From: Sphaerochaeta globosa str. Buddy
GTDB taxonomy: Bacteria; Spirochaetota; Spirochaetia; Sphaerochaetales; Sphaerochaetaceae
Direction: 5' to 3'
Assembly: GCF_000190435.1 (NCBI RefSeq)
Contig: NC_015152.1
Location: 1,990,458-2,054,457 of the forward strand
DNA: 64,000 nucleotides
Positions 1 through 64,000 of this stretch are shown piece by piece (position 1 is the first letter of the stretch; every line of letters begins with the position of its first letter). Position numbers and translations under genes: made by a program. The notes under the pieces are model-generated. The model ran no database searches, was not told where the DNA came from, and worked only from the letters and a program-made list of their open reading frames with translations.

Positions 1-2294
1 CCGCTGGCATCCTTCTCCCCAAGCTCCATCTTGCGGACGGTAAGAATGTTTTTGTCAAAACTCTCAGGATTTGCAAGGAAGATGAACGGAATATTCTCTT
101 TCTTTGCAAGTGCGTATTCTTCGTGGTCGGCAGGCATTTCAGCTTCGGTTCGTCGATAAATGACCGATACCTTCTCAACCCCTGGAACACGAAGGGCTGC
201 ACGTGCACTGTCCATGGCGGTGTTTCCACCTCCGACAACAACGACGTTTTTGCCAAGGCTCAGGGAAGACGGATCCTTACGGAAAGCGGAAAGGAACGAA
301 AGCGACGGCCTTACTCGGCTTCTATCACCGCTCAAGGGAATATCGTTGTCCACTTCACTGCCGATGGCATAGAAGATATACGAGTATCCCTCATCCCTGA
401 GGGCCTGGACGGTCATCTCTTTTGTGTCTACACCAAAGTTGAACTGCACCCCATGGGCCTTGATGAACTGGATATCACTCTCGATGGCTTCAACAGGAAG
501 CCTGAATCCGGGAATGACATGACGGACCACTCCACCGGCACTCTCTTCTCGTTCAAAAACTGCGGTATCGAAACCGGCACGGGCAAGGAAGTATGCAGCA
601 GAAAGTCCGGCAGGTCCTGCTCCGACGACGGCGGCTTTGACCTCTGTCTTATCAGTCGGACCTTCCCATTGTTTCTTGAACTCCTCGAAACCGTTCTCCA
701 CGGCAATGCGCTTCATATCACGAATTTTCACAGCACCTTCATAGTCCATGCGGGTACAATGCAACTGGCACTGATGATCGCAGATATGAGCAGTGATGGC
801 GGGAAGTGCGTTCTTGTCGTAAATGAGAGCGAGTGCATCGCTGTAACGACCCTGGCCGACAAGCTGGACATACTCGGGTACATCCTGATGAATGGGGCAT
901 GCCACCTGACAGGGAGCGACATAGCAGTCAAACATCGGCAGCTTCTCGCCAATCTTGATTGTGTCATCCCCTCTAAAATCCTTCTCGATTTCATTGAAGG
1001 AACCAGAGCGTGCATCATTGGAAAGTTTCTCAAGCTTAGCAAGGTCGATACCACTCATATCCCAAGCCTTGCTCTTCTCAAGAGTCTGCACCATTTGCGT
1101 AAGACGGGTGTATCCACCGGGTTTGAGCATATCAGTTGCCAAGGTAATCGGCCTGATACCACTTTCAAAGAGACTCTTGACGGTAAAGGCGGTAGCCCCA
1201 CCACTGTAGGAGACGGGAAGCTTTCCCGCAAACTCCTTGCTCAACAGTGTTGCAACCGTGGTTGAAATCGGCAGCAGCGAGCGGCCGGACATATACATTT
1301 CATTGCCGCCCAACACACCTTGGTCATTGACTGACCCCAGGGTATTGGTCAACTTGACACCAAATCCGCGGCCTTCCCTTTTCGCAAGGTCCACAAGCCG
1401 GTGCAGCATTGCAATGGCATCGCCATACTGCAAGTCATGCTCAAAGTTTTCCCGAGTCAAGGTAATATAGGTGTAGCCGAGGTCATCCAGAATCTTGCGA
1501 ACCTGGTCGTAGCCCAGGAGCGTCGGATTAAGCTTTACAAAGGTGTCGACCTTCTTTTCGGTGAGCATATAGGTACAAATGGCTTCAATTTCCTTGGGAG
1601 GACAGCCATGCATGGTACTGAGTGTGGTGGATGGGCTGATGGTTGCACTGATTTTTGTGCTCAAACCCTTCAGTTTCTTTTCCAGTCCCTCCCACGGGGT
1701 ACCCTCGAAAATACCTTCATCGAGCAGGGCTTCCATTTCAGCAAGGTATTGATTGAACCGCTCGTCCTTATGGGCATCAATCATGCTGTCGATGTACTGT
1801 TGCATCTTCGCCGTCTTGATGCCTTCGAGATTGTAGCCTACAGACATATTGAAAATGAACGAGGGTTTCTCGAACTTTCCCTTGTGCATTGCAGCTTCCA
1901 AGAGATGCAGGATAATCCATGCTTTGGCATACTCATCCCAAGCTTTGGGAAGCGTGAACTCCGTCGACCACTCGACGTTGTACGCTTCATCACGGGCATC
2001 AATGCAAGGCTTGTCGATCTCCAAGGTATCCATGACCTGTACAGTCTTCAGCTCCATGAATCGACCGCCGACCAAGTAGCTGGCGATAATGTTCTGGGCA
2101 AGCTGGGTATGGGGACCGGCTGCAGGGCCGAGGGCGGTGCTGCAACTCTGATTGAATACCTTGATGCTCTTTTTCCCTGAATCCTGATAGAATTGCTCTT
2201 CGGCAATGCCAAAAATAGAATGATGATTTCGGTATTCACCGATAATACGACTGATAAGTTCCGAGAAGGGAACGGGGCGCATGATATCTCCCAT
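1..2294 (-). CDS. ygfK: YgfK-type putative selenate reductase / glutamate synthase-like oxidoreductase subunit (3' end cut by window)
   Basis: The minus-strand reading frame begins at 2294 with MGDIMRPVPF and continues with GPAAGPHTQLAQN and KTVQVMD, which I recognise from E. coli YgfK (start MGDIMRPIPF, same GPAAGPHTQLAQN block). About 764 codons are present; YgfK is about 1030 residues, so the C-terminal part lies outside the window. The family combines a dihydroorotate dehydrogenase-like N-terminal region, a GltD-like FAD/NAD(P) half and a C-terminal ferredoxin domain. It is linked to selenium-dependent molybdenum hydroxylase gene clusters; its reaction is not established. The start is preceded by AGGAAGGAGT. 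It diverges from the PLP enzyme gene at 2673. Confidence 0.9.
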   Translation of the reverse strand, partial: MGDIMRPVPFSELISRIIGEYRNHHSIFGIAEEQFYQDSGKKSIKVFNQSCSTALGPAAGPHTQLAQNIIASYLVGGRFMELKTVQVMDTLEIDKPCIDARDEAYNVEWSTEFTLPKAWDEYAKAWIILHLLEAAMHKGKFEKPSFIFNMSVGYNLEGIKTAKMQQYIDSMIDAHKDERFNQYLAEMEALLDEGIFEGTPWEGLEKKLKGLSTKISATISPSTTLSTMHGCPPKEIEAICTYMLTEKKVDTFVKLNPTLLGYDQVRKILDDLGYTYITLTRENFEHDLQYGDAIAMLHRLVDLAKREGRGFGVKLTNTLGSVNDQGVLGGNEMYMSGRSLLPISTTVATLLSKEFAGKLPVSYSGGATAFTVKSLFESGIRPITLATDMLKPGGYTRLTQMVQTLEKSKAWDMSGIDLAKLEKLSNDARSGSFNEIEKDFRGDDTIKIGEKLPMFDCYVAPCQVACPIHQDVPEYVQLVGQGRYSDALALIYDKNALPAITAHICDHQCQLHCTRMDYEGAVKIRDMKRIAVENGFEEFKKQWEGPTDKTEVKAAVVGAGPAGLSAAYFLARAGFDTAVFEREESAGGVVRHVIPGFRLPVEAIESDIQFIKAHGVQFNFGVDTKEMTVQALRDEGYSYIFYAIGSEVDNDIPLSGDRSRVRPSLSFLSAFRKDPSSLSLGKNVVVVGGGNTAMDSARAALRVPGVEKVSVIYRRTEAEMPADHEEYALAKKENIPFIFLANPESFDKNILTVRKMELGEKDAS

Positions 2295-2598
2295 ACTGAC
2301 TCCTTCCTAAAAGGTTAGTCGGGCATGCATCCCGACCCTTATTCATTCTAATCTAGATTGAAGAGAAGTCAATAAAAAATGCAACATTTCGCAACAAATT
2401 ATGCGTATATTTGTCTACAAACAGTTTGTGATACAAGTGAGTGGCTCCTCTTCCTTTTTGGAAGAATATCAAGGCACTCAAGGCGTTGAAAATAGAAATC
2501 CACTCTTCCAAAAAACGTACTTTTCGATAAAATATCAAATTCATACTACCACTTAACGCAAATTATATTCCAAAAATTCAACTTTCACGAATTATCGC

Positions 2599-2626
2599 TT
2601 TACATTTTACTTCTTTACGGTATACT
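2599..2626 (+). promoter_or_regulatory. sigma70-like promoter for the PLP-enzyme gene
   Basis: TTTACA (2599-2604), a 16-bp spacer and TATACT (2621-2626) lie about 45 bp upstream of the ATG at 2673, which has a GGAGG ribosome-binding site. The 380-bp divergent gap 2295-2672 is AT-rich and holds no gene I can support. Confidence 0.6.
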
Positions 2627-2672
2627 TGATTAATCGGAAAAAGCAACACAGTGTCACCACGGAGGATAAGAC

Positions 2673-4142
2673 ATGCTAATCAATTTGAATGTCAATAAAG
2701 AAGTACGGGCAAAAAATATCGAACGCTGCAGAGAAAAGGGAATTCTGCTTCCCACGTTCAAGCAGATGGTTGATCCCTCTACCGTACCTGAGGATGTCAA
2801 GGCAAAACTCTCCCATGTAGGTTTGTGGGATTTGGACAAGTCCAACCTCTTCAGGATTACCTGGAAAAACGAACCCACCAAAACCGGCGGTACCTTCGGT
2901 GGTGTCAACTATATTGAAGTTCCTCATGAACTAACTGGAGTGAAAGCTAGAATTCTGGCTCTCGTGGGCAAGTGGTTCCCAACCGGAGCTCATAAAGTCG
3001 GGGCAACCTATGGCTGTCTCGCCCCTGCCTTGGTCAGTGGCAATTTCGATTCAGTGAACCAGCAGGCTGTATGGCCTTCCACCGGCAACTATTGCCGCGG
3101 CGGCGCCTATAACAGCGCTCTTCTTGGTTGCAAATCCATCGCAATCCTCCCCGAGGAAATGAGCCAGGAGCGTTTTGCTTGGCTGAAGACGGTAGCCGGC
3201 GAAATCATTGCCACCCCCGGATGTGAATCCAATGTCAAGGAAATCTTTGACAAGTGCCACGAACTGGATGCAGAACGCGGTGCACATATTGTAATTTTCA
3301 ACCAATTCGAAGAGTTCGGCAACTACCTCTGGCATTACACCGTAACCGGCGGCTCAATTCTCGAGGTTCTTGAGAAGGATGAACAAGTGGCTGCCCAAAA
3401 TGTGCGTGGCTTTGTTTCAGCAACAGGTTCTGGTGGAACCCTTGCAGCCGGCGATGCCCTGAAGGACAAGTATCCACACCTTAAGATTGCAGCTAGTGAG
3501 GCTTTGCAGTGCCCGACGCTGCTTCGCAACGGGTTTGGCGGTCATAGGATTGAAGGTATCGGCGATAAGCACGTGCCTTGGGTCCACAACGTAAAGAACA
3601 CCGACATGGTCATCGCCGTTGACGATCAGGACTGCATGGATGTCTACCGCCTCTTCAATGAGCCGACCGGCATCGAATACCTGAAAAAGATGGGCGTATG
3701 TGAAGAGGATATTAAAAATCTCCCCCTCTACGGTATCAGCGGTATCGGAAACGTACTCGCTGCCATCAAAATGGCCAAGTACTACGAGATGGAAGAGGAT
3801 GATGTAATTTTCACTGTCCTGACCGATAGCTCTGAGATGTACACGTCCCGCCTCGCTGAACAGAACGAGATCCAGGGAGCCTTTGATGAGTACGCTGCAG
3901 TACGCGCCCTTGCCGGCTGTCTGCACCACCAGTCCATCGATGGGGCTCTTGAGCTCACGTATTACGAGAGACTGCGTGTACATAACCTCAAGTACTACAC
4001 CTGGGTTGAACAGCAGGGCAAGACGTATGAGGAGATTAATGCACAGTGGTACGACAAGAACTACTGGAAGCAGATTCCTGCCTACGCCGATAAAATTGAT
4101 GCTATGATTGAGGAATTCAACAAGGAAGTACTGGCCAAATAG
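2673..4142 (+). CDS. PLP-dependent fold-type II enzyme (cysteine synthase / threonine synthase superfamily)
   Basis: 489 residues starting at an ATG behind GGAGG. The segment PTGAHKVGATYG (about residue 108) matches the Schiff-base lysine region of fold-type II PLP enzymes; WPSTGNYCRGGAYNSALLG fits the following substrate loop; SATGSGGTLAAGDALK (around residue 250) is a glycine-rich phosphate-binding segment. At 489 residues it is longer than classical cysteine synthases (about 310), with an extended C-terminal region. The exact substrate cannot be told from sequence. It lies divergent to ygfK and upstream of a second PLP enzyme (4202), separated by a terminator hairpin, so amino-acid lyase/synthase chemistry linked to the YgfK pathway is an inference. 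Confidence 0.8.
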   Translation: MLINLNVNKEVRAKNIERCREKGILLPTFKQMVDPSTVPEDVKAKLSHVGLWDLDKSNLFRITWKNEPTKTGGTFGGVNYIEVPHELTGVKARILALVGKWFPTGAHKVGATYGCLAPALVSGNFDSVNQQAVWPSTGNYCRGGAYNSALLGCKSIAILPEEMSQERFAWLKTVAGEIIATPGCESNVKEIFDKCHELDAERGAHIVIFNQFEEFGNYLWHYTVTGGSILEVLEKDEQVAAQNVRGFVSATGSGGTLAAGDALKDKYPHLKIAASEALQCPTLLRNGFGGHRIEGIGDKHVPWVHNVKNTDMVIAVDDQDCMDVYRLFNEPTGIEYLKKMGVCEEDIKNLPLYGISGIGNVLAAIKMAKYYEMEEDDVIFTVLTDSSEMYTSRLAEQNEIQGAFDEYAAVRALAGCLHHQSIDGALELTYYERLRVHNLKYYTWVEQQGKTYEEINAQWYDKNYWKQIPAYADKIDAMIEEFNKEVLAK

Positions 4143-4159
4143 ACCAGTTCAGACGAGTA

Positions 4160-4187
4160 ATGCCGGGCCTTGTGTCCGGCATTTTTT
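4160..4187 (+). terminator. intrinsic terminator between the two PLP-enzyme genes
   Basis: ATGCCGG, a 9-base loop and CCGGCAT form a strong GC stem followed by a run of T. It ends only a few bases before the RBS of the next gene, so it may act as an attenuator rather than a full stop. Confidence 0.85.
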
Positions 4188-4201
4188 CTTACGGAGGATG
4201 T

Positions 4202-5425
4202 ATGCGTTTTACCTATGAGTGTTGTGATTGCCACACCGTCTATGAAACGGATGAAGTATTCTATCAATGTCCGAAGTGTGCCCATGAGAATGATGGGACA
4301 TCTTTTCCAAAAGGCAATGTCATTGTCAAGCTCAACCAGGATGACCTAAAGGCGTTGCAAGGCAAAGAACATGTCAGCATGTATGACTTTTTCCCCTACC
4401 CGGTTCCCACTCCCGAAGTGTATCCGGTAGGAGGCACCCCACTTGCAAAACCTCTGCGTCTTGGCAAAAAATATGGATTGAAGAACATCAGTTGCAAGCT
4501 TGACAGCGCCCTACCCTCCGGTTCATTCAAGGACAGGGCCAGTCAGTTGATCGCAGCCCAAGCAATCGCCCACAAGCAGCACAAAATAGCTCTGGCATCC
4601 ACTGGAAATGCCGGCGCTGCAATGAGTTGTGCAGGTGCAGCCTATGGACTTGAGATAATCCTATTCGTTCCTGCTACCGCACCGATCAACAAGCTTATGC
4701 AGAGTGTCCTCTACGGGGCTACCGTTGTTCCGGTGAAGGGCTCCTACGACGATGCGTTTGCTCTCTCCATTGCCTATACCAAGGAGTTTGGGGGTATTAA
4801 CCGCAATACTGCGTACAACCCGATGACCATCGAAGGGAAGAAGAGTGTCTCTATCGAACTCTTTGAGCAAATGGGAAGAAGCGTGCCTGATGTTGTATAT
4901 GTTTCGGTGGGTGACGGATGCATCTTTGCAGGAGTCTACAAGGGCTTTTATGACTTGAAGGAAGCTGGACTCATCAAGAAAATCCCGCATCTGGTATGTG
5001 CACAAAGCAAGCAGAGCAATGCAATCAGCAGGGCATGGAAAACCGGCGATTTCTCAAATCTTGCAAAAGCTACCACCCGTGCCGACTCCATCAGTGTTGA
5101 AAGTCCTGCAAACGGCCGCATGGCAGTCCGGTATATCAACGAAAGTGAAGGCTGGGCGACGGAAGTGGATGACAAGCAAATTCTTGCTGCACAGCTTGAG
5201 TTGGCCAAGGAAGCCGGAATTTTTGTTGAACCTGCGGCTGCATGTGCCTGGGCGGCATTGGCAGCAGACAGCGAAATGCTTGTCAAACGGTTTGGATCGG
5301 AAGTGAAGGTATGTACTTTGCTGACAGGGACCGGATTCAAGGATATGGCTGTTTTCCAAGGTACGGTTTCCATTCCAGAATCCATTGAGAATAGTGTTGA
5401 GGCTGTTCAAAAGCGATTCAAGTAA
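4202..5425 (+). CDS. thrC: threonine synthase-like PLP enzyme with N-terminal zinc ribbon
   Basis: 407 residues from the ATG at 4202, which follows GGAGG; in-frame codons further upstream lie inside a terminator and are not used. N-terminal Cys pairs (YECCDC and YQCPKC) make a rubredoxin-like zinc ribbon. LPSGSFKDRAS (around residue 115) carries the PLP lysine in the SFKDR motif of threonine synthases; STGNAGAAMSC follows; CTLLTGTGFKD near the C-terminus is the expected TG-rich cofactor segment. Threonine synthase converts O-phosphohomoserine to threonine. Related enzymes such as cysteate synthase share these motifs, so the assignment is to the family rather than proven activity. Confidence 0.8.
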   Translation: MRFTYECCDCHTVYETDEVFYQCPKCAHENDGTSFPKGNVIVKLNQDDLKALQGKEHVSMYDFFPYPVPTPEVYPVGGTPLAKPLRLGKKYGLKNISCKLDSALPSGSFKDRASQLIAAQAIAHKQHKIALASTGNAGAAMSCAGAAYGLEIILFVPATAPINKLMQSVLYGATVVPVKGSYDDAFALSIAYTKEFGGINRNTAYNPMTIEGKKSVSIELFEQMGRSVPDVVYVSVGDGCIFAGVYKGFYDLKEAGLIKKIPHLVCAQSKQSNAISRAWKTGDFSNLAKATTRADSISVESPANGRMAVRYINESEGWATEVDDKQILAAQLELAKEAGIFVEPAAACAWAALAADSEMLVKRFGSEVKVCTLLTGTGFKDMAVFQGTVSIPESIENSVEAVQKRFK

Positions 5426-5530
5426 AGGATTAATGGGAGCAAGCAGCATCAATTCATGCCGCTTGCTCTCTTCACCTTTGACAAAAGAGTCTGCTTACAG
5501 TACCTTTTGTTCTGTGATGAGGAGATTTGC

Positions 5531-5998
5531 ATGCAGAGCTTTCTAATCGGTCTTGGTATCGGAGTAGTACTGGCTATCGTCCTCGTGGTAATCATGTCCG
5601 TCAAGCGGCATCAGGAAAACCTTGCAGTCAGCAAGGAAACCGAGCGATTGAAGCGGATGTTGACCGACCGCATGGATTTAGAAAGTGACGGCCTTTCCAA
5701 GCTGAAGGAACAGAACGAAGATTTGAAAAAGCAGAATGAGAATCTACGAATCACGTTGGGCACCTACTCACAAAAACCGGGTCGCAAGGAAGTTGCCCGA
5801 TTGCATGTGTATCAACTTGCAGTCGATCGCCTTACGATCAATAGTCCCGGCTTTGGGGCAGCTTGGCAGGCAGCTTTGAAAGAAAGTGAGGATGAGTTCC
5901 AGAAAACCTATGTTGGGGTGCAACCGTTCATCAAGCGCTTGATTCCGATCAAGACCGATGCAGCAGTCCTGCCTCAGACGGTGGATACCCAAGACTGA
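5531..5998 (+). CDS. small membrane-anchored coiled-coil protein, unknown function
   Basis: 155 residues. The ATG at 5531 follows GAGGAG; longer in-frame extensions lack an RBS. Residues 1-22 form one hydrophobic N-terminal segment (FLIGLGIGVVLAIVLVVIM), then a charged heptad-like stretch (about 28-75; KLKEQNEDLKKQNENL) that should form a coiled coil, then a compact C-terminal part with no motif I recognise. It is host DNA, just upstream of tRNA-Leu. Confidence 0.75.
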   Translation: MQSFLIGLGIGVVLAIVLVVIMSVKRHQENLAVSKETERLKRMLTDRMDLESDGLSKLKEQNEDLKKQNENLRITLGTYSQKPGRKEVARLHVYQLAVDRLTINSPGFGAAWQAALKESEDEFQKTYVGVQPFIKRLIPIKTDAAVLPQTVDTQD

Positions 5999-6007
5999 TA
6001 CATACTT

Positions 6008-6091
6008 GCCGAAATGGTGGAATAGGTAGACACAAGGGACTTAAAATCCCTTGCTCGCAAGGGCGTACGGGTTCAAGTCCCGTTTTCGGCA
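6008..6091 (+). tRNA. tRNA-Leu (anticodon UAA)
   Basis: The acceptor GCCGAAA pairs with TTTCGGC and the discriminator is A. The anticodon stem AGGGA/TCCCT encloses CTTAAAA, giving anticodon TAA. There is a long type II variable arm and the T-loop GGTTCAAGTCC. CCA is not encoded. The 3' half of the T-arm and the acceptor strand form the phage attachment core, so the gene stays intact after integration. Confidence 0.97.
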
Positions 6092-6093
6092 AA
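6079..6093 (+). other. attL core
   Basis: CCCGTTTTCGGCAAA, overlapping the 3' end of tRNA-Leu; repeated exactly at 59312-59326. Confidence 0.93.
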
Positions 6094-6143
6094 GTTCCTA
6101 TTACTTAATTTATTATATTACATAGAAATAAAATTGCACAGTT

Positions 6144-6205
6144 GAGTACAAGTGTACTTTTGTGTACATTTTATTGTTTACAAACGTTAAGTTTTTACTC
6201 ATAAT
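6144..6205 (+). promoter_or_regulatory. integrase promoter and candidate integrase arm sites
   Basis: GTGTAC-type repeats occur at 6145-6157 and 6162-6169, and GTGTACATT recurs near attR at 59181-59189, as expected of arm-type integrase sites. TTTACA (6177-6182), a 17-bp spacer and CATAAT (6200-6205) form a promoter whose predicted start is at or next to the integrase ATG (6212). No good Shine-Dalgarno is visible, so the mRNA may be leaderless. Confidence 0.5.
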
Positions 6206-6211
6206 CGGGGC

Positions 6212-7510
6212 ATGGAAACCAAGAAAGAAAAATTCAGCATTACCCAGAGAAAAGGTCGATGCATTCAGGTCATGTTCGATGGAACTGATAAGTGGGTCTC
6301 TTCGGGTTGTTCAACGAAGAAGGATGCAACCCTTTGGGCAGAAGCCCAACTTAGGAACAAAAGCGATTTCCTGCAGAAACCTGCCCACGAAGACTTTAAA
6401 TTGGTCAGAAGAAGAGGACGCAACATACAAGTGCAATTCAAGGGGTCTGATTCCTGGATATCCTCAGGTTACTCTGACGAATTGAACGCAACGTTGTGGG
6501 CACAAAATCGGGTTAGGGAGAATAAAAGCAAGGACATAACTTTTGGGGAATTCTCCGAAAACTTTTACACCAGAACTGACGAGAGGTCTTTCAGAGCAAA
6601 AAATATGAGGAAGAACCGTCATTACGAAAATCACTATTACTATTCAATGGACGGAAGATATCGCAATTACATCCTGCCAATATTCAAAGACCTCTACATG
6701 AGGAACATTGACCACATGATGATTGATGAGTGGTTTGTTTCTATAAGGAAAGCTACGAGCGGTGAAAAGATGGCTACCAATTCAATGAATAAAATCCTCA
6801 TGTGCCTTTCCAATATCATGAAAGAAGCAGTGAATGTAGGTATAATTGACACCAATCCCTGCAGTAAGGTTGACAAGATTTCAGAAGATTCGAATCCACG
6901 TCAGCCATTCACTGAAGAAGAAATGTTGATTATGTTTCCAGATTTTGACCACAAGGCAATTTGGGTTTGGGGTGGTCTTATGTGGGCTAGTTATTTTCAT
7001 ATCATGAAATGCACAGGATTCAGACCGGGTGAAATTGCTGGATTAACGAGAGATAATTATTACCGTGAGCTTGGAGGAATCTATACCTCTCAATCCGTCA
7101 ACAGTTTTACCAAGAATGTAGTTAAACGTATCAAAACTACCGATAAAGGCATAAAAGCAAAGATTGGATTGCTTTCAGACCAATGCTGCAGGTTGTTAGA
7201 TTTACACATTGCAAGAATGCCAAAAGATCAAGAATTCCTATTCAGGGTGGAGACTGGATATGTTACAGCCTTTACATCACAAAAGCATTTCAAATCGTTT
7301 GCCACAAAAGCGGGCATAGAACTCAATGGGCGAACTCAGTACAGTTTGAGACACACATTCCAAACGATGATTGCAGGTGAAGTTGAGAAGAGCCATGTTG
7401 AGGAGCTGATGGGTCATACAAAGTATCGACAAGACTATGACCACCGTGCCGGTAAAAAACGACTTGAACAGCTCCAAGGCCTCCGGGATAGGCTCAGCAA
7501 CATTATCTAA
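6212..7510 (+). CDS. int: tyrosine recombinase / phage integrase with duplicated N-terminal module
   Basis: 432 residues. Catalytic-domain motifs: the first Arg in CTGFRPGEIAGL (about 272), SLRHTF (about 379-384) giving the second Arg and a His, MGHTK (His about 401) and the nucleophile Tyr in DYDHR (about 409). Residues about 4-50 and 58-104 are a tandem duplication of one module (RKGRCIQVMFDGTDKWVSSG aligns with RRGRNIQVQFKGSDSWISSG; ATLWA follows in both), probably an arm-site-binding domain. The core-binding helical domain follows (about 107-230). The gene reads away from attL, and its last four bases overlap the convergent gene 7507-7998. Confidence 0.95.
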   Translation: METKKEKFSITQRKGRCIQVMFDGTDKWVSSGCSTKKDATLWAEAQLRNKSDFLQKPAHEDFKLVRRRGRNIQVQFKGSDSWISSGYSDELNATLWAQNRVRENKSKDITFGEFSENFYTRTDERSFRAKNMRKNRHYENHYYYSMDGRYRNYILPIFKDLYMRNIDHMMIDEWFVSIRKATSGEKMATNSMNKILMCLSNIMKEAVNVGIIDTNPCSKVDKISEDSNPRQPFTEEEMLIMFPDFDHKAIWVWGGLMWASYFHIMKCTGFRPGEIAGLTRDNYYRELGGIYTSQSVNSFTKNVVKRIKTTDKGIKAKIGLLSDQCCRLLDLHIARMPKDQEFLFRVETGYVTAFTSQKHFKSFATKAGIELNGRTQYSLRHTFQTMIAGEVEKSHVEELMGHTKYRQDYDHRAGKKRLEQLQGLRDRLSNII

Positions 7511-7998
7511 TCCCAGACAAATGGCGTTCCAAATTTTTCCCAATGCTCCTTCAGGTAGTGCGTCAAGAACAGCAGGTCGGAGCATGGGGGTAGCTTTTGC
7601 CGGAGCATCATGGAAATTTCGTCATCCATAATTTCGGAAGCTTCTTCCATAATAAAATTCTTGGACATTAGCATTGTATATGAACGGGTGAAATAATCCG
7701 AACAACCACCTTTCACTGATAACACAAGGTCGAAGAAAGCGTAGAGCGGCAGCCCATCCTGAGCATTGTAAAAAGCTTCTTCAATATGAATCTCTTCAGC
7801 CAGCTCATCTTCATAATGTGAAAAAGTCGCATAGCAATCATTCAAAGTCAGTATGGAATATTCTTCATCAGCAAGGAGAACTATTCGATCCTGCCCATCC
7901 TTGCTTTCAAGCTCTCTTGCATGAGTATCTGCTTCCAGCCACTTGCGAGAATTCCGGGAATTGAATAATTGCTGGATGCAAGTATCGTTTTTGTTCAA
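7507..7998 (-). CDS. hypothetical phage protein
   Basis: 163 acidic residues from a TTG at 7998 behind GGGGGAG. No domain recognised. It is the last gene of the minus-strand early region and converges on the integrase with a 4-bp overlap. It has its own upstream gap (7999-8206) with AT-rich promoter-like sequence and a palindrome, so it may be transcribed separately from the early operon. Confidence 0.6.
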   Translation of the reverse strand: MNKNDTCIQQLFNSRNSRKWLEADTHARELESKDGQDRIVLLADEEYSILTLNDCYATFSHYEDELAEEIHIEEAFYNAQDGLPLYAFFDLVLSVKGGCSDYFTRSYTMLMSKNFIMEEASEIMDDEISMMLRQKLPPCSDLLFLTHYLKEHWEKFGTPFVWD

Positions 7999-8144
7999 GT
8001 TGCTCCCCCACTTTTTGATTGCGCTCTACTATAATATAGTAATGCAGAATAGTCCCATACTATTTTTATGCAGTCAATCGCACATAAAATATATGTATGG
8101 GTTATTTGGGGGAAAACCTGTTCAAAGGGGTGGAGCAAGGTTGC

Positions 8145-8159
8145 CATGACATTGTCATG
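8145..8159. promoter_or_regulatory. perfect 15-bp palindrome, candidate operator
   Basis: CATGACA, one T, TGTCATG. It lies in the 208-bp gap between two minus-strand genes that also holds the palindrome ACTATAATATAGT near 8031-8043. A second, partial CATGACA-like half follows at 8157. The binding protein is unknown. Confidence 0.4.
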
Positions 8160-8206
8160 ACATGCAACTGCTTTAGTCGTTTCATATCTAGATCAAGAAA
8201 ATCTGC

Positions 8207-8428
8207 CTAAAGGATATACCTTCGCATTTCCCTAAGCTCCTGAACCGTCTCTGCTTCACTGGAATGCCAATCAAGGGTGGTGTACCCGTCCTTGAGTGTG
8301 CAACCATCATTGATGCGGTCAAGGATGACTTTCTTGTTCACGCCATACGCAATGGCGGCATCCGCAATCGATTCGAATACCCAGGTGTCCCTTTTCTCGA
8401 ATGCAATCACGGGAATTGCCCTATGCAA
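8207..8428 (-). CDS. small NUMOD1/HTH-like DNA-binding phage protein
   Basis: 73 residues. The start is probably TTG at 8428 behind AGAGG. The stretch WVFESIADAAIAYGVNKKV followed by ILDRINDG resembles the short helix-turn-helix repeat (NUMOD1-like) found attached to homing endonucleases and in small phage proteins, with no nuclease domain attached here. A role in DNA binding is inferred; recombination directionality or regulation is possible because of its position near the integrase. Confidence 0.6.
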   Translation of the reverse strand: MHRAIPVIAFEKRDTWVFESIADAAIAYGVNKKVILDRINDGCTLKDGYTTLDWHSSEAETVQELREMRRYIL

Positions 8429-8463
8429 CCCTTAGTACCTCTTTGATGTAGATAAAGCCCATC

Positions 8464-8832
8464 TTACGACAGGCTGGATTTATTGGTCTTGCCGTGGAGA
8501 TACCCACGGCTTCTGTTGAAAGCGATCTTCTCAGCGATATGCTTCTGCAGGTCTATTCCAAGATAACCGCAGATTGTAGCAACCCTCATCACAGTATCGG
8601 CAAGCTCATCTTCCAGAGAATCCTTGACGTACTTAATAAAAGCTTCGTTACCCTTGCCAACCTCACAATACTTCTGATAGTCAGCCCTCTTGCCAGCAAC
8701 GCTGGCATAGAGAGCCTCATCAACCTCACCATGAACCTCGTCAAGAAGCTTTTGTATATCCATATTCTTTCTGATGAAGCCATGAGTGAGAGCATGTCCA
8801 AAGCATTTATCTTGGAGCTGCTTTACTGTCAT
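8464..8832 (-). CDS. MazG-like nucleotide pyrophosphohydrolase
   Basis: 122 residues. LDEVHGEVDEAL (about 29-40) and EDELADTVMRVATICGYLG (about 75-93) fit the paired acidic motifs (ExxE and ExxD) of the all-alpha NTP-PPase/MazG fold. It is short, as in single-domain phage MazG proteins, which hydrolyse NTPs or dNTPs and can shift the nucleotide pool or blunt (p)ppGpp-linked stress. The start overlaps the stop of the upstream gene by 4 bp, so the two are translationally coupled. Confidence 0.72.
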   Translation of the reverse strand: MTVKQLQDKCFGHALTHGFIRKNMDIQKLLDEVHGEVDEALYASVAGKRADYQKYCEVGKGNEAFIKYVKDSLEDELADTVMRVATICGYLGIDLQKHIAEKIAFNRSRGYLHGKTNKSSLS

Positions 8833-9470
8833 AGGCCTTCCTTTGCTGCTATGAATTCTTTATATTTCTTGAGTACGGATTCTCCCATGACTGAGCGTTC
8901 ATTATTGAAGTCAACAGTACATGCAAACACATCCTCGGACTCCATAAATGATTCTTGATGCTCATACACTTCACCGTATGAGACTGCTCCATCCACATCC
9001 CCTTGTATTTGAAGATAATACCTTGCTTGCATGACAGGGGCATCCCCAACCGTGACTCCGTCAACAACATATGGATAAACCCTGCAGTAAGGATACTCGA
9101 AGGTGATATTCTTTATATCGCAGTATCTCTGAGCCAAATCCTTGTCGGACATAACACATTCGACATCCCAGTCCTCATCATCACCACTAACAACTACATA
9201 AACCGTCCGAGCATTACTTACTTCTTGAGTATCTAAGGTGATTGTCTCACCACACAATACTCTTGCTAGTGTGCTGCCATCCATTTCTACAGACAGGCAA
9301 TACTCACTTTGTATAATATTGGGACGGAATGATAAAGCTCCGTGTTTAACCTTAGCTGGCTGAAAGTGAACCGTATATCGATCCACACCAAAAACATCAA
9401 TATGAGTAATGAACCCGTCCTCTCCGCACCACTCACAGCCTTCTTTACCTTTAGGAATCTTAACGCTCAT
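8829..9470 (-). CDS. hypothetical phage protein with one Cys pair
   Basis: 213 residues, start MSVKIPKGKEGCEWCGEDG, where CEWC suggests half of a metal site; no complementary second pair is obvious. Acidic and beta-rich, with no membrane segment. I do not recognise a family. The next gene downstream (MazG-like) overlaps its end, so it belongs to the early operon. Confidence 0.65.
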   Translation of the reverse strand: MSVKIPKGKEGCEWCGEDGFITHIDVFGVDRYTVHFQPAKVKHGALSFRPNIIQSEYCLSVEMDGSTLARVLCGETITLDTQEVSNARTVYVVVSGDDEDWDVECVMSDKDLAQRYCDIKNITFEYPYCRVYPYVVDGVTVGDAPVMQARYYLQIQGDVDGAVSYGEVYEHQESFMESEDVFACTVDFNNERSVMGESVLKKYKEFIAAKEGL

Positions 9471-9471
9471 T

Positions 9472-9885
9472 TCAACCTACCTTCTTATCCTGTTTTTTTA
9501 TGGCTTCATATGTCGATGACACCATCCCAACCAACATATTCCTTGTTACGTTTTCCCCTATCGAATACCTGCAAGCGGCTACTACGACAAGAGCAAGTGC
9601 CTGGTCTTTGTTGCTAATGTTGGTTTTGATATTTATTGTATTTTCTACTTCGTCTGCAACGATAGCTACAAACTCTGTACCTCTGATATAGGCAACATTG
9701 TCATTCTCGGGTCCCATGAGAGCCTCAATCTTTGAAAGAGTATCAATCCTTGGATTTGAAACAGTTCCGTCCATGAGACGATGGATTGCTGCATGGTTTA
9801 AACCAGTATCCCTTGCAATTTGTCTAACACTTACTACCTCAGCTCTCTTAATGAGCCATTCTCTTATTGATTCATAACTTCTCAT
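9472..9885 (-). CDS. XRE-like helix-turn-helix regulator
   Basis: 137 residues starting at ATG behind AGGAGC. Residues 15-40 (VSVRQIARDTGLNHAAIHRLMDG) form a classical HTH followed by NPRIDTLSKIEALMG, the usual XRE continuation. The C-terminal half is not recognised. It overlaps the next upstream gene (9872-10255) and sits within the early operon, so it may be a Cro-like or timing regulator. Confidence 0.7.
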   Translation of the reverse strand: MRSYESIREWLIKRAEVVSVRQIARDTGLNHAAIHRLMDGTVSNPRIDTLSKIEALMGPENDNVAYIRGTEFVAIVADEVENTINIKTNISNKDQALALVVVAACRYSIGENVTRNMLVGMVSSTYEAIKKQDKKVG

Positions 9886-10255
9886 AATTTGCTCCTATAA
9901 TTTTCGTTGTATTACTTACTTGTTGTGCAGAGTTTGATTCGTTTTTTAGTATTGTCTGGTAATACCGCCTAACATGTTCCAGAAACTCATCAACCTCATT
10001 TTCCGAATAGAAGTATCGTGGAACACCCCTATCTAAAACCTTCTTAGGCCCTGTATATCCAATTACAATATTCCACTTGTATCTGTACTCTGGTTTGGTC
10101 TTATGATCTCTGACTGTGAGGCTTCGTATCCTCTCGTCCTTAAACTTAAAGTACCAGCTAGTAGTGGTCACTGCTTTGTTATGAAGGTATATACCAAGAT
10201 CACCCAACTCCCTTTGAACCCTTCTAGCGATTATGGTTGTTGGTTTCTTTGCCAT
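9872..10255 (-). CDS. hypothetical phage protein next to the Nop-domain gene
   Basis: 127 basic residues (KKPTTIIARRVQREL at the start, an aromatic-rich centre with SWYFKFKDERIRS). Its ATG directly follows the stop of the Nop-domain gene with no gap, so the two are likely co-translated. No family recognised. Basic charge and position make a nucleic-acid-binding role conceivable, but this is only inference. Confidence 0.6.
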   Translation of the reverse strand: MAKKPTTIIARRVQRELGDLGIYLHNKAVTTTSWYFKFKDERIRSLTVRDHKTKPEYRYKWNIVIGYTGPKKVLDRGVPRYFYSENEVDEFLEHVRRYYQTILKNESNSAQQVSNTTKIIGANYEKL

Positions 10256-11053
10256 TTATGCAATTTCGCCTTCGTAGTAATGATGCTTCCTGCCCAGGTA
10301 CTCTTCCTCATACGGACAGCGTACTACAAGTCCCTCAGCGGTCCTCCAAGCAACATACAAGTCTTTGATGAATGCTTTCACCATGAACCGCATTGCCGCA
10401 TTGTGGCGGTGCAAGTCGCTCGTCTCAGACCATTTCTTATCACGGCCCTCGATGATTCTATCCTCATTCTGAAGGCGGCTCTTGTAGTCATAGTAGTACT
10501 TCGAATACGGTGATTTCGACTTTAAGAATGATGAGCCAAGCACTCCAAGCATTTTGGTCCTAAGCCTTGTATTAAAAGGAGCAATGAATCCGGGAGTGAG
10601 CTTGTCACCACGTACCATAGTATCAGTCGCCACAACCGCATCACCGACACGTTTCTTTCCGGGGACAAGCCCGGGGTTGAGTCCTGTGAATTGGTTCATT
10701 GCACTGATTGTGTGTGCTTTGTGAATGTCATATTCAGCAATAATCACTGCTGCCATCATCGGGCCTACGCCTCTTACCCCCTTAAGAAATTCATCGTAGA
10801 CCTTGATTCCTTTCAGTTCCTTCTTGAGCGACTTGGCCAAAGCCTCCTCGATCTCCTTTGAATCTTGGAAAGCATCAACAAGGGATGGAATGTCCTCTGC
10901 ATTGACAGCCATTTCAGTCCCATTTGTCTTTTGGTCAGTTCCATCAGCTTTGAATCTTAATCGGTTGCCCATCTTGATACGTATATCCTGATAATCATAG
11001 ATGGTTCGCACGATTCCCTTGATCCTCTGTCTCTTCACTTCATAGTCAGACAT
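10256..11053 (-). CDS. Nop / IS110 C-terminal-like domain protein, candidate TasA of a TIGR-Tas system
   Basis: 265 residues, ATG behind GAGGAG. Residues about 52-90 are helical and charged (EIEEALAKSLKKELKG), then GVRGVGPMMAAVIIAEYDI (92-110) and FTGLNPGLVPGKKRVGD (122-138) match the IS110-family transposase C-terminal domain (Transposase_20), which is related to the Nop domain of box C/D snoRNPs. LHRHNAAMRFMVKAFIKDLY (214-233) fits its last helix. The N-terminal RuvC-like DEDD catalytic domain of a true IS110 transposase is missing, and no HNH domain is present. There are no element ends. A 15-copy interspersed repeat array lies directly upstream on the same strand. This is the arrangement of TIGR-Tas loci with nuclease-less TasA, an RNA-guided DNA-binding protein; function here is inferred. 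Confidence 0.78.
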   Translation of the reverse strand: MSDYEVKRQRIKGIVRTIYDYQDIRIKMGNRLRFKADGTDQKTNGTEMAVNAEDIPSLVDAFQDSKEIEEALAKSLKKELKGIKVYDEFLKGVRGVGPMMAAVIIAEYDIHKAHTISAMNQFTGLNPGLVPGKKRVGDAVVATDTMVRGDKLTPGFIAPFNTRLRTKMLGVLGSSFLKSKSPYSKYYYDYKSRLQNEDRIIEGRDKKWSETSDLHRHNAAMRFMVKAFIKDLYVAWRTAEGLVVRCPYEEEYLGRKHHYYEGEIA

Positions 11054-11098
11054 AATTAACTCCTCTTCTTTGGTTATACTTTTTGGATAAACTCCAAA

Positions 11099-11610
11099 TG
11101 GTTCACTCCTAGTAACGATGGTTTCTAATCTCTTGGTTCACTCTTGATTAATGAATGGTTCCTTATTTCTTGGTTCGCTTCAGGTATAATTGCTTTATTC
11201 TTGGCAACGGCTCACTCATGACAATTGGGCTTGTTTTCACTCTTGGTCCACTTCAAATCTACGGGTTATTTCCCATTTTGGTTCACTTCTATTTTCTGTG
11301 CTTATCGCCCAAGTGGTTCACTTCTATTAGCTGTGTTTCTCGTTTTACATGGTTCGCTCATCTGATTTTGTTGTTCTGGTTAACCTTGGCCCACTCTTCC
11401 TACCGTTTTTGTTTGATTCTTATGGTTCACTCACAATTACGTATTTTTCCATCCTGTTGGTTCGCTCAATGATTCCGCTTGCTTCCATTAAATCGGCTCA
11501 CTCAGTACGTTGTCGCATCTATCTTTCTGGTCCACTTCTATATTTTGGGTTTCATAGCATTTATTGGTTCACTCGCCTGTACAAGGTTTCTCGTTTCGGT
11601 TGGTTCACTC
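11099..11610 (-). repeat. TIGR-like array: 15 short repeats at ~36-bp period with a second conserved element inside each unit
   Basis: Plus-strand consensus YGGYYCRCTY (mostly TGGTTCACTC) starts at 11099, 11134, 11171, 11208, 11244, 11279, 11314, 11350, 11387, 11423, 11458, 11494, 11528, 11565 and 11601. Spacings are 34-37 bp. In eleven of fifteen units a second element GYTTYT or GTTATT begins 11-12 bases after the 10-mer; in the others it is shifted by 2-3 bases or degenerate. Sequences on both sides of it are unique. Read on the minus strand (the likely sense, same as flanking genes) the edge is GAGTGAACCA. The array fills the whole gap between genes 11652-11993 and 10256-11053 and is probably cotranscribed with them. 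Confidence 0.85.
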
Positions 11611-11651
11611 GTCATAGATGGGTTATTTTCAAAAATCGGTAATTGAATGAT

Positions 11652-11993
11652 TTATGAAACGTCTTTGCGTCTGTTCTTCGACTTGATTACTTCCTTGATT
11701 TCATTCTCGACCCGGTCACAAGTGATATGCTCATTGTTGACATTGATAAGCCTGAGAGCGGCCATATCGATAAGCACCATGCCAACCTTGAGCCTACTCA
11801 ACTTTGCCGCCTTCGCAAGGTCACGATGCAAGACCTTGTTGTAGACCAGCATGTGTGCAGGATCGGCATAGAGCCTCTCCAAGACATGCCAGTAAAGCCC
11901 GTATCCCTTTGCTCCCCACCGCTTCCACAGTGCCGCAATGTTGGGATTCTGAAGCTCTGTAATATAGTGCCTGAAAAAGAAAATCTCACGCAT
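11652..11993 (-). CDS. DUF4373 / Lin1244-like phage replication-associated protein
   Basis: 113 residues. The start MREIFFFRHYITELQNPNIAA and the stretch WGAKGYGLYWHVLERLY match the N-terminal domain common in phage replication-region proteins (DUF4373, Lin1244/Lin1753-like): a winged-helix-like fold seen fused to or near DnaD-like primosome parts. Only this domain is present. The ATG follows AAGGAG and overlaps the NinG-like stop by 8 bp. It ends about 40 bp before the repeat array. Confidence 0.7.
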   Translation of the reverse strand: MREIFFFRHYITELQNPNIAALWKRWGAKGYGLYWHVLERLYADPAHMLVYNKVLHRDLAKAAKLSRLKVGMVLIDMAALRLINVNNEHITCDRVENEIKEVIKSKNRRKDVS

Positions 11994-12441
11994 GTATCAG
12001 CTTCTCCTTAGCCAATTCCTTGGCGATTTTGTCATAACGCTTCGCCAATTCCAGATAATCCTTGTCCTTTTTCTTTGTAGTTACAGACAACCTATCCATC
12101 CTGGGCAATCTTTCCATCGCTTCCTCCGAACCTTTGGAAGCCATCACCATATCCTCAAGCCGTTGTAAACGTTCCACGCCAATGCGAGAGATCAGGTTGT
12201 TCCTGTATGCAACATGGTTTCCAGACAGAGGCCCATTGCAGTATTTGCACTGAGGCCACACATTGTCGGCTTCAAGCTCTGTTGCCTTGTTCTTCCGACT
12301 TTCGTAGTGACCGCCATCCATCTTGGAAACATGTCCAACCTTGCCGCACGAAATGCATGTTGCAAAACCATTCCCATCTGCTAGTAGATATCTTCGGTAT
12401 TTCTGGAATGCGGTTAACGCCTTCTCTCTCGCACTTGGCAT
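11986..12441 (-). CDS. NinG/Rap-like recombination nuclease
   Basis: 151 residues from the ATG at 12441 behind AGAGGAG; an upstream in-frame start would overlap the preceding gene. CISCGKVG, GGHYESRK and CKYCNG form a CxxC...H...CxxC zinc-stabilised HNH-type core as in lambda NinG (Rap), which processes branched recombination intermediates. The C-terminal part is a lysine-rich helix. It is flanked by NinB-, ERF- and SSB-like genes, so it is part of a phage recombination set. Confidence 0.78.
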   Translation of the reverse strand: MPSAREKALTAFQKYRRYLLADGNGFATCISCGKVGHVSKMDGGHYESRKNKATELEADNVWPQCKYCNGPLSGNHVAYRNNLISRIGVERLQRLEDMVMASKGSEEAMERLPRMDRLSVTTKKKDKDYLELAKRYDKIAKELAKEKLIHA

Positions 12442-12451
12442 GGAAACTCCT

Positions 12452-12820
12452 CTATAGCCCAAGGGTCTGTGACCCGTATTCTTTGATGATCCTGTTCGCC
12501 TTCTTGAGGGGAGCAAAGATTTGCAATGCCCTTGACCTCATTTCAGCGGCAAACGCCTCAATCTCTGCTATGTCTGCAGTACGGTAATAGCCCTTGCCAT
12601 CGGAGTATGAGACGATGATGTAATTGTCACCAAAGTCCATCTTCCTCAGCTCGGCGATCACCAGTCTTGCCGACCTGTCTCCCATACCCCAAAGATCGCT
12701 AAGCTCCTGCCTTGAGATTGCGTTCCACGACCCAATCGGAAGCATTCCATACAACATCCTTGCTTTCGACGGGGATAGGTTTAGCTGTTTTGGTTTTCTT
12801 GGATTTCTTGCTGCTGACAT
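12452..12820 (-). CDS. hypothetical winged-helix-like phage protein
   Basis: 122 residues, ATG at 12820 with AGGAG nine bases upstream. NAISRQELSDLWGMGDRSARLVIAEL-type sequence in the middle reads as a winged helix with recognition helix, followed by a beta wing (NYIIVSYSDGKGYYRT). It may bind DNA. Its first 122 bases overlap the end of the gene 12699-12947 in another frame, and both have good ribosome-binding sites. Confidence 0.65.
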   Translation of the reverse strand: MSAARNPRKPKQLNLSPSKARMLYGMLPIGSWNAISRQELSDLWGMGDRSARLVIAELRKMDFGDNYIIVSYSDGKGYYRTADIAEIEAFAAEMRSRALQIFAPLKKANRIIKEYGSQTLGL

Positions 12821-12947
12821 TCTCGGTTCTCCTAAAATCCTCTAAAATCCTCATGTTCTCAGGAGCGTTGCCGCAATACTTGAGAACACGACCCTTTTTG
12901 CCTTCATCCTTACATTTGTTAGGACACTTTCTGCACAGTATTTCCAT
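12699..12947 (-). CDS. small Cys-rich protein overlapping the next gene
   Basis: 82 residues, ATG at 12947 behind a strong AGGAGGG. MEILCRKCPNKCKD plus a later Cys (YCGNAPEN) suggest a small zinc-binding head; the middle is lysine-rich (SSKKSKKTKTAKP). Its last 122 bases are also the start of the gene 12452-12820 in a different frame. No family recognised. Confidence 0.55.
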   Translation of the reverse strand: MEILCRKCPNKCKDEGKKGRVLKYCGNAPENMRILEDFRRTENVSSKKSKKTKTAKPIPVESKDVVWNASDWVVERNLKAGA

Positions 12948-12956
12948 TACACCCTC

Positions 12957-13361
12957 CTAGAAAGGAATATCGTCACCATCATCATCTAGACTGCTATACA
13001 TGTTCTGCGTTGTCGGCTCTCCTCGCTCGTACCTGTCTTCTTGTCCACCACCAAGCGGCTGTACACCGAACGAATCAGCAACCAATACCCAACGGCTTCG
13101 CTTTGACCCATCGTTGGCACTCCAGAACTCCTGTCTCATTTCTCCCCGGACAACAACAGGCTTTCCTCTTGTGAGCTTTCCGGTTAGCCCCTCAGCGGCT
13201 CTTGAAAACTGGACTACATCAAAGAAAGAAGAAGTGGTTTGTCCTTTGTCATATCGTCCAACAGCAACGCTGAATTTCAGAATCGGTGTCTGCCCTGCAT
13301 ATTTGATTTCACTGTCAGCAGTGAGCCTTCCAGTAATCATGATTGAACACATATCTGCCAT
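12957..13361 (-). CDS. ssb: single-stranded DNA-binding protein
   Basis: 134 residues from the ATG at 13361 behind GGAGG. OB-fold sequence MITGRLTADSEIKYAG, ILKFSVAVGRYDKG, FFDVVQFSRAAEGL and KPVVVRGEMRQE follows bacterial SSB closely. The C-terminus is the typical short linker plus acidic tip DDDGDDIPF that recruits partners. It coats ssDNA during phage replication and recombination and lies directly downstream of NinB- and ERF-like genes. Confidence 0.95.
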   Translation of the reverse strand: MADMCSIMITGRLTADSEIKYAGQTPILKFSVAVGRYDKGQTTSSFFDVVQFSRAAEGLTGKLTRGKPVVVRGEMRQEFWSANDGSKRSRWVLVADSFGVQPLGGGQEDRYERGEPTTQNMYSSLDDDGDDIPF

Positions 13362-13363
13362 AA

Positions 13364-13774
13364 TTAGTCCTCCAGACTGTAACCGTTCTCCGCAGCCATC
13401 ATATGGACGGCCTCGATCAACAATGCACACTCCCCAACGTTAGCCTCGCTGGAAGGAATACCCTTCACTCCATACTTCACTGCAACAGGAAAACCTTTTT
13501 CATCGGTTGCTACTGGATACCCAAGTGAAACAGCTTTAGCTTTTGCCATTTCTTTCATATCCTCGGGTGTCCCTCCAGCCATTTCAGCAAGCCTTTTGCA
13601 AAGCACATGAAAGTAAGCATTCTCTTTCATCGTTCTCTGCTGGTAATTCGGCTCGACAGTAATCTTTATCGTTCCGTCACCTTTTAGTGCTTGCTCAAGA
13701 AGCTTTTCATACCTAGCTTCATATCCGGCAGGGACTCGGAAGCCCCTACCGTGAATAACAAACGTCAGCTTCAT
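13364..13774 (-). CDS. NinB-like recombination protein
   Basis: 136 residues. The ATG overlaps the ERF stop (ATGA) and has GGAGC upstream. KITVEPNYQQRTMKENAYFH parallels the conserved 'R(S/T)xxQNxxxW' region of lambda NinB (Orf), and IPSSEANVGECALLIEAV parallels its C-terminal 'TSRMRVGEFAELLELI'. Orf-family proteins bind SSB-coated DNA and help load annealing proteins. Overall similarity is distant. Confidence 0.6.
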   Translation of the reverse strand: MKLTFVIHGRGFRVPAGYEARYEKLLEQALKGDGTIKITVEPNYQQRTMKENAYFHVLCKRLAEMAGGTPEDMKEMAKAKAVSLGYPVATDEKGFPVAVKYGVKGIPSSEANVGECALLIEAVHMMAAENGYSLED

Positions 13775-14634
13775 GCAATCGCTCCACTGGCCTCAAAGGG
13801 AACCTTGTCCAGACTGTCACCCTCGAACAATTCTGGTCCATCAGGTTCACCAGTAGGATTCTTGATGGCATTGAACACAGCCTTATAGATGTCGTAGGTG
13901 ATCTCCTCGGAAGTTGGTGCTCCAAACTGCTCAAACAGGCCCTTGGCAAAATCCTTGTCACCAGAGCAAATCTCAAGAATCTGATTCCATGCCCTTCTCA
14001 TTGTGAACATTCCAGGCACAATCAGATTTGAATTCATGATTATTGCCTTGGTCGTACTTGCTACCTTCGGCATTGAAGCCTTGGCAGGGTCGTACGGAGG
14101 AACTACGGGTTTGTCAGCTTGCTTCGGAGCGGCTGGACTTGTTGGCTCTGGCTTAGGCTGTCTCTCCGGGCCTCTCGATATAGATGCTTGATTGTCAGGC
14201 TTCTTGTTGCTCGGGTCTTGAGATTCTGAATCGGGATCAACCATATCTTCGGTAGGAATGCAGAGAGTCTGAAGCAGGGCGTACTTGTGAGCGATAGCCA
14301 TGCCCTTGTTCGCTCCCTTGTCACCGCTGTCCATTCCCTCACCAACGACCACAGCTTCAACGTTGGACCCATCGGAGGCATAGAATGTGTACTTCATTGT
14401 CAAGATGCGATAGATGAGGTTTCCTCCGTTTCTGGTCTGCCTCTCCTCGGTTCTCTCGGCTAGGAGGGTAGGAACGGTGAAGACACCATGCTTTGCAAAG
14501 ATTGGGTGGACGGCATTGTAAACATCGTCAATCCCACGGAACTTGAAGCCTTGCTGTTGGTTCTTCTGGTCTTTTCCGATAGCCTCAACATCCCTCATAA
14601 CCTCAGCCATTGCCATGTAAATATTGTTACTCAT
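13771..14634 (-). CDS. erf: ERF-family single-strand annealing protein
   Basis: 287 residues from the ATG at 14634 behind GAGGAG. The N-terminal half (AMAEVMRDVEAIGKDQKNQQ, FKFRGIDDVYNAVHPIFAKHGV, and GEGMDSGDKGANKGMAIAHKY) is the signature of the ERF superfamily, ring-forming proteins that anneal complementary strands. A proline/serine-rich linker leads to a C-terminal domain of unknown structure. It pairs with the PD-(D/E)XK nuclease directly upstream, as in Red-type exonuclease/annealing pairs. Confidence 0.9.
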   Translation of the reverse strand: MSNNIYMAMAEVMRDVEAIGKDQKNQQQGFKFRGIDDVYNAVHPIFAKHGVFTVPTLLAERTEERQTRNGGNLIYRILTMKYTFYASDGSNVEAVVVGEGMDSGDKGANKGMAIAHKYALLQTLCIPTEDMVDPDSESQDPSNKKPDNQASISRGPERQPKPEPTSPAAPKQADKPVVPPYDPAKASMPKVASTTKAIIMNSNLIVPGMFTMRRAWNQILEICSGDKDFAKGLFEQFGAPTSEEITYDIYKAVFNAIKNPTGEPDGPELFEGDSLDKVPFEASGAIA

Positions 14635-15568
14635 TGATGGTCTCCTCATTCTGGCGTTCCTCAACTGAAGCCATGTATTTTTTGTAGAACGAACACTTCT
14701 CAGCACAGTTGCAGTAATCCATGCACTTCACAGGAACACCGGGTCGATGCTCGATGAAATGGTTTGCATCAAGCGATGCAAGATGCTGCTCTGCATCATA
14801 TTTCTTGAGGTGGCGTTTGACTGCTGATTTTCGGCCCTTCTTCATAATTGCCCAACATTCATCCCTCTCCCAACGTTGGTCTGGAGTACAGATTGGAATT
14901 TCTTCCTCCAATGCATCCTTGTATTGCAGAATCTCTTGGATCTTGTAGGAAAGGTCGGCAATCATATCAGCCGCAACATCGCTTCTGAACACGCTCCCAA
15001 AGTCATAGTCGATATTGAGAATCGGCTTTTGGGGATAGGAACGGTCCCTCTTTGCTTGGGTCTTAGACCAGTCTTTGAGGAACACAGTGTTTCTCACACC
15101 CTTCACAGGGAAACCAGCGTTCTGGAGAATCAGCCAGTAGACTCTCAACTGTTTCGCCCAATCACTGTCAGTGCCCTCTTGGAGCTTCATCTGGTAGGAG
15201 AAAACACCAGTGGTCTTGTAGTCGGTGAGAATCTTGGTGTCACCGTTGTACAGGTCAAAGCCGCCAGAGACCTTTCTGACACCATATTCGCCACAGGGAA
15301 TCTCAATTGAGACACGCTCTTCAGCCAGCTCATTCTCGCTCTCATGGCCTTCCATGACGCTGTGAACGGCAGTACCGAATACGGTCCAGATCATATCCAC
15401 ACAGTCCATTTCAAGCTCTTCCCAGTAACGTCTATTTAGGACGATTTCCCTTGTGCCCTTCATCAGCTCCGTTACAGAGAATGAATCCCAACCAAATCTC
15501 GGATGATTGTCACGAAGACAGCTTTTGTAGTAAGGTTCTGGTAGGTTAAATTTATTTGTGACCTTCAT
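14627..15568 (-). CDS. PD-(D/E)XK (RecB/Cas4-like) exonuclease
   Basis: 313 residues. The active-site order is visible: FGTAVHSVME (His 69), GGFDLY (Asp 105) and TDYKTT (Asp 116, Lys 118). Near the C-terminus CMDYCNCAEKC supplies Cys residues for an iron-sulphur cluster as in Cas4/AddB-type nucleases. It probably resects phage DNA ends for the ERF protein, whose start overlaps its stop by 8 bp. Confidence 0.85.
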   Translation of the reverse strand: MKVTNKFNLPEPYYKSCLRDNHPRFGWDSFSVTELMKGTREIVLNRRYWEELEMDCVDMIWTVFGTAVHSVMEGHESENELAEERVSIEIPCGEYGVRKVSGGFDLYNGDTKILTDYKTTGVFSYQMKLQEGTDSDWAKQLRVYWLILQNAGFPVKGVRNTVFLKDWSKTQAKRDRSYPQKPILNIDYDFGSVFRSDVAADMIADLSYKIQEILQYKDALEEEIPICTPDQRWERDECWAIMKKGRKSAVKRHLKKYDAEQHLASLDANHFIEHRPGVPVKCMDYCNCAEKCSFYKKYMASVEERQNEETINE

Positions 15569-15828
15569 TAGATTGCCTCCTTGAGGTTATCGAAGGAGTT
15601 GGAAGCGGCAACTTCCTGCTCCTTTTTTTGTGCCTTGAGGGTTGTTATCTCTGCCTCAAGCTTTTTCACTTTCGAATCTTTTTCGTTGTAGTACCCATAC
15701 CACATGTCGCTATTCTTGGTTGCCTTCTCCAGCTTCTCTTTAAGCTCGTCAATCTCAACAGCCATCTTCTCAACCTCTGGTTGAACCAGATTCATGCTCT
15801 CCAAAAGACTCCGTTCCAGTACCGTCAT
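15568..15828 (-). CDS. small coiled-coil phage protein
   Basis: 86 residues, ATG behind GAGGAG; its stop overlaps the exonuclease start. Almost entirely heptad-like (VEKMAVEIDELKEKLEKATK, then KVKKLEAEITTLKAQKKEQE). No family assigned; a partner or scaffold for the recombination proteins is possible. Confidence 0.65.
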   Translation of the reverse strand: MTVLERSLLESMNLVQPEVEKMAVEIDELKEKLEKATKNSDMWYGYYNEKDSKVKKLEAEITTLKAQKKEQEVAASNSFDNLKEAI

Positions 15829-15891
15829 AAAATACTCCTCGCCACATTAACCTTGCGGCTTTTTAGTGATAAACTCCAACAAAGGAGGTAT

Positions 15892-15930
15892 GCGATGTCC
15901 GGGAGTTGAACCCGGCTGAACCGTCACCGC
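15892..15930 (-). ncRNA. minimal tRNA-like element 1 (acceptor stem + T-arm only)
   Basis: Minus strand: 5' GCGGTGA, an 8-base linker, a T-arm CCGGG-TTCAACT-CCCGG, then ACATCGC. GCGGTG pairs with CATCGC (one G-U) and the T-arm directly abuts the 3' acceptor strand, as in tRNA. D-arm and anticodon arm are missing. The 5' acceptor strand overlaps the stop codon of the gene 15924-16247. Confidence 0.55.
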
Positions 15931-16247
15931 TTTTTCAAAGCTCGGAATTCTGTAATTCGTTCATGTTCCGGTATTGCAATCCAGTCCAAGTACTCGTCAT
16001 ATCGCCAGAATCGTTTTTTCCGCTTTCCTTCGGTCTGGAAATCCGTAATACCGAAATTTGGAAGCATCCAAGGACGATTGATTGCCTCTTGTCTGCTTAT
16101 GCCGTGTGCATTAGCAATCATGAGCACCGTGACAAATCTGGAATCGTTTGCATTGATGAGTTTGATAAGCCCGTTGTATTTCCTTTCAGCTTCAACAAGC
16201 CTGTCAAATTCCTCTGATGCAATCTGATAGCTTAAAATTTTATTCAT
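15924..16247 (-). CDS. excisionase/Cro-like small DNA-binding protein
   Basis: 107 residues, ATG at 16247 behind AAGGG. VLMIANAHGISRQEAINRPW and the later GKRKKRFWRYDEYLDWI resemble a MerR/Xis-type winged helix that ends in an aromatic basic wing. It is the first minus-strand gene opposite the plus-strand repressor, the usual place of a Cro or excisionase gene. Its last codons form part of tRNA-like element 1. Confidence 0.55.
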   Translation of the reverse strand: MNKILSYQIASEEFDRLVEAERKYNGLIKLINANDSRFVTVLMIANAHGISRQEAINRPWMLPNFGITDFQTEGKRKKRFWRYDEYLDWIAIPEHERITEFRALKKR

Positions 16248-16277
16248 GCTTAACCCTTTACATATGTTACGTATTTT

Positions 16278-16349
16278 TTCGAATTGTCATTTCATTATCG
16301 ATTTAATTTGATTTTTGTCAACCACTTTTCGAATTTTTATGAGTATACT
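16278..16349. promoter_or_regulatory. divergent regulatory region between repressor and Cro/Xis-like gene
   Basis: TTTTCGAATT, containing the palindrome TTCGAA, occurs at 16276-16285 and 16326-16335, 50 bp apart, one near each divergent gene. TATACT (16344-16349) is a good -10 for the plus-strand repressor; its -35 is not clear. The two boxes are candidate repressor operators. Confidence 0.5.
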
Positions 16350-16369
16350 TAGTCTATAAAGAGGTGGCT

Positions 16370-16729
16370 ATGGAAACTACATTTTGGGATAGATTGCAGG
16401 GATTGCTTGGGATACATAGAATTACGCAAGCAGAATTGAGCAAGGAATTGGATCTCTCACCGTCTTACATATCAGCATCAATCGGCAGAGGAGCAAGTCC
16501 TAGAGCTGATTTTGCTTACAAGGTCGCTAAATATTTCGGGGTTTCTCTCAAATGGCTGATTTCCGGTGAGGATGAGGATGCCATTGATGCCAAGTTCGCT
16601 GTAGCAATCAAAAACGACAGAATCATGGAGATTGCCTACTTGCTGACCAAATGCCCAGAGAATGTCGTAGCAATGATTGAAAACTTCGTAGCTTATGCGG
16701 CAAGCAATCAAAAGACTTTTGGCAAATGA
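16370..16729 (+). CDS. XRE-family (CI-like) prophage repressor
   Basis: 119 residues from the ATG at 16370 with GAGG five bases upstream. Residues about 18-45 (ITQAELSKELDLSPSYISASIGRG) are a helix-turn-helix, then VAKYFGVSLKWLISGED, the standard XRE tail. There is no LexA-type peptidase domain, so induction would not be by simple self-cleavage. It is the only plus-strand gene inside the early region and is followed by an AT-rich repeat region. Confidence 0.82.
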   Translation: METTFWDRLQGLLGIHRITQAELSKELDLSPSYISASIGRGASPRADFAYKVAKYFGVSLKWLISGEDEDAIDAKFAVAIKNDRIMEIAYLLTKCPENVVAMIENFVAYAASNQKTFGK

Positions 16730-16737
16730 CTTAATTC

Positions 16738-16925
16738 AAAGCTTAATTAGCCTAAAATGCTTAATTGGCATTTAGGCTATTAAGCTTAATTTTGATTATT
16801 GACCAATAAGCTTATTGACCAATAGCTTTATTATATATAATTAAGCTTTAATATATAATATAAGCATCTTATATCTCTAAAGAGAAGATAACCTATTACT
16901 GGGGTTGTGGATAACTTGTGGATAA
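16738..16925. other. candidate phage replication origin: AT-rich repeats plus two perfect DnaA boxes
   Basis: Two copies of TGTGGATAA (complement of TTATCCACA, the DnaA-box consensus) lie at 16906-16914 and 16917-16925, 11 bp apart. To their left is a very AT-rich tract with repeated GCTTAATT/AAGCTTAAT motifs and a direct repeat TTATTGACCAATA (16796-16808, 16812-16824; period 16). A hairpin formed by AGCCTAAAATGC and GCATTTAGGCT (16749-16778) probably also terminates the repressor transcript. Confidence 0.6.
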
Positions 16926-16934
16926 CTCATTTTT

Positions 16935-17483
16935 CTAGTCACCCAAACCGACCTCGATGAACTCTTTCGGAATAGGTCTTCCCAAGAGGGCTTCAAAGCT
17001 TTTGCCGAAATATTCGCCATCGGCATTCATATCCAAAACATGTGAAGCAAACCGGATGTGAGGTTTTCTACCTTCGCCAATATCAAGCTTATCGACTCGA
17101 CCTTTGCGACCAAAGATAATACCGCAGTTGAAACCTGCATTCTCATCAGCGTAATACCCTGCAAAAACAACCGATGGGAAATGCCTGGTTATTGCTTCAA
17201 ATATCTTCAGTGGTGTTGCCCACCCTGTTTCAAATGCAAGATCAATAAGCTCATCGTCATCCCTGTCATACCAAAGCTCCTCAGCCTCAGTACAAGTCCC
17301 CCAATGTTTGTACAGCCATTCAAGCTCAGGCAGCATGCAAGGCATCGGCACAAGGCTGTTGAAGAAGTTTTGGTTTTCCTCGTAATTCTCTCCTCCATAC
17401 TTAAGCGTCATCATCGATTCAATCTTGTCCAGCTCTTCCTTCTTGCCCTTCAGTTTAACGTAAGTTTTAACCCAATTTGCCAT
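16935..17483 (-). CDS. YubB/Api92-like ferredoxin-fold domain protein
   Basis: 182 residues, ATG behind AGGAGG. The start MANWVKTYVKLKGKKEEL and the central LYKHWGTCTEAEELWY followed by LAFETGWATPLKIFEAI match the Api92/DUF1281-type phage and plasmid proteins, which carry an NWGTKWD-like motif and a 'W.P....' strand. The biochemical role of the family is unknown. Confidence 0.68.
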   Translation of the reverse strand: MANWVKTYVKLKGKKEELDKIESMMTLKYGGENYEENQNFFNSLVPMPCMLPELEWLYKHWGTCTEAEELWYDRDDDELIDLAFETGWATPLKIFEAITRHFPSVVFAGYYADENAGFNCGIIFGRKGRVDKLDIGEGRKPHIRFASHVLDMNADGEYFGKSFEALLGRPIPKEFIEVGLGD

Positions 17484-17492
17484 ATCATCCTC

Positions 17493-17804
17493 CTACCAAT
17501 AACGGCTTCTCAAAGCCTCTTGTTTGTATCCATCGTCCCAAAATTCTGATGGGAGATCACTCGGCTCATACCTGACTTTGTACGCTGATAGCGTGCCTCT
17601 CAGACCACCGTAATCAGGTGTTCCGAACTCAGAATCTTCTGAGCAGTCAATAACCTCAACAGATGCTCCATACACTTCCTTCAGCTCTTCCTCAAACTTC
17701 TCAATCTGGGCTAACTCACCCTTCGTATAGCTACTTAAATCGTTGTTTATAAAGTAACTAGCCATCCAGCAATAATGTTTCACTATTTCAATACAATCAC
17801 TCAT
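17493..17804 (-). CDS. hypothetical phage protein
   Basis: 103 residues from the ATG at 17804 behind GAAGGG (a longer start upstream lacks an RBS). Aromatic and acidic, ends SEFWDDGYKQEALRSRYW. No family recognised. It is in the early operon between a RadC-like and an Api92-like gene. Confidence 0.55.
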   Translation of the reverse strand: MSDCIEIVKHYCWMASYFINNDLSSYTKGELAQIEKFEEELKEVYGASVEVIDCSEDSEFGTPDYGGLRGTLSAYKVRYEPSDLPSEFWDDGYKQEALRSRYW

Positions 17805-17835
17805 ATTAATCCCTTCTCGGTATCTTATATAGATA

Positions 17836-18306
17836 CTAAAACATACCTGATTCAAGCATCGAGAAATACCCGTTTTGCGAAAAGATTAGATGGTCAAGTA
17901 CTCTAATCCCAATCAAATCTCCAGCCTGTCTAATTCTAAATGTCACATCCTTATCCTCAGCACTAGGTTCAAGGTTTCCACTAGGATGGTTGTGAGCTAT
18001 TACGATAGCTGTGGAATTATCTAAAATTGCAGGTCTAAAAACTTCCCTGGGATGAACCAATGTCCTGTTAACCAGCCCTTTGGAAATAACGTGGGCATCA
18101 ATAATTTGGTGTGCTCCATTAAGGGTAACGGTGAAGAAGTATTCATTGTAAAAGAAGTCTACAGGAGGTATACACTGCAAAAGCTTGGTATAAGCTTCGG
18201 ATGGTGTTCCGATTGAGGGGGTTTCAGCAACAGACAAGCTCACTAAAATATCAAGGAGCTGTTGCTTTTTCAGGTTTTCGTACTTTTTCATAATATCGCT
18301 TCTCAT
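17836..18306 (-). CDS. RadC-like JAB/MPN-domain protein
   Basis: 156 residues from 18306 (GGGAG upstream; a second ATG at 18291 is possible). VLVHPREVFRPAI-like sequence, IVIAHNHPSGNLEPSAEDKD and the C-terminal IRVLDHLIFSQNGYFSM are the conserved blocks of the C-terminal JAMM-like RadC domain (HxH...D metal ligands). The usual N-terminal helix-hairpin-helix of RadC is replaced by a short helical leader. Such proteins are common beside anti-restriction genes on mobile elements. Confidence 0.8.
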   Translation of the reverse strand: MRSDIMKKYENLKKQQLLDILVSLSVAETPSIGTPSEAYTKLLQCIPPVDFFYNEYFFTVTLNGAHQIIDAHVISKGLVNRTLVHPREVFRPAILDNSTAIVIAHNHPSGNLEPSAEDKDVTFRIRQAGDLIGIRVLDHLIFSQNGYFSMLESGMF

Positions 18307-18307
18307 G

Positions 18308-18712
18308 TTATTTCTCCCAACTGGTGAAGTAGGTGTCGCTTCCACCACGCATTTCTTCAAGCTCTTCTTCTGTTGAGCTTCTGAGTGTCTCCAACTCTTC
18401 CTCATCGGTTGGATCAAGACCGGCACACATTGCATCGTACTCTTCTCTGGAATAGTGTTCGTGCAGACAGGTATCGGAGCAGTAATACTCAGAGCCTCCA
18501 TCGATGCAGTAGCCCTCAACCATCAACGCTTCACATTCAGTACAGATTCTTATTTCAAGAACATCTTCCAAGTCATCGACCTTGCTGTTGATTGCCGCTT
18601 CCACGGCATCATAGATAGTCTCATGCTCTCCCAAATCCTTTTTCAGGACCTTTACAAGCCTCTCAAGCAGCATCAGCTGTTCATTATTTGTAAGTTGTGC
18701 AAAGTATTTCAT
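18308..18712 (-). CDS. hypothetical protein with a Cys-rich zinc-finger-like segment
   Basis: 134 residues from the ATG at 18712 (GGAGAG upstream). The middle has ICTECEAL and YYCSDTC, a CxxC...CxxxC pattern likely to bind zinc, followed by an acidic tail rich in Glu. No family assigned. It is preceded by a terminator hairpin, so expression may need its own promoter or read-through. Confidence 0.6.
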   Translation of the reverse strand: MKYFAQLTNNEQLMLLERLVKVLKKDLGEHETIYDAVEAAINSKVDDLEDVLEIRICTECEALMVEGYCIDGGSEYYCSDTCLHEHYSREEYDAMCAGLDPTDEEELETLRSSTEEELEEMRGGSDTYFTSWEK

Positions 18713-18726
18713 TGTGTTACTCTCCA

Positions 18727-18759
18727 TAAAAGAAGCCCGTCAGTATCAGTGACAGGCTT
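18727..18759 (-). terminator. intrinsic terminator within the early operon
   Basis: Minus strand AAGCCTGTCA, a 7-base loop and TGACGGGCTT (one G-U), followed by CTTTTAT. It lies after the ArdC-like gene and its small downstream ORF and splits the operon. A second small hairpin (GACGGC/GCCGTC, 18777-18800) precedes it. Confidence 0.7.
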
Positions 18760-18802
18760 TCTCGATTCTTTGGTTGGACGGCTGTAGAAATATGGCCGTC
18801 TT

Positions 18803-18877
18803 TTACATTCTGGTCCCACCGATTGAGCCGGTGGATGCGATGATATCTAGTACGTCATCATTAGTTTCCCACGACAT
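18803..18877 (-). CDS. 24-codon mini-ORF downstream of ardC
   Basis: ATG at 18877 with AAGGAGG seven bases upstream, overlapping the ArdC stop region in another frame. The product starts MSWETNDDVLDIIAST and ends GGTRM. A strong RBS, coupling to ArdC and a hairpin just downstream support translation, but such a short ORF can arise by chance. Confidence 0.4.
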   Translation of the reverse strand: MSWETNDDVLDIIASTGSIGGTRM

Positions 18878-19751
18878 TGTCTGCCTCCTTGTTCATAATA
18901 TAGTTGGCAGCTCTCCCTGCCTTGCTTGCTGCGGTAACGACCATCTGTGGATCATTCCTGAGTGCCCTGAGCCAACTCTTGATATAGGCGGCAGAATTAT
19001 TGTCAGTGCTCTCATTTGCGATGTTCAGCGAGTTGAGAACAAATGCAGAACCCATTTCGGCAGTCAACTCTTCCCTTGAGTAGGTTTGGCTACCAAACTT
19101 GTGGTCATCGCCTTCCTGTTTGAACCTGTTGAGCCTGGACGGGTGTCCTGTACTATGGACAAGCTCATGAAACAGAGCTGAGTACAATTCCTCTGGTGTG
19201 AAAAACGTGTCAGGAATCGTCACGGTATCGAAAACAGGGGAATAATATGCTCCATTACCATCCCTGCTGATATGGGGACAATTTGGCATGTTTCTGATGA
19301 CTTCTTCAGCCTTGGTGATTGGGTTGAAATTCTGCGTAGGCTTGTTGATTTCAGGGAATTCGATACCCTCTATCTGAGACGAATTGAAGACGGAATATAG
19401 ACGGTAGAAACCAAATTTCTTGGTGGTCTCATCATCTTCTATTTCATCATCCTTGACCTTTCTTTCGATGGTTGACCAGAAAATTACAGGCGTTGACTTC
19501 TCGCCTTTCTTGACACAACCACCAAGTTCTCTTGCCTGTTTGAAGGTCAACCACAAAGGGCTGGAAAATCCACTCATCCCTGTAAGAATGGCATTGACAC
19601 CTTGATAGGGCTTTCTGCTCTTGTAATTCTGTTGAGCCGATTCAACCGTTGCCCACGGTTTCCTCCAAGGAAGTTCGTTGTTCTGCTCGATGAAATCGAT
19701 GATTCTTTGCGTGACTATCTCATACACGGAATTTTTCTGTTCACTCTTCAT
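18861..19751 (-). CDS. ArdC-like anti-restriction protein (ssDNA-binding domain + zincin)
   Basis: 296 residues from the ATG at 19751 behind AGGAG. The N-terminal half (IVTQRIIDFIEQNNELPWRKPW, YQGVNAILT, PLWLTFKQARELGG) is the ArdC ssDNA-binding domain. The C-terminal half has FHELVHSTGHPSRLNR, the HExxH zinc motif of the MPTase-PolyVal family, and EELTAEMGSAFV as the third ligand region. ArdC proteins protect incoming DNA from host restriction. It lies early in the operon, consistent with action just after entry. Confidence 0.88.
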   Translation of the reverse strand: MKSEQKNSVYEIVTQRIIDFIEQNNELPWRKPWATVESAQQNYKSRKPYQGVNAILTGMSGFSSPLWLTFKQARELGGCVKKGEKSTPVIFWSTIERKVKDDEIEDDETTKKFGFYRLYSVFNSSQIEGIEFPEINKPTQNFNPITKAEEVIRNMPNCPHISRDGNGAYYSPVFDTVTIPDTFFTPEELYSALFHELVHSTGHPSRLNRFKQEGDDHKFGSQTYSREELTAEMGSAFVLNSLNIANESTDNNSAAYIKSWLRALRNDPQMVVTAASKAGRAANYIMNKEADNVVGN

Positions 19752-19968
19752 TTCGGGTATCTCCTGTGAGCCTATACCAATCCTCGGTAAGCTCTTCGGC
19801 ATCTATATCGAGATACCCTCCGTAGCATTTCTCTTCCTTCGTGTTGTACAGGAAAGTTTCCGCAATAGTCGGGTCGGTGAAGTATTGGACGAGTACCCAA
19901 TCTCCTTTTCGATCGAGTACATTCATTTCCAGCTTGACCATGATTGGTTCTTTTTCGTATAAACTCAT
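19741..19968 (-). CDS. hypothetical small phage protein
   Basis: 75 residues, ATG with GGAGAG upstream. Acidic, with no motif recognised. Its end overlaps the ardC start by 11 bp and its start overlaps the stop of the 52-aa gene upstream, so it is translationally coupled on both sides. Confidence 0.55.
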   Translation of the reverse strand: MSLYEKEPIMVKLEMNVLDRKGDWVLVQYFTDPTIAETFLYNTKEEKCYGGYLDIDAEELTEDWYRLTGDTRNEE

Positions 19969-20123
19969 TCTTCGCTCTCCTTATAACCTTCGAATTTCAT
20001 GTGCAATTCAAATCCTTCATCCAACAACTGCATCCCGTGATAGTCGGTAAACAGTCGTGCCACTTCTTCCCCTGACAGCGTACAGAGCTGCTCCCACATC
20101 TTGCTTTGATTCTCTCCCATCAT
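19965..20123 (-). CDS. 52-aa hypothetical phage protein
   Basis: A short frame from ATG 20123 (GAGG upstream) to a TGA overlapping the next ATG: begins MMGENQSKMWEQL and ends EGYKESEE. The four-base ATGA-type overlaps at both ends and the RBS support it as real. No family. Confidence 0.55.
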   Translation of the reverse strand: MMGENQSKMWEQLCTLSGEEVARLFTDYHGMQLLDEGFELHMKFEGYKESEE

Positions 20124-20365
20124 GCAACCTCAAATCCTACGTTCTGCAGGTCTCTCTTGCCTTGAAGCCACTCCCACACTGCCTCATAGAAAGGCTTGTT
20201 GTTGCCTATCTGTGCCACATGCTGGACCATGCCTTTTCTGTCTGGCCTACTGTCTGATCCATCTGCATTCAAGAGCTTTTGATAGAAGTGCGTAGCGTCA
20301 ATCTGCTCCAATTTGTACCTGTCGGTATACTTCCCATCGACTAAATAAACGTATGCTGTTTTCAT
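20120..20365 (-). CDS. hypothetical phage protein
   Basis: 81 residues from ATG 20365 behind GGAGG. MKTAYVYLVDGKYTDRYKLE reads as a small beta-rich domain; the later part has YEAVWEWLQGKRDLQN. No family recognised. Overlaps the next gene by 4 bp. Confidence 0.55.
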   Translation of the reverse strand: MKTAYVYLVDGKYTDRYKLEQIDATHFYQKLLNADGSDSRPDRKGMVQHVAQIGNNKPFYEAVWEWLQGKRDLQNVGFEVA

Positions 20366-20375
20366 GCTTCGCCTC

Positions 20376-20540
20376 CTAGATAAGCGGTGTTGACCATGAT
20401 ATGACGCTGGTGACTTCAAAGCCGTTTTTGTCACTAGCCACGTAATACAGGTTGTCGGTTGGAATACCCATGCTGATAACCGTATCCATCGAGTCGTACT
20501 CTTCCAAAAATGCCCCGTTTTCCATGTGCCAAATGCTCAT
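20376..20540 (-). CDS. 54-aa hypothetical phage protein
   Basis: ATG at 20540 with AGGAGG upstream; begins MSIWHMENGAFLEEYDSMD and ends SWSTPLI. Its stop codon is followed directly by the RBS of the next gene. No family recognised. Confidence 0.55.
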   Translation of the reverse strand: MSIWHMENGAFLEEYDSMDTVISMGIPTDNLYYVASDKNGFEVTSVISWSTPLI

Positions 20541-20552
20541 ATTGAGCCTCCT

Positions 20553-20584
20553 AAATAAAAATTCCCCGACTTAACCTGCCGGGG
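20553..20584 (-). terminator. intrinsic terminator
   Basis: Minus strand CCCCG...CGGGG stem followed by AATTTTTATTT, just downstream of tRNA-like element 2. Confidence 0.6.
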
Positions 20585-20589
20585 ATATA

Positions 20590-20635
20590 AACCCTGCGAG
20601 AGGACTTGAACCTCTCTTTGCTGCCTGCACAGGGT
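20590..20635 (-). ncRNA. minimal tRNA-like element 2 (acceptor stem + T-arm only)
   Basis: Minus strand: 5' ACCCTGTG, a linker of about 11 bases, T-arm AGAGG-TTCAAGT-CCTCT, then CGCAGGGT. The acceptor strands CCCTGTG/CGCAGGG form 7 pairs (one G-U) and the T-arm abuts the 3' strand with canonical GGTTCAAGTCC. D- and anticodon arms are missing. It sits between the stop of gene 20645-20845 and a terminator, i.e. at a transcript 3' end. Confidence 0.6.
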
Positions 20636-20644
20636 GAGTAAACT

Positions 20645-20845
20645 TTAATTGCCTATGTATAGACTGCGGAACAGAGGGATAAGCTCTTCGGCATACCCTT
20701 GCGACTTGCAGAAGAATACGAATTCATCGTCACCCATCACCTCAAACCTACCTCCAGACTGCTCAAATTCGAATGCTTTTTTCATTGCTTCGCCATTGCT
20801 TAAACCCTCTGCTTTCCTCTCGTTGAGAAACTTAAAAATTGTCAT
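20645..20845 (-). CDS. hypothetical small phage protein
   Basis: 66 residues, ATG behind AAGGAG. MTIFKFLNERKAEGLSNGEA then a beta-rich half (GRFEVMGDDEFVFFCKSQG). No family. Followed by tRNA-like element 2. Confidence 0.55.
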   Translation of the reverse strand: MTIFKFLNERKAEGLSNGEAMKKAFEFEQSGGRFEVMGDDEFVFFCKSQGYAEELIPLFRSLYIGN

Positions 20846-20860
20846 ATGCTCTCCTTATGT

Positions 20861-20890
20861 AAAAAAATAGCCCACCATTCCTGATGGGCT
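20861..20890 (-). terminator. intrinsic terminator
   Basis: Minus strand AGCCCA, 10-base loop, TGGGCT followed by ATTTTTTT; lies between genes 20912-21439 and 20645-20845. Confidence 0.75.
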
Positions 20891-20911
20891 TCGGGTGGAT
20901 CATTGGGTCGT

Positions 20912-21439
20912 TTAGCCGAAATACTTCTCAGACTTGGCAATCTCGTTGTTTCTCTCGATAAGGGCCACATATCCCCACAATGCATCCCATGTGTTGGCAT
21001 CTTTGAGGACCTTCTCAAGGCGAGCCTTCGACTCTTTATCACACTTCGCCTGCCACGAATCCATAGCGTTGTTATAGTCCACTTGCTCGGATGACAATGG
21101 ATTGGTTCCCTTTTCCTCGTGGCGTACATCCCTGGAATAACTCTTCACCTTGATGGTATGTCCCTTGCCTTCAAGGAGGATTACATCAAGGTCTCTAGGC
21201 ATACCTTTTGTCACCTTGATGTATTTGCGTACAGTACCGTCTTTGAGTACTGCAATATGGGTTTCAAGGCCAATTTTCCAAGTCAAGGCGAGTGATAAAG
21301 CATCAGTTGCCTGTTTCAGTTGTGCGGCAAATTCCCCACCCTCTTCTTTTGCGGCTTGGTCTACTTTTCCTACTGCGAGAATAACCTGTTTTGCCTCTTC
21401 GATAGCCTGTGCAGTCTTGGTGTTGGTGGTTGCGTTCAT
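20912..21439 (-). CDS. hypothetical early phage protein (first gene of the early operon)
   Basis: 175 residues, ATG behind AGGAG. The start is Thr/Ala-rich and helical (TKTAQAIEEAKQVILAVGKV), followed by a middle beta part (HIAVLKDGTVRKYIKVTKG) and a helical C-terminal part. No family recognised. A GGGCAAAAAATGCCC hairpin lies just before its RBS. Being first after the long leader, and having a terminator behind it, it is probably the most highly expressed early gene. Confidence 0.65.
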   Translation of the reverse strand: MNATTNTKTAQAIEEAKQVILAVGKVDQAAKEEGGEFAAQLKQATDALSLALTWKIGLETHIAVLKDGTVRKYIKVTKGMPRDLDVILLEGKGHTIKVKSYSRDVRHEEKGTNPLSSEQVDYNNAMDSWQAKCDKESKARLEKVLKDANTWDALWGYVALIERNNEIAKSEKYFG

Positions 21440-22009
21440 GATTCACTCCTAGGGCATTTTTTGCCCGTTTTAAATTTTAGGGACGCTCAAGCGTTCCACT
21501 ATTACCTGTAAAACAGGGAATAATGCAATGTTTGAATTCTTCCTGCGTACGCTATGGAGGTTTTTTGCTCACCTGTGTTTACTCCTGTATGGCTACAGTT
21601 TCAGTCCACCCACCTTTCCCATTTCGGGCATAGTGGCTTCGCTATCGGATAGTACCTACTCTGTCGTTCCCCGAAACCCAGCTAAATCGTGCTATTTTTA
21701 AGGTTTACAGCGGTTAGTCCCAAAGTTTTGCGGATACTTCCCATTCAATTCCATATACAGCAAGCCGAAACCGTCTGTACTGGTAACGCATGATGACAAA
21801 TCACACTTCTGTCAAAAAACCCATGTTTTACAACTCTGTACCAGTGTCCCTAGTACCGTTGGCCCTCTTCTTACTTCCCCTTGTTTCCCCTCTTGCCCGA
21901 AAGCCCTAGAGTCAACACCTATTCAACCCGAAAGCTGAAGGAAAGCTTGTTTGGAGTTTGGTGCTCCAGTGAGTTTTATTAGTTCCTCCTTTCGTTCTAT
22001 CGTTTCAGT
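21440..22009 (-). other. 570-base non-coding stretch, possible structured RNA or long leader
   Basis: No supportable ORF on either strand. It is purine-rich on the minus strand. Local hairpins include CCTGT/ACAGG (21506-21518, extended by flanking ATTA/TAAT), CTGTA/TACAG (21585-21598), GGAG/CTCC (21953-21967) and a longer-range pair ACTGGTA (21779-21785) with TACCAGT (21839-21845). It runs from the divergent promoter to the first early gene. Confidence 0.4.
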
Positions 22010-22011
22010 TA

Positions 22012-22137
22012 GTGTTACTAACCGTATGCCCATACACTAAAGGTTAGTAACACTTATGTCAAGCAATGTTTTAAAAATTATTTCATCTTTTTTAGGGTAG
22101 TAACACCATTGTTAGTAACACCTACTTATGCTATAAT
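22012..22137. promoter_or_regulatory. divergent promoters with four copies of one operator
   Basis: Operator GGTTAGTAACAC lies at 22042-22053, GGGTAGTAACAC at 22095-22106 and TGTTAGTAACAC at 22110-22121; the inverted copy GTGTTACTAACC is at 22012-22023. Plus promoter: TTGTTA (22109-22114), 17 bp, TATAAT (22132-22137). Its -35 is overlapped by the fourth operator. Minus promoter: TTGACA (22062-22057), with the second operator inside the spacer and a weak -10. The RHH protein next door is the likely ligand. Confidence 0.75.
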
Positions 22138-22177
22138 GAAATAGATAGAAAAAATATTTTTTTATAGAGGTAAAAAG

Positions 22178-22426
22178 TTGAGAAGTGAAGCTAAAAGACA
22201 ATGGGACAAAGAAAATAAATCTTATTACAGTATGTATTTAATGAAAAGTAATGATATGGATATTATCACGTATCTTGATACAGTGAAACAAAATGGGGGG
22301 AGTGTACAGGGAGCTATCAAAGAAGCATTAAGGTACTTCCTTGCCCATAGTGGTAATAATATATATACCAATATCGCACAAGAGAGCAAAACAGCTCCAA
22401 ACAAAGAAGAACCAAGCCAAGATTGA
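22178..22426 (+). CDS. ribbon-helix-helix (Arc/CopG-like) regulator
   Basis: 82 residues from a TTG at 22178 with GAGG seven bases upstream. The strand-like SYYSMYLMKSNDMDIITYL and helix GSVQGAIKEALRYFL fit an RHH DNA-binding domain; the C-terminal tail is polar and disordered. Four copies of a 12-bp operator sit in its own promoter region and in the divergent early promoter, so it probably represses itself and the early operon. Confidence 0.65.
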   Translation: MRSEAKRQWDKENKSYYSMYLMKSNDMDIITYLDTVKQNGGSVQGAIKEALRYFLAHSGNNIYTNIAQESKTAPNKEEPSQD

Positions 22427-23342
22427 AGAATTTTATAATTGGCCGGTGAATTAAAAGAATATTCAGAAGGCAAGGCAAATAAAGTCAAGCAAGGGTATAC
22501 AAACCTAGAACCAAATCGGGGGGAATACCCTTGCTATGCTTCCCTACACTCATTAACCATTTAGATACCAGTTATCTCGCTACCAGTAGACACCTAAACC
22601 CAGGTAGTAAGCACCAATTTGTACACCCATACCACACCAAGCCTTATTGTGGATACCAAGCTCAATTCTATTAGGTATAAGCACATAGCCCTATTAATAC
22701 AGTAAGAATACTAGCTTAATTCCTCCCTTCAGCCCTCACACATACAATAGTTAAGCATTGCATAATTCTTGCATACGGTCTCCCAATTTACCGGGTTTAT
22801 ACCAACCAATACTGCATACAGACTGCATACAGGCCTAATTCCTGCATATTTGGTGCATAATTGGGCTAGGGGGAGGGGGGTCAAAATTAAGGGAGGGGGG
22901 GCGGCGGATTGGATCTGGGGGTGCGGGGGAATACTGCCTCTACCACCATACATTGCTCAAAAGTTCTGGATAAGGGCCTTCCTATAATTGGGGAGGCTCT
23001 TTTTGTTTGGTAATGCTGCCACTACTTAATTAGGATCACCCCCGCTTTTATACTGACCGTAATGCCCCAATACCATCATGATCTACTGCGGATGTCAGGC
23101 ACTTATCATTATACTGCACACAATGTATTCAACATCTAAGAAGATGTGTTGTTTGGTGCTGCAACAAAGATGCTCACCCTCTTTCTTGGTTATCCATTTC
23201 TATATAACGATATGTGTTTTCCTAACTACCTGCATTTGCTCTGCATTTGCTCTGCGGGAACATTGCAGGAACACTGCAATAGAATAGATAGATAGAATAG
23301 ATTAGATAGAATATTAGTTATTGGACAAACAACCACCTTTAG
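22427..23342. other. 916-base non-coding region upstream of the terminase genes, candidate packaging (pac/cos) region
   Basis: No gene is supportable. It contains three pairs of TGCATA (22759/22770, 22813/22824, 22843/22854), each pair 11 bp apart. A G-rich tract at 22863-22930 has runs of 5, 6, 3 and 7 G. A DnaA-box-like TGTGGATAC lies near 22653. Pyrimidine-rich and repeated CATTTGCTCTG sequence occurs near 23231-23255. The position directly before terS suggests packaging signals. Confidence 0.45.
22759..22859. repeat. three helical-phase pairs of TGCATA
   Basis: TGCATA at 22759, 22770, 22813, 22824, 22843 and 22854. Within-pair spacing is exactly 11 bp each time, and pair starts are 54 and 30 bp apart. 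This looks like a multi-site protein-binding array, for example for the small terminase. Confidence 0.6.
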
Positions 23343-23387
23343 CTCGTTACCTCATCGTCCATCTCTTGAGTGGAAAACATGTACCCT
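23343..23387 (+). promoter_or_regulatory. bipartite late promoter for the terminase operon
   Basis: CTCGTTACCTC at 23343-23353 and GTACCCT starting exactly 38 bp later (23381). The same two-part element precedes the portal gene and the tail-fibre operon with the same 38-bp offset. It is 63 bp before the terS ATG. Confidence 0.65.
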
Positions 23388-23405
23388 TCAATCAGGAGGG
23401 TTGAA

Positions 23406-23945
23406 ATGGAAGAGGATAAAGACACCAGCTTAATCGAGCTTACCCCGTACCAGTTGCGGTTTATCGATGAATACATGAAGTGCGGAAACAAGCGTGAAGC
23501 GATGATGAAATGCGGTTACAAGGGCAAGGGTAAACGCTCTACAGTTACCAGCAGTGCAGCCAAACTCTACAACCTACCGAAAGTACAGGCAGAGATCGAA
23601 AGACGCCGTAGAGAGCTTGCAGAAGAGAATCTGATCGATGCCAAGGCCATAGTGAAGCGTCTGACCAAGATGTTCAACGGAGAGCTGTCCAGCGAGTTTG
23701 TAACCAAGCAGGGTCAGGTGGTTGATGTACCCATCACGTTCAAGAACCAGATCGAAGCAGGTAAGGTTCTGGTCAATATCCTTGGCTTGGCCGAGCAGAA
23801 CAATAAGCCGAAGGAAGAGAAGACTGTAGAGCAGAAGATGGCTGAAGACCTTGAGCAGCAAACCAAGCTCTTTCTGGAAAGTGCCAAGAAGAAGTCACCT
23901 GTGGTTAAGGGACTCCCCGAACCAAAGAAAAAGGTCGAGGAATGA
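23406..23945 (+). CDS. terS: terminase small subunit
   Basis: 179 residues from the ATG at 23406 behind AGGAGGG. LTPYQLRFIDEYMKCGNKREAMMKCGYKGK and the following SSAAKLYNLPKVQAEIERRRREL are the typical Terminase_2 N-terminal HTH that binds the packaging site. The C-terminal half is a charged helical oligomerisation/ATPase-contact region. It is the first gene of the packaging operon, directly downstream of the candidate pac region. Confidence 0.88.
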   Translation: MEEDKDTSLIELTPYQLRFIDEYMKCGNKREAMMKCGYKGKGKRSTVTSSAAKLYNLPKVQAEIERRRRELAEENLIDAKAIVKRLTKMFNGELSSEFVTKQGQVVDVPITFKNQIEAGKVLVNILGLAEQNNKPKEEKTVEQKMAEDLEQQTKLFLESAKKKSPVVKGLPEPKKKVEE

Positions 23946-24187
23946 GGTACGTAGTCCAGGTATTCGCCTCTGCTTTTCGTATCCGCAAGATAGTCAACGA
24001 TGGTGAATTTTGCATCCTCTACTCAGACAGCGATCCTAGCATCGATTGTATCTACGTCACTGACAAATGGATCTTGAGCAATCAGGCGAAACCGGGTGGG
24101 TACTACATCGCCTATGACAACGGTGATTCGGAGTATGTCGAGGAAGATGAGTTCAAGATGAGGGCTACATTCGTTGACCAGGATTGA
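23942..24187 (+). CDS. hypothetical protein between terminase subunits
   Basis: 81 residues; starts at the ATGA overlap with terS and overlaps the start of terL by 14 bp. Beta-rich and acidic (VVQVFASAFRIRKIVNDGEF). No family recognised; the tight overlaps indicate it is expressed with the packaging genes. Confidence 0.6.
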   Translation: MRYVVQVFASAFRIRKIVNDGEFCILYSDSDPSIDCIYVTDKWILSNQAKPGGYYIAYDNGDSEYVEEDEFKMRATFVDQD

Positions 24188-25778
24188 GTACCACCAACAG
24201 ATCAGGACCCTCATGGCACAAGCCGAGAAAAATGGGACACTGACTGAGTGGATGCGGATGATGTGCCGCAATGACATTTTCTTCCTGGCTACCTACGTTC
24301 TTGGGCGTACTGACATAGACCACATAACTGGTGCAAACGGCATACCTCAGTACCGGGACTGGCTGTATGACCGCTGCATGGAGGTCCAAGCAGAGCCGGA
24401 TGGGTTTATAGATATATGGTCGAGAGATCATTATAAATCCACCCTAATTACTTTCCTAAAAACAATTCAAGATATTTTAGTCGATCAGGAAATAACTGTC
24501 TGTATCTACTCATACTCAAGCTCCATAGCAACCAAATTTCTTCGTCAGATCAAGCTTGTCCTTGAGGGAAACCGCAAGCTCATTGACCTATTCCCCGAGA
24601 TTCTCTTCGATGACACCTCAAAGCCTTACTGGATAGATGAGGACGGTGTACGTCAGAAGATGATTTGGTCTGAAGACGGTATCCGTGTAAAGAGGAAGTC
24701 AAATGCAAAGGAAAACACTGTCGAGGCTTCTGGTCTCGTTATCGGTCAGCGTACTGGCGGTCACTATAATCTGCTCGTATATGATGACGTTGTTACGCCT
24801 GATTCTGTTACATCCCCTGAGATGATCGCAAAGACCACGAAGCAGTGGCAGATGAGCTTGAACACAGGTTCTTCTGGCAATCTTCGTGTACGCATCATCG
24901 GTACTCGTTATCACTATGCAGACACCTATCAGTGGATCATTGATTCTGGCTTCGCCAAGCTCAGGATGTACCCTTGTGTCGATGAAAGGGGTGTTCCTGT
25001 CCTTTATGATGAAAAGACCATAGCTGACAAGAAAAAAGCGATGGGAAGCGGCGTCTTTGCTTCACAGATGATGTGTGACCCAAAACAAGCCTCCACGATG
25101 GGATTCAACAGGGATTGGTTGCAGATATGGGATGGTCAGAGTATGTCAAATCTCAATATCTACATCATTGTTGACCCTGCTGGAACAAAGTCAAAGAAGG
25201 CTGACTACACCACAATGTGGGTGATTGGATTGGGGGCTGACCGAAACTACTATGTTCTTGACCTCATCCGTGACAAGTTCGACCTCACCGGGAAGACGAA
25301 TATGCTCTTCCAATTGGTTCAGCAGTTCACCTACCGCAACCGAAAGCCAATCGTGTTCTACGAGAAGGTATCAATGCAGTCTGATATCGAGCATATCCAG
25401 TACGTCATGAACCAGAGAAACTATCGCTTCGCAATCAATCCTGTTGGGGCGAACACTGCGAAGGGCCAGAGAATCGATGCTCTTGAGCCTATCTTCCGTG
25501 AACGGCGTGTGTGGCTCTGCAAGGATGCCTGGCACTACAACTGGGAGGGAATGAGAGAAGACATGATGTCATCCTTCATCCGGGAAGAGTACATCCCCTA
25601 TCCATTCTGCGCCCATGATGATGCCCTGGACTCACTGTCAAGGATTGCTGATACGGAGACAGGCTCCCAGATGGTGTTCCCTGATCCAGTGTCGGTTGAG
25701 AACCAGATAAGGTCCCTGCTTGAGGGAAGAGGGTTGAGGTTTGAGGACGCAATTCCTGTCTCTTATGAGCCAATTTAG
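24174..25778 (+). CDS. terL: terminase large subunit
   Basis: 534 residues if it starts at the TTG at 24174; an ATG 13 codons later (24213) is the alternative. SRDHYKST (83-90) is the divergent Walker A seen in phage terminases, LLVYDDVV (about 200) the Walker B, IIGTRYHYAD the coupling segment, and IVDPAGTKSKKADYT (about 330) starts the RNase H-like nuclease domain; HDDALDSLSR near the C-terminus supplies its last acidic residues. It pumps DNA into the procapsid. Confidence 0.95.
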   Translation: MTRIEYHQQIRTLMAQAEKNGTLTEWMRMMCRNDIFFLATYVLGRTDIDHITGANGIPQYRDWLYDRCMEVQAEPDGFIDIWSRDHYKSTLITFLKTIQDILVDQEITVCIYSYSSSIATKFLRQIKLVLEGNRKLIDLFPEILFDDTSKPYWIDEDGVRQKMIWSEDGIRVKRKSNAKENTVEASGLVIGQRTGGHYNLLVYDDVVTPDSVTSPEMIAKTTKQWQMSLNTGSSGNLRVRIIGTRYHYADTYQWIIDSGFAKLRMYPCVDERGVPVLYDEKTIADKKKAMGSGVFASQMMCDPKQASTMGFNRDWLQIWDGQSMSNLNIYIIVDPAGTKSKKADYTTMWVIGLGADRNYYVLDLIRDKFDLTGKTNMLFQLVQQFTYRNRKPIVFYEKVSMQSDIEHIQYVMNQRNYRFAINPVGANTAKGQRIDALEPIFRERRVWLCKDAWHYNWEGMREDMMSSFIREEYIPYPFCAHDDALDSLSRIADTETGSQMVFPDPVSVENQIRSLLEGRGLRFEDAIPVSYEPI

Positions 25779-25813
25779 ATTGAAGCAAAAAACTGATTGA
25801 AAATCGATAAAAA

Positions 25814-26404
25814 TTAAAAGCTGATATTTGCTGCAACTCGCATCCCAAATTCCTTGTTTTGGTCCATAACTGGGACCATAGATACACTCATTAATGCAGA
25901 AGACAAATTTTTATTGTACTCATTAGCATAGATAAACGGTCGAATAAGTTGGCCGATTTTAGAACCAAGCATCATGGCGGCTCCCATTATTATTAATTCA
26001 GATCCCTCCGTTCCATCTGAAGACCATCGTGTAGAAGCCTCTAATGATTGCATATACCCAGTATAAAAAAGAGTAGTAGATAGGAGATCCAGAACTAAGC
26101 CCATTGTTCCACCATAGGTATCACCCTGTACAAATGAACCGATACCACAACCGAGTAATAAATTTAGGACTAAAGGCGTTGTTGTAGTTTGCTTATTTGA
26201 TTCATAAACAATATTTCTTTGCATCGCGGAAAGGTCGGAGGAAAGATCTGAGATAAGAAGAATCTGCTCCTTAGTCAATTTCTTTGAGTTATCAAGCAAT
26301 AGATTGATTTGAAAATAACTTGTTTCATCTTTTTCTGCTGCAAATACATTAGATACCGAAAATAATAAACAAATTAATATACCGAATGCGATGATTCTTT
26401 TCAT
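25814..26404 (-). CDS. P13-like spirochaetal membrane protein (moron)
   Basis: 196 residues with a clear signal peptide (1-22, cleaved after NVFA). LLLGCGIGSFVQGDTYGGTM followed by LVLDLLSTT is like the Borrelia P13 family of integral outer-membrane/periplasm-facing proteins, which have several hydrophobic helices. It is opposite to the virion genes, low in GC, and sits between terL and the portal gene together with a lipoprotein gene, i.e. a lysogenic-conversion cassette that likely alters the host envelope. Confidence 0.62.
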   Translation of the reverse strand: MKRIIAFGILICLLFSVSNVFAAEKDETSYFQINLLLDNSKKLTKEQILLISDLSSDLSAMQRNIVYESNKQTTTTPLVLNLLLGCGIGSFVQGDTYGGTMGLVLDLLSTTLFYTGYMQSLEASTRWSSDGTEGSELIIMGAAMMLGSKIGQLIRPFIYANEYNKNLSSALMSVSMVPVMDQNKEFGMRVAANISF

Positions 26405-26506
26405 TGTTCTCTCCCATACAAAAGTTCAATATTGACACTATAGCATATATATAGCTAATAGTTTATTTTTTTAACAAAATCTTGTTGTTGATGTAGAAAG
26501 AATCAT

Positions 26507-26551
26507 CTCGTTACCTCGCTGCAACATCGACTTGTTTCGTTTTCCTACACT
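26507..26551 (+). promoter_or_regulatory. duplicate copy of the portal-gene late promoter
   Basis: CTCGTTACCTC (26507-26517) and CTACACT 38 bp downstream. It lies in the ~130-bp duplication of the portal upstream region and now precedes only a truncated portal start and, further on, the lipoprotein gene. Confidence 0.6.
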
Positions 26552-26557
26552 GAAGCC

Positions 26558-26644
26558 ATGAATACCGTAATCGTTGGCCTTGATAATGGTTCCAAGGACT
26601 ATCTTGGCCGAAGAGAGCCGATAAAAAAGCAGGGCGTGAATTGA
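26558..26644 (+). pseudogene. truncated duplicate of the portal gene 5' end
   Basis: The frame from ATG 26558 gives MNTVIVGLDNGSKDYLGRRE, continues to KKQG, then stops after 28 codons. It matches the real portal start at 27860 almost residue for residue. The DNA similarity spans about 26505-26636 versus 27807-27938 at roughly 90% by eye. It is a remnant left by an insertion between terL and portal. Confidence 0.85.
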
Positions 26645-27008
26645 GGTTCAGGGATACCATAACTGTTGAATATGAATCGATTTAGCAAGTAAAATTTAAA
26701 ATTCTTAGTTAATATGTAGGGCATTTTTCGCGTAGTAAAGTAATTTTGAAATCACTAACGGTACATAGGCAGTGAAGAATTGGGTTGATGAGAATCCGGC
26801 TGATTAATGTTTGAGTTTTGGGAAAAAGCTGAACTGCATAATATCTTGGAAGATTCTATACATAATTAAAGGTTTTTTTATATTTTGTGTGATTTTTTTG
26901 TACTAATCTTATAGTATGTATAAATTGCTATAAGAAATTGTATATTTGCTGTACATATGAAAAAATCTCTGTTAGCATAGCCATATATTACACATTAGGA
27001 GTTGTTCA
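26645..27008. other. 364-base low-GC stretch without a gene
   Basis: AT-rich with no supportable ORF. TATAGT/TATAAA-like sequences near 26911-26923 may serve as the lipoprotein promoter; an RBS (TTAGGAGTT) lies just before 27009. Confidence 0.5.
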
Positions 27009-27431
27009 ATGAATAAGAAAAGGTTACTAGTTGTTTTGCTTATCGTCCTCTCTCTTGGAATATTTATGTCCTGTGAAGAAAGCATGAGCGTGTCATTAAA
27101 GGGAACTTGGAGAAATGTTGAAACTGAAGAAGGAGTAACGACTACCACAATAATGGTTTTTGAAGATTCCTCTTTCACAATGAATAATACAACGCAGAGT
27201 GACTCATTTTTGGTTGAAACTAGTGCATCAGGAACCTACACAAAGACCGACTCTACATTAACTACGACTATTACTTCAATGACAATTTTGGGAGCCACAC
27301 TTACTGGAGCGGATTTAATTGAATTCGCAGGTTCAGAAGAAATCTTAACTGAAACTGTTGACTATAGAATCACAAAAAGCGGCTCTACTGTAACCTTGAC
27401 TGTAGATGACACTAGTTATATAAAACAATAA
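27009..27431 (+). CDS. small lipoprotein (moron)
   Basis: 140 residues. Lys/Arg start, hydrophobic helix and lipobox LGIFMSC (Cys 22) mark a lipoprotein; the short SC-type lipobox is in spirochaete style. The mature part is Thr/Ser-rich and beta-rich (GTWRNVETEEG, SGTYTKTDSTLTTTITSM), like lipocalin-type small lipoproteins. It has its own terminator at 27455. Low GC and position in the insertion mark it as a moron probably expressed in the lysogen. Confidence 0.72.
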   Translation: MNKKRLLVVLLIVLSLGIFMSCEESMSVSLKGTWRNVETEEGVTTTTIMVFEDSSFTMNNTTQSDSFLVETSASGTYTKTDSTLTTTITSMTILGATLTGADLIEFAGSEEILTETVDYRITKSGSTVTLTVDDTSYIKQ

Positions 27432-27454
27432 CGAATATTGATTTAATTTCAATT

Positions 27455-27489
27455 AAAAGGAGCTATCAAAATATGATAGCTCCTTTTTA
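27455..27489 (+). terminator. strong intrinsic terminator after the lipoprotein gene
   Basis: AAAAGGAGCTATCA, loop AAATA, TGATAGCTCCTTTT: a perfect stem flanked by A- and T-runs, likely bidirectional. The rest of the gap to the portal gene (27490-27808) shows nothing further. Confidence 0.92.
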
Positions 27490-27808
27490 ATAGACGTGAG
27501 CTAAGAGGCCTCAATGACACCGTTCCAAAGAGTCTTTCTCTTTGATCTCGATATAATCCTCTTCATGTAGTAGGCCTAAGCTAAAGCACAGAGGCCGGAT
27601 AGGGCCTATCACATCGCAACGAACCAACCATCTACCTGAGCAAATTACTGCACCAATATAGTGCTATAAGAGATATTGGTTCGATGCAAATTCATCAATA
27701 CTGTGCAGACTCGGTTTTTAAAAATCAACAATAAGTATTTTATAATCACACTTAGCAAATATTTTCAATTTGCACACCTTTGCTATCACACAAATTCAAG
27801 AGGGAAAT

Positions 27809-27853
27809 CTCGTTACCTCACTGCAACATCGACTTGTCTCGTTTTTCTAGACT
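27809..27853 (+). promoter_or_regulatory. bipartite late promoter for the virion operon
   Basis: CTCGTTACCTC (27809-27819) and CTAGACT exactly 38 bp downstream (27847). The portal ATG is 51 bp from the first element. The element matches 23343 and, on the other strand, 59177. Confidence 0.7.
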
Positions 27854-27859
27854 GTGGTC

Positions 27860-29575
27860 ATGAATACTGTAGTAGTTGGCCTCGATAATGGTTCCAAGGA
27901 CTATCTTGGCCGAAGAGAGCCGATAAAAAAGCAGGGTGATGACCCGCTGGCGAAAGCCATTGCAGCCAAATGGAGCAGACTAAAGACTCTTCGTCAGAAG
28001 ACTGAGGCTCTCCGTTGGGAAGCCTGTGCGTTTGTACAGCATCGGATGAACGAATTCAGCGACTCCAACAACCCCATCAAGCCTGTGAAGCTCTACAATA
28101 CCTCTGGAATCCTTGCATTGGACACCTTCATCAACGGATATCACGGCAACCTCATTACCCCTTCCATGCGTTGGTTCAAACTCACCCTTACCGGGGAAAA
28201 TTTTGAGGACTCCGATACCATCCACGGTGCAAACGACTACATGGAAATCTCTGAGACTCAGATGTTCGCAGAGCTGAATAAGACCAACTTCTATCCGCTG
28301 GATAAGCTTGCAACCAAAGATGCTGTCGTGCAGGGGACTAGTGCTGAATGGGTTTATGACGATGTGGAATCAGGTACTTGCGTATTTGAGACCATCGCTC
28401 CGTGGGATTTTTGGATCGATAAGAACGCCAACGGCAAGATTGATACCATCTTCATCCGCTTCACAATGACCTCAGCTGATGCTCTGGACAGGTTCAAGGA
28501 CAAGACTCCTCCCAATATTCTGAGGGATGTAGAGACTGATGCCGGGCACAACGAACATGAATTTGTGCTTGCAATCTATCCCCGTAAGAAGCTCCGCAGC
28601 GAGAAGGGAAAGGTGCTCATCTCCACCGAGAAACCCTTTGCGGCAGTGACCTATTACCCTGTCGAGGACTGCATCGTAGAGGAATCCGGGTATGACGATT
28701 TCCCTGTAGCTGTCCACGTATTCGAACAGGATGGAACCTCTGCTTACGGCATGGGACTTGTAATGAAGTACCTGACTGAGCTGAAGAGGCTGAATTCTAT
28801 GTCTCGTGACCACCTTGAGACCGTCCAGAAGGTTGCCAAGCCTCCCATGTCAATTCCCGAATCCCTGAAGGGACGCTTCTCGGGAGACCCGGGGGCGAGA
28901 AACTACATGGGCAATATGGATGCAAAGCCCGAGATCATCCAGACCGTTCAGGACATTGGCTGGCTCAGTCAGGAAATTACCGAGCTTGAGGAGAAGATTG
29001 GCAGGTTGTTTTTTAACGACTTGTTCAACTACTTGATGCGTCAGGACAAGGTATTGACTGCCACCCAAACCCAAGCAATCAAGAGCGAGGAACTTGCACT
29101 CCTTGCCTCCATTCTCGGAACGACCCAATACATGAAAATCAACCCCATCGTTAAGAGGGTTTTTCGCATCATGGTCAAGGGCAACAGGTTGCCAAAGCCT
29201 CCCAAGGAATTGCTTCGGATAAAGAACGCTCTCATGCGTATCGATTTGGACGGTCCGTTGGCGAAGAATGTAAAAATGTTCGCCATGCAGGATGGCCTAC
29301 AGGCCTCTCTTGAATGGATGCAAGCCCTTCACGCCATGCAGATGACCAACACATTAGACAACATCAACACCGACATTTTTGTCCGCAAGGCTTTCATAGC
29401 TGCCGGTATGCCTCAATCCGTGCTCCGTGAGCTTGGAGAGGTCGAGCAGATGAGAAAGCAGAAGCAGGCCCTTATCCAGCAACAGCAGCAGATGCAGCAG
29501 ATGCAACAGGCCTCTGAAATCCAGCGAAACATGAATGGCCAAGGAAATCTCAACAACGCAGGGGGAATGAATTAG
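27860..29575 (+). CDS. podovirus portal (head-to-tail connecting) protein
   Basis: 571 residues from the ATG at 27860; the duplicated fragment at 26558 has the same start. WSRLKTLRQKTEALRWEACAFV, YNTSGILALDTFINGYHGNLI-type sequence and APWDFWIDKN fit the Head-tail_con (T7 gp8-like) portal family of short-tailed phages. The C-terminus is a Gln/Met-rich tail (QQQQQMQQMQQ). It forms the dodecameric ring through which DNA is packaged. Confidence 0.9.
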   Translation: MNTVVVGLDNGSKDYLGRREPIKKQGDDPLAKAIAAKWSRLKTLRQKTEALRWEACAFVQHRMNEFSDSNNPIKPVKLYNTSGILALDTFINGYHGNLITPSMRWFKLTLTGENFEDSDTIHGANDYMEISETQMFAELNKTNFYPLDKLATKDAVVQGTSAEWVYDDVESGTCVFETIAPWDFWIDKNANGKIDTIFIRFTMTSADALDRFKDKTPPNILRDVETDAGHNEHEFVLAIYPRKKLRSEKGKVLISTEKPFAAVTYYPVEDCIVEESGYDDFPVAVHVFEQDGTSAYGMGLVMKYLTELKRLNSMSRDHLETVQKVAKPPMSIPESLKGRFSGDPGARNYMGNMDAKPEIIQTVQDIGWLSQEITELEEKIGRLFFNDLFNYLMRQDKVLTATQTQAIKSEELALLASILGTTQYMKINPIVKRVFRIMVKGNRLPKPPKELLRIKNALMRIDLDGPLAKNVKMFAMQDGLQASLEWMQALHAMQMTNTLDNINTDIFVRKAFIAAGMPQSVLRELGEVEQMRKQKQALIQQQQQMQQMQQASEIQRNMNGQGNLNNAGGMN

Positions 29576-29878
29576 TTGATTACTCGCCACACCAGACTTT
29601 CCAACGATGACTTGTTGCATAGGCATGCAGTTAGAAAGGCCTACAACACAACCGAGGGAAGACAGGAGCTTACAAGGCTTCTTACCGATCTTGGGACATT
29701 CCGGGAAGTCAACTCCGATGAACTGCCTATGAGGAATTACGGAATCCGCAAGTTGGAGGAACTCGGATTCTTGGACATAGAAGTGATTGTGGAGGTGGTG
29801 AACTTCCTGTTCTCGCTTCCTCTCGCCTTGAGACCGACTGTCGAAGAGACAGGCGATGCAATTAACGACCTCTTGTAG
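29576..29878 (+). CDS. Bbp19-like virion-module protein
   Basis: 100 residues from a TTG directly after the portal stop. LLHRHAVRKAYNTTEGRQELTRLLTDLG with the later YGIRKLEELGFL resembles the short Bbp19-type proteins found next to portal genes of BPP-1-like podoviruses. Function unknown; assembly role inferred from position. Confidence 0.55.
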   Translation: MITRHTRLSNDDLLHRHAVRKAYNTTEGRQELTRLLTDLGTFREVNSDELPMRNYGIRKLEELGFLDIEVIVEVVNFLFSLPLALRPTVEETGDAINDLL

Positions 29879-29895
29879 GTCGATTGGAGACATAG

Positions 29896-30636
29896 ATGCA
29901 AGTTAATGGAGACCAGCAGATTGTCGATACTCCTGCAGGAACAGCCCCTTCCAGTACACAGGGAAACCTTCCCAATGGTGAGCAGACTTCTACTACCCCT
30001 GATACTACGCAACCCACAACCCAGAAGTGGATGTCACAGCTCCCTGACGAACTGAAAGGCAATGCAGAGCTTGCCAAGCATACCAGCTTGGGTGAGGCAC
30101 TGAAGCACTTTCTTGATGGAAGCAAGACTAAAGCCAAAGAGAGTGGTGAAGGATTGCAGGAGACACCTCCTGTGATTGACTACAAATTCACGAAGTCTTT
30201 CGTGGAGGAAGCTGACAGCGATGGAACTCTCACCAAGAAGCTGACCGAGACCCTCAAGACGTTGGGACTTCCGCAGGACAAGGCAGAGCCGATCTATAAC
30301 GCACTTGTTGATTTTCAAAACGGAGCAATCGATGCCTACAAAAACAATGGCAAAGAGTTGTGCGAATCCGCTTTGAAAGAGATGTGGGGCGATAAGTATG
30401 ACGGCAAACAGGCTGCCATGAAACGGGCCTACGACAAGCTGGTTAAGGAAGGCTCTGATATCGACAAAGGTCTGAAGATGACGGGAGCACACAATAACCC
30501 GTTCGTTGCTCAGATGCTTGCCGAAGTCGGAGAAGCCATCAGTGAGCATACTCCCCCGGGTCGCTCTTCCGTTGGAAGTCAGAAGACCTCGGGTTTCCTC
30601 TCAAGGGAAAACGAAACATATCCGTGGCAAATGTAA
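29896..30636 (+). CDS. scaffolding protein
   Basis: 246 residues, ATG behind GGAG. A disordered N-terminal Thr/Pro/Gln-rich segment is followed by helical segments (LTKKLTETLKTLGLPQDKAE, YDKLVKEGSDIDK) and a short C-terminal tail. Acidic, low complexity and directly upstream of the capsid gene: the usual pattern of phage scaffold proteins that guide procapsid assembly and then leave. Confidence 0.72.
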   Translation: MQVNGDQQIVDTPAGTAPSSTQGNLPNGEQTSTTPDTTQPTTQKWMSQLPDELKGNAELAKHTSLGEALKHFLDGSKTKAKESGEGLQETPPVIDYKFTKSFVEEADSDGTLTKKLTETLKTLGLPQDKAEPIYNALVDFQNGAIDAYKNNGKELCESALKEMWGDKYDGKQAAMKRAYDKLVKEGSDIDKGLKMTGAHNNPFVAQMLAEVGEAISEHTPPGRSSVGSQKTSGFLSRENETYPWQM

Positions 30637-30650
30637 AAGGAAATTAAGAA

Positions 30651-31685
30651 ATGGCATACGAATACATGACGTTGGCTGAGCTGACCAAAGGTCTTGGCAA
30701 GCCCGACATCACCAATGTAGTGGATGAGATCACTCGTTCCACTACCATGCTGGCAGACGCTTCGTTCACCGAAGCCACCGGCATGCTCGAACATCAGGGC
30801 ATGAGAAAGACTTCCCTGCCCTCCAACCAGTGGGTTGCAATCGACCAGGGCGGCAAGTCCAGCAAGGGGCATAAGGAGTTGTTCAAGGACGAGCTTGGCA
30901 TGATTGAGTCCTGGGCAACCGCTCGGCAGAAGGAAGGTATGATCGCTCCCAACCCGGAAGCTGTCTATGCTGAGGACGAACGGGACCATGTTACCTCTAT
31001 GGGTCTGGATGTTGAATCCTGCCTCATTTACGGTGGCAGCAAGGTTGGTGAATTCAAGGGTATCATGCCCCGATTCAACAAGATCACTGAAGCAAAAGAC
31101 CTTTCGTTCATCCGTAGCAAGCCTCAGTTTATTACTCTGGATAATGGTGGGGAGACTGATGAGTCCATGTCTTCCATCCTCATGGTCGTTTGGGGTTCTG
31201 GTGCAACCAACATGCTGTATCCCCGGTATGCAGCCACCCGTGGCATCCAGATCACCAAGGGTCAGTGGCAGACTGTCATCGAGAACAATGAGAAGTTTTT
31301 CCAGAGGGACACTCAGTTTTTGATGAGTACTGGTCTGAGTATCATGAACCGCTTTGCGGCCCTCCGCATCGCCAACATCGATACCAGTGACGCTGCTCTC
31401 GCAACCTCCATGCCGAAGCTGAAGAAGAACTTGTTCAAGGCTTTCACCCTGCTTCCCAAGGAATTCAAGAGCCGAGTACGCATCTACGCACCGGGTTCGG
31501 TACTCGCTGGATTGAACGACTACTACGCTGGTCTGGTGCATCCCGTTACCTACGAGAACGCCATCCCGACCAATGCAGTTGGTGACGTTCGGTTTGATCG
31601 CTTCGTATTGCGGCAGTGTGATTCCATGCTGGACGCAGGCGAAGATGTCGTTGACGGTGGTCTCGCTGCTGGCGAAGCTGCGTAA
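30651..31685 (+). CDS. major capsid protein
   Basis: 344 residues. Located directly after the scaffold gene with the right size for an HK97-fold capsid protein of BPP-1/T7-like podoviruses. Blocks such as SFTEATGMLEHQG, SCLIYGGSKVGEFKGIMPRF and ATRGIQITKGQW are like the capsid family with an N-arm and 'GxxxEFxG' loop. No separate protease gene is present. Confidence 0.82.
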   Translation: MAYEYMTLAELTKGLGKPDITNVVDEITRSTTMLADASFTEATGMLEHQGMRKTSLPSNQWVAIDQGGKSSKGHKELFKDELGMIESWATARQKEGMIAPNPEAVYAEDERDHVTSMGLDVESCLIYGGSKVGEFKGIMPRFNKITEAKDLSFIRSKPQFITLDNGGETDESMSSILMVVWGSGATNMLYPRYAATRGIQITKGQWQTVIENNEKFFQRDTQFLMSTGLSIMNRFAALRIANIDTSDAALATSMPKLKKNLFKAFTLLPKEFKSRVRIYAPGSVLAGLNDYYAGLVHPVTYENAIPTNAVGDVRFDRFVLRQCDSMLDAGEDVVDGGLAAGEAA

Positions 31686-31695
31686 GGGGGACTGA

Positions 31696-32127
31696 ATGTT
31701 GTACGAAAAGAAACGCACTTTCGGGCGTGAGCCGATTGATCTGACCGCTGCAGCTCTTGCAAAGGACGCAGTGGTGTTTGTGGGACAGGCCGTCAGTGCA
31801 ACTGCTGGCACTGCTGAGACTCTCGACTATGAGGCTGACAACCAGCATTTCCCCGAGGAGAACACCCTTGAGGTAATCGGTTGGGAAACTGCCGCCTCTG
31901 TCGGCAAGGCTGCAACCCTTACTCTGACTCTCCAGTCGAGCAAGGATGCACTGAGCTGGAAGGATGAGGTTGCCTTCACTTTGGCTGAGGCTGACATTGT
32001 GAAGGACTCGCTGGTACGCAGGTTCAGTATCCCTGCACAGGCTGGGCGGCACATGCGTCTGAAGGCCGTGGTTGGCACTGAGGTGTTTACCGCTGGCAAG
32101 GTTCTTGCCTTGGTGAGGCCCTTGTGA
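31696..32127 (+). CDS. capsid decoration (Bbp16-like) protein
   Basis: 143 residues, ATG behind GGGGGA, 10 bp after the capsid gene. Ala/Thr-rich beta sequence (ATLTLTLQSSKDALSWKDEV, FSIPAQAGRHMRLKAVV) like the cementing protein Bbp16 of BPP-1-like phages, which caps the capsid surface. The name rests mainly on position, size and composition. Confidence 0.6.
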   Translation: MLYEKKRTFGREPIDLTAAALAKDAVVFVGQAVSATAGTAETLDYEADNQHFPEENTLEVIGWETAASVGKAATLTLTLQSSKDALSWKDEVAFTLAEADIVKDSLVRRFSIPAQAGRHMRLKAVVGTEVFTAGKVLALVRPL

Positions 32128-32336
32128 TCGATTCTCTGCATAAACGTTACGTCTGTGTCTCCCCTGTCTACAGGGGGGGCCAGTTGTATAACCCCGGTGA
32201 TATCCTCCTTCTTACCGAAGATGAGACTTACTCCGGGAGCAAATTTGTTTTGGAAAACCCTGTTGTAGAGCCTCAGCCTGAACAGGACCCGAAACCGAAG
32301 AAAAGTAAGAAGATGACCTCGGAGGTAGAGGCCTAG
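32124..32336 (+). CDS. hypothetical small virion-module protein
   Basis: 70 residues from GTG at 32124, overlapping the previous stop. A short beta domain (YVCVSPVYRGGQLYNPGD) and a basic Lys/Pro tail. No family assigned. Confidence 0.55.
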   Translation: MIDSLHKRYVCVSPVYRGGQLYNPGDILLLTEDETYSGSKFVLENPVVEPQPEQDPKPKKSKKMTSEVEA

Positions 32337-32346
32337 TAATAAAATT

Positions 32347-32375
32347 TCCGTGGGTTCCTCCTGCCCACGGATTTA
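32347..32375 (+). terminator. terminator-like hairpin inside the virion operon
   Basis: TCCGTGGG, 9-base loop, CCCACGGA followed by TTTACTTT. It may reduce read-through after the abundant capsid genes. Confidence 0.65.
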
Positions 32376-32393
32376 CTTTCACAGGGAAGAAGG

Positions 32394-33035
32394 ATGAACA
32401 AACTCAATCTCTACAATCTTGCACTGTCTCTCTTTGACCAGAGAATCGAGGACCTCCAGACACCGAGCAAGGAACTTACCCTCTTGGATCTGAATTACGG
32501 CAAGGTTGTCTCCTTTTGCATCAAGGCATGGGACTTCCCTTTTCTTATCAAACGAACACAGCTCACAGAATTCGCTACAGACGTTGTAGGCAATCCTATG
32601 ACATGGAACAGCTACCCGTACGGCTATGATGTTCCTGCAGACTTCGGAAGGGCCATCCAGATCAATGCAAGCAAGAAGAACGCCTATGCTTACAGGTTCG
32701 GCAAGCTATGGTGCAAAATACTCAATCCAGAGCTTGAATATATGCCCTCCACGCTCTCCGTTGATGAGAATGGTACTTTCCCCTATCCCGATGATTTTCT
32801 TGCACTGGTGGCCTACCAGCTTGCCTTGCATATAGCACCGATGCTCGACCCTGAAAGCCAGGCACAGAGCGTTGCAGCACAGATGTATCAGCTCACCCTT
32901 GCTTCCATCATGGAGAGCGAGACCAGGAGCAACGACAGACCCGAAAATTGGGAGGCTGCAGGTTCTTGGGATGCTGGTTTTGAAACCTATAATATTATCG
33001 GCTTGAGAAACATGATTGTTAATGGGGAGGTTTAA
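32394..33035 (+). CDS. tail tubular protein A-like adaptor (head-tail connector)
   Basis: 213 residues. NLYNLALSLFDQRIEDL at the start, the helical KVVSFCIKAWDFPFL, and FPYPDDFLALVAYQLALHIAP match the T7 gp11-like adaptor: a helical bundle that extends the portal ring. It overlaps the nozzle gene by one base. Confidence 0.78.
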   Translation: MNKLNLYNLALSLFDQRIEDLQTPSKELTLLDLNYGKVVSFCIKAWDFPFLIKRTQLTEFATDVVGNPMTWNSYPYGYDVPADFGRAIQINASKKNAYAYRFGKLWCKILNPELEYMPSTLSVDENGTFPYPDDFLALVAYQLALHIAPMLDPESQAQSVAAQMYQLTLASIMESETRSNDRPENWEAAGSWDAGFETYNIIGLRNMIVNGEV

Positions 33036-34690
33036 TGAACCAACTTGTAAACAATTGGATGTATGGGGAGATAAGCCCGAAGCTTGGTGGTCGGCTTGAC
33101 CTTGAAATGAATACACAAGGTTGTGAGATACTTAAAGACTTCCGTAATATGCTGCAGGGTGGCATAACAAGAAGGCCTCCTCTCAAGCATGTCGCACAGA
33201 CGGTCAGAGGACGTACCATCCCCTTCACGCTCAGTAGTGGGGAATCCTTCCTTGTCGAGTTATCCAACAAGAAACTCCGTGTATGGAGGAAGGGCGTTCT
33301 TGGATTTTACACTGTCACCTTCCTTCCTTCCGGGAATGACTACCTTCCTACGGACTACCTTGAAGCTGATGTATGGTCCATCCAGTATGCACAGTACTAT
33401 GATCGCCTATATCTGGTTCACAAGGACTATCAACCGCATGTTGTTGTCTATGCTGCAGAGGCATTCCAGTTCTCACCCTTCACTGCTGAAACCGATGCAG
33501 GAAAACAGCTCGGCAAATCAACAGGCTACTACCCTTCAGTGGTCGGTATCTGTCAGAACCGCCTTTGGTTCTCCGCTGCTATCCTCAAGCCTTATACAAC
33601 CTGGGTGTCACGTCCTCCCTATGATGGGTCGAACAATCACCATGATTTTACAACCTTTGATGTGATTGAGGTGAATACCGAGGTAATCAAAGACCCTTCA
33701 ACATGGCCCAAGACCACCAATGAACAAGGCGATGAGATGATTGACTTCTCCGACTCTTCCAAGTTTGTGGAGACCGTTAAGGAGATAGAGGAAGTCATCA
33801 ACGCCAAGTGTGCAATGGAGATTGAGCTTGCCAGCGGACGCAACGACACCATCAAGTGGGTTGCCGGTATGGACAATATCTTTATCGGTACAGAGGCGAA
33901 CGAATGGATGTGTCCTTTCGATATAGACCCGACCAAACAAAGTGCATCGATGCTGTCCTCGTACGGAAGCCTTCCCATTCAACCACAGACACTCCATGAC
34001 GGCATTTTCTTCCTTCAGAGGGGTAATCGTCTCAGGGAGATGACCAGATCGCAGAACGGCTCAATTTCGAACGACTTGAGCTTTACCGCTGACCATATCC
34101 TATTTGCAGGAATTAGGCAGCTTGCAACACTCAAGAATCCCGATCCGATGATTTTCTGCTTGCTCAACGATGGTACGCTTGCCGTTCTCTGCTACGACAA
34201 GAACTACGGAATGCAAGGTTGGTCACGATGGAGTACTCAAGGGGAATTCATGTGCCTTGCACCCTACGAAGATGAAGACGGTCAGAAGATGTTCGCACAT
34301 GTTCGGAGGGGGAATGATTACTCCATTGAGTATTTTGATTTTGAAGAGACCGAATTCTTTGAGGACAGGCATGGCGAGGCGTTGCATGGCAATCTGGCGT
34401 ATCAATCCTTGATGGTTGGAAATAGGTTTGACTTCAATACCGATGCAGGCCCGACCATCGGAAAATCCAAGAAAACGAAAGAGGTGTGGGTTCGTTGCCT
34501 AGACTCCGGCAGACTCAAGGCAGGTGTTGATGAGGAGTACATGCAACAGACTGCCGGGCCTGTGGGTAGTGAAGACTACAGGATATACGTCTCTGGAGGC
34601 TCCAGAAAGGAGCTTAGGACACGCATTGAATCAGTTGGGAGCGATCCCCTGACTCTCTTGGCCATGACTTACAACGTGGAGGTTAACTGA
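33035..34690 (+). CDS. tail nozzle protein (tail tubular protein B-like)
   Basis: 551 residues. MNQLVNNWMYGEISPKLGGRLDLE and ILKDFRNMLQGGITRRPPLKH are the hallmark N-terminus of gp12-like nozzle proteins of short-tailed phages (a 'G..SP...GR.D...Y..g....N......G...RRPG' pattern). Beta-propeller-like repeats follow. It forms the tail tip through which DNA and ejection proteins pass. Confidence 0.85.
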   Translation: MNQLVNNWMYGEISPKLGGRLDLEMNTQGCEILKDFRNMLQGGITRRPPLKHVAQTVRGRTIPFTLSSGESFLVELSNKKLRVWRKGVLGFYTVTFLPSGNDYLPTDYLEADVWSIQYAQYYDRLYLVHKDYQPHVVVYAAEAFQFSPFTAETDAGKQLGKSTGYYPSVVGICQNRLWFSAAILKPYTTWVSRPPYDGSNNHHDFTTFDVIEVNTEVIKDPSTWPKTTNEQGDEMIDFSDSSKFVETVKEIEEVINAKCAMEIELASGRNDTIKWVAGMDNIFIGTEANEWMCPFDIDPTKQSASMLSSYGSLPIQPQTLHDGIFFLQRGNRLREMTRSQNGSISNDLSFTADHILFAGIRQLATLKNPDPMIFCLLNDGTLAVLCYDKNYGMQGWSRWSTQGEFMCLAPYEDEDGQKMFAHVRRGNDYSIEYFDFEETEFFEDRHGEALHGNLAYQSLMVGNRFDFNTDAGPTIGKSKKTKEVWVRCLDSGRLKAGVDEEYMQQTAGPVGSEDYRIYVSGGSRKELRTRIESVGSDPLTLLAMTYNVEVN

Positions 34691-35580
34691 TGTCCGTGGT
34701 AATTGGTGCGGCATTGATAAGTGGTGCGTTCGGACTTATCCAAAACGAAATGAATAAGAACGCCCAGAAGAAGGCAAACAGGATTGCGAACGCTGAACAG
34801 GCGAATAATGCAATCAGGAGTTACAATGAAACAGGAAGACAGAAGCAGGTTTCAACCAGACTCTTCAACGATGAGATGCAAACCTCTTACGGAAACGACT
34901 TCCTCTCAAGCCTTCAAGGTGGTGCTGATACAGCAACCTTGATTAACAGCCTTTCACAGGGTGATACAGCATTCTCAAAACAACTCCAGGGCATGGAGGC
35001 AGACGCTCAACAGGCGATCCAGAATTCAAATACCTCCAACAGGCAGACAGGACAGCTTGCCGCGATGCAGGGCCAGCAGAACGCTCTTGGATTGATGCAG
35101 CAGGGAATACAGGCCGAACAAGCCCAAGGTGCTGCAGTAGGCTCACAGGTTACAAGCGGTATCAGAAGCGATGCCGGGACAGGGGCTAATGCCCAAAAGT
35201 TGCAGGAACAAGCCAACGAAAAGAATCTTCAGGCGATGCAGAAGCAGATCGAGTATTCGAACAAGTCTACTACCATGCAGATGCAGAACACCCAAATGAC
35301 GGCTTCCCAATCGGCAGACAAGATGCGTAAGAGTGCTCACATCACCGCGAAAGAAAAGGCTGAACAGGCAATCAATGCATACGCAGGGTATCAGGCACAG
35401 CAGGAAGATTATGCAGAATCAATGAAGAACTACAAGAAGGATGCCGACTATTTCACCAGTGAATCCAATGAGAAGACCGCAATAACCGACCCGGAGACAG
35501 GGGAAGTCACAAGGTACAAAACGCAGAAGAACAGCAGGATCACCGAAGAATATTTAGCCTTTGAAGACGATGACAAGTAA
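34690..35580 (+). CDS. internal virion / ejection protein (gp14-like)
   Basis: 296 residues. A hydrophobic N-terminal segment (SVVIGAALISGAFGLIQ) is followed by long Gln/Ala/Asn-rich helices (AMQGQQNALGLMQQGIQAE). Size, composition and place between nozzle and two giant proteins fit the smallest of the three T7-type ejection proteins, which forms the outer-membrane channel on injection. Confidence 0.7.
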   Translation: MSVVIGAALISGAFGLIQNEMNKNAQKKANRIANAEQANNAIRSYNETGRQKQVSTRLFNDEMQTSYGNDFLSSLQGGADTATLINSLSQGDTAFSKQLQGMEADAQQAIQNSNTSNRQTGQLAAMQGQQNALGLMQQGIQAEQAQGAAVGSQVTSGIRSDAGTGANAQKLQEQANEKNLQAMQKQIEYSNKSTTMQMQNTQMTASQSADKMRKSAHITAKEKAEQAINAYAGYQAQQEDYAESMKNYKKDADYFTSESNEKTAITDPETGEVTRYKTQKNSRITEEYLAFEDDDK

Positions 35581-35591
35581 GGAGTGGAGAA

Positions 35592-38500
35592 ATGGCGTAC
35601 ATAGGTGTTAACAAGGCTCAGAATGAATCCAGCAAATTCCTAATCGATGAACAGGCGAATATCAATGCCTTTGGGACGGTACTGAACACCGCTTCACAGG
35701 TTGGGCAGGCAATCTACAGCGATATCAAGACCAGTCAGGCACAAGACCTGAACAGGAAGCTGTCCGAGGAATTCCAGAAGGTTGACCAAGAAGTATATGG
35801 CGATAGCTCAATTCCTCCTGAGAAGCGTAAAGATGTGTTGAATGAACGCTACACCACCCTTCTTGATGAGGCTAAAGCGAACAAAAAGACTTTGCCTGGC
35901 GTGTTCAAGATGCTCAGTAGCAATGCCAAGGAACGTGTTTCAAAAATTGTTGAGAACTGGAATGCCGAGGATTTTCAGCTTGCTCTGAAGGCAAAAGATG
36001 CTTCCATCGTCTCCATGCTGGACTCATTCGTCACCACGAACGATATTGTCACAGAAGTAAAAACCACTGGATGGGTCAAGGATAAGGACTACGCTTCGGT
36101 CCAGAATGATGAGCCTATGGACTTCACCGAGGGATTCATCGGCAATGCGAAGCAGGGTGTCCCTGTCCAAGAGAATGAGGATTCGCTTTTCGATCCTGAT
36201 ATGCAGTCACTCGCCTATTCCGAGGCAAGCGAGTTCGATATCCGTGTTGCGGCAATCACCAAGGCAGTAAAGCAGCTCTATCCGAACAATGCTGATTTGC
36301 AAAAGCTCACCATCGAGCAGTACACGAATAAGCTGAGAGATGCCGTCCCCACCCAGGACCTTGAATTGAACTTCAGCAAAGCGTTCTCCGAGAGCGATCC
36401 GTCAGCTTGGGGAAGCTATTCGGAGTTTTACAAATCCTATGCAAAAGAACTTGATACCATCCAGTATGGCGGCAAGCCTGTCACTTCAGAAAAGAAACGT
36501 CAACTCCTGTCCAATCTAGACACCATGTGGAAAGGCCTGAACGCAAGGGTTGATACAGCGGCTACCGAAATCTACAACAATGAGATTGTTCCTGTCATTC
36601 AAGAACTTCGTAATGCACAGGCTATTAACAGCAACAGTCTCTACACCACCGAGGACGTTAACAAAGCATTCGATGCTGCTCTCCAGAAGAACCCTGGAAT
36701 GGCAAAATTCATCATAGAAGAAAGAGAAAATCAGCTTACCGTTGCAAAGAACAATGAACGGATCATCCAGCAGCGTCAATTCAAGGAACTCTACATTACC
36801 AATGGAGAACGTTCAGACGAACAGGAGCAGAAATTCTTCGAACTCAGCAAGATGTTCTCCGATGATGAGATCGCCACCCTCAAGCAACAGGCCCTTGTTC
36901 AGGCAGGTAATGTGGAAGCAATGAGGGAGTTTGAGAAGTCTGGTGTGAGCTATCGGACTCAGGCAGACACCTTCAACGAAGCTCTCAGGACGGTTGAATC
37001 TTCCACATTTGGAAGCCGTGAGGAACTTGATAGGTCGCTTGAACAGTACGAAGGGGTTCTCGGCAGAGACCAGATCAGGGCATTGCAACAGGCTGGAGAT
37101 TCGAAGCTCGGCAGAAGCGATGTCTATAATGCTGAAGCTATGGAGAATGCAGGGAAAGAGCTTAGCACCCAATTATACAGGGGTACTTTGAGTGCAGCAT
37201 CCGTGTCAGAAGTAGGTAAGAAGTATGGACTTACCGTTGAGGATAACCCGGAGTTTTTCAGTAGTTGGAAGAACCAAACAGACCTTACAACCAATGACAA
37301 TGCAAGAAAGATGTTCAATTCGCTGGATTTTGATGATTCCATAACCGTTGAGCAGGTAAAGAGTATTGCAGGTACATTCGGTCTCGGGACAGATAGCGAT
37401 CTCTACAAAAACATGACGCTGAAGGCAGAACAGAACTGGCAGAAGCACTTGGATACCATTGGAGCAACCAGTCAGGGGTTTGCTGAAAATACTACAGAAG
37501 AAGCACTAAGCTCTGTCGGGGCGAAGATTGCCGACTTCAGTAATGGGAAAGTCAGCAAGAGCGATGCACTCACCTATCTCCAGGCACAAAGAGGCAATCT
37601 TTCGGAGACCGACTACAAGAATAAGTTCAATCAGATCAACAACGAATACCTGATAAAGAAGACCACCTCCGATGCAATATTTGAGGATAAGATTTTCAAG
37701 CCTTTCATGCAGGACAGCAAAACCATCATGCCCGGGGATACCGACAAGCGAATGAGAGAAGCCGGGTTAAATCCTGAAGACTACGCTAGAGATACTGATT
37801 ATCTACAGATGAAAGATACTGAATCCTTGAATCAGCATGCAATGTATGTTGACCAGTATACCGACAATCAGATGTATCTTGCTCTCCGGGAGAGAGGACT
37901 CAGCGATGCTTCGATCAGGGAATTGGGATTGACTATTCCTGACCTTTCCTTCCAGAAGACACTTGTATGGATGAATGAAAACAAGGGAACAAAACCTCAG
38001 ACTACCGAGGAATACGCACGACAACTTGTCAGCGAAGCAAGCTCCAAGATGATTAGGGGTACGCTTCCTTCTGGAACAAAGGTGGATAGTGCAACCTCTG
38101 TGAACGGGTTGAGCAAAGCGATTACTGAATCGGCTGACAGAATCCAAAAGGACCTCGTTGCTGGCATGAAGGTCGGGGCAAGGTATGACAACGTTGACGC
38201 TGTAAGAGATATTGAACTCGCAAAGTTTACTATGGAAGATAATGATTTTGATGCGTTCGCCTACAGGCAGCTCATGGATGGTAAGATCACCGAGAAGTCG
38301 TATCTCAGCTACATTGCAGAGGATGTATCGGTGTTCAAAGGTCCTGAGTACAAGCAGTTTCAGGATGCTCTTGAGATGTTCTCAGGATACGTCAAGGAGG
38401 AAGCGTCCTATTACTACGATAACGATGACAACAAGATAAAGCACGACAGTATCTTGATTGACTCTACTGTCAACGGATACAAAGCTGCTTTCCTTCAGGA

Positions 38501-39608
38501 ATACCAGAGGGAAGCGAAGAACGCCAACGGTGCTCCTGTAAACGCAAATGACATTGCGAAGCGTGTGTATGACCGCATGAGGGATGCAGAGTACTCGCAG
38601 ATTGCCAACAGTGTTCTTGATATCGCCCACATGGATAACATGAATATGTATGAGGGACTGTTTGGTACGAACGAGGGTGTGAACTTCAAGGCTTATCAAG
38701 ACTACGCTAAGGGGATATCGCCATCATTTGATGAAGCCCGTCTTGGGCAACTGCTCAACGACCCAAGCGTGGCCGGGGCTAGTTATGGGGTTGATTCGGG
38801 CGGTGTGAGCAAGTGGCTCGGGATGTATGATAACAATGCAGACGCAAAAACCGTAGGCAATCAAATTGTGTATGACGTTGCAAAGCATATGGGGTTTACT
38901 CCTCCTCCATTGGATGGTGACTTTGAGAGAAACTTTCAGGCACTACTTGGGACTCTTTCGCCCTATACCAAGTCTCAGCTCACCAGTGCAGTGAGTACTG
39001 CAAAATGGGCCACAGACATCGTGAAGTTTGCCAAGGCAGAGCTTCCAGATGATATGGTCAAGAATCTTGATAAGGACGGTAATATCGTTCCAGTTTTTGT
39101 TGATCGTAAGATTGGTGTCCAGATTGGTGAAACAATCCTGATGTTCGATGAGGGTGGTAAGCGTGGCAATGCTTCATTCAAGTATATCACCTCCGACAAG
39201 AATCTGAAGTCGCTTGAGACCAAAAAAAGCGTATATGAAAATGCTCAGAAGAATTTCTCGCTTGGAGTTGTCAACGCTTTCGACCAGCTCCACATTGATA
39301 CGCATGAAGTCATCCAATCCGATGGGGACAATATCACTGTCAATAAGGCTTTCTTGGTGGAACGGCTTAATGTCGAGTTGGAAAACAGGAAAGAGGATCT
39401 CAAGGGGGTTGCTGATAACTATGTATCTGTTGTCAACAAGCGTTCTATTGAGCTGGAGGAATCTGTCGGTATGACGCAAGGAAGATATTCAGGTGTTGAA
39501 TATTTTGTAGATGAAGCAATGATCGATGCTGCAACAAAGGACGGCTCGATACTCCGTGTCCCACTAAGCAGCTTCATTGGCTCTAAACTGATTCCAGCAG
39601 TCCAGTAA
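35592..39608 (+). CDS. large internal virion / ejection protein (gp15-like)
   Basis: 1338 residues, ATG behind GGAG. Mostly helical, acidic, low in Cys, with an N-terminal part (FGTVLNTASQVGQAIYSDIKTSQAQ) typical of core proteins. No catalytic motif seen. By order it is the second ejection protein, expected to form the periplasmic tube with the 1983-residue protein. Confidence 0.68.
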   Translation: MAYIGVNKAQNESSKFLIDEQANINAFGTVLNTASQVGQAIYSDIKTSQAQDLNRKLSEEFQKVDQEVYGDSSIPPEKRKDVLNERYTTLLDEAKANKKTLPGVFKMLSSNAKERVSKIVENWNAEDFQLALKAKDASIVSMLDSFVTTNDIVTEVKTTGWVKDKDYASVQNDEPMDFTEGFIGNAKQGVPVQENEDSLFDPDMQSLAYSEASEFDIRVAAITKAVKQLYPNNADLQKLTIEQYTNKLRDAVPTQDLELNFSKAFSESDPSAWGSYSEFYKSYAKELDTIQYGGKPVTSEKKRQLLSNLDTMWKGLNARVDTAATEIYNNEIVPVIQELRNAQAINSNSLYTTEDVNKAFDAALQKNPGMAKFIIEERENQLTVAKNNERIIQQRQFKELYITNGERSDEQEQKFFELSKMFSDDEIATLKQQALVQAGNVEAMREFEKSGVSYRTQADTFNEALRTVESSTFGSREELDRSLEQYEGVLGRDQIRALQQAGDSKLGRSDVYNAEAMENAGKELSTQLYRGTLSAASVSEVGKKYGLTVEDNPEFFSSWKNQTDLTTNDNARKMFNSLDFDDSITVEQVKSIAGTFGLGTDSDLYKNMTLKAEQNWQKHLDTIGATSQGFAENTTEEALSSVGAKIADFSNGKVSKSDALTYLQAQRGNLSETDYKNKFNQINNEYLIKKTTSDAIFEDKIFKPFMQDSKTIMPGDTDKRMREAGLNPEDYARDTDYLQMKDTESLNQHAMYVDQYTDNQMYLALRERGLSDASIRELGLTIPDLSFQKTLVWMNENKGTKPQTTEEYARQLVSEASSKMIRGTLPSGTKVDSATSVNGLSKAITESADRIQKDLVAGMKVGARYDNVDAVRDIELAKFTMEDNDFDAFAYRQLMDGKITEKSYLSYIAEDVSVFKGPEYKQFQDALEMFSGYVKEEASYYYDNDDNKIKHDSILIDSTVNGYKAAFLQEYQREAKNANGAPVNANDIAKRVYDRMRDAEYSQIANSVLDIAHMDNMNMYEGLFGTNEGVNFKAYQDYAKGISPSFDEARLGQLLNDPSVAGASYGVDSGGVSKWLGMYDNNADAKTVGNQIVYDVAKHMGFTPPPLDGDFERNFQALLGTLSPYTKSQLTSAVSTAKWATDIVKFAKAELPDDMVKNLDKDGNIVPVFVDRKIGVQIGETILMFDEGGKRGNASFKYITSDKNLKSLETKKSVYENAQKNFSLGVVNAFDQLHIDTHEVIQSDGDNITVNKAFLVERLNVELENRKEDLKGVADNYVSVVNKRSIELEESVGMTQGRYSGVEYFVDEAMIDAATKDGSILRVPLSSFIGSKLIPAVQ

Positions 39609-39625
39609 ATCCCGGAGGATGGTAG

Positions 39626-42600
39626 ATGAACAATTTCAAAGTCTCATATGATGCAAAGAAATGGGAAGAAATAGAAAATTCTGTCCACAAAGTCTATAGC
39701 TCTCACCCTGACCCGAGGAGTGCTGAAGCGGCTTACTCTATTTCCAACGCCATATCTGATGCATTCCCTGTAATCAGCAGGGATGAGGCCATGCGGAATT
39801 CCCAACAGATCATCGAGAATTTTACCGGGTACAAACTGGATACACAGGGAGCATGGACTGAATTCGTAAATACGGCAAAGGCACAGGCAAGCGACCTTGC
39901 CGTTTCCATGAAATTCAGTAACGCCATGCTTGCTGCAAAGACACAGGGTCTTGATTCCAATTCCTACAAGCAGAAGATTGTCCAGGCTATGGAGGAATTA
40001 GATTCGGAGGAACTTGTCTATCGAAATGACTTCAAGGACATGAGCATCTTCACTGACCTACTCACTGAAACAGGAAGGCTGGTCCCTTCAATGCTTCCTA
40101 CAATCGGCATTTATGCTGCCGGGGGTGCTCTCTCAACCGTAACTGGTGGTGCTAGTATGATTGCCGCAAAGGGTGCAGGATCAGTCTATTCGGGGATGAT
40201 GGAAGCTGGCTCTGTTGCAAAAGAGTTGTTCAAGATAAAGGATAGCAATGGCAATAAGCTTGGTGATGATTACATCCTCTCAGCATGGACACTTGCAATG
40301 GCAGGTGTTGGAGGCTTGAACCTTGTCACAGACGGATTCGAAAAGGTAACAGCAGGGATTGCCTCCAATGTTGCCAAGAAGATTTTCGGCAAGCAGTCTC
40401 TCAAGGATTTGGTGAAGAGTGGTACGGTAGCAAAGTGGGGTAAAGACATTGCTGTCAATTACCTTGGAAAAGGCATTGTAGGAGAAGCCGCAGAGGAAGC
40501 CATCGAAGAGCTAATCGGCATGGTTGCTTCCAACTATGTCATCAAGAACAGTAATGAGACAGAAGGAACGCTCTTTGAAGGCCATAGCAAGGATGACATT
40601 ATCAAGACGATGGCTCAGACTGCCCTTTCAACGGCAAAGGGTATGGTACTTACTGGCCTTCCCGGGTCTGTCGTCTCTACAGTTCAGGAATACAATGCAA
40701 GTGACACAAAGCTGAAGAGAAACGCCAACGAATATACAGGGCGTAGTGAAGCATCAGTTGTAATACCAATCGATAAGATTAAGGCCTCAAGCGATGTATC
40801 CTATGACAACAAGATGAAAAGCTCTGATTCCCCGGTCCAGGTTATTCGTGTTGGGGAAACCTACAAACCGCTTGATGCTGCGAATGCTGCCATCATTGCT
40901 TCCCTTAAAAAGAATGGTGCAAGAGCCTTGAATGTAGAGATGGTCGATAGCAGCTCTGAATTCAACAAGTATTCCATTGCATCGGCAAGAAACTTCGGAA
41001 GCAACTACGGCAAAGAGGTTAAGGATGGTGTTGTCTTGTTTGATGACCAAGCATCCATGCAAAAAACTGCTTCCGAGTACGCAATGGATAACCATTCCGT
41101 TTATGGGTATCACGAAGAAGATGGGCAAATAATCTTGGACAGAAAACAGGATGATATTAAGCACTCGTTGATATTCCGTACCAAAGAATATCATGAGTCC
41201 GTCAAACAGAATGACCCGGTAATTGATGCTGGCATTGATCCAATCCAAGAACCTGTGACTGACGAGGATGTTGAACCAGTCAAAGAGACGCAACTTGAGC
41301 TTGACGAACAGGCTGCCGCAATCGAAGAACAGGAACAGCAGTTCGCAAAACCAGAGGTAGTCCAGAAGCCCGAAGAAGTCTTCAAGAAATCCTATACCAA
41401 CCTACAGAAAACGCTCAATCGTAAAGGGGCTACCGATACCGAGCAAAGATTCATCAACGACAAGCTAATCCCACAGATTCATGATGTGATGAGGAAACAG
41501 TTCTCAGACTTGTCAGAAGAACAGGTTTACGAGACCGTATTGCCGTCAGCCTACTTTGCCTTTGTCACTTCAAAGGTTGCTGGAATGACTACTGACGAAT
41601 TTTTCAGCAAGCACTTCACCCCTGAAGCTTTCGTTGCCCTTACTGCAAAACAGGAAAAAGACTTCCTCAAGTCACAGACTGGTCTTAAAAGCATCGAGAT
41701 TCAGACTGGTAATGCTGCAAACGAAGCTTCTCTCTTCGGTCTGACCATTCCCAAGAAAGGAAAGTACACTATAGGAATTGGCAAAAGCTACTCGCCTCTT
41801 ACCGTTGTCCATGAGATCGGCCATGTCATGGTCAAGGTTATCAAGGATACAGAAGCGTTCAAGCCGTTCCTTGAGATTTACAAGGATCAGCTCTCACAAG
41901 ATGGAGGAAAAATCGGTGTACACTTCCAAGAGACTTTTGCAAAGGACCTTGAGCAGTACTTCATTGATGGGAAGGTGCGTGACAGCAGCCTGAAGACCAT
42001 GTTCAAGAAGATTGGTGACGGTATCCGTGAATTGCTACACCTTCTCAACCCCATGTTGGATAATGAGACACGCAAGGCCTTCGATAAGCTTTTTGACTTT
42101 AAGCTTGAGGCTGCAGCAAAGGCAGAAACCTCAACGAGTAAAGCACCTCAGTTGGAGTTTGACTTATTTGGAGACCCGGAAAAGATTCTTGCATCCATCA
42201 GCAAGACTATCACGCTTGAGAACGTTAAGCAGATGCTTGCCAACAACGAGTATCCTTCAGATTCGGACCTTCAACAGCATGCTGGAGACCCTGACGTAGA
42301 TTGGGAAATCCAATTCAGACGCATTATGACCCAAGACATCGATGTTTTTCATGCGTTTGAAAAAGCTCTGGACAAAGCAACCGACAAGCTTGGGGATGAT
42401 GCTGAACTTACTCCTGAGAAAGTCCTTGAGGTTCTTGAGGCCGACAACGGGGACAGGTATCAAACCATGCTTGGCGAGGTACGTGATCCCGAAAGATTTG
42501 TCAAACGACTCATGTGGCAGTCCAAGTATCTCAACCCTGCTTCCGCTGACTATAAGTTCAAGAGAGACATCTCCAATTTCGACAAGCTAAAAACCATCGT

Positions 42601-45577
42601 ATCCGCTATCATGAAAGGTAGAGATGCTGGAAGCTTCAATTCTTATGGTATGGGACCGTTGTCGCTATTCATGGATGGTGTCCGTGACGAATCCAAAATG
42701 AGTGGATACAAGATTCGCAATGCTAAAACGGAGTTGCTCAGCGATGTAAGAAAGTATAGGAGATTCTATTACACTGCACTTGGATATACTCAACAGCTCT
42801 CTTATGAGGATACTGTTGAGGGCACTGTTCTCGATGATGGGAACGATGTTGAGGCTTTCGGTAATGAGGAAATCAAGAAGCTTTTGGAAAGCGATGATAC
42901 CGACCCTGTACTGAAGGAGCTTATCCGAAAGAACCTTGCTACCGGGGATGTACTGCAGACTCTTGTTGACGAAACTAGCAAACAAATCGAACAGCTTGAA
43001 ATGGAAGTGATGGATGCTGAGGCCTTAGCTGAAAGCAGTGTTGACGAGCTTACTGAGAAAACTGAGCAACTTGAGCAGACCGAGAAACAGCTCAAGCATA
43101 CAGACAAGATGTACAAGAAGCTCCAGAAAACCAACACCAAGAACTATGAGCACATGCGTGTGCAGAAGCGGATGAATCAGCTCAAGGCCAAGCGTCTACA
43201 GTACATCCGTGCCAAGCAGCAAATCGATAACCACTCCCGAGCCATTAATAAGATTATCAACAGCAAGAGCAACAACAATGATGCCAGGATTATGGAAGCA
43301 TTGAAGGTGTCGATGCAGGCTCTTATGGAGTCCACAGGACAGGACCTTACGAGTTTCTTTGCAGATCGCCACATCGGTATCGATCAGATACCCGACCAGC
43401 TCAAAGCGTACTTTACGATCAACAACACTGGAGTATTTGCCAATAAACTTTATAAGGATATTGACCTAAGTACGGTAGCTAATCTACACAACGCTGCTCT
43501 CGATGTACGCAGGGAGGCTAGAGCTGAGAAGGCTCTTCGTGATATGGAACTCAAGCGTGAGGTTTTCAAGTTTGCTCAAGGGTATGCCATGTCCGCAAGA
43601 GGAGCTTCTTGGAATGATGTAAAGACTGAAAATAACTACCACAATTACATGACGAAAGAAAAGCTTGACGGTAAGGTTCAGAACGCAAAAAACAAATACC
43701 AAGCCTACTTCGAAACCAAGTTTATAACGATGAGCCGCATCATCAACAAGATTGATCCAGAAGGAAAGACTCTCAAGCCGTTTATCTTTGGTGGATACGA
43801 CAAGAACAATGTGTTCCACCGGGGAATCGAAGGTGTCCTTGACGATGAGAAGCGTGAGGAATTTAAGCGGTTTCAGGCTATGCGGCAGACGATGGAGAAG
43901 TATGGGATCACCGAGAAAGCCCTCCTCAAGAAGCGTGTGGATGTAACAGGCAGAAGCCTTACTCTTGAGGAGGCTATGGGTGTTTACATCTACGCACAGC
44001 AATCCGATGCTCTTGAAAAACTTACATCTCCTAACGGAAACAAGTTGATAATCAAGAGAGACATCCAAGGAAACATGATAACAAATGAGATCAAATTGGT
44101 TGTGGACAGTCTCTCCAAGGATGAGAAAGCTTTTGCTGATTGGATGAAGGATGAGATGGGCAGCCGATGGAAGGAAATATCGGATATCTACTACGAAGTT
44201 AATAACAAGACCCTTGGATATATTGCCAACTATTTCCCACTGGTACGGACAGGGGATCGAATGGCATTTGATGACCTGATGCAAGATGGTTTCTTGAGGA
44301 TGCAGGATACCCCCGATGATAGCAACACCAGAGAAAGAACAGGTGGTGATTACGAGCTTCAGCTTAATGCCTTCTCGATCTGGAACAAAATGGTCGCCAA
44401 ACAGGAACACTACATTGCCGGTGCTGAATTCTTCAATAAGGCAAACAAGTTGATGAATAAGAACGGTGGAGACCTCTACAATCTTATTGCTATCAACAAT
44501 GGCAAGGAGTACGCAACGGCTCTGCAGGACTTCCTTAACCGGGTTGCAAACAAGCGGTACATCTACGATGACGCTGACTCGATGATAAACAAGGTCCGCA
44601 GCAATCTTGTGGTAGCAAGACTTGGTTACAATATGCTTACTGTGCTCAAGCAGACTCCTGCTCTTGGTCTATTCGCACAGCAATTCGGGGTTGGCAGACT
44701 CTTTGAGGCGATTGCTCACATGACCACCGACTACAAGGGAACTTGTAATTTCATCTATGAGATGTCTCCTCAGATGAGAAACCACGGTATATCAATCGAC
44801 TTCTCTTCCTTGGCTCAGCTTGAAGCCAAGAGCAAGTTTGGAAGAACAGTGAAGAAGGTTGGTGAGGTCGGCATGACCCCGATTCAATTTGTTGACGGGT
44901 TCATCAAGAATACTCTGTGGTATGGAGCGTACCAGAACAATATCGAAAAGGGTATGTCTGACATTGACGGACAAGCAGCTATGGAGGCAACCCGATGGAT
45001 CAACGACACTCAGCCTGGAGGTACTACGAAGGACTCTGCTGCTATCTATGATACCAACAGCACCATTGTGAAGTTTTTGTTGATGTTCACGAACCAGCTC
45101 AATAAGAACCTTAACATCGTCTATGATATTCCCTATGCAATCAAGCACAAAATGTACGAGAAGGCGTTCAGGAATACGCTAGGCCTTGGCCTTTCCCTTG
45201 CAGGAATCGTAGCCCTTGAAGGTGGATTGGATGATGGGGATGACGATGACGAAGATAGGTGGAATGATATCCTTAGGAACGTATCCGCACAGTTTGTATC
45301 CATGCTTCCCGTTGTAGGACCGAACCTCTCTGATATCATGCAGAACAGTTATTACAGTGATAGCGGTATGCCGCTTGTCTCTGAATTAAACAGTCTGATT
45401 AGTGCAATTGAAAGCGGTAAGAAGAAGAGAATCATCGACAGGAGCGTCAACATGGGACTTGGTGGGGCAGAGTTTGTAGGACTTCCCTCCGGGCAGACCA
45501 AGAAGATTTGGGATGCTTTCACTGAGGACGGCAAGGTGAATCTCTGGTATCTACTTGGCAGAGATTTTGTGGATTAG
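39626..45577 (+). CDS. giant ejection protein with a zincin domain (gp16-like)
   Basis: 1983 residues, ATG behind GGAGG. N-terminal helices, then hydrophobic/Gly-rich segments (about 150-185 and 220-240) that could cross the inner membrane. TVVHEIGHVMVKV (about 725-737) is an HExxH zinc-peptidase motif, with ETFAKDLEQYF further on as candidate third ligand. Long coiled coils occur at about 1100-1190, then a helical C-terminal third with polyvalent-protein character. It would be injected with the DNA; the peptidase could replace the lytic transglycosylase used by T7 gp16. Confidence 0.75.
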   Translation: MNNFKVSYDAKKWEEIENSVHKVYSSHPDPRSAEAAYSISNAISDAFPVISRDEAMRNSQQIIENFTGYKLDTQGAWTEFVNTAKAQASDLAVSMKFSNAMLAAKTQGLDSNSYKQKIVQAMEELDSEELVYRNDFKDMSIFTDLLTETGRLVPSMLPTIGIYAAGGALSTVTGGASMIAAKGAGSVYSGMMEAGSVAKELFKIKDSNGNKLGDDYILSAWTLAMAGVGGLNLVTDGFEKVTAGIASNVAKKIFGKQSLKDLVKSGTVAKWGKDIAVNYLGKGIVGEAAEEAIEELIGMVASNYVIKNSNETEGTLFEGHSKDDIIKTMAQTALSTAKGMVLTGLPGSVVSTVQEYNASDTKLKRNANEYTGRSEASVVIPIDKIKASSDVSYDNKMKSSDSPVQVIRVGETYKPLDAANAAIIASLKKNGARALNVEMVDSSSEFNKYSIASARNFGSNYGKEVKDGVVLFDDQASMQKTASEYAMDNHSVYGYHEEDGQIILDRKQDDIKHSLIFRTKEYHESVKQNDPVIDAGIDPIQEPVTDEDVEPVKETQLELDEQAAAIEEQEQQFAKPEVVQKPEEVFKKSYTNLQKTLNRKGATDTEQRFINDKLIPQIHDVMRKQFSDLSEEQVYETVLPSAYFAFVTSKVAGMTTDEFFSKHFTPEAFVALTAKQEKDFLKSQTGLKSIEIQTGNAANEASLFGLTIPKKGKYTIGIGKSYSPLTVVHEIGHVMVKVIKDTEAFKPFLEIYKDQLSQDGGKIGVHFQETFAKDLEQYFIDGKVRDSSLKTMFKKIGDGIRELLHLLNPMLDNETRKAFDKLFDFKLEAAAKAETSTSKAPQLEFDLFGDPEKILASISKTITLENVKQMLANNEYPSDSDLQQHAGDPDVDWEIQFRRIMTQDIDVFHAFEKALDKATDKLGDDAELTPEKVLEVLEADNGDRYQTMLGEVRDPERFVKRLMWQSKYLNPASADYKFKRDISNFDKLKTIVSAIMKGRDAGSFNSYGMGPLSLFMDGVRDESKMSGYKIRNAKTELLSDVRKYRRFYYTALGYTQQLSYEDTVEGTVLDDGNDVEAFGNEEIKKLLESDDTDPVLKELIRKNLATGDVLQTLVDETSKQIEQLEMEVMDAEALAESSVDELTEKTEQLEQTEKQLKHTDKMYKKLQKTNTKNYEHMRVQKRMNQLKAKRLQYIRAKQQIDNHSRAINKIINSKSNNNDARIMEALKVSMQALMESTGQDLTSFFADRHIGIDQIPDQLKAYFTINNTGVFANKLYKDIDLSTVANLHNAALDVRREARAEKALRDMELKREVFKFAQGYAMSARGASWNDVKTENNYHNYMTKEKLDGKVQNAKNKYQAYFETKFITMSRIINKIDPEGKTLKPFIFGGYDKNNVFHRGIEGVLDDEKREEFKRFQAMRQTMEKYGITEKALLKKRVDVTGRSLTLEEAMGVYIYAQQSDALEKLTSPNGNKLIIKRDIQGNMITNEIKLVVDSLSKDEKAFADWMKDEMGSRWKEISDIYYEVNNKTLGYIANYFPLVRTGDRMAFDDLMQDGFLRMQDTPDDSNTRERTGGDYELQLNAFSIWNKMVAKQEHYIAGAEFFNKANKLMNKNGGDLYNLIAINNGKEYATALQDFLNRVANKRYIYDDADSMINKVRSNLVVARLGYNMLTVLKQTPALGLFAQQFGVGRLFEAIAHMTTDYKGTCNFIYEMSPQMRNHGISIDFSSLAQLEAKSKFGRTVKKVGEVGMTPIQFVDGFIKNTLWYGAYQNNIEKGMSDIDGQAAMEATRWINDTQPGGTTKDSAAIYDTNSTIVKFLLMFTNQLNKNLNIVYDIPYAIKHKMYEKAFRNTLGLGLSLAGIVALEGGLDDGDDDDEDRWNDILRNVSAQFVSMLPVVGPNLSDIMQNSYYSDSGMPLVSELNSLISAIESGKKKRIIDRSVNMGLGGAEFVGLPSGQTKKIWDAFTEDGKVNLWYLLGRDFVD

Positions 45578-45686
45578 GTAAACCGTCGTATTGGTTACTG
45601 TTATCTAGTGGTTAAAGAAGAAGCCATATATATCGAAAGAAGACGTTTTTTTGATTGAAATCCAAACAATTCAGTTCTTAAAGTGG

Positions 45687-45692
45687 TATAAT
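45687..45692 (+). promoter_or_regulatory. promoter -10 for the restriction-modification moron
   Basis: TATAAT at 45687-45692, about 30 bp upstream of the start, in a 134-bp AT-rich gap after the ejection gene. No convincing -35; T/A tracts upstream may act as an UP element. The GC drop begins here. Confidence 0.5.
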
Positions 45693-45723
45693 ACTTCCAA
45701 TTGTTTTACAAATGGGGGATTTT

Positions 45724-48700
45724 ATGGGGCTTCAGCAAATTCTTGATAAGTATAGAAAGGTTTCATTTGATATGCGCGATCAAGGTAGTCGCTTTGAAAA
45801 GTTAATGAAAGCTTATTTGCTGACTGAACCCCAGTATCGTGGCCGTTTTCAAGAAGTTTGGTTATGGAATGAATTCCCTTCCCGAAAAGATCTTGGTGGG
45901 AAGGATTTAGGCATTGATTTAGTGGCAAAGACAACGCTCGGCGAATATTGGGCAATCCAGTGTAAATTTTTCAAAGAAGATTCATTAATAACCAAGCCTC
46001 AAGTTGATACATTTATCTCGACTTCGGGAAAAAGTTTTGAAGATACTGAAGAGATTGGCAAAATAGTGCATTTTTCTCACAGGCTTTGGATAGATACTAC
46101 TTCAAGAGGCTTTAACCCAGAAGCTGAACAGACTGTTCACAACCAGACTCCTCCTGTAAGCAGACTTAATCTTTATGAATTGATGGATTCAGAGGTTGAT
46201 TGGGATAAGATAGAAGCGGGCCTCTCAGGAGCAAACGCTACAGTCACAAAGAAAACCCCAAGAGAACATCAGAAAACAGCTATTAGAAAATGTAATGAGC
46301 ATTTCCAGTCGAATGATCGAGGCAAGCTTATCATGGCATGTGGTACTGGAAAAACCTTTACTTCATTGAAAATTGCAGAAAACATTGCAGGTAACGGATC
46401 GGGATTCGTTTTATTTCTTGTACCTTCAATCGCACTTCTTGGTCAAACACTCAAGGAATGGGCATCCCAATCTGATAACCCTCTTCATGCAATATGTGTG
46501 TGTTCTGATCCCAAAGTCTCCAAGAAAAATATCGATGATGATCCTACTCTGTTGTCAACTGTTGATTTGGCATTGCCTGCTACTACCGATTCGAGAAGTG
46601 TAGCTGCACAATTCATGGATGCCACACTATTAAAGCAGCGTGATAATGGGCTAATTGTTATCTTCGCGACATACCAATCCATTGATGCAGTGAAGAATGC
46701 ACAGAACTATCTTCTTTCGCAAGGCAAGCAAGCAGTCTTTGATTTGATAGTTTGTGATGAGGCACATCGGACCACAGGGGTAACGTTGAAAGATGAAGAG
46801 GAGTCTGCTTTTGTTCGCGTTCATGACCCAGATTTTATTAAGGCCAATAAACGTTTATACATGACCGCAACTCCGAGACTCTATAGTGAAGATTCTCAGA
46901 AAAAAGCTAAAGATAAAGAAGCAATTCTTTGCTCGATGGATGATACTGCAATTTATGGAGAAGAATTCTATCGGCTGGGCTTTGGTGAGGCTGTTGAGAA
47001 GCAATTGCTCTCCGATTACAAGGTAATTGTTCTAACAATCGATGAGGACCAATTATCAGCAGAACTTCAGCAATCAATCGCAAATGAGGATTCAGAGATT
47101 CCTACTGATGATGCTCTAAAGCTGATAGGTTGCATTAATGCTCTGTCCAAACGAACAAAAGAGACGTCAACCTTTTCTGATGTTGATCCGGGATTGATGC
47201 ATAGCGCTGTTGCCTTTTGCCAAAATATCAAAATATCTAAACGTACAGTAGAAGCTATGAATGCTTGTAGAGATGCATACTACAAAACTCTCCCTGAAGA
47301 AGAGCGGCGGGAAATTGTATCAATCGAAGCTGATCATGTTGATGGAACGATGGGTGCAACAACCCGAGACGCAAAATTGAGCAAGCTTAAAAAAGTCTCA
47401 CGTGAAGGCTCTGAGTGCCAAATACTCATGAACGTCCGTTGCCTTTCAGAAGGTGTAGACGTTCCTACACTTGATGCCATTTTATTCTTATCCGCACGAA
47501 ACAGCCAGATTGATGTTGTTCAATCCGTTGGCAGGGTGATGAGGACCGCACAGGATAAGAATTATGGGTATATTATCATTCCAGTTGTGATTCCATCGCA
47601 TGTAGAGCCAGAGGATGCACTAGAAGATAATAAGCGGTTTGCAGTGGTTTGGACGGTCTTAAATGCGCTTCGAGCACATGATGATCGATTTAATGCAATA
47701 GTAAATAAGCTGGAACTTAATAAGAAGAAACCAGGAGCAATAATCGTTACGCCTCCCAATATCGGAGGGACTTCTGATGGGAGGGGTCTTGAAGGATCTG
47801 AAAAAGAATCGTCTGAAAAGGTCGCAAAAGGTCTTGCAGTCCAGATGGAGCTTCAATTCGAGAAGCTTCAAAGTGCAGTATATGCCAAGATGGTTGAAAA
47901 ATGTGGTGATCGTCGCTATTGGGAGCAATGGGCTGCTGATATAGCCAAGATTGCTGAACGGCATATTGCACAAATTAAAAAACTGATTTCTATCGAGGGG
48001 AGTTGGCCCCAAAAGGAGTTTAGTCGCTTTCTGAATGGATTAAGAAAGAATATCAATCCATCTGTTTCTGAAGATGAAGCTATCGAAATGCTGGCGCAAC
48101 ACTATATTACGCAACCTGTATTTGAAGCATTATTTCAGAACTATTCTTTTGCACAGAACAATCCGGTTTCAAAAGCCATGCAAGGAATGATTTCTATACT
48201 GGATGAACAAACTCCTAAGGAAGATAACGAGAAGCTTGAGCGATTTTATGAATCTGTTGCAAAACGAGCTGAAGATATTGATAATGCTGAAGCTAAACAG
48301 AAAGTCATTGTTGAATTGTATGATAAATTCTTCAAGACGGCATTCCCTCGCACTGTGGAAAGACTAGGTATAGTCTATACCCCTGTAGAGATTGTTGACT
48401 TCATTCTAAACAGTGTTGAGGATATCTTAAGGAAGGAATTTGGGCGCAGTCTTTCAGATGAAAACATACATATCCTTGATCCCTTTACGGGAACCGGAAC
48501 ATTTATTACTCGGCTGCTCCAGCAAGGGATAATTTCGAAAGATAATTTGAAAAGGAAATACCTCAAGGAAATTCATGCGAACGAAATTGTTCTTCTTGCT
48601 TATTATATAGCATCAATAAATATTGAGAATGTGTTTCATGATCTCCAAATAGAACAACAGCACGACAAATCCGTTGATGCTATTGATTATATTCCTTTTG

Positions 48701-50622
48701 AAGGGATTTGCTTAACAGATACTTTTCAACTTGGAGAAGACAATACCATACTTGTAAATGAGGTTTTTCCGAAAAATAGCCAAAGAGTGAATAGCCAGAA
48801 AAAAACCCCCTTAATGGTGATAGTAGGCAATCCTCCTTATTCGATTGGGCAGAAAACTGCAAATGATGATGCTCAAAATCAAAGTTATCCTTTACTCGAA
48901 GAAAGAATTATGAATACATATGCTACAAAATCATCAGGGAACTTGAAAAAAGCCCTTTATGATTCTTATGTTAAGGCTTTTCGCTGGAGTAGTGACAGAT
49001 TGGATGCTGATAATGGGGGTATTGTAGGGTTTGTATCTAACGGTGCTTGGCTTGACGGTAATTCCTTAGATGGATTTCGAAAGTGCATAGAAGAAGAATT
49101 TAGTTCTGTTTATATTTTTAATCTAAGAGGAAATTGCAGGGCTCAAGGAGAATTAAGACGCAAAGAAGCGGGGAATGTTTTTGGACTAGGAAGTCGTACG
49201 CCGATTGCTGTAACCATATTAGTAAAGAACCCGGAGATAAAGAATAAAGCAAGAATCTATTATTATGAAGTTACTGATTATTTATCACGTGAGGAAAAAT
49301 TGCACCTTATAGCTGGTTTTGGTTCAATACTGAATCCCAAAATTAAAAAAATTGTATTATCGCCAGATGAAAATGGTGATTGGTTAACACAAAGAAGTAC
49401 AAAGTTCTTCGATTTTAATACGCTCTCTCCTGAAAAAAGGTTTGATGCCAGTTCCAAATCAGTTTTTTCTACAATTGTAATTGGCTCATCGAGTAATCGG
49501 GATGCATGGGTTTATAGTTTCTCTAAAACAGAACTAGTAAAACAAATTGACTATATGGTCGAAATATTTAATAAAGCAAAAGTTGATATTGGATTGGACG
49601 TCTCTTCAAAATCCATTGATTCTATTTGTCAAAAAGCTCCAACGAACAGTATTAGTTGGACTGTTGGCTTGAAAAAACTCTTATCTCAAAAAGGCAATTT
49701 GGAATCTAATAATAGAGATATTGTAAAAGGTATATATAGACCATTTGTAAGGCAGAATTTTTATTCAAATACAAACTTTATCGAACGTCCTGGCCGGTGG
49801 AACCAAATATTCCCATCAAATGAATTGCCCAATTTTGTTATTTGCATTTCTGGTGTTGGTAGTATTAAAAATTTTTCAACTTTAATTATTGACGCTATTC
49901 CATGTTTAGATTTTCTTGAGAAAACTCAATGCCTGCCTTTATACTATTACAATAGACTTGAAGTTCAACAAGCTTCATTGTTTGAGCTTGAGCAAACTGA
50001 ATATAACCGTGTGGATGGTATCACCGAATTTATTTTAAAAAGAGCCAAAGAAAAATACGGTCCGAGAGTAAATAAAGAAGATATTTTTTATTATGTGTAT
50101 GGGATTTTACATTCAGATACTTACAAATCGAAATTTGAATCTGATTTGAAAAAGATGTTGCCGAGATTGCCACTAGTGACTGATCCGTCAAAGTTTTGGG
50201 CATTTAGCAAATCGGGTAGGCAGCTTGCGGATTTGCACATCAACTATGAATCAGTGCCTCATTATCCTGGTGTGATAGTTTCAGGAGAAGAGTCATCCAA
50301 TTTTGAAGTGCAAAAGATGCGATTCCCGTCGAAGAACCAAAAAGATACTATCCTCTACAATAACCGAATCACTATTACTAACATTCCGGATAAAGCTTAT
50401 GAATATGTTGTGAATGGAAAGAGTGCTATCGAATGGATTATGGAACGCTACCAAGTTACTGTAGATAAAGCCAGCCAGATTAAGAATGATCCGAATGATT
50501 GGGCGCGAGAGCATAACCAACCACGGTACATTTTGGACTTGTTGCTCAGTATTATTAATGTGAGTGTTCAAACGGTGGATATCGTGAACAGCTTGCCTGA
50601 AGTTGATTGGGAGAAGGAATAA
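45724..50622 (+). CDS. Type ISP single-polypeptide restriction-modification enzyme
   Basis: 1632 residues from the ATG at 45724 (an in-frame ATG at 45712 is an alternative; GGGGG lies between). Domains in order, residues counted from 45712: Mrr-like nuclease (GIDLVAKTTLGEYWAIQCKF, Asp 69, Gln 83, Lys 85); superfamily 2 helicase with CGTGKT (about 207), DEAH (about 348), YMTATPR and QSVGRVMRT; a helical coupler; N6-adenine methyltransferase with LDPFTGTGTF (about 922) and GNPPYS (about 1038); C-terminal target-recognition domain. This is the LlaGI/LlaBIII layout and size: one protein methylates the host and translocates along and cuts unmodified DNA. No specificity subunit is needed. Confidence 0.92.
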   Translation: MGLQQILDKYRKVSFDMRDQGSRFEKLMKAYLLTEPQYRGRFQEVWLWNEFPSRKDLGGKDLGIDLVAKTTLGEYWAIQCKFFKEDSLITKPQVDTFISTSGKSFEDTEEIGKIVHFSHRLWIDTTSRGFNPEAEQTVHNQTPPVSRLNLYELMDSEVDWDKIEAGLSGANATVTKKTPREHQKTAIRKCNEHFQSNDRGKLIMACGTGKTFTSLKIAENIAGNGSGFVLFLVPSIALLGQTLKEWASQSDNPLHAICVCSDPKVSKKNIDDDPTLLSTVDLALPATTDSRSVAAQFMDATLLKQRDNGLIVIFATYQSIDAVKNAQNYLLSQGKQAVFDLIVCDEAHRTTGVTLKDEEESAFVRVHDPDFIKANKRLYMTATPRLYSEDSQKKAKDKEAILCSMDDTAIYGEEFYRLGFGEAVEKQLLSDYKVIVLTIDEDQLSAELQQSIANEDSEIPTDDALKLIGCINALSKRTKETSTFSDVDPGLMHSAVAFCQNIKISKRTVEAMNACRDAYYKTLPEEERREIVSIEADHVDGTMGATTRDAKLSKLKKVSREGSECQILMNVRCLSEGVDVPTLDAILFLSARNSQIDVVQSVGRVMRTAQDKNYGYIIIPVVIPSHVEPEDALEDNKRFAVVWTVLNALRAHDDRFNAIVNKLELNKKKPGAIIVTPPNIGGTSDGRGLEGSEKESSEKVAKGLAVQMELQFEKLQSAVYAKMVEKCGDRRYWEQWAADIAKIAERHIAQIKKLISIEGSWPQKEFSRFLNGLRKNINPSVSEDEAIEMLAQHYITQPVFEALFQNYSFAQNNPVSKAMQGMISILDEQTPKEDNEKLERFYESVAKRAEDIDNAEAKQKVIVELYDKFFKTAFPRTVERLGIVYTPVEIVDFILNSVEDILRKEFGRSLSDENIHILDPFTGTGTFITRLLQQGIISKDNLKRKYLKEIHANEIVLLAYYIASINIENVFHDLQIEQQHDKSVDAIDYIPFEGICLTDTFQLGEDNTILVNEVFPKNSQRVNSQKKTPLMVIVGNPPYSIGQKTANDDAQNQSYPLLEERIMNTYATKSSGNLKKALYDSYVKAFRWSSDRLDADNGGIVGFVSNGAWLDGNSLDGFRKCIEEEFSSVYIFNLRGNCRAQGELRRKEAGNVFGLGSRTPIAVTILVKNPEIKNKARIYYYEVTDYLSREEKLHLIAGFGSILNPKIKKIVLSPDENGDWLTQRSTKFFDFNTLSPEKRFDASSKSVFSTIVIGSSSNRDAWVYSFSKTELVKQIDYMVEIFNKAKVDIGLDVSSKSIDSICQKAPTNSISWTVGLKKLLSQKGNLESNNRDIVKGIYRPFVRQNFYSNTNFIERPGRWNQIFPSNELPNFVICISGVGSIKNFSTLIIDAIPCLDFLEKTQCLPLYYYNRLEVQQASLFELEQTEYNRVDGITEFILKRAKEKYGPRVNKEDIFYYVYGILHSDTYKSKFESDLKKMLPRLPLVTDPSKFWAFSKSGRQLADLHINYESVPHYPGVIVSGEESSNFEVQKMRFPSKNQKDTILYNNRITITNIPDKAYEYVVNGKSAIEWIMERYQVTVDKASQIKNDPNDWAREHNQPRYILDLLLSIINVSVQTVDIVNSLPEVDWEKE

Positions 50623-50639
50623 GGCCAAGGAGTACTGTG

Positions 50640-51509
50640 ATGGTATTATCGCAAAAGTCCGTTGAGGAATTGGCAAGAATCATCTGCGGCGATGGTTTGG
50701 TTAGCCGTCGGTCAGGACAGAAGTTAATTGATTTTTTTAGTCAATTTGGTTTTCATGATGAATATGGCCAAGGATTTCCTTCTCGCCAAACATATGCTCA
50801 AAGCCGGATTGCATTGATTAATGGAAAACCGGAAATCGATAGATGTATAAAGAATACATTTGATCCAAGAAATTTTGTAGCAAAAATGAGTGAGCTGGAT
50901 GAAACTATTAATCGGTTTAATATTTTCTTGGAATTTGATGGATGGTGTGTACGGAGGGAGCATGCAAAAATCCTTATAGAGAAAGCAACGGAAATTCATG
51001 CAGTAGAGACTTATGACCTGCCTAAAGTAGATACAGAAGTAGCTTTTCTAGAGAAAGTGTTCCCTCGCCCAGATTTTAACAAAATGAAATTTGAAACAGG
51101 ACTTCAAATTTCCCTTAATCAAAGGCTTGATGAACTGGATAAGTGCATTAAGCAAGAATGCTCTTTAGCTTCAATAGTTCTTGCAGGGAGTATTCTTGAA
51201 GGAGCTCTCCTTTTCTTTGCATTTGACCATTTGGATGATTTCATGAAATCAAAGAACGCTCCGCGGGATAGAAGTGGAATTGTTAACAAAATTGAGAAAT
51301 GGGACCTCTATAACTTAATTGAAGCCGCTAATTCGTGTGGTTTTATTGATCAGGATATTATTAAATTTAGTCATGTGTTGAGAGATTATCGTAATTACAT
51401 CCACCCAGGTGTACAATTTCTACAAGGATTCAGTCCTTCAATTCACACTGCACATATTTGTTATCAAGTAGTCCTTTGTGCTATAAATCAGCTAATAGTA
51501 AACGCTTGA
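50640..51509 (+). CDS. AbiJ-like / HEPN-domain defence protein
   Basis: 289 residues from the ATG at 50640 behind AAGGAG, 17 bp after the R-M gene. GLVSRRSGQKLIDFFSQFGF, YGQGFPSRQTYAQSR and DPRNFV match the N-terminal domain of AbiJ-type abortive-infection proteins. The C-terminal helical domain ends with LRDYRNYIHPG, an R-x(4-6)-H motif of HEPN ribonucleases. With the R-M enzyme it forms a likely superinfection-defence pair; the low GC matches its neighbour. Confidence 0.7.
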   Translation: MVLSQKSVEELARIICGDGLVSRRSGQKLIDFFSQFGFHDEYGQGFPSRQTYAQSRIALINGKPEIDRCIKNTFDPRNFVAKMSELDETINRFNIFLEFDGWCVRREHAKILIEKATEIHAVETYDLPKVDTEVAFLEKVFPRPDFNKMKFETGLQISLNQRLDELDKCIKQECSLASIVLAGSILEGALLFFAFDHLDDFMKSKNAPRDRSGIVNKIEKWDLYNLIEAANSCGFIDQDIIKFSHVLRDYRNYIHPGVQFLQGFSPSIHTAHICYQVVLCAINQLIVNA

Positions 51510-51542
51510 TCCTTTTATTATATAAATTTAGATAACTTAATC

Positions 51543-51570
51543 TTGATTTATCACTAAAAGTGTCTATACT
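51543..51570 (+). promoter_or_regulatory. sigma70-like promoter for the YjzC-like gene
   Basis: TTGATT (51543-51548), 16 bp, TATACT (51565-51570), 19 bp before the ATG at 51589. Confidence 0.6.
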
Positions 51571-51588
51571 GCTTTTAGGAGGCAATTT

Positions 51589-51789
51589 ATGGCTATAGGT
51601 GATAGGTACAAAACAGGACAGGACTCTCCTGCTCACGCACGTTATGCTTGGGATGGGTATACTGACGGAACACATTCACCATCTCCTACGGAAGCAGAGA
51701 AGAGTATCACTCTTGAAACAGGAGAAAAATTTCCACCAATTAACTCATGTGACAAAGGTGCTTGGTGGAAGATGACATCCTATGTTTAA
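51589..51789 (+). CDS. YjzC-like small protein
   Basis: 66 residues, ATG behind TAGGAGG. GDRYKTGQDSPAHARYAWDG, ITLETGEKFPPI and the final KGAWWKM parallel the small YjzC family (R..PGQ.AP..G.Y......G.....V.L..G..FPP......WWK). Function of the family is unknown. It has its own promoter and terminator, so it is an independent moron probably active in the lysogen. Confidence 0.65.
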   Translation: MAIGDRYKTGQDSPAHARYAWDGYTDGTHSPSPTEAEKSITLETGEKFPPINSCDKGAWWKMTSYV

Positions 51790-51844
51790 TGGATAGCTTT
51801 CTTTTGAGAATTGTCGCTCTTATGCTCAATGGTTGTTCATAATA

Positions 51845-51873
51845 CTGCTCCCGAATCTCTAGGGGGCATTTTA
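51845..51873 (+). terminator. intrinsic terminator
   Basis: TGCTCCC, 10-base loop, GGGGGCA (one G-T) and TTTTATT. It separates the plus-strand morons from the convergent lysis operon. Confidence 0.6.
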
Positions 51874-51882
51874 TTGCTTACC

Positions 51883-52140
51883 TTATAGTGAGGAAATCTG
51901 ATCCTCAAGAGCCAAGGCATAATCCTGCCACGCATAGGCGAATGTTTCCCATTCAACCAAGTTCTGCATAAGGTCCTTGTCTGTTTTAGGTTGCGGGTTC
52001 AGTACAGGCTCATATGCTGGACGAAAGGCTTCCAACGAGGGTATCTGATATTCAGTTTTTATTTCTACTGTTTTGCAACCGTTCAGCACGAACACGAGCA
52101 AGAGCAGACTGCTCAGCAGCAAGTTTCTTGACCTCATCAC
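51883..52140 (-). CDS. o-spanin (Rz1-like outer-membrane lipoprotein)
   Basis: 85 residues from GTG 52140 or ATG 52137 behind GAGGTAA. Signal segment LLLSSLLLLVFVLNGC with lipobox ending at Cys; the mature part is short, proline-containing and polar. Its first 89 bases lie inside the 3' end of the i-spanin gene in another frame, the usual Rz/Rz1 overlap. It pairs with the i-spanin to fuse inner and outer membranes at lysis. Confidence 0.8.
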   Translation of the reverse strand: MMRSRNLLLSSLLLLVFVLNGCKTVEIKTEYQIPSLEAFRPAYEPVLNPQPKTDKDLMQNLVEWETFAYAWQDYALALEDQISSL

Positions 52141-52411
52141 TTACCTCAACCTCCTTTTCTTCCGGAATCTCAGATATCTTCTGGGTTACATCCTCCCTGT
52201 TCTCTGATAGTTCCTCTTTCTTCTTTGTTAAATCGTCCTTGATTGTATGTGTGGTTTCCAAGATTTCATTCTGTTCTTGTTCATGAGCAATCTGTCCTTC
52301 CTGTTTAACAATCTTTTCTTTCTGTTTCTTATTCTTGCGTCTTTCGATACCCAGGAAGAGCAACAGTACGCCTACAATCGCTCCAAAAGCTTTTTTGATA
52401 AAACTACTCAT
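52052..52411 (-). CDS. i-spanin (Rz-like)
   Basis: 119 residues from the ATG at 52411. N-terminal membrane anchor (FGAIVGVLLLFLGI), then a long charged coiled coil (KKQKEKIVKQEGQIAHEQEQ, KKEELSENREDV) reaching into the periplasm. The o-spanin gene starts inside it. Coding overlaps the holin-like stop upstream by 8 bp. Confidence 0.8.
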   Translation of the reverse strand: MSSFIKKAFGAIVGVLLLFLGIERRKNKKQKEKIVKQEGQIAHEQEQNEILETTHTIKDDLTKKKEELSENREDVTQKISEIPEEKEVEVSDEVKKLAAEQSALARVRAERLQNSRNKN

Positions 52412-52727
52412 TCCACTCAAACCCCTCCAGCACGATGCCTTTGCTCTTTGCATAAGCTCTCGTCAAAAACTTGATAAGCTTCATGTCCACCACGAACTGG
52501 AGGGCATATACCACGATGGAGTAATAGACGATGGCAATGTGATGCCCCGGCAGGTCGAAAGAGAAATATCCCACGGTGGAGAACAGGAAAGAAAGCACTG
52601 CAGCAATCTTCCATACCTTGATGGGATCGAACTTATCCTTCTTGATTTTCTTCTTGTAGGTCTCCATGAAAATAGCAATCGCCACCACTACAGGTCCTAG
52701 AACCTTTAGAATCAACAACCAATCCAT
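52404..52727 (-). CDS. holin-like membrane protein
   Basis: 107 residues, ATG behind GGGGAG. Three hydrophobic segments: ILKVLGPVVVAIAIFM, VWKIAAVLSFLFSTVGYF and IAIVYYSIVVYALQFVV, with charged ends. Position beside spanins and an XhlA-like protein identifies it as the holin by context; no specific holin family is recognised. Confidence 0.68.
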   Translation of the reverse strand: MDWLLILKVLGPVVVAIAIFMETYKKKIKKDKFDPIKVWKIAAVLSFLFSTVGYFSFDLPGHHIAIVYYSIVVYALQFVVDMKLIKFLTRAYAKSKGIVLEGFEWNE

Positions 52728-52728
52728 A

Positions 52729-53028
52729 TCAGCTCCCCATAAATACTCGAACAGTCACTCCGATGATTGCCGTGACAACGGCAATGACCAGCCATTTAAC
52801 AACTCCATACACGCCTGTCTTCCATTTCTCCTCTACAGACTCATCAATCTGCTTGGGGATACTCTCTTTGAGGCCTTCGATCTTTTTGTCGAGTTGATCT
52901 AGTTTCTTGTCCAATTTATCTATCCCCTCGCCTAGATGTTCAAACATAAGGCTCACCCTCTCCCCAAGTTTTTCGATGTCCTTCTCATTCTTTATACCCT
53001 GTGGGCAGTTCATGAAGCTGTCTTGCAT
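52729..53028 (-). CDS. XhlA-like lysis protein
   Basis: 99 residues, ATG behind GGGAG. A long coiled coil (LDKKLDQLDKKIEGLKESI) ends in one C-terminal transmembrane helix (VVKWLVIAVVTAIIGVTV), the layout of the haemolysin XhlA family that works with holins in phage lysis. Confidence 0.72.
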   Translation of the reverse strand: MQDSFMNCPQGIKNEKDIEKLGERVSLMFEHLGEGIDKLDKKLDQLDKKIEGLKESIPKQIDESVEEKWKTGVYGVVKWLVIAVVTAIIGVTVRVFMGS

Positions 53029-53657
53029 GTAACGTCTCCCAAACTCTCAATGTATCCGTCAATGTGGTGGTACTTTTTCGGCTTGAAGTATCCAATCAAG
53101 AATTTCTTTCCTCCGATGTGCTTAGTCTTTGCTACATGTCTGAATCCAAAAAGTACAGGAGGTACTTCAGTAACAATATCGCTTCCATTCACATAGAGAT
53201 TCGCCCCATGCCACCGAACCCATATTTTCTTGAAGTTGTACGCACCAATCACTCTTGGAGAACCGAAAGTCACCAGACGAATGATGTAACGCTTCTGAGG
53301 ATATTTGAACCAGATATCCTCGTAACAAAGGGTTGCCATCGCTCCCCCATACGACCAACCGCAAACGGTGATTGGCTTGTTGTACGCTGCAGCCTCTTTC
53401 AGGAAGTGGTCATTGATCTTCTTCCATTCCTTCAAGAATCCTCCATGAACATAGAACGGTGTCTTCATTCGCTTGTAAGGTTTCTTTGGAAATGAGAAGT
53501 TGATTTTCCAGTCTGCCTTTGAATTGGACGGGCAGAAAATAATCACCACCTCATCCGAATATTCAAGAACCCGGTATTGAGTGTCAGTACCGATAGTGCT
53601 CCAGCAGTCAATTGTCTTGAAAAGCTGAGCAAGCTCCAAGTGTGTCTTCATAATCAA
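53010..53657 (-). CDS. class 3 lipase-like hydrolase in the lysis cassette
   Basis: 215 residues from TTG 53657 (or ATG 53651), overlapping the stop of the gene upstream. VCGWSYGGAMAT (Ser 102) is the GxSxG nucleophile elbow; NGSDIVTEVPP (Asp about 157) and KYHHIDGY (His about 199) complete a lipase-3 catalytic triad in the expected order. There is no signal peptide, so it would need the holin or lysis to reach its substrate. It occupies the place where an endolysin is normally found. Confidence 0.8.
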   Translation of the reverse strand: MIMKTHLELAQLFKTIDCWSTIGTDTQYRVLEYSDEVVIIFCPSNSKADWKINFSFPKKPYKRMKTPFYVHGGFLKEWKKINDHFLKEAAAYNKPITVCGWSYGGAMATLCYEDIWFKYPQKRYIIRLVTFGSPRVIGAYNFKKIWVRWHGANLYVNGSDIVTEVPPVLFGFRHVAKTKHIGGKKFLIGYFKPKKYHHIDGYIESLGDVTCKTAS

Positions 53658-53977
53658 AACATCTTGAAGAGGAGCGAGTTCTCTCCACGCCTATATTCGA
53701 TTATGTGGTTTCCATTTTCATCAAGTATCAATGTCCCTGTTGTAGGATCGAATTTCCATGAAGATTGCACGTTGTAATTATACGAAATAAACTCGGCAAA
53801 CTTTTCAATCACCTCATCAGTTCCGTTCACGATGATTCGATACAACTTATTGTTCTGGAAGGTCGTATCGATGAACCCTCCGACAACATCTACCACCATT
53901 CTCGATTCAGCAATGGAAAATCTTGTAATGTCAGATTCGAACACCTTCTCATTACCGCTATAAACTTCTACTTTCAT
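53654..53977 (-). CDS. hypothetical tail-module protein
   Basis: 107 residues from the ATG at 53977 behind GGAGG. Beta-rich throughout (VEVYSGNEKVFESDITRFSI; GTLILDENGNHIIEYRRGE). Its stop overlaps the lipase start. Possibly a fibre chaperone or minor tail protein; no family recognised. Confidence 0.55.
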   Translation of the reverse strand: MKVEVYSGNEKVFESDITRFSIAESRMVVDVVGGFIDTTFQNNKLYRIIVNGTDEVIEKFAEFISYNYNVQSSWKFDPTTGTLILDENGNHIIEYRRGENSLLFKMF

Positions 53978-53989
53978 TTTTACCTCCAC

Positions 53990-54499
53990 CTAATTGATCG
54001 TTCCAGCCAAACCACTATTCAAAACACTCGTAGTGAATGATGTCCCTGGAATCCTGTTCGAACTGTTTTGGGGGTTGTCCCAATAAGTAAGCAATTTCCC
54101 TTGCTGGCAATCCTTTTGTCCGCACCAGAAGGTAACAGTGTGGTGAGCCCTGCTACCGCTACCTCCTAGTTGATACCAACCAGGCCCATAATTCTGGACA
54201 TAAAATTCATACTCCCATGCACTTTGTGATTTAGTAAGGTCTCCGACAGTCCAGACTGTATAGGAAGCCCCTGTCGCACTGTCTTTTTTGTTCATATATC
54301 CCCTTACCCTAGGGAACCATCCCCCATTGGCAAGCCTGATCTTCCCAAACTTTCCAGAACTACCCCTGATATAGAACCAAGGGGAAACACCTGAATGGTC
54401 TCCATAGCCATCGCCCCATTGCTGGATGAATGTTTGCCATGAGTTGTTAACGTTGTTTAGCTCTGTTGCAGTGATTATCTGTGCTTGTGTAAACGCCAT
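53990..54499 (-). CDS. tail-fibre-associated protein
   Basis: 169 residues from the ATG at 54499, which overlaps the fibre stop. Aromatic and Gly-rich (GVSPWFYIRGSSGKFGKIRL; YGPGWYQLGGSGSRAHHTV), like the carbohydrate-binding tips of phage fibres. It may be the separate distal tip or a fibre-bound adhesin. No exact family known. Confidence 0.6.
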   Translation of the reverse strand: MAFTQAQIITATELNNVNNSWQTFIQQWGDGYGDHSGVSPWFYIRGSSGKFGKIRLANGGWFPRVRGYMNKKDSATGASYTVWTVGDLTKSQSAWEYEFYVQNYGPGWYQLGGSGSRAHHTVTFWCGQKDCQQGKLLTYWDNPQNSSNRIPGTSFTTSVLNSGLAGTIN

Positions 54500-56607
54500 T
54501 AGTTTGCTACTGCTCCCCAAACTATGTTTGTTGTTCCTTGTGTATTGATCTGAGTGGCTGAAAGAACCCCTGCCGATGCAGTAACATACTCAACCCCGTT
54601 GGAACTTTGAATTGATAATCCTTTCATCCCACCTTGCTTGAAGGTCCAATAATTGCCGGAGGTATGTCCATTATATGAACCAATCCTAAAAGTGATATCA
54701 TAGCCACCAATAGAATATTGTTTATTAACGGGGATAGCGATTTCAGAACTGTAAGAGCTTCCATTATTTACTGATACATCAAAAGTATCTTTTGGAATTG
54801 GGAAAGACCGAATTGCTCTAACATATGGCCAAGTTATCGCTGTACTTGTTGAAGTTTTTGACATTCCAGTAGCACCGACTGTAATTCTATAAATACTTGC
54901 TGAAGAAGCATTATATTCATTAGAAGCCCAATAATTCTCACTTGTTCCTACAGTAAAACCGTAATCGGTTCCAAGTCTATCAATAGCCAATTTTAATTCA
55001 TCAAGACTTGGTAAATACCAATCGCTGTATCCTCCATATACTAAATCATTAGCATATGTAGCCGCTGGTGCTGAACTTCCAAAAGCAGACAAAATTGTGT
55101 TGGTATTTGTTTGACCTGCGCCAACAGAATAATTATAAAGTCCCAATTCTGGTGCGGTCGGTCCCCATTTTAATCTTCCGCTTTGTGCTGCGATTGGAGA
55201 ACATTCATAAATTGTAGTGTCAGTTATATGGAAAATCTTTCCACCAGCAGGGCCTGTGCCACCTAATTGATATATAGGAGCAATTGTTCGCATTCTCACT
55301 ACAGCATCGACCGCTACTGCTCCAGAGTTGATGATTGTTAAGTCATTCAAACCAGAACCAACAAAAGTAGGTCCAGCAATAATTCCACTTTCATCACGAA
55401 TACTTACACGTGAATTAGCAAGTGCATTAAGCCCAGTTCTTAGAGTACCTATTAGCTTTGCATTCATCGCTTGAAATATCCCATCAGGGGATAAATGATA
55501 TCCAGCCGAAGTTGTTATAGGAATGCCATCTTTTGTATACCCTGAGTAGATTGAGCCATTTTGCAATTCAATGTTTTTTGCCTTTATCTCTCCGTTTCCA
55601 GCTAAATAATATCCAGAACCATCGGAGGGGGCTGCTCCATCTTCGGTGTATCTTGAATAGATTGCACCATTATTGGACATCTCTATCTTGTTTGCGAATA
55701 CCTTGTTGATAAAAGCTTCGAGTACAGCCACCCTCTGGAATACTTGGTCTATCTTGTTTGCTTGCGCCCATACGTTGATGTTTTTAATATCCCCGGTTGC
55801 AAGGATATCCATGAAGTGTGATCGCTCAAAATTCTCCGATCTTTCTGGCATTACGTACTGGATATCGTAAATCGAATCCCCATTCTTCATGAACGAACCG
55901 AGAACAAAGAAATCCGAGGTCAGTGCCTCACCACCGTTATACGGCTCCCATCTCTTCGATGTTCCGTCAGCTATCAGCTTTGCGAATTGTGCTGCTACTC
56001 CATCGAATATTGCATACCCTTTCCCATCTGCAGTGAGAACTTCGGAATAAGCTGGAACTGTGTGTCTAATACCTTCTGCATAAATGTACCCTGTATTTGC
56101 GGTGAGTGTTCCATCGTCAGCAAATCCTTTTAGATAGAGAGTTGTGCCATCAGCATACAACCCAAGTTGACCGGGGTTTCCCATCGGGCCTTGTGGTCCT
56201 TGTGGTCCAATTTCGCCAGGGTCTCCTTTAGGGCCTTCTGCTCCAGTCTGCCCTTGATACACCTTAGAGAGAGCATACCGCTTGGTAATCGAAGCCTCAC
56301 CAAACTTGGATGCAGTGATATCCACCCACCCCATATCTGTTGTGAGAGCAGTAACAGTCAGAACCCCGGAAGAGTTAACGGATGACGTTACTCCCATTCC
56401 CGAATTCGTTCTAGAAAAAGCCCATCCAGTCTGCAGAGTATTACCCCTGTAGACCTTCATGGTTGTTGTTAAGGGAGTCGTAGAAAGTGGAATCTTTGGA
56501 GTGCCGCTTGCATCAACCGAAACGAGTCCAGCATCCGATGTCAACACAGCATACGTTACATCGTTCTGATCGTACAATGTTAATGAACCAGTTCCCACAA
56601 CTCCCAT
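54499..56607 (-). CDS. tail fibre with collagen-like repeat and DUF1566 (C-type-lectin-like) domain
   Basis: 702 residues. The N-terminal GSLTLYDQND is shared with the neighbouring gene and probably docks to the tail. A collagen-like GPxGxPG stretch lies at about 118-145. Residues about 447-600 (TGPAGGKIFHITD, DWYLPSLDELKLAIDRLG, YWASNEYNASSASIYRITVG, YVRAIRSFP) are a DUF1566/Lcl domain of the C-type-lectin fold, a common receptor-binding module. The DNA of this part is visibly lower in GC than its flanks. A short C-terminal beta domain follows. Confidence 0.82.
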   Translation of the reverse strand: MGVVGTGSLTLYDQNDVTYAVLTSDAGLVSVDASGTPKIPLSTTPLTTTMKVYRGNTLQTGWAFSRTNSGMGVTSSVNSSGVLTVTALTTDMGWVDITASKFGEASITKRYALSKVYQGQTGAEGPKGDPGEIGPQGPQGPMGNPGQLGLYADGTTLYLKGFADDGTLTANTGYIYAEGIRHTVPAYSEVLTADGKGYAIFDGVAAQFAKLIADGTSKRWEPYNGGEALTSDFFVLGSFMKNGDSIYDIQYVMPERSENFERSHFMDILATGDIKNINVWAQANKIDQVFQRVAVLEAFINKVFANKIEMSNNGAIYSRYTEDGAAPSDGSGYYLAGNGEIKAKNIELQNGSIYSGYTKDGIPITTSAGYHLSPDGIFQAMNAKLIGTLRTGLNALANSRVSIRDESGIIAGPTFVGSGLNDLTIINSGAVAVDAVVRMRTIAPIYQLGGTGPAGGKIFHITDTTIYECSPIAAQSGRLKWGPTAPELGLYNYSVGAGQTNTNTILSAFGSSAPAATYANDLVYGGYSDWYLPSLDELKLAIDRLGTDYGFTVGTSENYWASNEYNASSASIYRITVGATGMSKTSTSTAITWPYVRAIRSFPIPKDTFDVSVNNGSSYSSEIAIPVNKQYSIGGYDITFRIGSYNGHTSGNYWTFKQGGMKGLSIQSSNGVEYVTASAGVLSATQINTQGTTNIVWGAVAN

Positions 56608-56618
56608 TGAAATGCTCC

Positions 56619-57962
56619 TTATGCCTTGCTTGCTTCGATGTAGATGTTTGCATTCCCATCAACATCAATGTCACGTGCAATGAACGGAGTAGCACCAGAG
56701 GATGTCCCTTCCCCTGCAGTAGCACCGCTTCCGATATACACGTAGAGCTTTCCACCAACAAACTGTCCTGCAGTAGGTGCTACAGATTCAAAGCCATTCA
56801 AGGGTGCTCTAAGTGTGATGGTGTTGGTTGCTACGGATGCTACCTCATAGGAGTTGATTGCAAGGCCGTTCGCAGAGACAAGACGGACTACAGAACCAGC
56901 AACGAGACCAGAGATAGCCGCACCATCATGAGTGACTGTCCCCGTGATTGTAGTGCCATGTGCCGTGATATTCCTTGCGTTCACCTCACTGGTCTTGGTT
57001 GTGTCGATGAATCCAGAGCGTTTTCCGAAACGGTCATAGAGCTTCCAAACAAACGTGTAGCCAGTAAGATCAGAAACAACCTTGTTTCCGTACCTTACCT
57101 CTGGAATCATGGTCTTTATACCAACACCATTCAAAAACACATTGCCTTCTGCACACTTAACATCCACTTCGTAAGGGTCTGACAAATCGTGTACCACAAA
57201 GTTTCTTGTGTAGATGATTCCACCTGCATCTTTCGCCTTGACCATGAAAAGCCCGATATCGGTCACAGCATCTTCGGTGATAACGATGGACCTCACATCT
57301 GCCCAAGCTCCGTCAGCCGGGTTTGTTGCCGCACCACCAGCAGTAGTTTTGAACGATACCTTGCCGCCTGTCACCAGAGCATGGTTTGCATCGAGCTGGT
57401 TTGCTGCAGCGTAGGGTGATACGAACCACTGATAGGAAATACCAGAAGTATCTTCCGCTGAGCCACGGAACAATCGTGCGGTAATAGTAGCGTTGTTCTT
57501 TGCTCCCTCTGCAGTCTTTTCAATAATGAACTGGCCATCAACATCAAGCGAAACACCAGAAGTTCCATTGCGTTGACAGGTAAGGGTTATTGAAGACTGG
57601 ACAATCGAAGAAATCCTGGTTGTAGGATCGGTGTATGTCCCTTCGTAATAGATGGTCAAGACAGGCGATGCTGAAGGAATGTTCGTGTTCTTGGAATAGG
57701 TCGCACCAGTCCCCAAGTCAGAACCTCCAACGGTAGTTCCCCATTTGTGGCCCGTCATTACGCTATGGATATTCGCTCCACGGCAATAAACATAAGGGGT
57801 AAGGACGTTTGGAGTACTAGCCCAGTTTGGGTTGTAGGTTGTAGAACCTTCCTCTTCCGTGAATACCTGCTGGCCTTTCTGAGAAGGACTGATGATTGCG
57901 GTAATCGGTGCTGCATCGTTCTGATCGTACAATGTAAGCGAACCGCTAGTAATTACTGGCAT
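56619..57962 (-). CDS. tail-fibre / adhesin-like structural protein
   Basis: 447 residues, beginning MPVITSGSLTLYDQNDAAPI; the SGSLTLYDQND block is repeated at the start of the next fibre gene. The rest is Thr/Gly/Ala-rich beta sequence with Ig-like spacing (QFIIEKTAEGAKNNATITAR; YQWFVSPYAAANQL). Probably a proximal fibre section. Confidence 0.68.
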   Translation of the reverse strand: MPVITSGSLTLYDQNDAAPITAIISPSQKGQQVFTEEEGSTTYNPNWASTPNVLTPYVYCRGANIHSVMTGHKWGTTVGGSDLGTGATYSKNTNIPSASPVLTIYYEGTYTDPTTRISSIVQSSITLTCQRNGTSGVSLDVDGQFIIEKTAEGAKNNATITARLFRGSAEDTSGISYQWFVSPYAAANQLDANHALVTGGKVSFKTTAGGAATNPADGAWADVRSIVITEDAVTDIGLFMVKAKDAGGIIYTRNFVVHDLSDPYEVDVKCAEGNVFLNGVGIKTMIPEVRYGNKVVSDLTGYTFVWKLYDRFGKRSGFIDTTKTSEVNARNITAHGTTITGTVTHDGAAISGLVAGSVVRLVSANGLAINSYEVASVATNTITLRAPLNGFESVAPTAGQFVGGKLYVYIGSGATAGEGTSSGATPFIARDIDVDGNANIYIEASKA

Positions 57963-57972
57963 GTAAATCTCC

Positions 57973-59115
57973 TTATTGATTTATGTCTAGGTGATACGTT
58001 GCTCTTGCTTCTACGGAATCTGCAGCAACATGTATCTGCCGATATCCACTTGCATGCGATAAATTCCACGTATAGTCGTCATCGGGCGGCAATCTTGGAT
58101 AGAAACTATTTCTGGTCCATCTGAAAGCTGAGTCTGGAAGTGTATCGGTGATATCCACCTCGTTCAGGAAAACCCTTCCGTACATCGTGGTCTCCATGAC
58201 TTCACCCGGTTTAAATACCAACCCATTGGTGGAGTGCATCTCAAGCCTGTACGACTTGCCCTCTTCGCCCTGTGGTCCTTGCGGCCCGGGGACTTCTTCC
58301 GAAAAGGAGGCGAACCCAATCTTCTCAAAGTACATGGTGTCGCTATACATGTGCTTGAATGTGCAAAGGAATGAAGCAGACTTATAGACCAGATCATACT
58401 TGGTTATAGTTATTGACTTGCCGACCAACTGCTGAGGTTCTCTCCAAGTTGAATCTGCTGTCCTGTTTTCCGACAGTCTTTCCCAGGTAAAATCAGAATC
58501 AGGGTAGTTGGCCGTTGCATCGATTCCTTCTTGATATAGAGATACACGAAGAGTCGTAGAAGACCCATCCAGAGGAACAGTTACCCCTGTTGAGCCTATT
58601 ACGCTGACTGTAAACTTGGTGCGGTAATCCATGCCGCTAAGGATTCCTGTCTCAAGACGGAAGAGCATCTCATCAAGAGCCGTCTTTTTGGTGTAGTAAT
58701 CCTCAAACAATGTGATAGGGCTGCCAAGCTCCGTGATGTCGGTGTTATCACCCATCTTGGTCGGGTCAAGGACGATGTTTAGGTAATTCTCAAGGTTGTT
58801 ATAAGCTTGGAGCATTGAGACACTGATGGTGTGTTCCCCAATGTCATACTCATCGACCTTCTGAAGCGTTGCAGCCTTAGAAGCAATGAGACTTTTCCAC
58901 TCTCTATCTAATGATCGCTTCTCCACCGGAGTAATGTTGCTGTCAGAACCCATGAGTCGGAGTTGCGAATAAAGGTCGGACCTGTCAACGGCAAGAATCT
59001 GGAGACCAGCTTTGTTGAGCGATTCTCCGGGTGTCTTTCTAACCTTGCCTTTTACAAGCTTGATATTGTCTGCATAGATGGTCTTGCCAAGCTTGTCATC
59101 AACTACTGTCTTCAC
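57973..59115 (-). CDS. tail-fibre module protein, first gene of the fibre/lysis operon
   Basis: 380 residues from GTG 59115 (product MKTVVDDKLGKTIYADNIKL), with AGAGG nearby. An upstream in-frame start at 59205 would place the promoter motif inside the gene, so the GTG is preferred. Helical N-terminal half (VEKRSLDREWKSLIASKAATLQ), then beta domains and a short collagen-like GPQGPQGEEG. It probably attaches the fibre to the tail. Confidence 0.7.
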   Translation of the reverse strand: MKTVVDDKLGKTIYADNIKLVKGKVRKTPGESLNKAGLQILAVDRSDLYSQLRLMGSDSNITPVEKRSLDREWKSLIASKAATLQKVDEYDIGEHTISVSMLQAYNNLENYLNIVLDPTKMGDNTDITELGSPITLFEDYYTKKTALDEMLFRLETGILSGMDYRTKFTVSVIGSTGVTVPLDGSSTTLRVSLYQEGIDATANYPDSDFTWERLSENRTADSTWREPQQLVGKSITITKYDLVYKSASFLCTFKHMYSDTMYFEKIGFASFSEEVPGPQGPQGEEGKSYRLEMHSTNGLVFKPGEVMETTMYGRVFLNEVDITDTLPDSAFRWTRNSFYPRLPPDDDYTWNLSHASGYRQIHVAADSVEARATYHLDINQ

Positions 59116-59132
59116 TGCATCCTCTTTGCAAA

Positions 59133-59177
59133 AGTGTAGCCTTATGACAAGGAACTCACTCGCTTGGAGGTAACGAG
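59133..59177 (-). promoter_or_regulatory. bipartite late promoter for the fibre/lysis operon
   Basis: Minus strand CTCGTTACCTC (59177-59167) and CTACACT starting exactly 38 bases later (59139). It lies 62 bp before the GTG start at 59115. Same element and spacing as at 23343 and 27809. Confidence 0.68.
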
Positions 59178-59311
59178 ACAGTGTACATTCATGCACAGCG
59201 TACATCGTCTAATTTGGAAAAATTACGCTCATACCAAGGGCGGAATTATTGGCTTGAAAGCTTTATGAGCGAGGTACGGATCATACAATTATAGATTTTG
59301 TGTGAAGTATG

Positions 59312-59326
59312 CCCGTTTTCGGCAAA
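59312..59326 (+). other. attR core
   Basis: CCCGTTTTCGGCAAA, an exact copy of the tRNA-Leu 3' end at 6079-6093 but without tRNA sequence to its left. GTGTACATT (59181-59189) and GCGTACAT (59198-59205) nearby resemble arm sites next to attL. Confidence 0.93.
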
Positions 59327-59352
59327 TTCATATAAAGCAACGAGTTTTAAGT

Positions 59353-59390
59353 AAAAACCACGAGAATCGTATTCGAGGTTTTTCTTTTTC
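59353..59390. terminator. terminator downstream of the attachment site
   Basis: AAAAACC...GGTTTTT stem with inner CGA/TCG pairs and flanking A/T runs. It would originally have ended the tRNA-Leu transcript and also serves the convergent SDR gene. Confidence 0.6.
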
Positions 59391-59408
59391 TGCGGTCCTT
59401 ACTCCCAA

Positions 59409-60365
59409 TTACTCATCAACAGACTTTACTTGGATTTTTGCCATTTCCAGGCTTTTTGCCCAAAGTTGCTCTGCAACAACCACGTCCAGTGCATGGGGAG
59501 CAGGAATCTCAAGGGTGGTCAAGTTGAAGAACTTTCCAGTAATTTCTTTTACTTCCTGTGAGACTCCCAAGTAATACAGCGCTTGGGCTGAAAGCTGGGG
59601 AGATCTTGATGAGGGGTTGATGATCCGATGCTTGAAGAACTTGTATAGCCGACCGTTGTTCTCCCCCATGTTGGTCAACACATCGCCTGGATGCATTGCA
59701 TTGATGGTAACGTTGGTGTCTTTAAAAATCCGGCTGAAGAAAAACAATGAAAGCAATTGGGCCGTTTTGGCCGAGCCATAGCTTTTCAAACCCGTGTAGT
59801 GTTGTTTGTCCCAGCCTAGGTCATCAAGTTTCAAACCGGCAAGTGCAAACCGGTGACCTTCCGAGTTGACATAGAGGATTCGCGCGTGCTTCTGCCGCTT
59901 CAGCTTATCCTGCAATCGATAGGTCAGCATGAACGAAGCGAGGTAGTTCACTTGGAATACTTCTTCGATATCATCGTGTGTGAAGCGTTTTTTTGTGTTG
60001 TAGACCCCTGCATTGTGGATGAGCACGCAAATATCCCGGTCAAGAGAACATAAAAAATCGGCTGCAGCATGGATCGCTTCGAGCTTTGAAAAATCAGCAA
60101 TGAAATAGGTGTAGACACCCTTGAATTGCTGCTCAAGTCCAGCCTTCAGCTTTTCTGATTTCTCCTTGTTGCGATTGATCATCAACAAGTCGGCGCCATG
60201 ACTGGCATAAAGTCTGGCGGTCTCATAACCGATACCCGAGGTGGCGCCGGTAATGACTACCAAGTGACCTTGCAAGTCTTTTTGTTCTTGCTTGGGCATG
60301 GCCTTGTTGTTTTTCAGCATTGCACGGATATTCGACCATTCGTATTGTTTCCAATAGGGATTCAT
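59409..60365 (-). CDS. short-chain dehydrogenase/reductase
   Basis: 318 residues from the ATG at 60365 behind GAGGTG; upstream in-frame codons overlap the preceding gene. VVITGATSGIGYETARLYA is the TGxxxGIG cofactor loop, LIHNAG the NNAG-like motif, VNSEGH the Ser region, and GLKSYGSAKTAQ the YxxxK catalytic motif. Resembles retinol dehydrogenase-like SDRs that use NAD(P). Cotranscribed with the SnoaL-like gene, 13 bp apart. Confidence 0.88.
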   Translation of the reverse strand: MNPYWKQYEWSNIRAMLKNNKAMPKQEQKDLQGHLVVITGATSGIGYETARLYASHGADLLMINRNKEKSEKLKAGLEQQFKGVYTYFIADFSKLEAIHAAADFLCSLDRDICVLIHNAGVYNTKKRFTHDDIEEVFQVNYLASFMLTYRLQDKLKRQKHARILYVNSEGHRFALAGLKLDDLGWDKQHYTGLKSYGSAKTAQLLSLFFFSRIFKDTNVTINAMHPGDVLTNMGENNGRLYKFFKHRIINPSSRSPQLSAQALYYLGVSQEVKEITGKFFNLTTLEIPAPHALDVVVAEQLWAKSLEMAKIQVKSVDE

Positions 60366-60378
60366 TGCTTTAGGCACC

Positions 60379-60819
60379 TCAACCAAACTTCTTGTGCATG
60401 AATTTTCTGTACATTCTGTTGAACCTGGGGATGTTATCGAAAATGTCGCCCCATAGATCATAGTAATCGCGTTGCTCGATAATCTTGCCGTTCTCGTTCA
60501 AGGTTACCCTGCTAGAGCCATAGATGGATGAATTGGGATACTTTTTAAAACTCAGACTCATCTCCCACTCCATGAAAATTACAGTACCGTTTGAGGCGGT
60601 ATTCTTTACATCCATTCTCAAGTTGTTCGAGCGATTGATCAGGCGCTCGGTCATCGCCTTGAAATCGTGTATGCCCTGAATTTTCTGTACACTGTCACAA
60701 AAATAGATTGCCTCATCATAGTAAGGCAGAATATGGGACCAATCAGGCTTTCCTTCCGTATTGTAAATATTGGTCCATAGGTCTTTCAGGTGTTCCTTGC
60801 TCTGAATCGTATATTCCAT
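60379..60819 (-). CDS. SnoaL/NTF2-like protein
   Basis: 146 residues. LKDLWTNIYNTEGKPDWSHILPYYDEAIYFCDS, FKAMTERLINR and VIFMEWEMSLSFK follow the cone-shaped SnoaL-like (nuclear transport factor 2) fold, which binds small hydrophobic molecules or acts as isomerase/hydrolase. The partner SDR suggests a shared small-molecule pathway. Confidence 0.75.
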   Translation of the reverse strand: MEYTIQSKEHLKDLWTNIYNTEGKPDWSHILPYYDEAIYFCDSVQKIQGIHDFKAMTERLINRSNNLRMDVKNTASNGTVIFMEWEMSLSFKKYPNSSIYGSSRVTLNENGKIIEQRDYYDLWGDIFDNIPRFNRMYRKFMHKKFG

Positions 60820-60984
60820 GGCGCGTTACCATCTTCCTTTGGGTTGTATCAGTTATACCATGGTTTATGGAAATTGCTTAGGAAAAAGCACAGCCTCAGG
60901 CATCTCTTGTGCCAAGGTGTACGAGAATACTTTGCCCTACAAACAAGAGAACGTTCATACCATAGTATGTAAATTTTCATTATA

Positions 60985-61011
60985 GTGTATAAAACTTCCA
61001 TGTTTATACAC
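60985..61011. promoter_or_regulatory. inverted-repeat operator upstream of the TRAP operon
   Basis: GTGTATAAA (60985-60993), 9-base spacer, TTTATACAC (61003-61011): perfect 9-bp arms. It lies about 75-100 bp before the TRAP permease start in a 263-bp divergent gap. It is typical of a dimeric regulator; which one is unknown. Confidence 0.65.
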
Positions 61012-61082
61012 AATAATGCATATCTAAATTGACAAACCGACAAACAACCTCTAGATTGAAGAGAACGTTCGGGGTAGGTGTC

Positions 61083-63056
61083 ATGGAAAGTAGTTCAACA
61101 GAGAAAACGTTCACCAAAGAAGAGCTCATCGCCCAGGAATTGCTGGACAAAAAAGAATCAGATAGCAAATTACGCGTGTATTCTGGTCCACTAGGAACAG
61201 CAATTACTGCATTATTTCTTATATGGTCAGTATTTCAAGTATATGCAAATACTATCGGCATCATCGATGCCATGTCGTTAAGGACCTGGCACCTTTTCTT
61301 TCTCATGCTTTTCACCTTTCTCTTGTTCCCAACCTACCCTTCTGAAAAAAGGAAGCGCGCCCTTCCCCCTATCTGGGATATGGTATTACTGGCAGTTCTT
61401 GGCTTCACCTTTTTGTATCTTTTGAAAAATTACATTTTGGTAGCCAAACGGGGCGGATACCTACTGAATCCCGATCTTTGGATCGCCGGCATTACCATGC
61501 TGCTCATCTTTGAGGCTGGAAGGCGAGCATGTAAGAATCTCGCTATCCTTGGATTGATATTCCTCTTGTATAACTTTCTGGGGATGTGGATTCCAGGAGA
61601 GCTTGGGCATGTTGGATTTAGTGTCAAACGCGTCCTGAATCATATGATTTGGGGCAGCCAGGGAATCTTCGGCGTTGGAATCGGAGTCAGTGCCACCTAT
61701 ATTTTCCTTTTCGTACTCTTTGGTGCTTATTTGAAATACAGTGGATTCAGCCAATTCATCAACGACATCTCCCTGACACTGGTAGGAAGATCAGCCGGTG
61801 GCCCTGCAAAAGTGGCCGTAATTGCCAGTGCACTGCTTGGCATGATCAACGGCTCGGCCATCGCCAACGTGGCAACCACGGGAACCATTACCATCCCTAT
61901 GATGAAGAAAACCGGCTACAAGAAAGAGTTTGCCGCAGCTGTTGAAGCTGTTGCCTCCACCGGTGGGCAGTTTGCTCCTCCCATTATGGGAGCAGTGGGA
62001 TTCGTAATGGCCGAATTTTTAGGTGTCAGCTACACTAAAGTAATGGTTGCCGCCGCCATTCCGGCTTTTCTTTACTATCTTTCATTGCTGTTCGCAGTGC
62101 ATTTCGAGGCTAAACGCCTCGGGCTGTCGGGATTAAGCAAAGAGAACATCCCCAATGCCGTTGTCGTACTGAAGAAGCAGGGTCATCTGCTCATTCCCCT
62201 GTTTGTCCTGATTGGAATGCTTGGATTTGGATTCACTCCATTATTTGCTGCAGTCATTGCAATTTTTGCTACCGTAGGTGCCTCTTGGCTAAGAAAAGAA
62301 ACACGGATGACCTGGTCCGTTATCGTAAAGGCAACAGTGGAAGGTGCACGCTCGGCTGTAGCGGTAGGTATGAGCTGTGCCATCATCGGAGTAATTATCG
62401 GTACCGTTTCCTTGACAGGAATCGGGCTGAGCTTCGGATACATCATCCTCAAGATTGTCGGCGAGGGGCAGCTCTATCTCGGAGGTTTGATGGTCATGCT
62501 CATGAGCATCGTCCTGGGAATGGGAGTTCCCGGTGTTGCTGCCTATGTCATTGTTTCGACAGTCTCTGTTCCAGTTTTGATCCAAACAGGGGCAATTCCC
62601 ATGGCAGCCCATATGTTCTGCCTTATCTATGCCTGTCTTTCCAACATCACCCCCCCTGTGGCAATGAGCAGTTACGTAGCAAGCGGCATTGCAGACTCCG
62701 ACCAAACAAAAACCAGCCTTATCGCGGTAAAACTTGGACTTACCGGGTTCATCCTCCCCTTCTTCTTTTTGAACAATCCCATCCTCTTATTGGGAAGCAC
62801 GGAAGGTATTCCCTTGCTTGTGACCCTCAGGGCACTGCTTACCTCGTCCATAGGGGTCATCGCCCTCTCATCAGGCCTGCAGGGATATCTTTTCAATAAA
62901 CTCAACACCATCGAACGCTTGCTCATGGTCGTCGCAGGGCTCTTATTCATAGAAACCGGGCTTGTCACCGACCTGGCTGGACTCTTTCTCGTCGTAATCA
63001 TCATAGCCATCCAATATAAAAACATAAAATCACAACCCAAGGAGAGAATCGTATGA
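61083..63056 (+). CDS. TRAP transporter permease, fused small and large subunits (TAXI type)
   Basis: 657 residues from the ATG at 61083 (GGTAGGTG upstream; a TTG 18 codons earlier is possible). About 15 hydrophobic segments. The N-terminal part corresponds to the DctQ-like small subunit, the rest to the DctM-like subunit: NGSAIANVATTGTITIPMMKKTGY and VASTGGQFAPPIMGAVGFVMAEF are hallmark TRAP 4TM/12TM fusion motifs; ITPPVAMSSYVASGIA near the C-terminus. It imports an organic acid or related solute using the sodium gradient. Confidence 0.93.
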   Translation: MESSSTEKTFTKEELIAQELLDKKESDSKLRVYSGPLGTAITALFLIWSVFQVYANTIGIIDAMSLRTWHLFFLMLFTFLLFPTYPSEKRKRALPPIWDMVLLAVLGFTFLYLLKNYILVAKRGGYLLNPDLWIAGITMLLIFEAGRRACKNLAILGLIFLLYNFLGMWIPGELGHVGFSVKRVLNHMIWGSQGIFGVGIGVSATYIFLFVLFGAYLKYSGFSQFINDISLTLVGRSAGGPAKVAVIASALLGMINGSAIANVATTGTITIPMMKKTGYKKEFAAAVEAVASTGGQFAPPIMGAVGFVMAEFLGVSYTKVMVAAAIPAFLYYLSLLFAVHFEAKRLGLSGLSKENIPNAVVVLKKQGHLLIPLFVLIGMLGFGFTPLFAAVIAIFATVGASWLRKETRMTWSVIVKATVEGARSAVAVGMSCAIIGVIIGTVSLTGIGLSFGYIILKIVGEGQLYLGGLMVMLMSIVLGMGVPGVAAYVIVSTVSVPVLIQTGAIPMAAHMFCLIYACLSNITPPVAMSSYVASGIADSDQTKTSLIAVKLGLTGFILPFFFLNNPILLLGSTEGIPLLVTLRALLTSSIGVIALSSGLQGYLFNKLNTIERLLMVVAGLLFIETGLVTDLAGLFLVVIIIAIQYKNIKSQPKERIV

Positions 63057-64000
63057 AAAAGTCTGTAGTAGTACTGTTGGTTATCACAATGCTCATTCAG
63101 GGCCTCCTGTTCGCAGCAGGTACGCAGGAAGGAGCGGCTGAACCTGTAAAGAAAACCGTCATCAATTTCCCCACAGCAGCAACTACCGGAGCGGTCTATC
63201 CGCTTGGGTCCGCCATGGCAAATTTGTGGAATACTAAGCTTGATAACGTCAGGGCCAGTGCCCAAGCCAGTGCCGGCGGTATTGCCAACCTGAATATGAT
63301 CGCCGACGGAGAAGCCCAACTGGGTGTTGCCGTGACCTCCATTATGTATGAATCCTTCAATGGCATCGGAGCATTTGAGGGAAGACCGAATCCGAACCTC
63401 AGGGTTATGATCGGCTTGTATGCCAATCCAAACCAAGTGGTGGTCACCCAGAACAGCAATATCAATTCACTAGCCGACCTTGCAGGAAAGCGCTTCGCAT
63501 CAGGAGCCCCGGGTTCTACAACAGAAGTGGAGACAAGCCTGCACCTCAAGACAAGTGGAGTAAACTATCCCGATGGATTGAGAGTCCAGTATGTCGGTTT
63601 CACGGAAGCAATTGACCTAATGCGCAACAAACAGCTTGATGGAGCTTGGATTATGGCAGGTATTCCCAACGCCGCCGTTACCGAGATGCTTTCAACCGCC
63701 GGTGGTAAATTACTCAGCCTCGACATGGACCTGATCAAGAAGCTGCAGCAAGCCTACCCTTGGTATGGTGCTTACACCATCCCGGCCGGTACCTATCCGG
63801 GACAGACAACCGATGTCCTGACTTCCGCCATCAAGATTACCGTCTGTACCGATGCCCGCGTCGATGCCGATGTAATCTACGATATGACTAAGGCATTCTG
63901 GGAAAACTTTGAGGAACTGAAGGCTACCCAAGCTCCGCTGAAGCAGGTCAATCCCAAGGAAGCGGTAAAAGACCTTGCAGGTCTCCCCCTCCATGAAGGC
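63053..64000 (+). CDS. TAXI-family TRAP substrate-binding protein (3' end cut by window)
   Basis: Starts at ATG 63053, overlapping the permease stop by 4 bp; 316 codons are visible with no stop. Signal sequence MKKSVVVLLVITMLIQ continuing to LLFAAGTQEGAAEP, as in spirochaetal binding proteins. TGAVYPLGSAMANLW, SAQASAGGIANLNMIADGEAQLG, LAGKRFASGAPGSTTE and ELLSTAGG-like sequence are TAXI hallmarks. TAXI proteins commonly bind glutamate or dicarboxylates; the substrate here is unknown. Confidence 0.93.
   Translation, partial: MKKSVVVLLVITMLIQGLLFAAGTQEGAAEPVKKTVINFPTAATTGAVYPLGSAMANLWNTKLDNVRASAQASAGGIANLNMIADGEAQLGVAVTSIMYESFNGIGAFEGRPNPNLRVMIGLYANPNQVVVTQNSNINSLADLAGKRFASGAPGSTTEVETSLHLKTSGVNYPDGLRVQYVGFTEAIDLMRNKQLDGAWIMAGIPNAAVTEMLSTAGGKLLSLDMDLIKKLQQAYPWYGAYTIPAGTYPGQTTDVLTSAIKITVCTDARVDADVIYDMTKAFWENFEELKATQAPLKQVNPKEAVKDLAGLPLHEG

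What the first reader, a model, noticed from the sequence alone, without database searches (positions are those of the whole stretch)
10256..11610. TIGR-Tas-like RNA-guided system in a spirochaete prophage: Nop-domain protein plus edge/spacer/loop/spacer array
Seen: 15 copies of a degenerate 10-mer (YGGYYCRCTY; GAGTGAACCA on the coding strand) at a 34-37 bp period, 14 complete units. In most units a second conserved element (GYTTYT) begins 11-12 bases after the 10-mer, with unique sequence on both sides of it. The array fills the gap directly upstream of a 265-aa gene on the same operon strand. That protein looks like the Nop / IS110 C-terminal domain without RuvC or HNH. Known: TIGR arrays carry two spacers per unit, are cut to 36-nt tigRNAs, and work with Nop-domain Tas proteins; nuclease-free forms (TasA) exist in phages. 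Inference: this phage encodes programmable DNA binding, perhaps to repress rival phages, plasmids or host genes.
Basis: partly seen in the sequence, partly recalled or inferred. Interest (0 to 1): 0.97.

Follow-up and report, generated by a model that had tools for sequence, protein, structure and literature searches.

The report
RNA-guided TIGR-TasA system in Sphaerochaeta prophage
A virus sleeping in the chromosome of a Sphaerochaeta bacterium carries a small RNA-guided DNA-binding system of the recently described TIGR-Tas kind, and the guides of its sister viruses match the start of the replication genes of a competing virus, which suggests that it is used to silence rivals.

Summary
Window 10256-11053 (-) encodes a 265-aa, nuclease-free Nop-domain Tas protein. 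It passes NCBI's curated TIGR-Tas model (133.8 bits, cut-off 100); its profile matches only TasH and TasR among solved structures; its predicted fold ranks TasH/TasR first (11 of 11 hits below 1e-3). Directly upstream on the same strand, 11099-11646 holds 15 edge/spacer/loop/spacer units (34-37 nt, 8+8-nt spacers), the first with a truncated edge as in known TIGR arrays. Syntenic prophages of the genus and more distant phages carry tasA with a 36-bp-period array. Within the genus the spacers fall into three sets with nothing shared, gain and lose whole units, and tend to change less than the loops. The window's own guides have no convincing target. But three guides from two unrelated sister arrays hit one ~700-bp stretch of a different phage of the same genus (two exact 16/16, one 15/16), at the head of its replication module; mismatched spacer pairs predict 0.13 such hits and no exact one. 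Best reading: a TIGR-TasA system by which a temperate phage represses rival phages. New member of a known kind; its unsolved biology becomes testable.

The parts
10256..11053 (-). tasA: 265-aa solo Nop-domain Tas protein, no RuvC or HNH domain
   Evidence: NCBIfam NF052498 TIGR_Tas_endo 133.8 bits vs cut-off 100; PDB profile hits only TasH 3.3e-24 and TasR 9mty 1.7e-19; AlphaFold2 pLDDT 82, Foldseek top 11 all TasH/TasR
11099..11646 (-). TIGR array: 15 units of 34-37 nt, edge(10)-spacer A(8)-loop(8-11)-spacer B(8), closed by an intact edge at 11099-11108
   Evidence: same site in syntenic prophages
11637..11646 (-). 5'-truncated first edge (TCAATTACCG; keeps only the ACC[A/G] half), as described for TIGR arrays
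   Evidence: rule from PMC12045711
11099..11108 (-). last intact edge repeat GAGTGAACCA, 45 nt upstream of the tasA ATG
11060..11064 (-). tasA ribosome-binding site (AGGAG)
   Evidence: sequence
11652..11993 (-). upstream neighbour, Lin1244/Lin1753-like N-terminal domain protein; flanks the array in all syntenic prophages
   Evidence: Pfam PF14297 4.8e-7; synteny
9872..10255 (-). downstream neighbour, 127 aa, unknown function; 78% identical in L002 but without a match in the other syntenic loci
6079..59326 (.). host prophage of the system, integrated in tRNA-Leu(TAA) 6007-6092; 15-bp att core CCCGTTTTCGGCAAA at 6079-6093 and 59312-59326; integrase 6212-7510

Best explanation
This is a TIGR-TasA system in a Sphaerochaeta prophage. 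The array lies in the leftward early operon (exo-erf-ninB-ssb-ninG-Lin1244-ARRAY-tasA) and is read in the sense of tasA. Inferred: the transcript is cut in the edge repeats into ~36-nt tigRNAs, a TasA dimer binds the edge and loop boxes (GA...CCA) of one tigRNA, and the two 8-nt spacers pair with opposite strands of a DNA site that reads spacer A + gap of 0-2 + reverse complement of spacer B. As TasA has no nuclease, it would act by binding, unwinding and bending DNA, that is as a roadblock to transcription or replication. The likely purpose is competition between temperate phages: guides of sister prophages converge on the segment between the lysogeny-control genes and the first gene of the replication module of a different phage of the same genus. 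Shown here: protein family, fold, array anatomy, conservation, excess of true over mismatched spacer pairs at that site. Inferred: transcription, processing, binding, repression, and that the window's own guides serve the same end.
For: Curated Tas model passed; PDB profile and Foldseek point first to TasH/TasR, then IS110; no nuclease domain. Array far beyond chance and present at the same operon position in all syntenic relatives; about 20 more distant IMG/VR relatives were checked and nearly all have a 36-bp-period array directly downstream (weak or absent in L033 and L039). L004 is textbook: GAATGAATCA-8-GAGAAAACCA-8 on both sides of tasA. Spacers change less than loops between sister arrays (3.5% vs 8.3%, p=0.033; G002-G009 4.5% vs 9.4%, p=0.051; G012-IMG1 4.2% vs 12.8%, p=0.002; G012-G014 and G014-IMG1 same direction, not significant). 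Targets: guide AGAAAAGC|CAACAGGA exact in 11 of the loci searched that encode the target gene, guide AAAACGGA|AAAACGCA of another array lineage exact (gap 2) in three Sphaerochaeta elements, guide ATCCGGCT|CATCGAAT at 1 mismatch in four, all within ~700 bp; 71 true pairs give 2 exact and 3 with <=1 mismatch, 4,970 mismatched pairs predict 0 and 0.13; the opposite layout gives none. The target genes lie in viral contigs with replication genes and an anti-repressor.
Against: No RNA or protein data. The window's 15 guides have no match above chance in its own prophage region, in 12% of its chromosome, in related prophages or in the targeted phage. The target phage was found through one of the three guides, so only two are independent of the discovery, one of them with a mismatch, and several guides were tried before. 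The window's loops are degenerate, and no terminator follows the array. Roadblock action of TasA is inferred from the lack of a nuclease.
Confidence: 0.78

Rival explanations
1. The repeats are iteron-like binding sites of a replication or partition protein (for instance of the Lin1244-like neighbour), and the Nop protein next to them is incidental.
For: The upstream neighbour has a domain found in phage replication proteins, PHROG neighbours include a replication initiator, and regular spacing is typical of iterons.
Against: Array and tasA stay together in phages in which no other gene of this operon was found (L004, L034, L036, L044); two alternating elements with 8-nt spacers; edge and loop share end boxes; spacers tend to be more conserved than the loops between sister arrays; spacer pairs find targets that mismatched pairs do not.
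Confidence: 0.04
2. A decayed IS110-family transposase with leftover repeats.
For: Weak Pfam Transposase_20 match (E 0.0017, below the curated cut-off) and the PHROG label 'transposase'.
Against: No DEDD domain; IS110 model far below cut-off (15.9 vs 140 bits); 76-80% identity among prophages with an intact reading frame; closer to TasH/TasR than to IS621 by sequence and fold.
Confidence: 0.01
3. A real TIGR-TasA system, but used inside its own phage or host: to regulate prophage genes or host genes, or to help the integrase by bending DNA, rather than against rivals.
For: Faure et al. suggest an integrase aid (PMC12045711). In G002/G009 the last edge abuts the tasA ribosome-binding site, which suggests autoregulation. 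Some guides resemble chromosomal genes (rsmE in G002/G009, a TonB-type B12 receptor for window unit 9).
Against: No guide matches the own prophage, its att site or the sampled chromosome above permuted pairs. The rsmE lead is not better than a control layout. The clustered hits are in another phage.
Confidence: 0.2
4. The protein and array are TIGR-Tas by descent but inactive in this genome (degenerating array).
For: Loops and some edges of the window array are more degenerate than in L004.
Against: tasA is intact with a good ribosome-binding site; edges are well kept (15 with at most 2 mismatches); sister prophages show the same style of looseness with conserved spacers.
Confidence: 0.12

Closest known systems
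TIGR-TasA with dual-repeat array (Faure et al. 2025, PMC12045711; e.g. FpTasA)
   Same: Solo Nop-domain protein, adjacent array of edge/spacer/loop/spacer units of ~36 nt, 5'-truncated first edge, shared end boxes in edge and loop, found in phages and proviruses.
   Different: 8-nt spacers (as in SpTIGR) rather than 9; boxes GA/CCA rather than UG/CCA as in the TasR loci; loop strongly degenerate; array upstream of tasA inside an operon, no terminator found after it.
TIGR-TasH / TasR (PDB 21kl, 9vzx, 9w04; 9mty)
   Same: Nearest solved relatives by sequence (2e-11, 5e-9) and fold; same tigRNA geometry; TasH also uses 16 nt of spacer in all.
   Different: No HNH or RuvC domain, so no DNA cutting is expected.
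IS110 / IS621 bridge-RNA recombinases
   Same: Same Nop-like RNA-binding domain (Foldseek E ~1e-3).
   Different: No DEDD catalytic domain, no transposon, an array instead of one bridge RNA; IS110 model far below cut-off.
Box C/D snoRNP Nop5
   Same: Nop domain with box-framed guide RNAs, by published analogy (PMC12045711).
   Different: No sequence or fold match to Nop5 was returned; no fibrillarin or L7Ae partner looked for.
Nuclease-free CRISPR types IV and V-M
   Same: Comparable logic, proposed by Faure et al.: mobile elements that silence rivals by binding, not cutting.
   Different: Unrelated effector and array; repeats of 10 nt, not 25-36 nt.

Membership tests
TIGR-Tas, TasA type | Nop-domain Tas protein | tested here: met
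   NCBIfam NF052498 133.8 bits > 100; hmmsearch of PDB: TasH 3.3e-24, TasR 1.7e-19 and nothing else; Foldseek top 11
TIGR-Tas, TasA type | No HNH or RuvC nuclease domain (TasA) | tested here: met
TIGR-Tas, TasA type | Adjacent tandem array with two alternating 8-12-nt repeats and two spacers per ~36-nt unit | tested here: met
   15 units of 34-37 nt, edge 10, spacers 8+8, loop 8-11; loop degenerate in this member, clear in relatives
TIGR-Tas, TasA type | Edge and loop share box D / box C ends | tested here: met
   GA starts 8 nt after the edge and CA ends 8 nt before the next edge more often than at other offsets; clear in the relatives, weaker in the window, 6/15 each
TIGR-Tas, TasA type | Array starts with a 5'-truncated edge | tested here: met
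   TCAATTACCG at 11637-11646, followed by a full-length unit
TIGR-Tas, TasA type | 3'-truncated last edge followed by rho-independent terminator (typical, not universal) | tested here: not met
   Last edge is intact; no terminator-like site on the minus strand after the array; the array runs on towards the tasA ribosome-binding site. Described as typical, not as defining (PMC12045711); the distant relative L004 has a GC hairpin with a T run after its downstream array
TIGR-Tas, TasA type | Processing to 36-nt tigRNAs bound by Tas | not testable with these tools
   needs small-RNA sequencing
TIGR-Tas, TasA type | Spacers A and B pair with opposite strands of one DNA site, gap 0-2 | tested here: inconclusive
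   Met for three guides of sister arrays (3 vs 0.13 expected; opposite layout 0); none found for the window's own guides
IS110 transposase | DEDD (RuvC-like) catalytic domain plus Transposase_20 domain | tested here: not met
   only sub-threshold Transposase_20, no DEDD
CRISPR-Cas | 25-36-nt repeats, one spacer per repeat, cas genes | tested here: not met
   10-nt repeats; no Cas-type match among the neighbours tested

The most novel reading that the evidence does not exclude
Prophage-borne TIGR-TasA systems of Sphaerochaeta are RNA-guided repressors of a rival temperate phage family: independent arrays have converged on the ~700 bp between the rival's lysogeny-control genes and the first gene of its replication module (a putative operator at -95, a second site at -338, and a coding site at +339). 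These would be natural targets of TIGR guides, which the discovery paper found hard to identify, with spacer sets replaced wholesale between sister prophages.
Probability: 0.55. Interest if true: 0.9.

Novelty: new member of a known kind. Interest (0 to 1): 0.7.

Why it matters
TIGR-Tas was described in 2025, and the paper states that its targets, its biological role and the way its arrays grow are unknown, partly because most loci are in metagenomes and native tests were not possible (PMC12045711). Here the system sits in a prophage of a genus that has cultured members, next to sister prophages with the same genes and three unrelated spacer sets. That gives native systems to test if the strains can be obtained, alignments that show gain and loss of whole units, and a concrete candidate target: the head of a rival phage's replication module, hit by guides of two lineages. 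If confirmed, nuclease-free Tas proteins are phage weapons that work like CRISPR interference without cutting.

Tried and rejected
Own-prophage, own-flank and sampled-chromosome targets: no excess over permuted pairs. The whole genome was not available as a file; about 400 kb each of G000 and G002 were sampled instead. rsmE 3' end as target of three similar G002 guides: the guide family varies at third codon positions and matches rsmE alleles at up to 15/16, but the reversed-layout pattern gives comparable orthologous, in-frame hits, so not accepted. Window unit 1 in viral contigs: 114 hits, but 70 of the 80 returned have gap 1 and most of those are one gene of an abundant phage family, a redundancy effect. 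Window unit 8 in viral contigs: 69 hits, about the chance level, not looked into; no match of units 1, 8, 11 or 6 in the genus. Window unit 9 exact in a TonB-type B12 receptor gene of three related genomes: one orthologous site, about 0.1 expected per guide and five window guides tried in the genus, no second guide in 80 kb around it, so left open. Guide G002_10 near rsmE in G012: chance. G002_10 in viral contigs: 18 hits, none of them in the targeted phage type. Promoter and terminator scans: not above shuffles. Rfam and PADLOC: nothing for array or TasA. No relative of TasA in the phage or plasmid collections.

Full report
Observation. Reading the minus strand, GAGTGAACCA and close variants recur 15 times between 11610 and 11099 at 34-37 bp. 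In 200 dinucleotide-preserving shuffles of the same DNA the longest chain of similar 10-mers at this spacing was 7, against 15. The inner repeat is weaker, but better than any of 60 within-unit shuffles. The array thus fills 11099-11646, between the stop of the upstream gene (11652) and the tasA ribosome-binding site.

Protein. The 265-aa product scores 133.8 bits against NCBIfam's 'TIGR-Tas system RNA-guided endonuclease' model (cut-off 100), while the IS110 model gives 15.9 of 140. A single-sequence PDB search gives TasH (2e-11) and TasR (5e-9), a seven-sequence profile 3e-24 and 2e-19 and nothing else. The AlphaFold2 model (pLDDT 82, 20-sequence alignment) finds TasH and TasR in the first 11 places of the PDB (1.5e-9 to 4e-6) and then the IS110 recombinases. 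Pfam finds no nuclease domain. So it is TasA, the nuclease-free form; the word 'endonuclease' in the NCBI model name should not be carried over.

Context. The prophage (6079-59326) sits in tRNA-Leu(TAA), with a 15-bp att repeat and an integrase at 6212-7510. tasA and its array lie in a leftward early operon: exonuclease, Erf, NinB, SSB, NinG, a Lin1244-like protein, array, tasA. The same order is found in G002, G009, G012 and G014 and in IMG/VR contigs L001 and L002. Genome contigs titles name the genus Sphaerochaeta; six of 26 genomes of the genus have tasA, one each (where two rows per genome are pieces of one gene). The strain is probably S. globosa (genome size and IMG number), which is recollection, not a test.

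Relatives. 36 IMG/VR loci encode relatives. About 20 of the more distant ones were checked, and nearly all have a 36-bp-period array directly downstream of tasA; in L033 and L039 the signal was weak. L004 (47% identity) is a textbook case, GAATGAATCA-8-GAGAAAACCA-8, on both sides of tasA, followed by a GC hairpin and a T run. In the syntenic Sphaerochaeta group the array lies upstream.

Spacer evolution. Arrays fall into three sets with no shared unit: window; G002/G009 (19 of 23 units shared); G012/G014/IMG1/IMG2 (13-20 shared). Within a set they differ by whole units. Between G002 and G009 spacers differ at 3.5% of positions and loops at 8.3% (Fisher p = 0.033); with units paired by a criterion that does not favour spacers 4.5% vs 9.4% (p = 0.051), G012 vs IMG1 4.2% vs 12.8% (p = 0.002), and two more comparisons in the same direction without significance. 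This fits selection on the spacers and is not expected of plain protein-binding repeats; the comparisons within one set are not independent of each other.

Targets. From the 8-nt 3' overhangs reported for TasR I derived that a target strand reads spacer A + gap 0-2 + rc(spacer B), and used mismatched pairs (A of one unit, B of another) as control. The window prophage, sampled chromosome and sister prophages gave nothing above control. Scanning the genus with a few exact guides, AGAAAAGC|TCCTGTTG (shared by the G012, G014 and IMG1/2 arrays) hit a gene for a 163-aa protein, nearly identical in four genomes. 80 kb around two of these sites and 40 kb around a third were then tested with all arrays: guide 10 of G002 (= G009 unit 9), from an unrelated set, matches exactly with gap 2, 95 nt before the start of the same gene, in a near-palindrome AAAACGGA-GA-TGCGTTTT; guide 0 of G012/G014 matches at 15/16, 338 or 319 nt before the start; the first guide lies at +339. 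Of 71 distinct guides, 3 have at most one mismatch in the four Sphaerochaeta alleles of this stretch and 2 are exact; 4,970 mismatched pairs predict 0.13 and 0; 8 of 20,000 permutations reach 3; the opposite layout gives none. Leaving out the guide that led to the site, 2 remain against 0.13. The gene occurs in viral contigs, followed by a DUF2800 exonuclease, an ssDNA-annealing protein, DNA polymerase, anti-repressor and primase-helicase, with an IrrE/ImmA-type protein on the other side. The sites thus lie at the head of a rival phage's replication module. The window's own guides have no match with at most one mismatch there.

Mechanism. Shown: a Tas protein, a TIGR array, conservation, a statistical excess of paired-spacer matches at one rival locus for sister systems. 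Known for the family (PMC12045711): 36-nt tigRNAs, dimer binding, pairing with opposite strands, DNA bending (TasR). Inferred: TasA blocks early transcription or replication of the rival without cutting. In G002 and G009 the last edge abuts the tasA ribosome-binding site, so processing could also limit TasA synthesis; this is an idea only.

Verdict. The added value is the comparative set and the candidate natural targets, which make the open question of TIGR biology testable.

Noticed in passing
6007-6093 and 59312-59326: Prophage integrated at the 3' end of tRNA-Leu(TAA) with a 15-bp att core; ends defined.
   Followed up: yes
25814-26404 (-): Protein of the Borrelia P13 membrane protein family (Pfam E 1.2e-22) encoded inside the prophage next to the terminase, possible lysogenic-conversion gene.
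   Followed up: no
56559-56589 and 57914-57944: 90% identical 31-bp repeats at the starts of two successive minus-strand genes (54499-56607, with collagen-like and Lcl_C matches; 56619-57962), perhaps a modular receptor-binding or tail region.
   Followed up: partly
L006 1479-1500 (G002) and L007: The last TIGR edge directly abuts the tasA Shine-Dalgarno (AAGTGAACCA-AGGAG), which suggests autoregulation by TasA binding or processing.
   Followed up: no
L006/L007 array units 12, 15, 16 (G002) and 12, 13 (G009): Near-duplicate guides differ mainly at every third base (ACRGCSAMKCCNGCRCT), as if tracking synonymous variants of a coding target; rsmE is one candidate, not better than control.
   Followed up: partly
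window 11289-11323 (unit 9); L348-L350: Window guide CTTGGGCG|CTATTTTC matches exactly (gap 0) a TonB-dependent B12-type receptor gene in three Sphaerochaeta genomes; could be chance.
   Followed up: partly
L358 1579-3051 (G005): The DUF2800 gene of the targeted rival prophage is interrupted in G005 by a stretch with a transposase gene that looks like IS21.
   Followed up: no
PHROG 4285; NCBIfam NF052498 (hits of window 10256-11053): Library labels mislead: PHROG 4285 calls TasA-like phage proteins 'transposase', and the NCBI model name calls nuclease-free TasA an 'endonuclease'.
   Followed up: no
18861-19802 (-): ArdC-type anti-restriction protein in the same early region as the TIGR system.
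   Followed up: no
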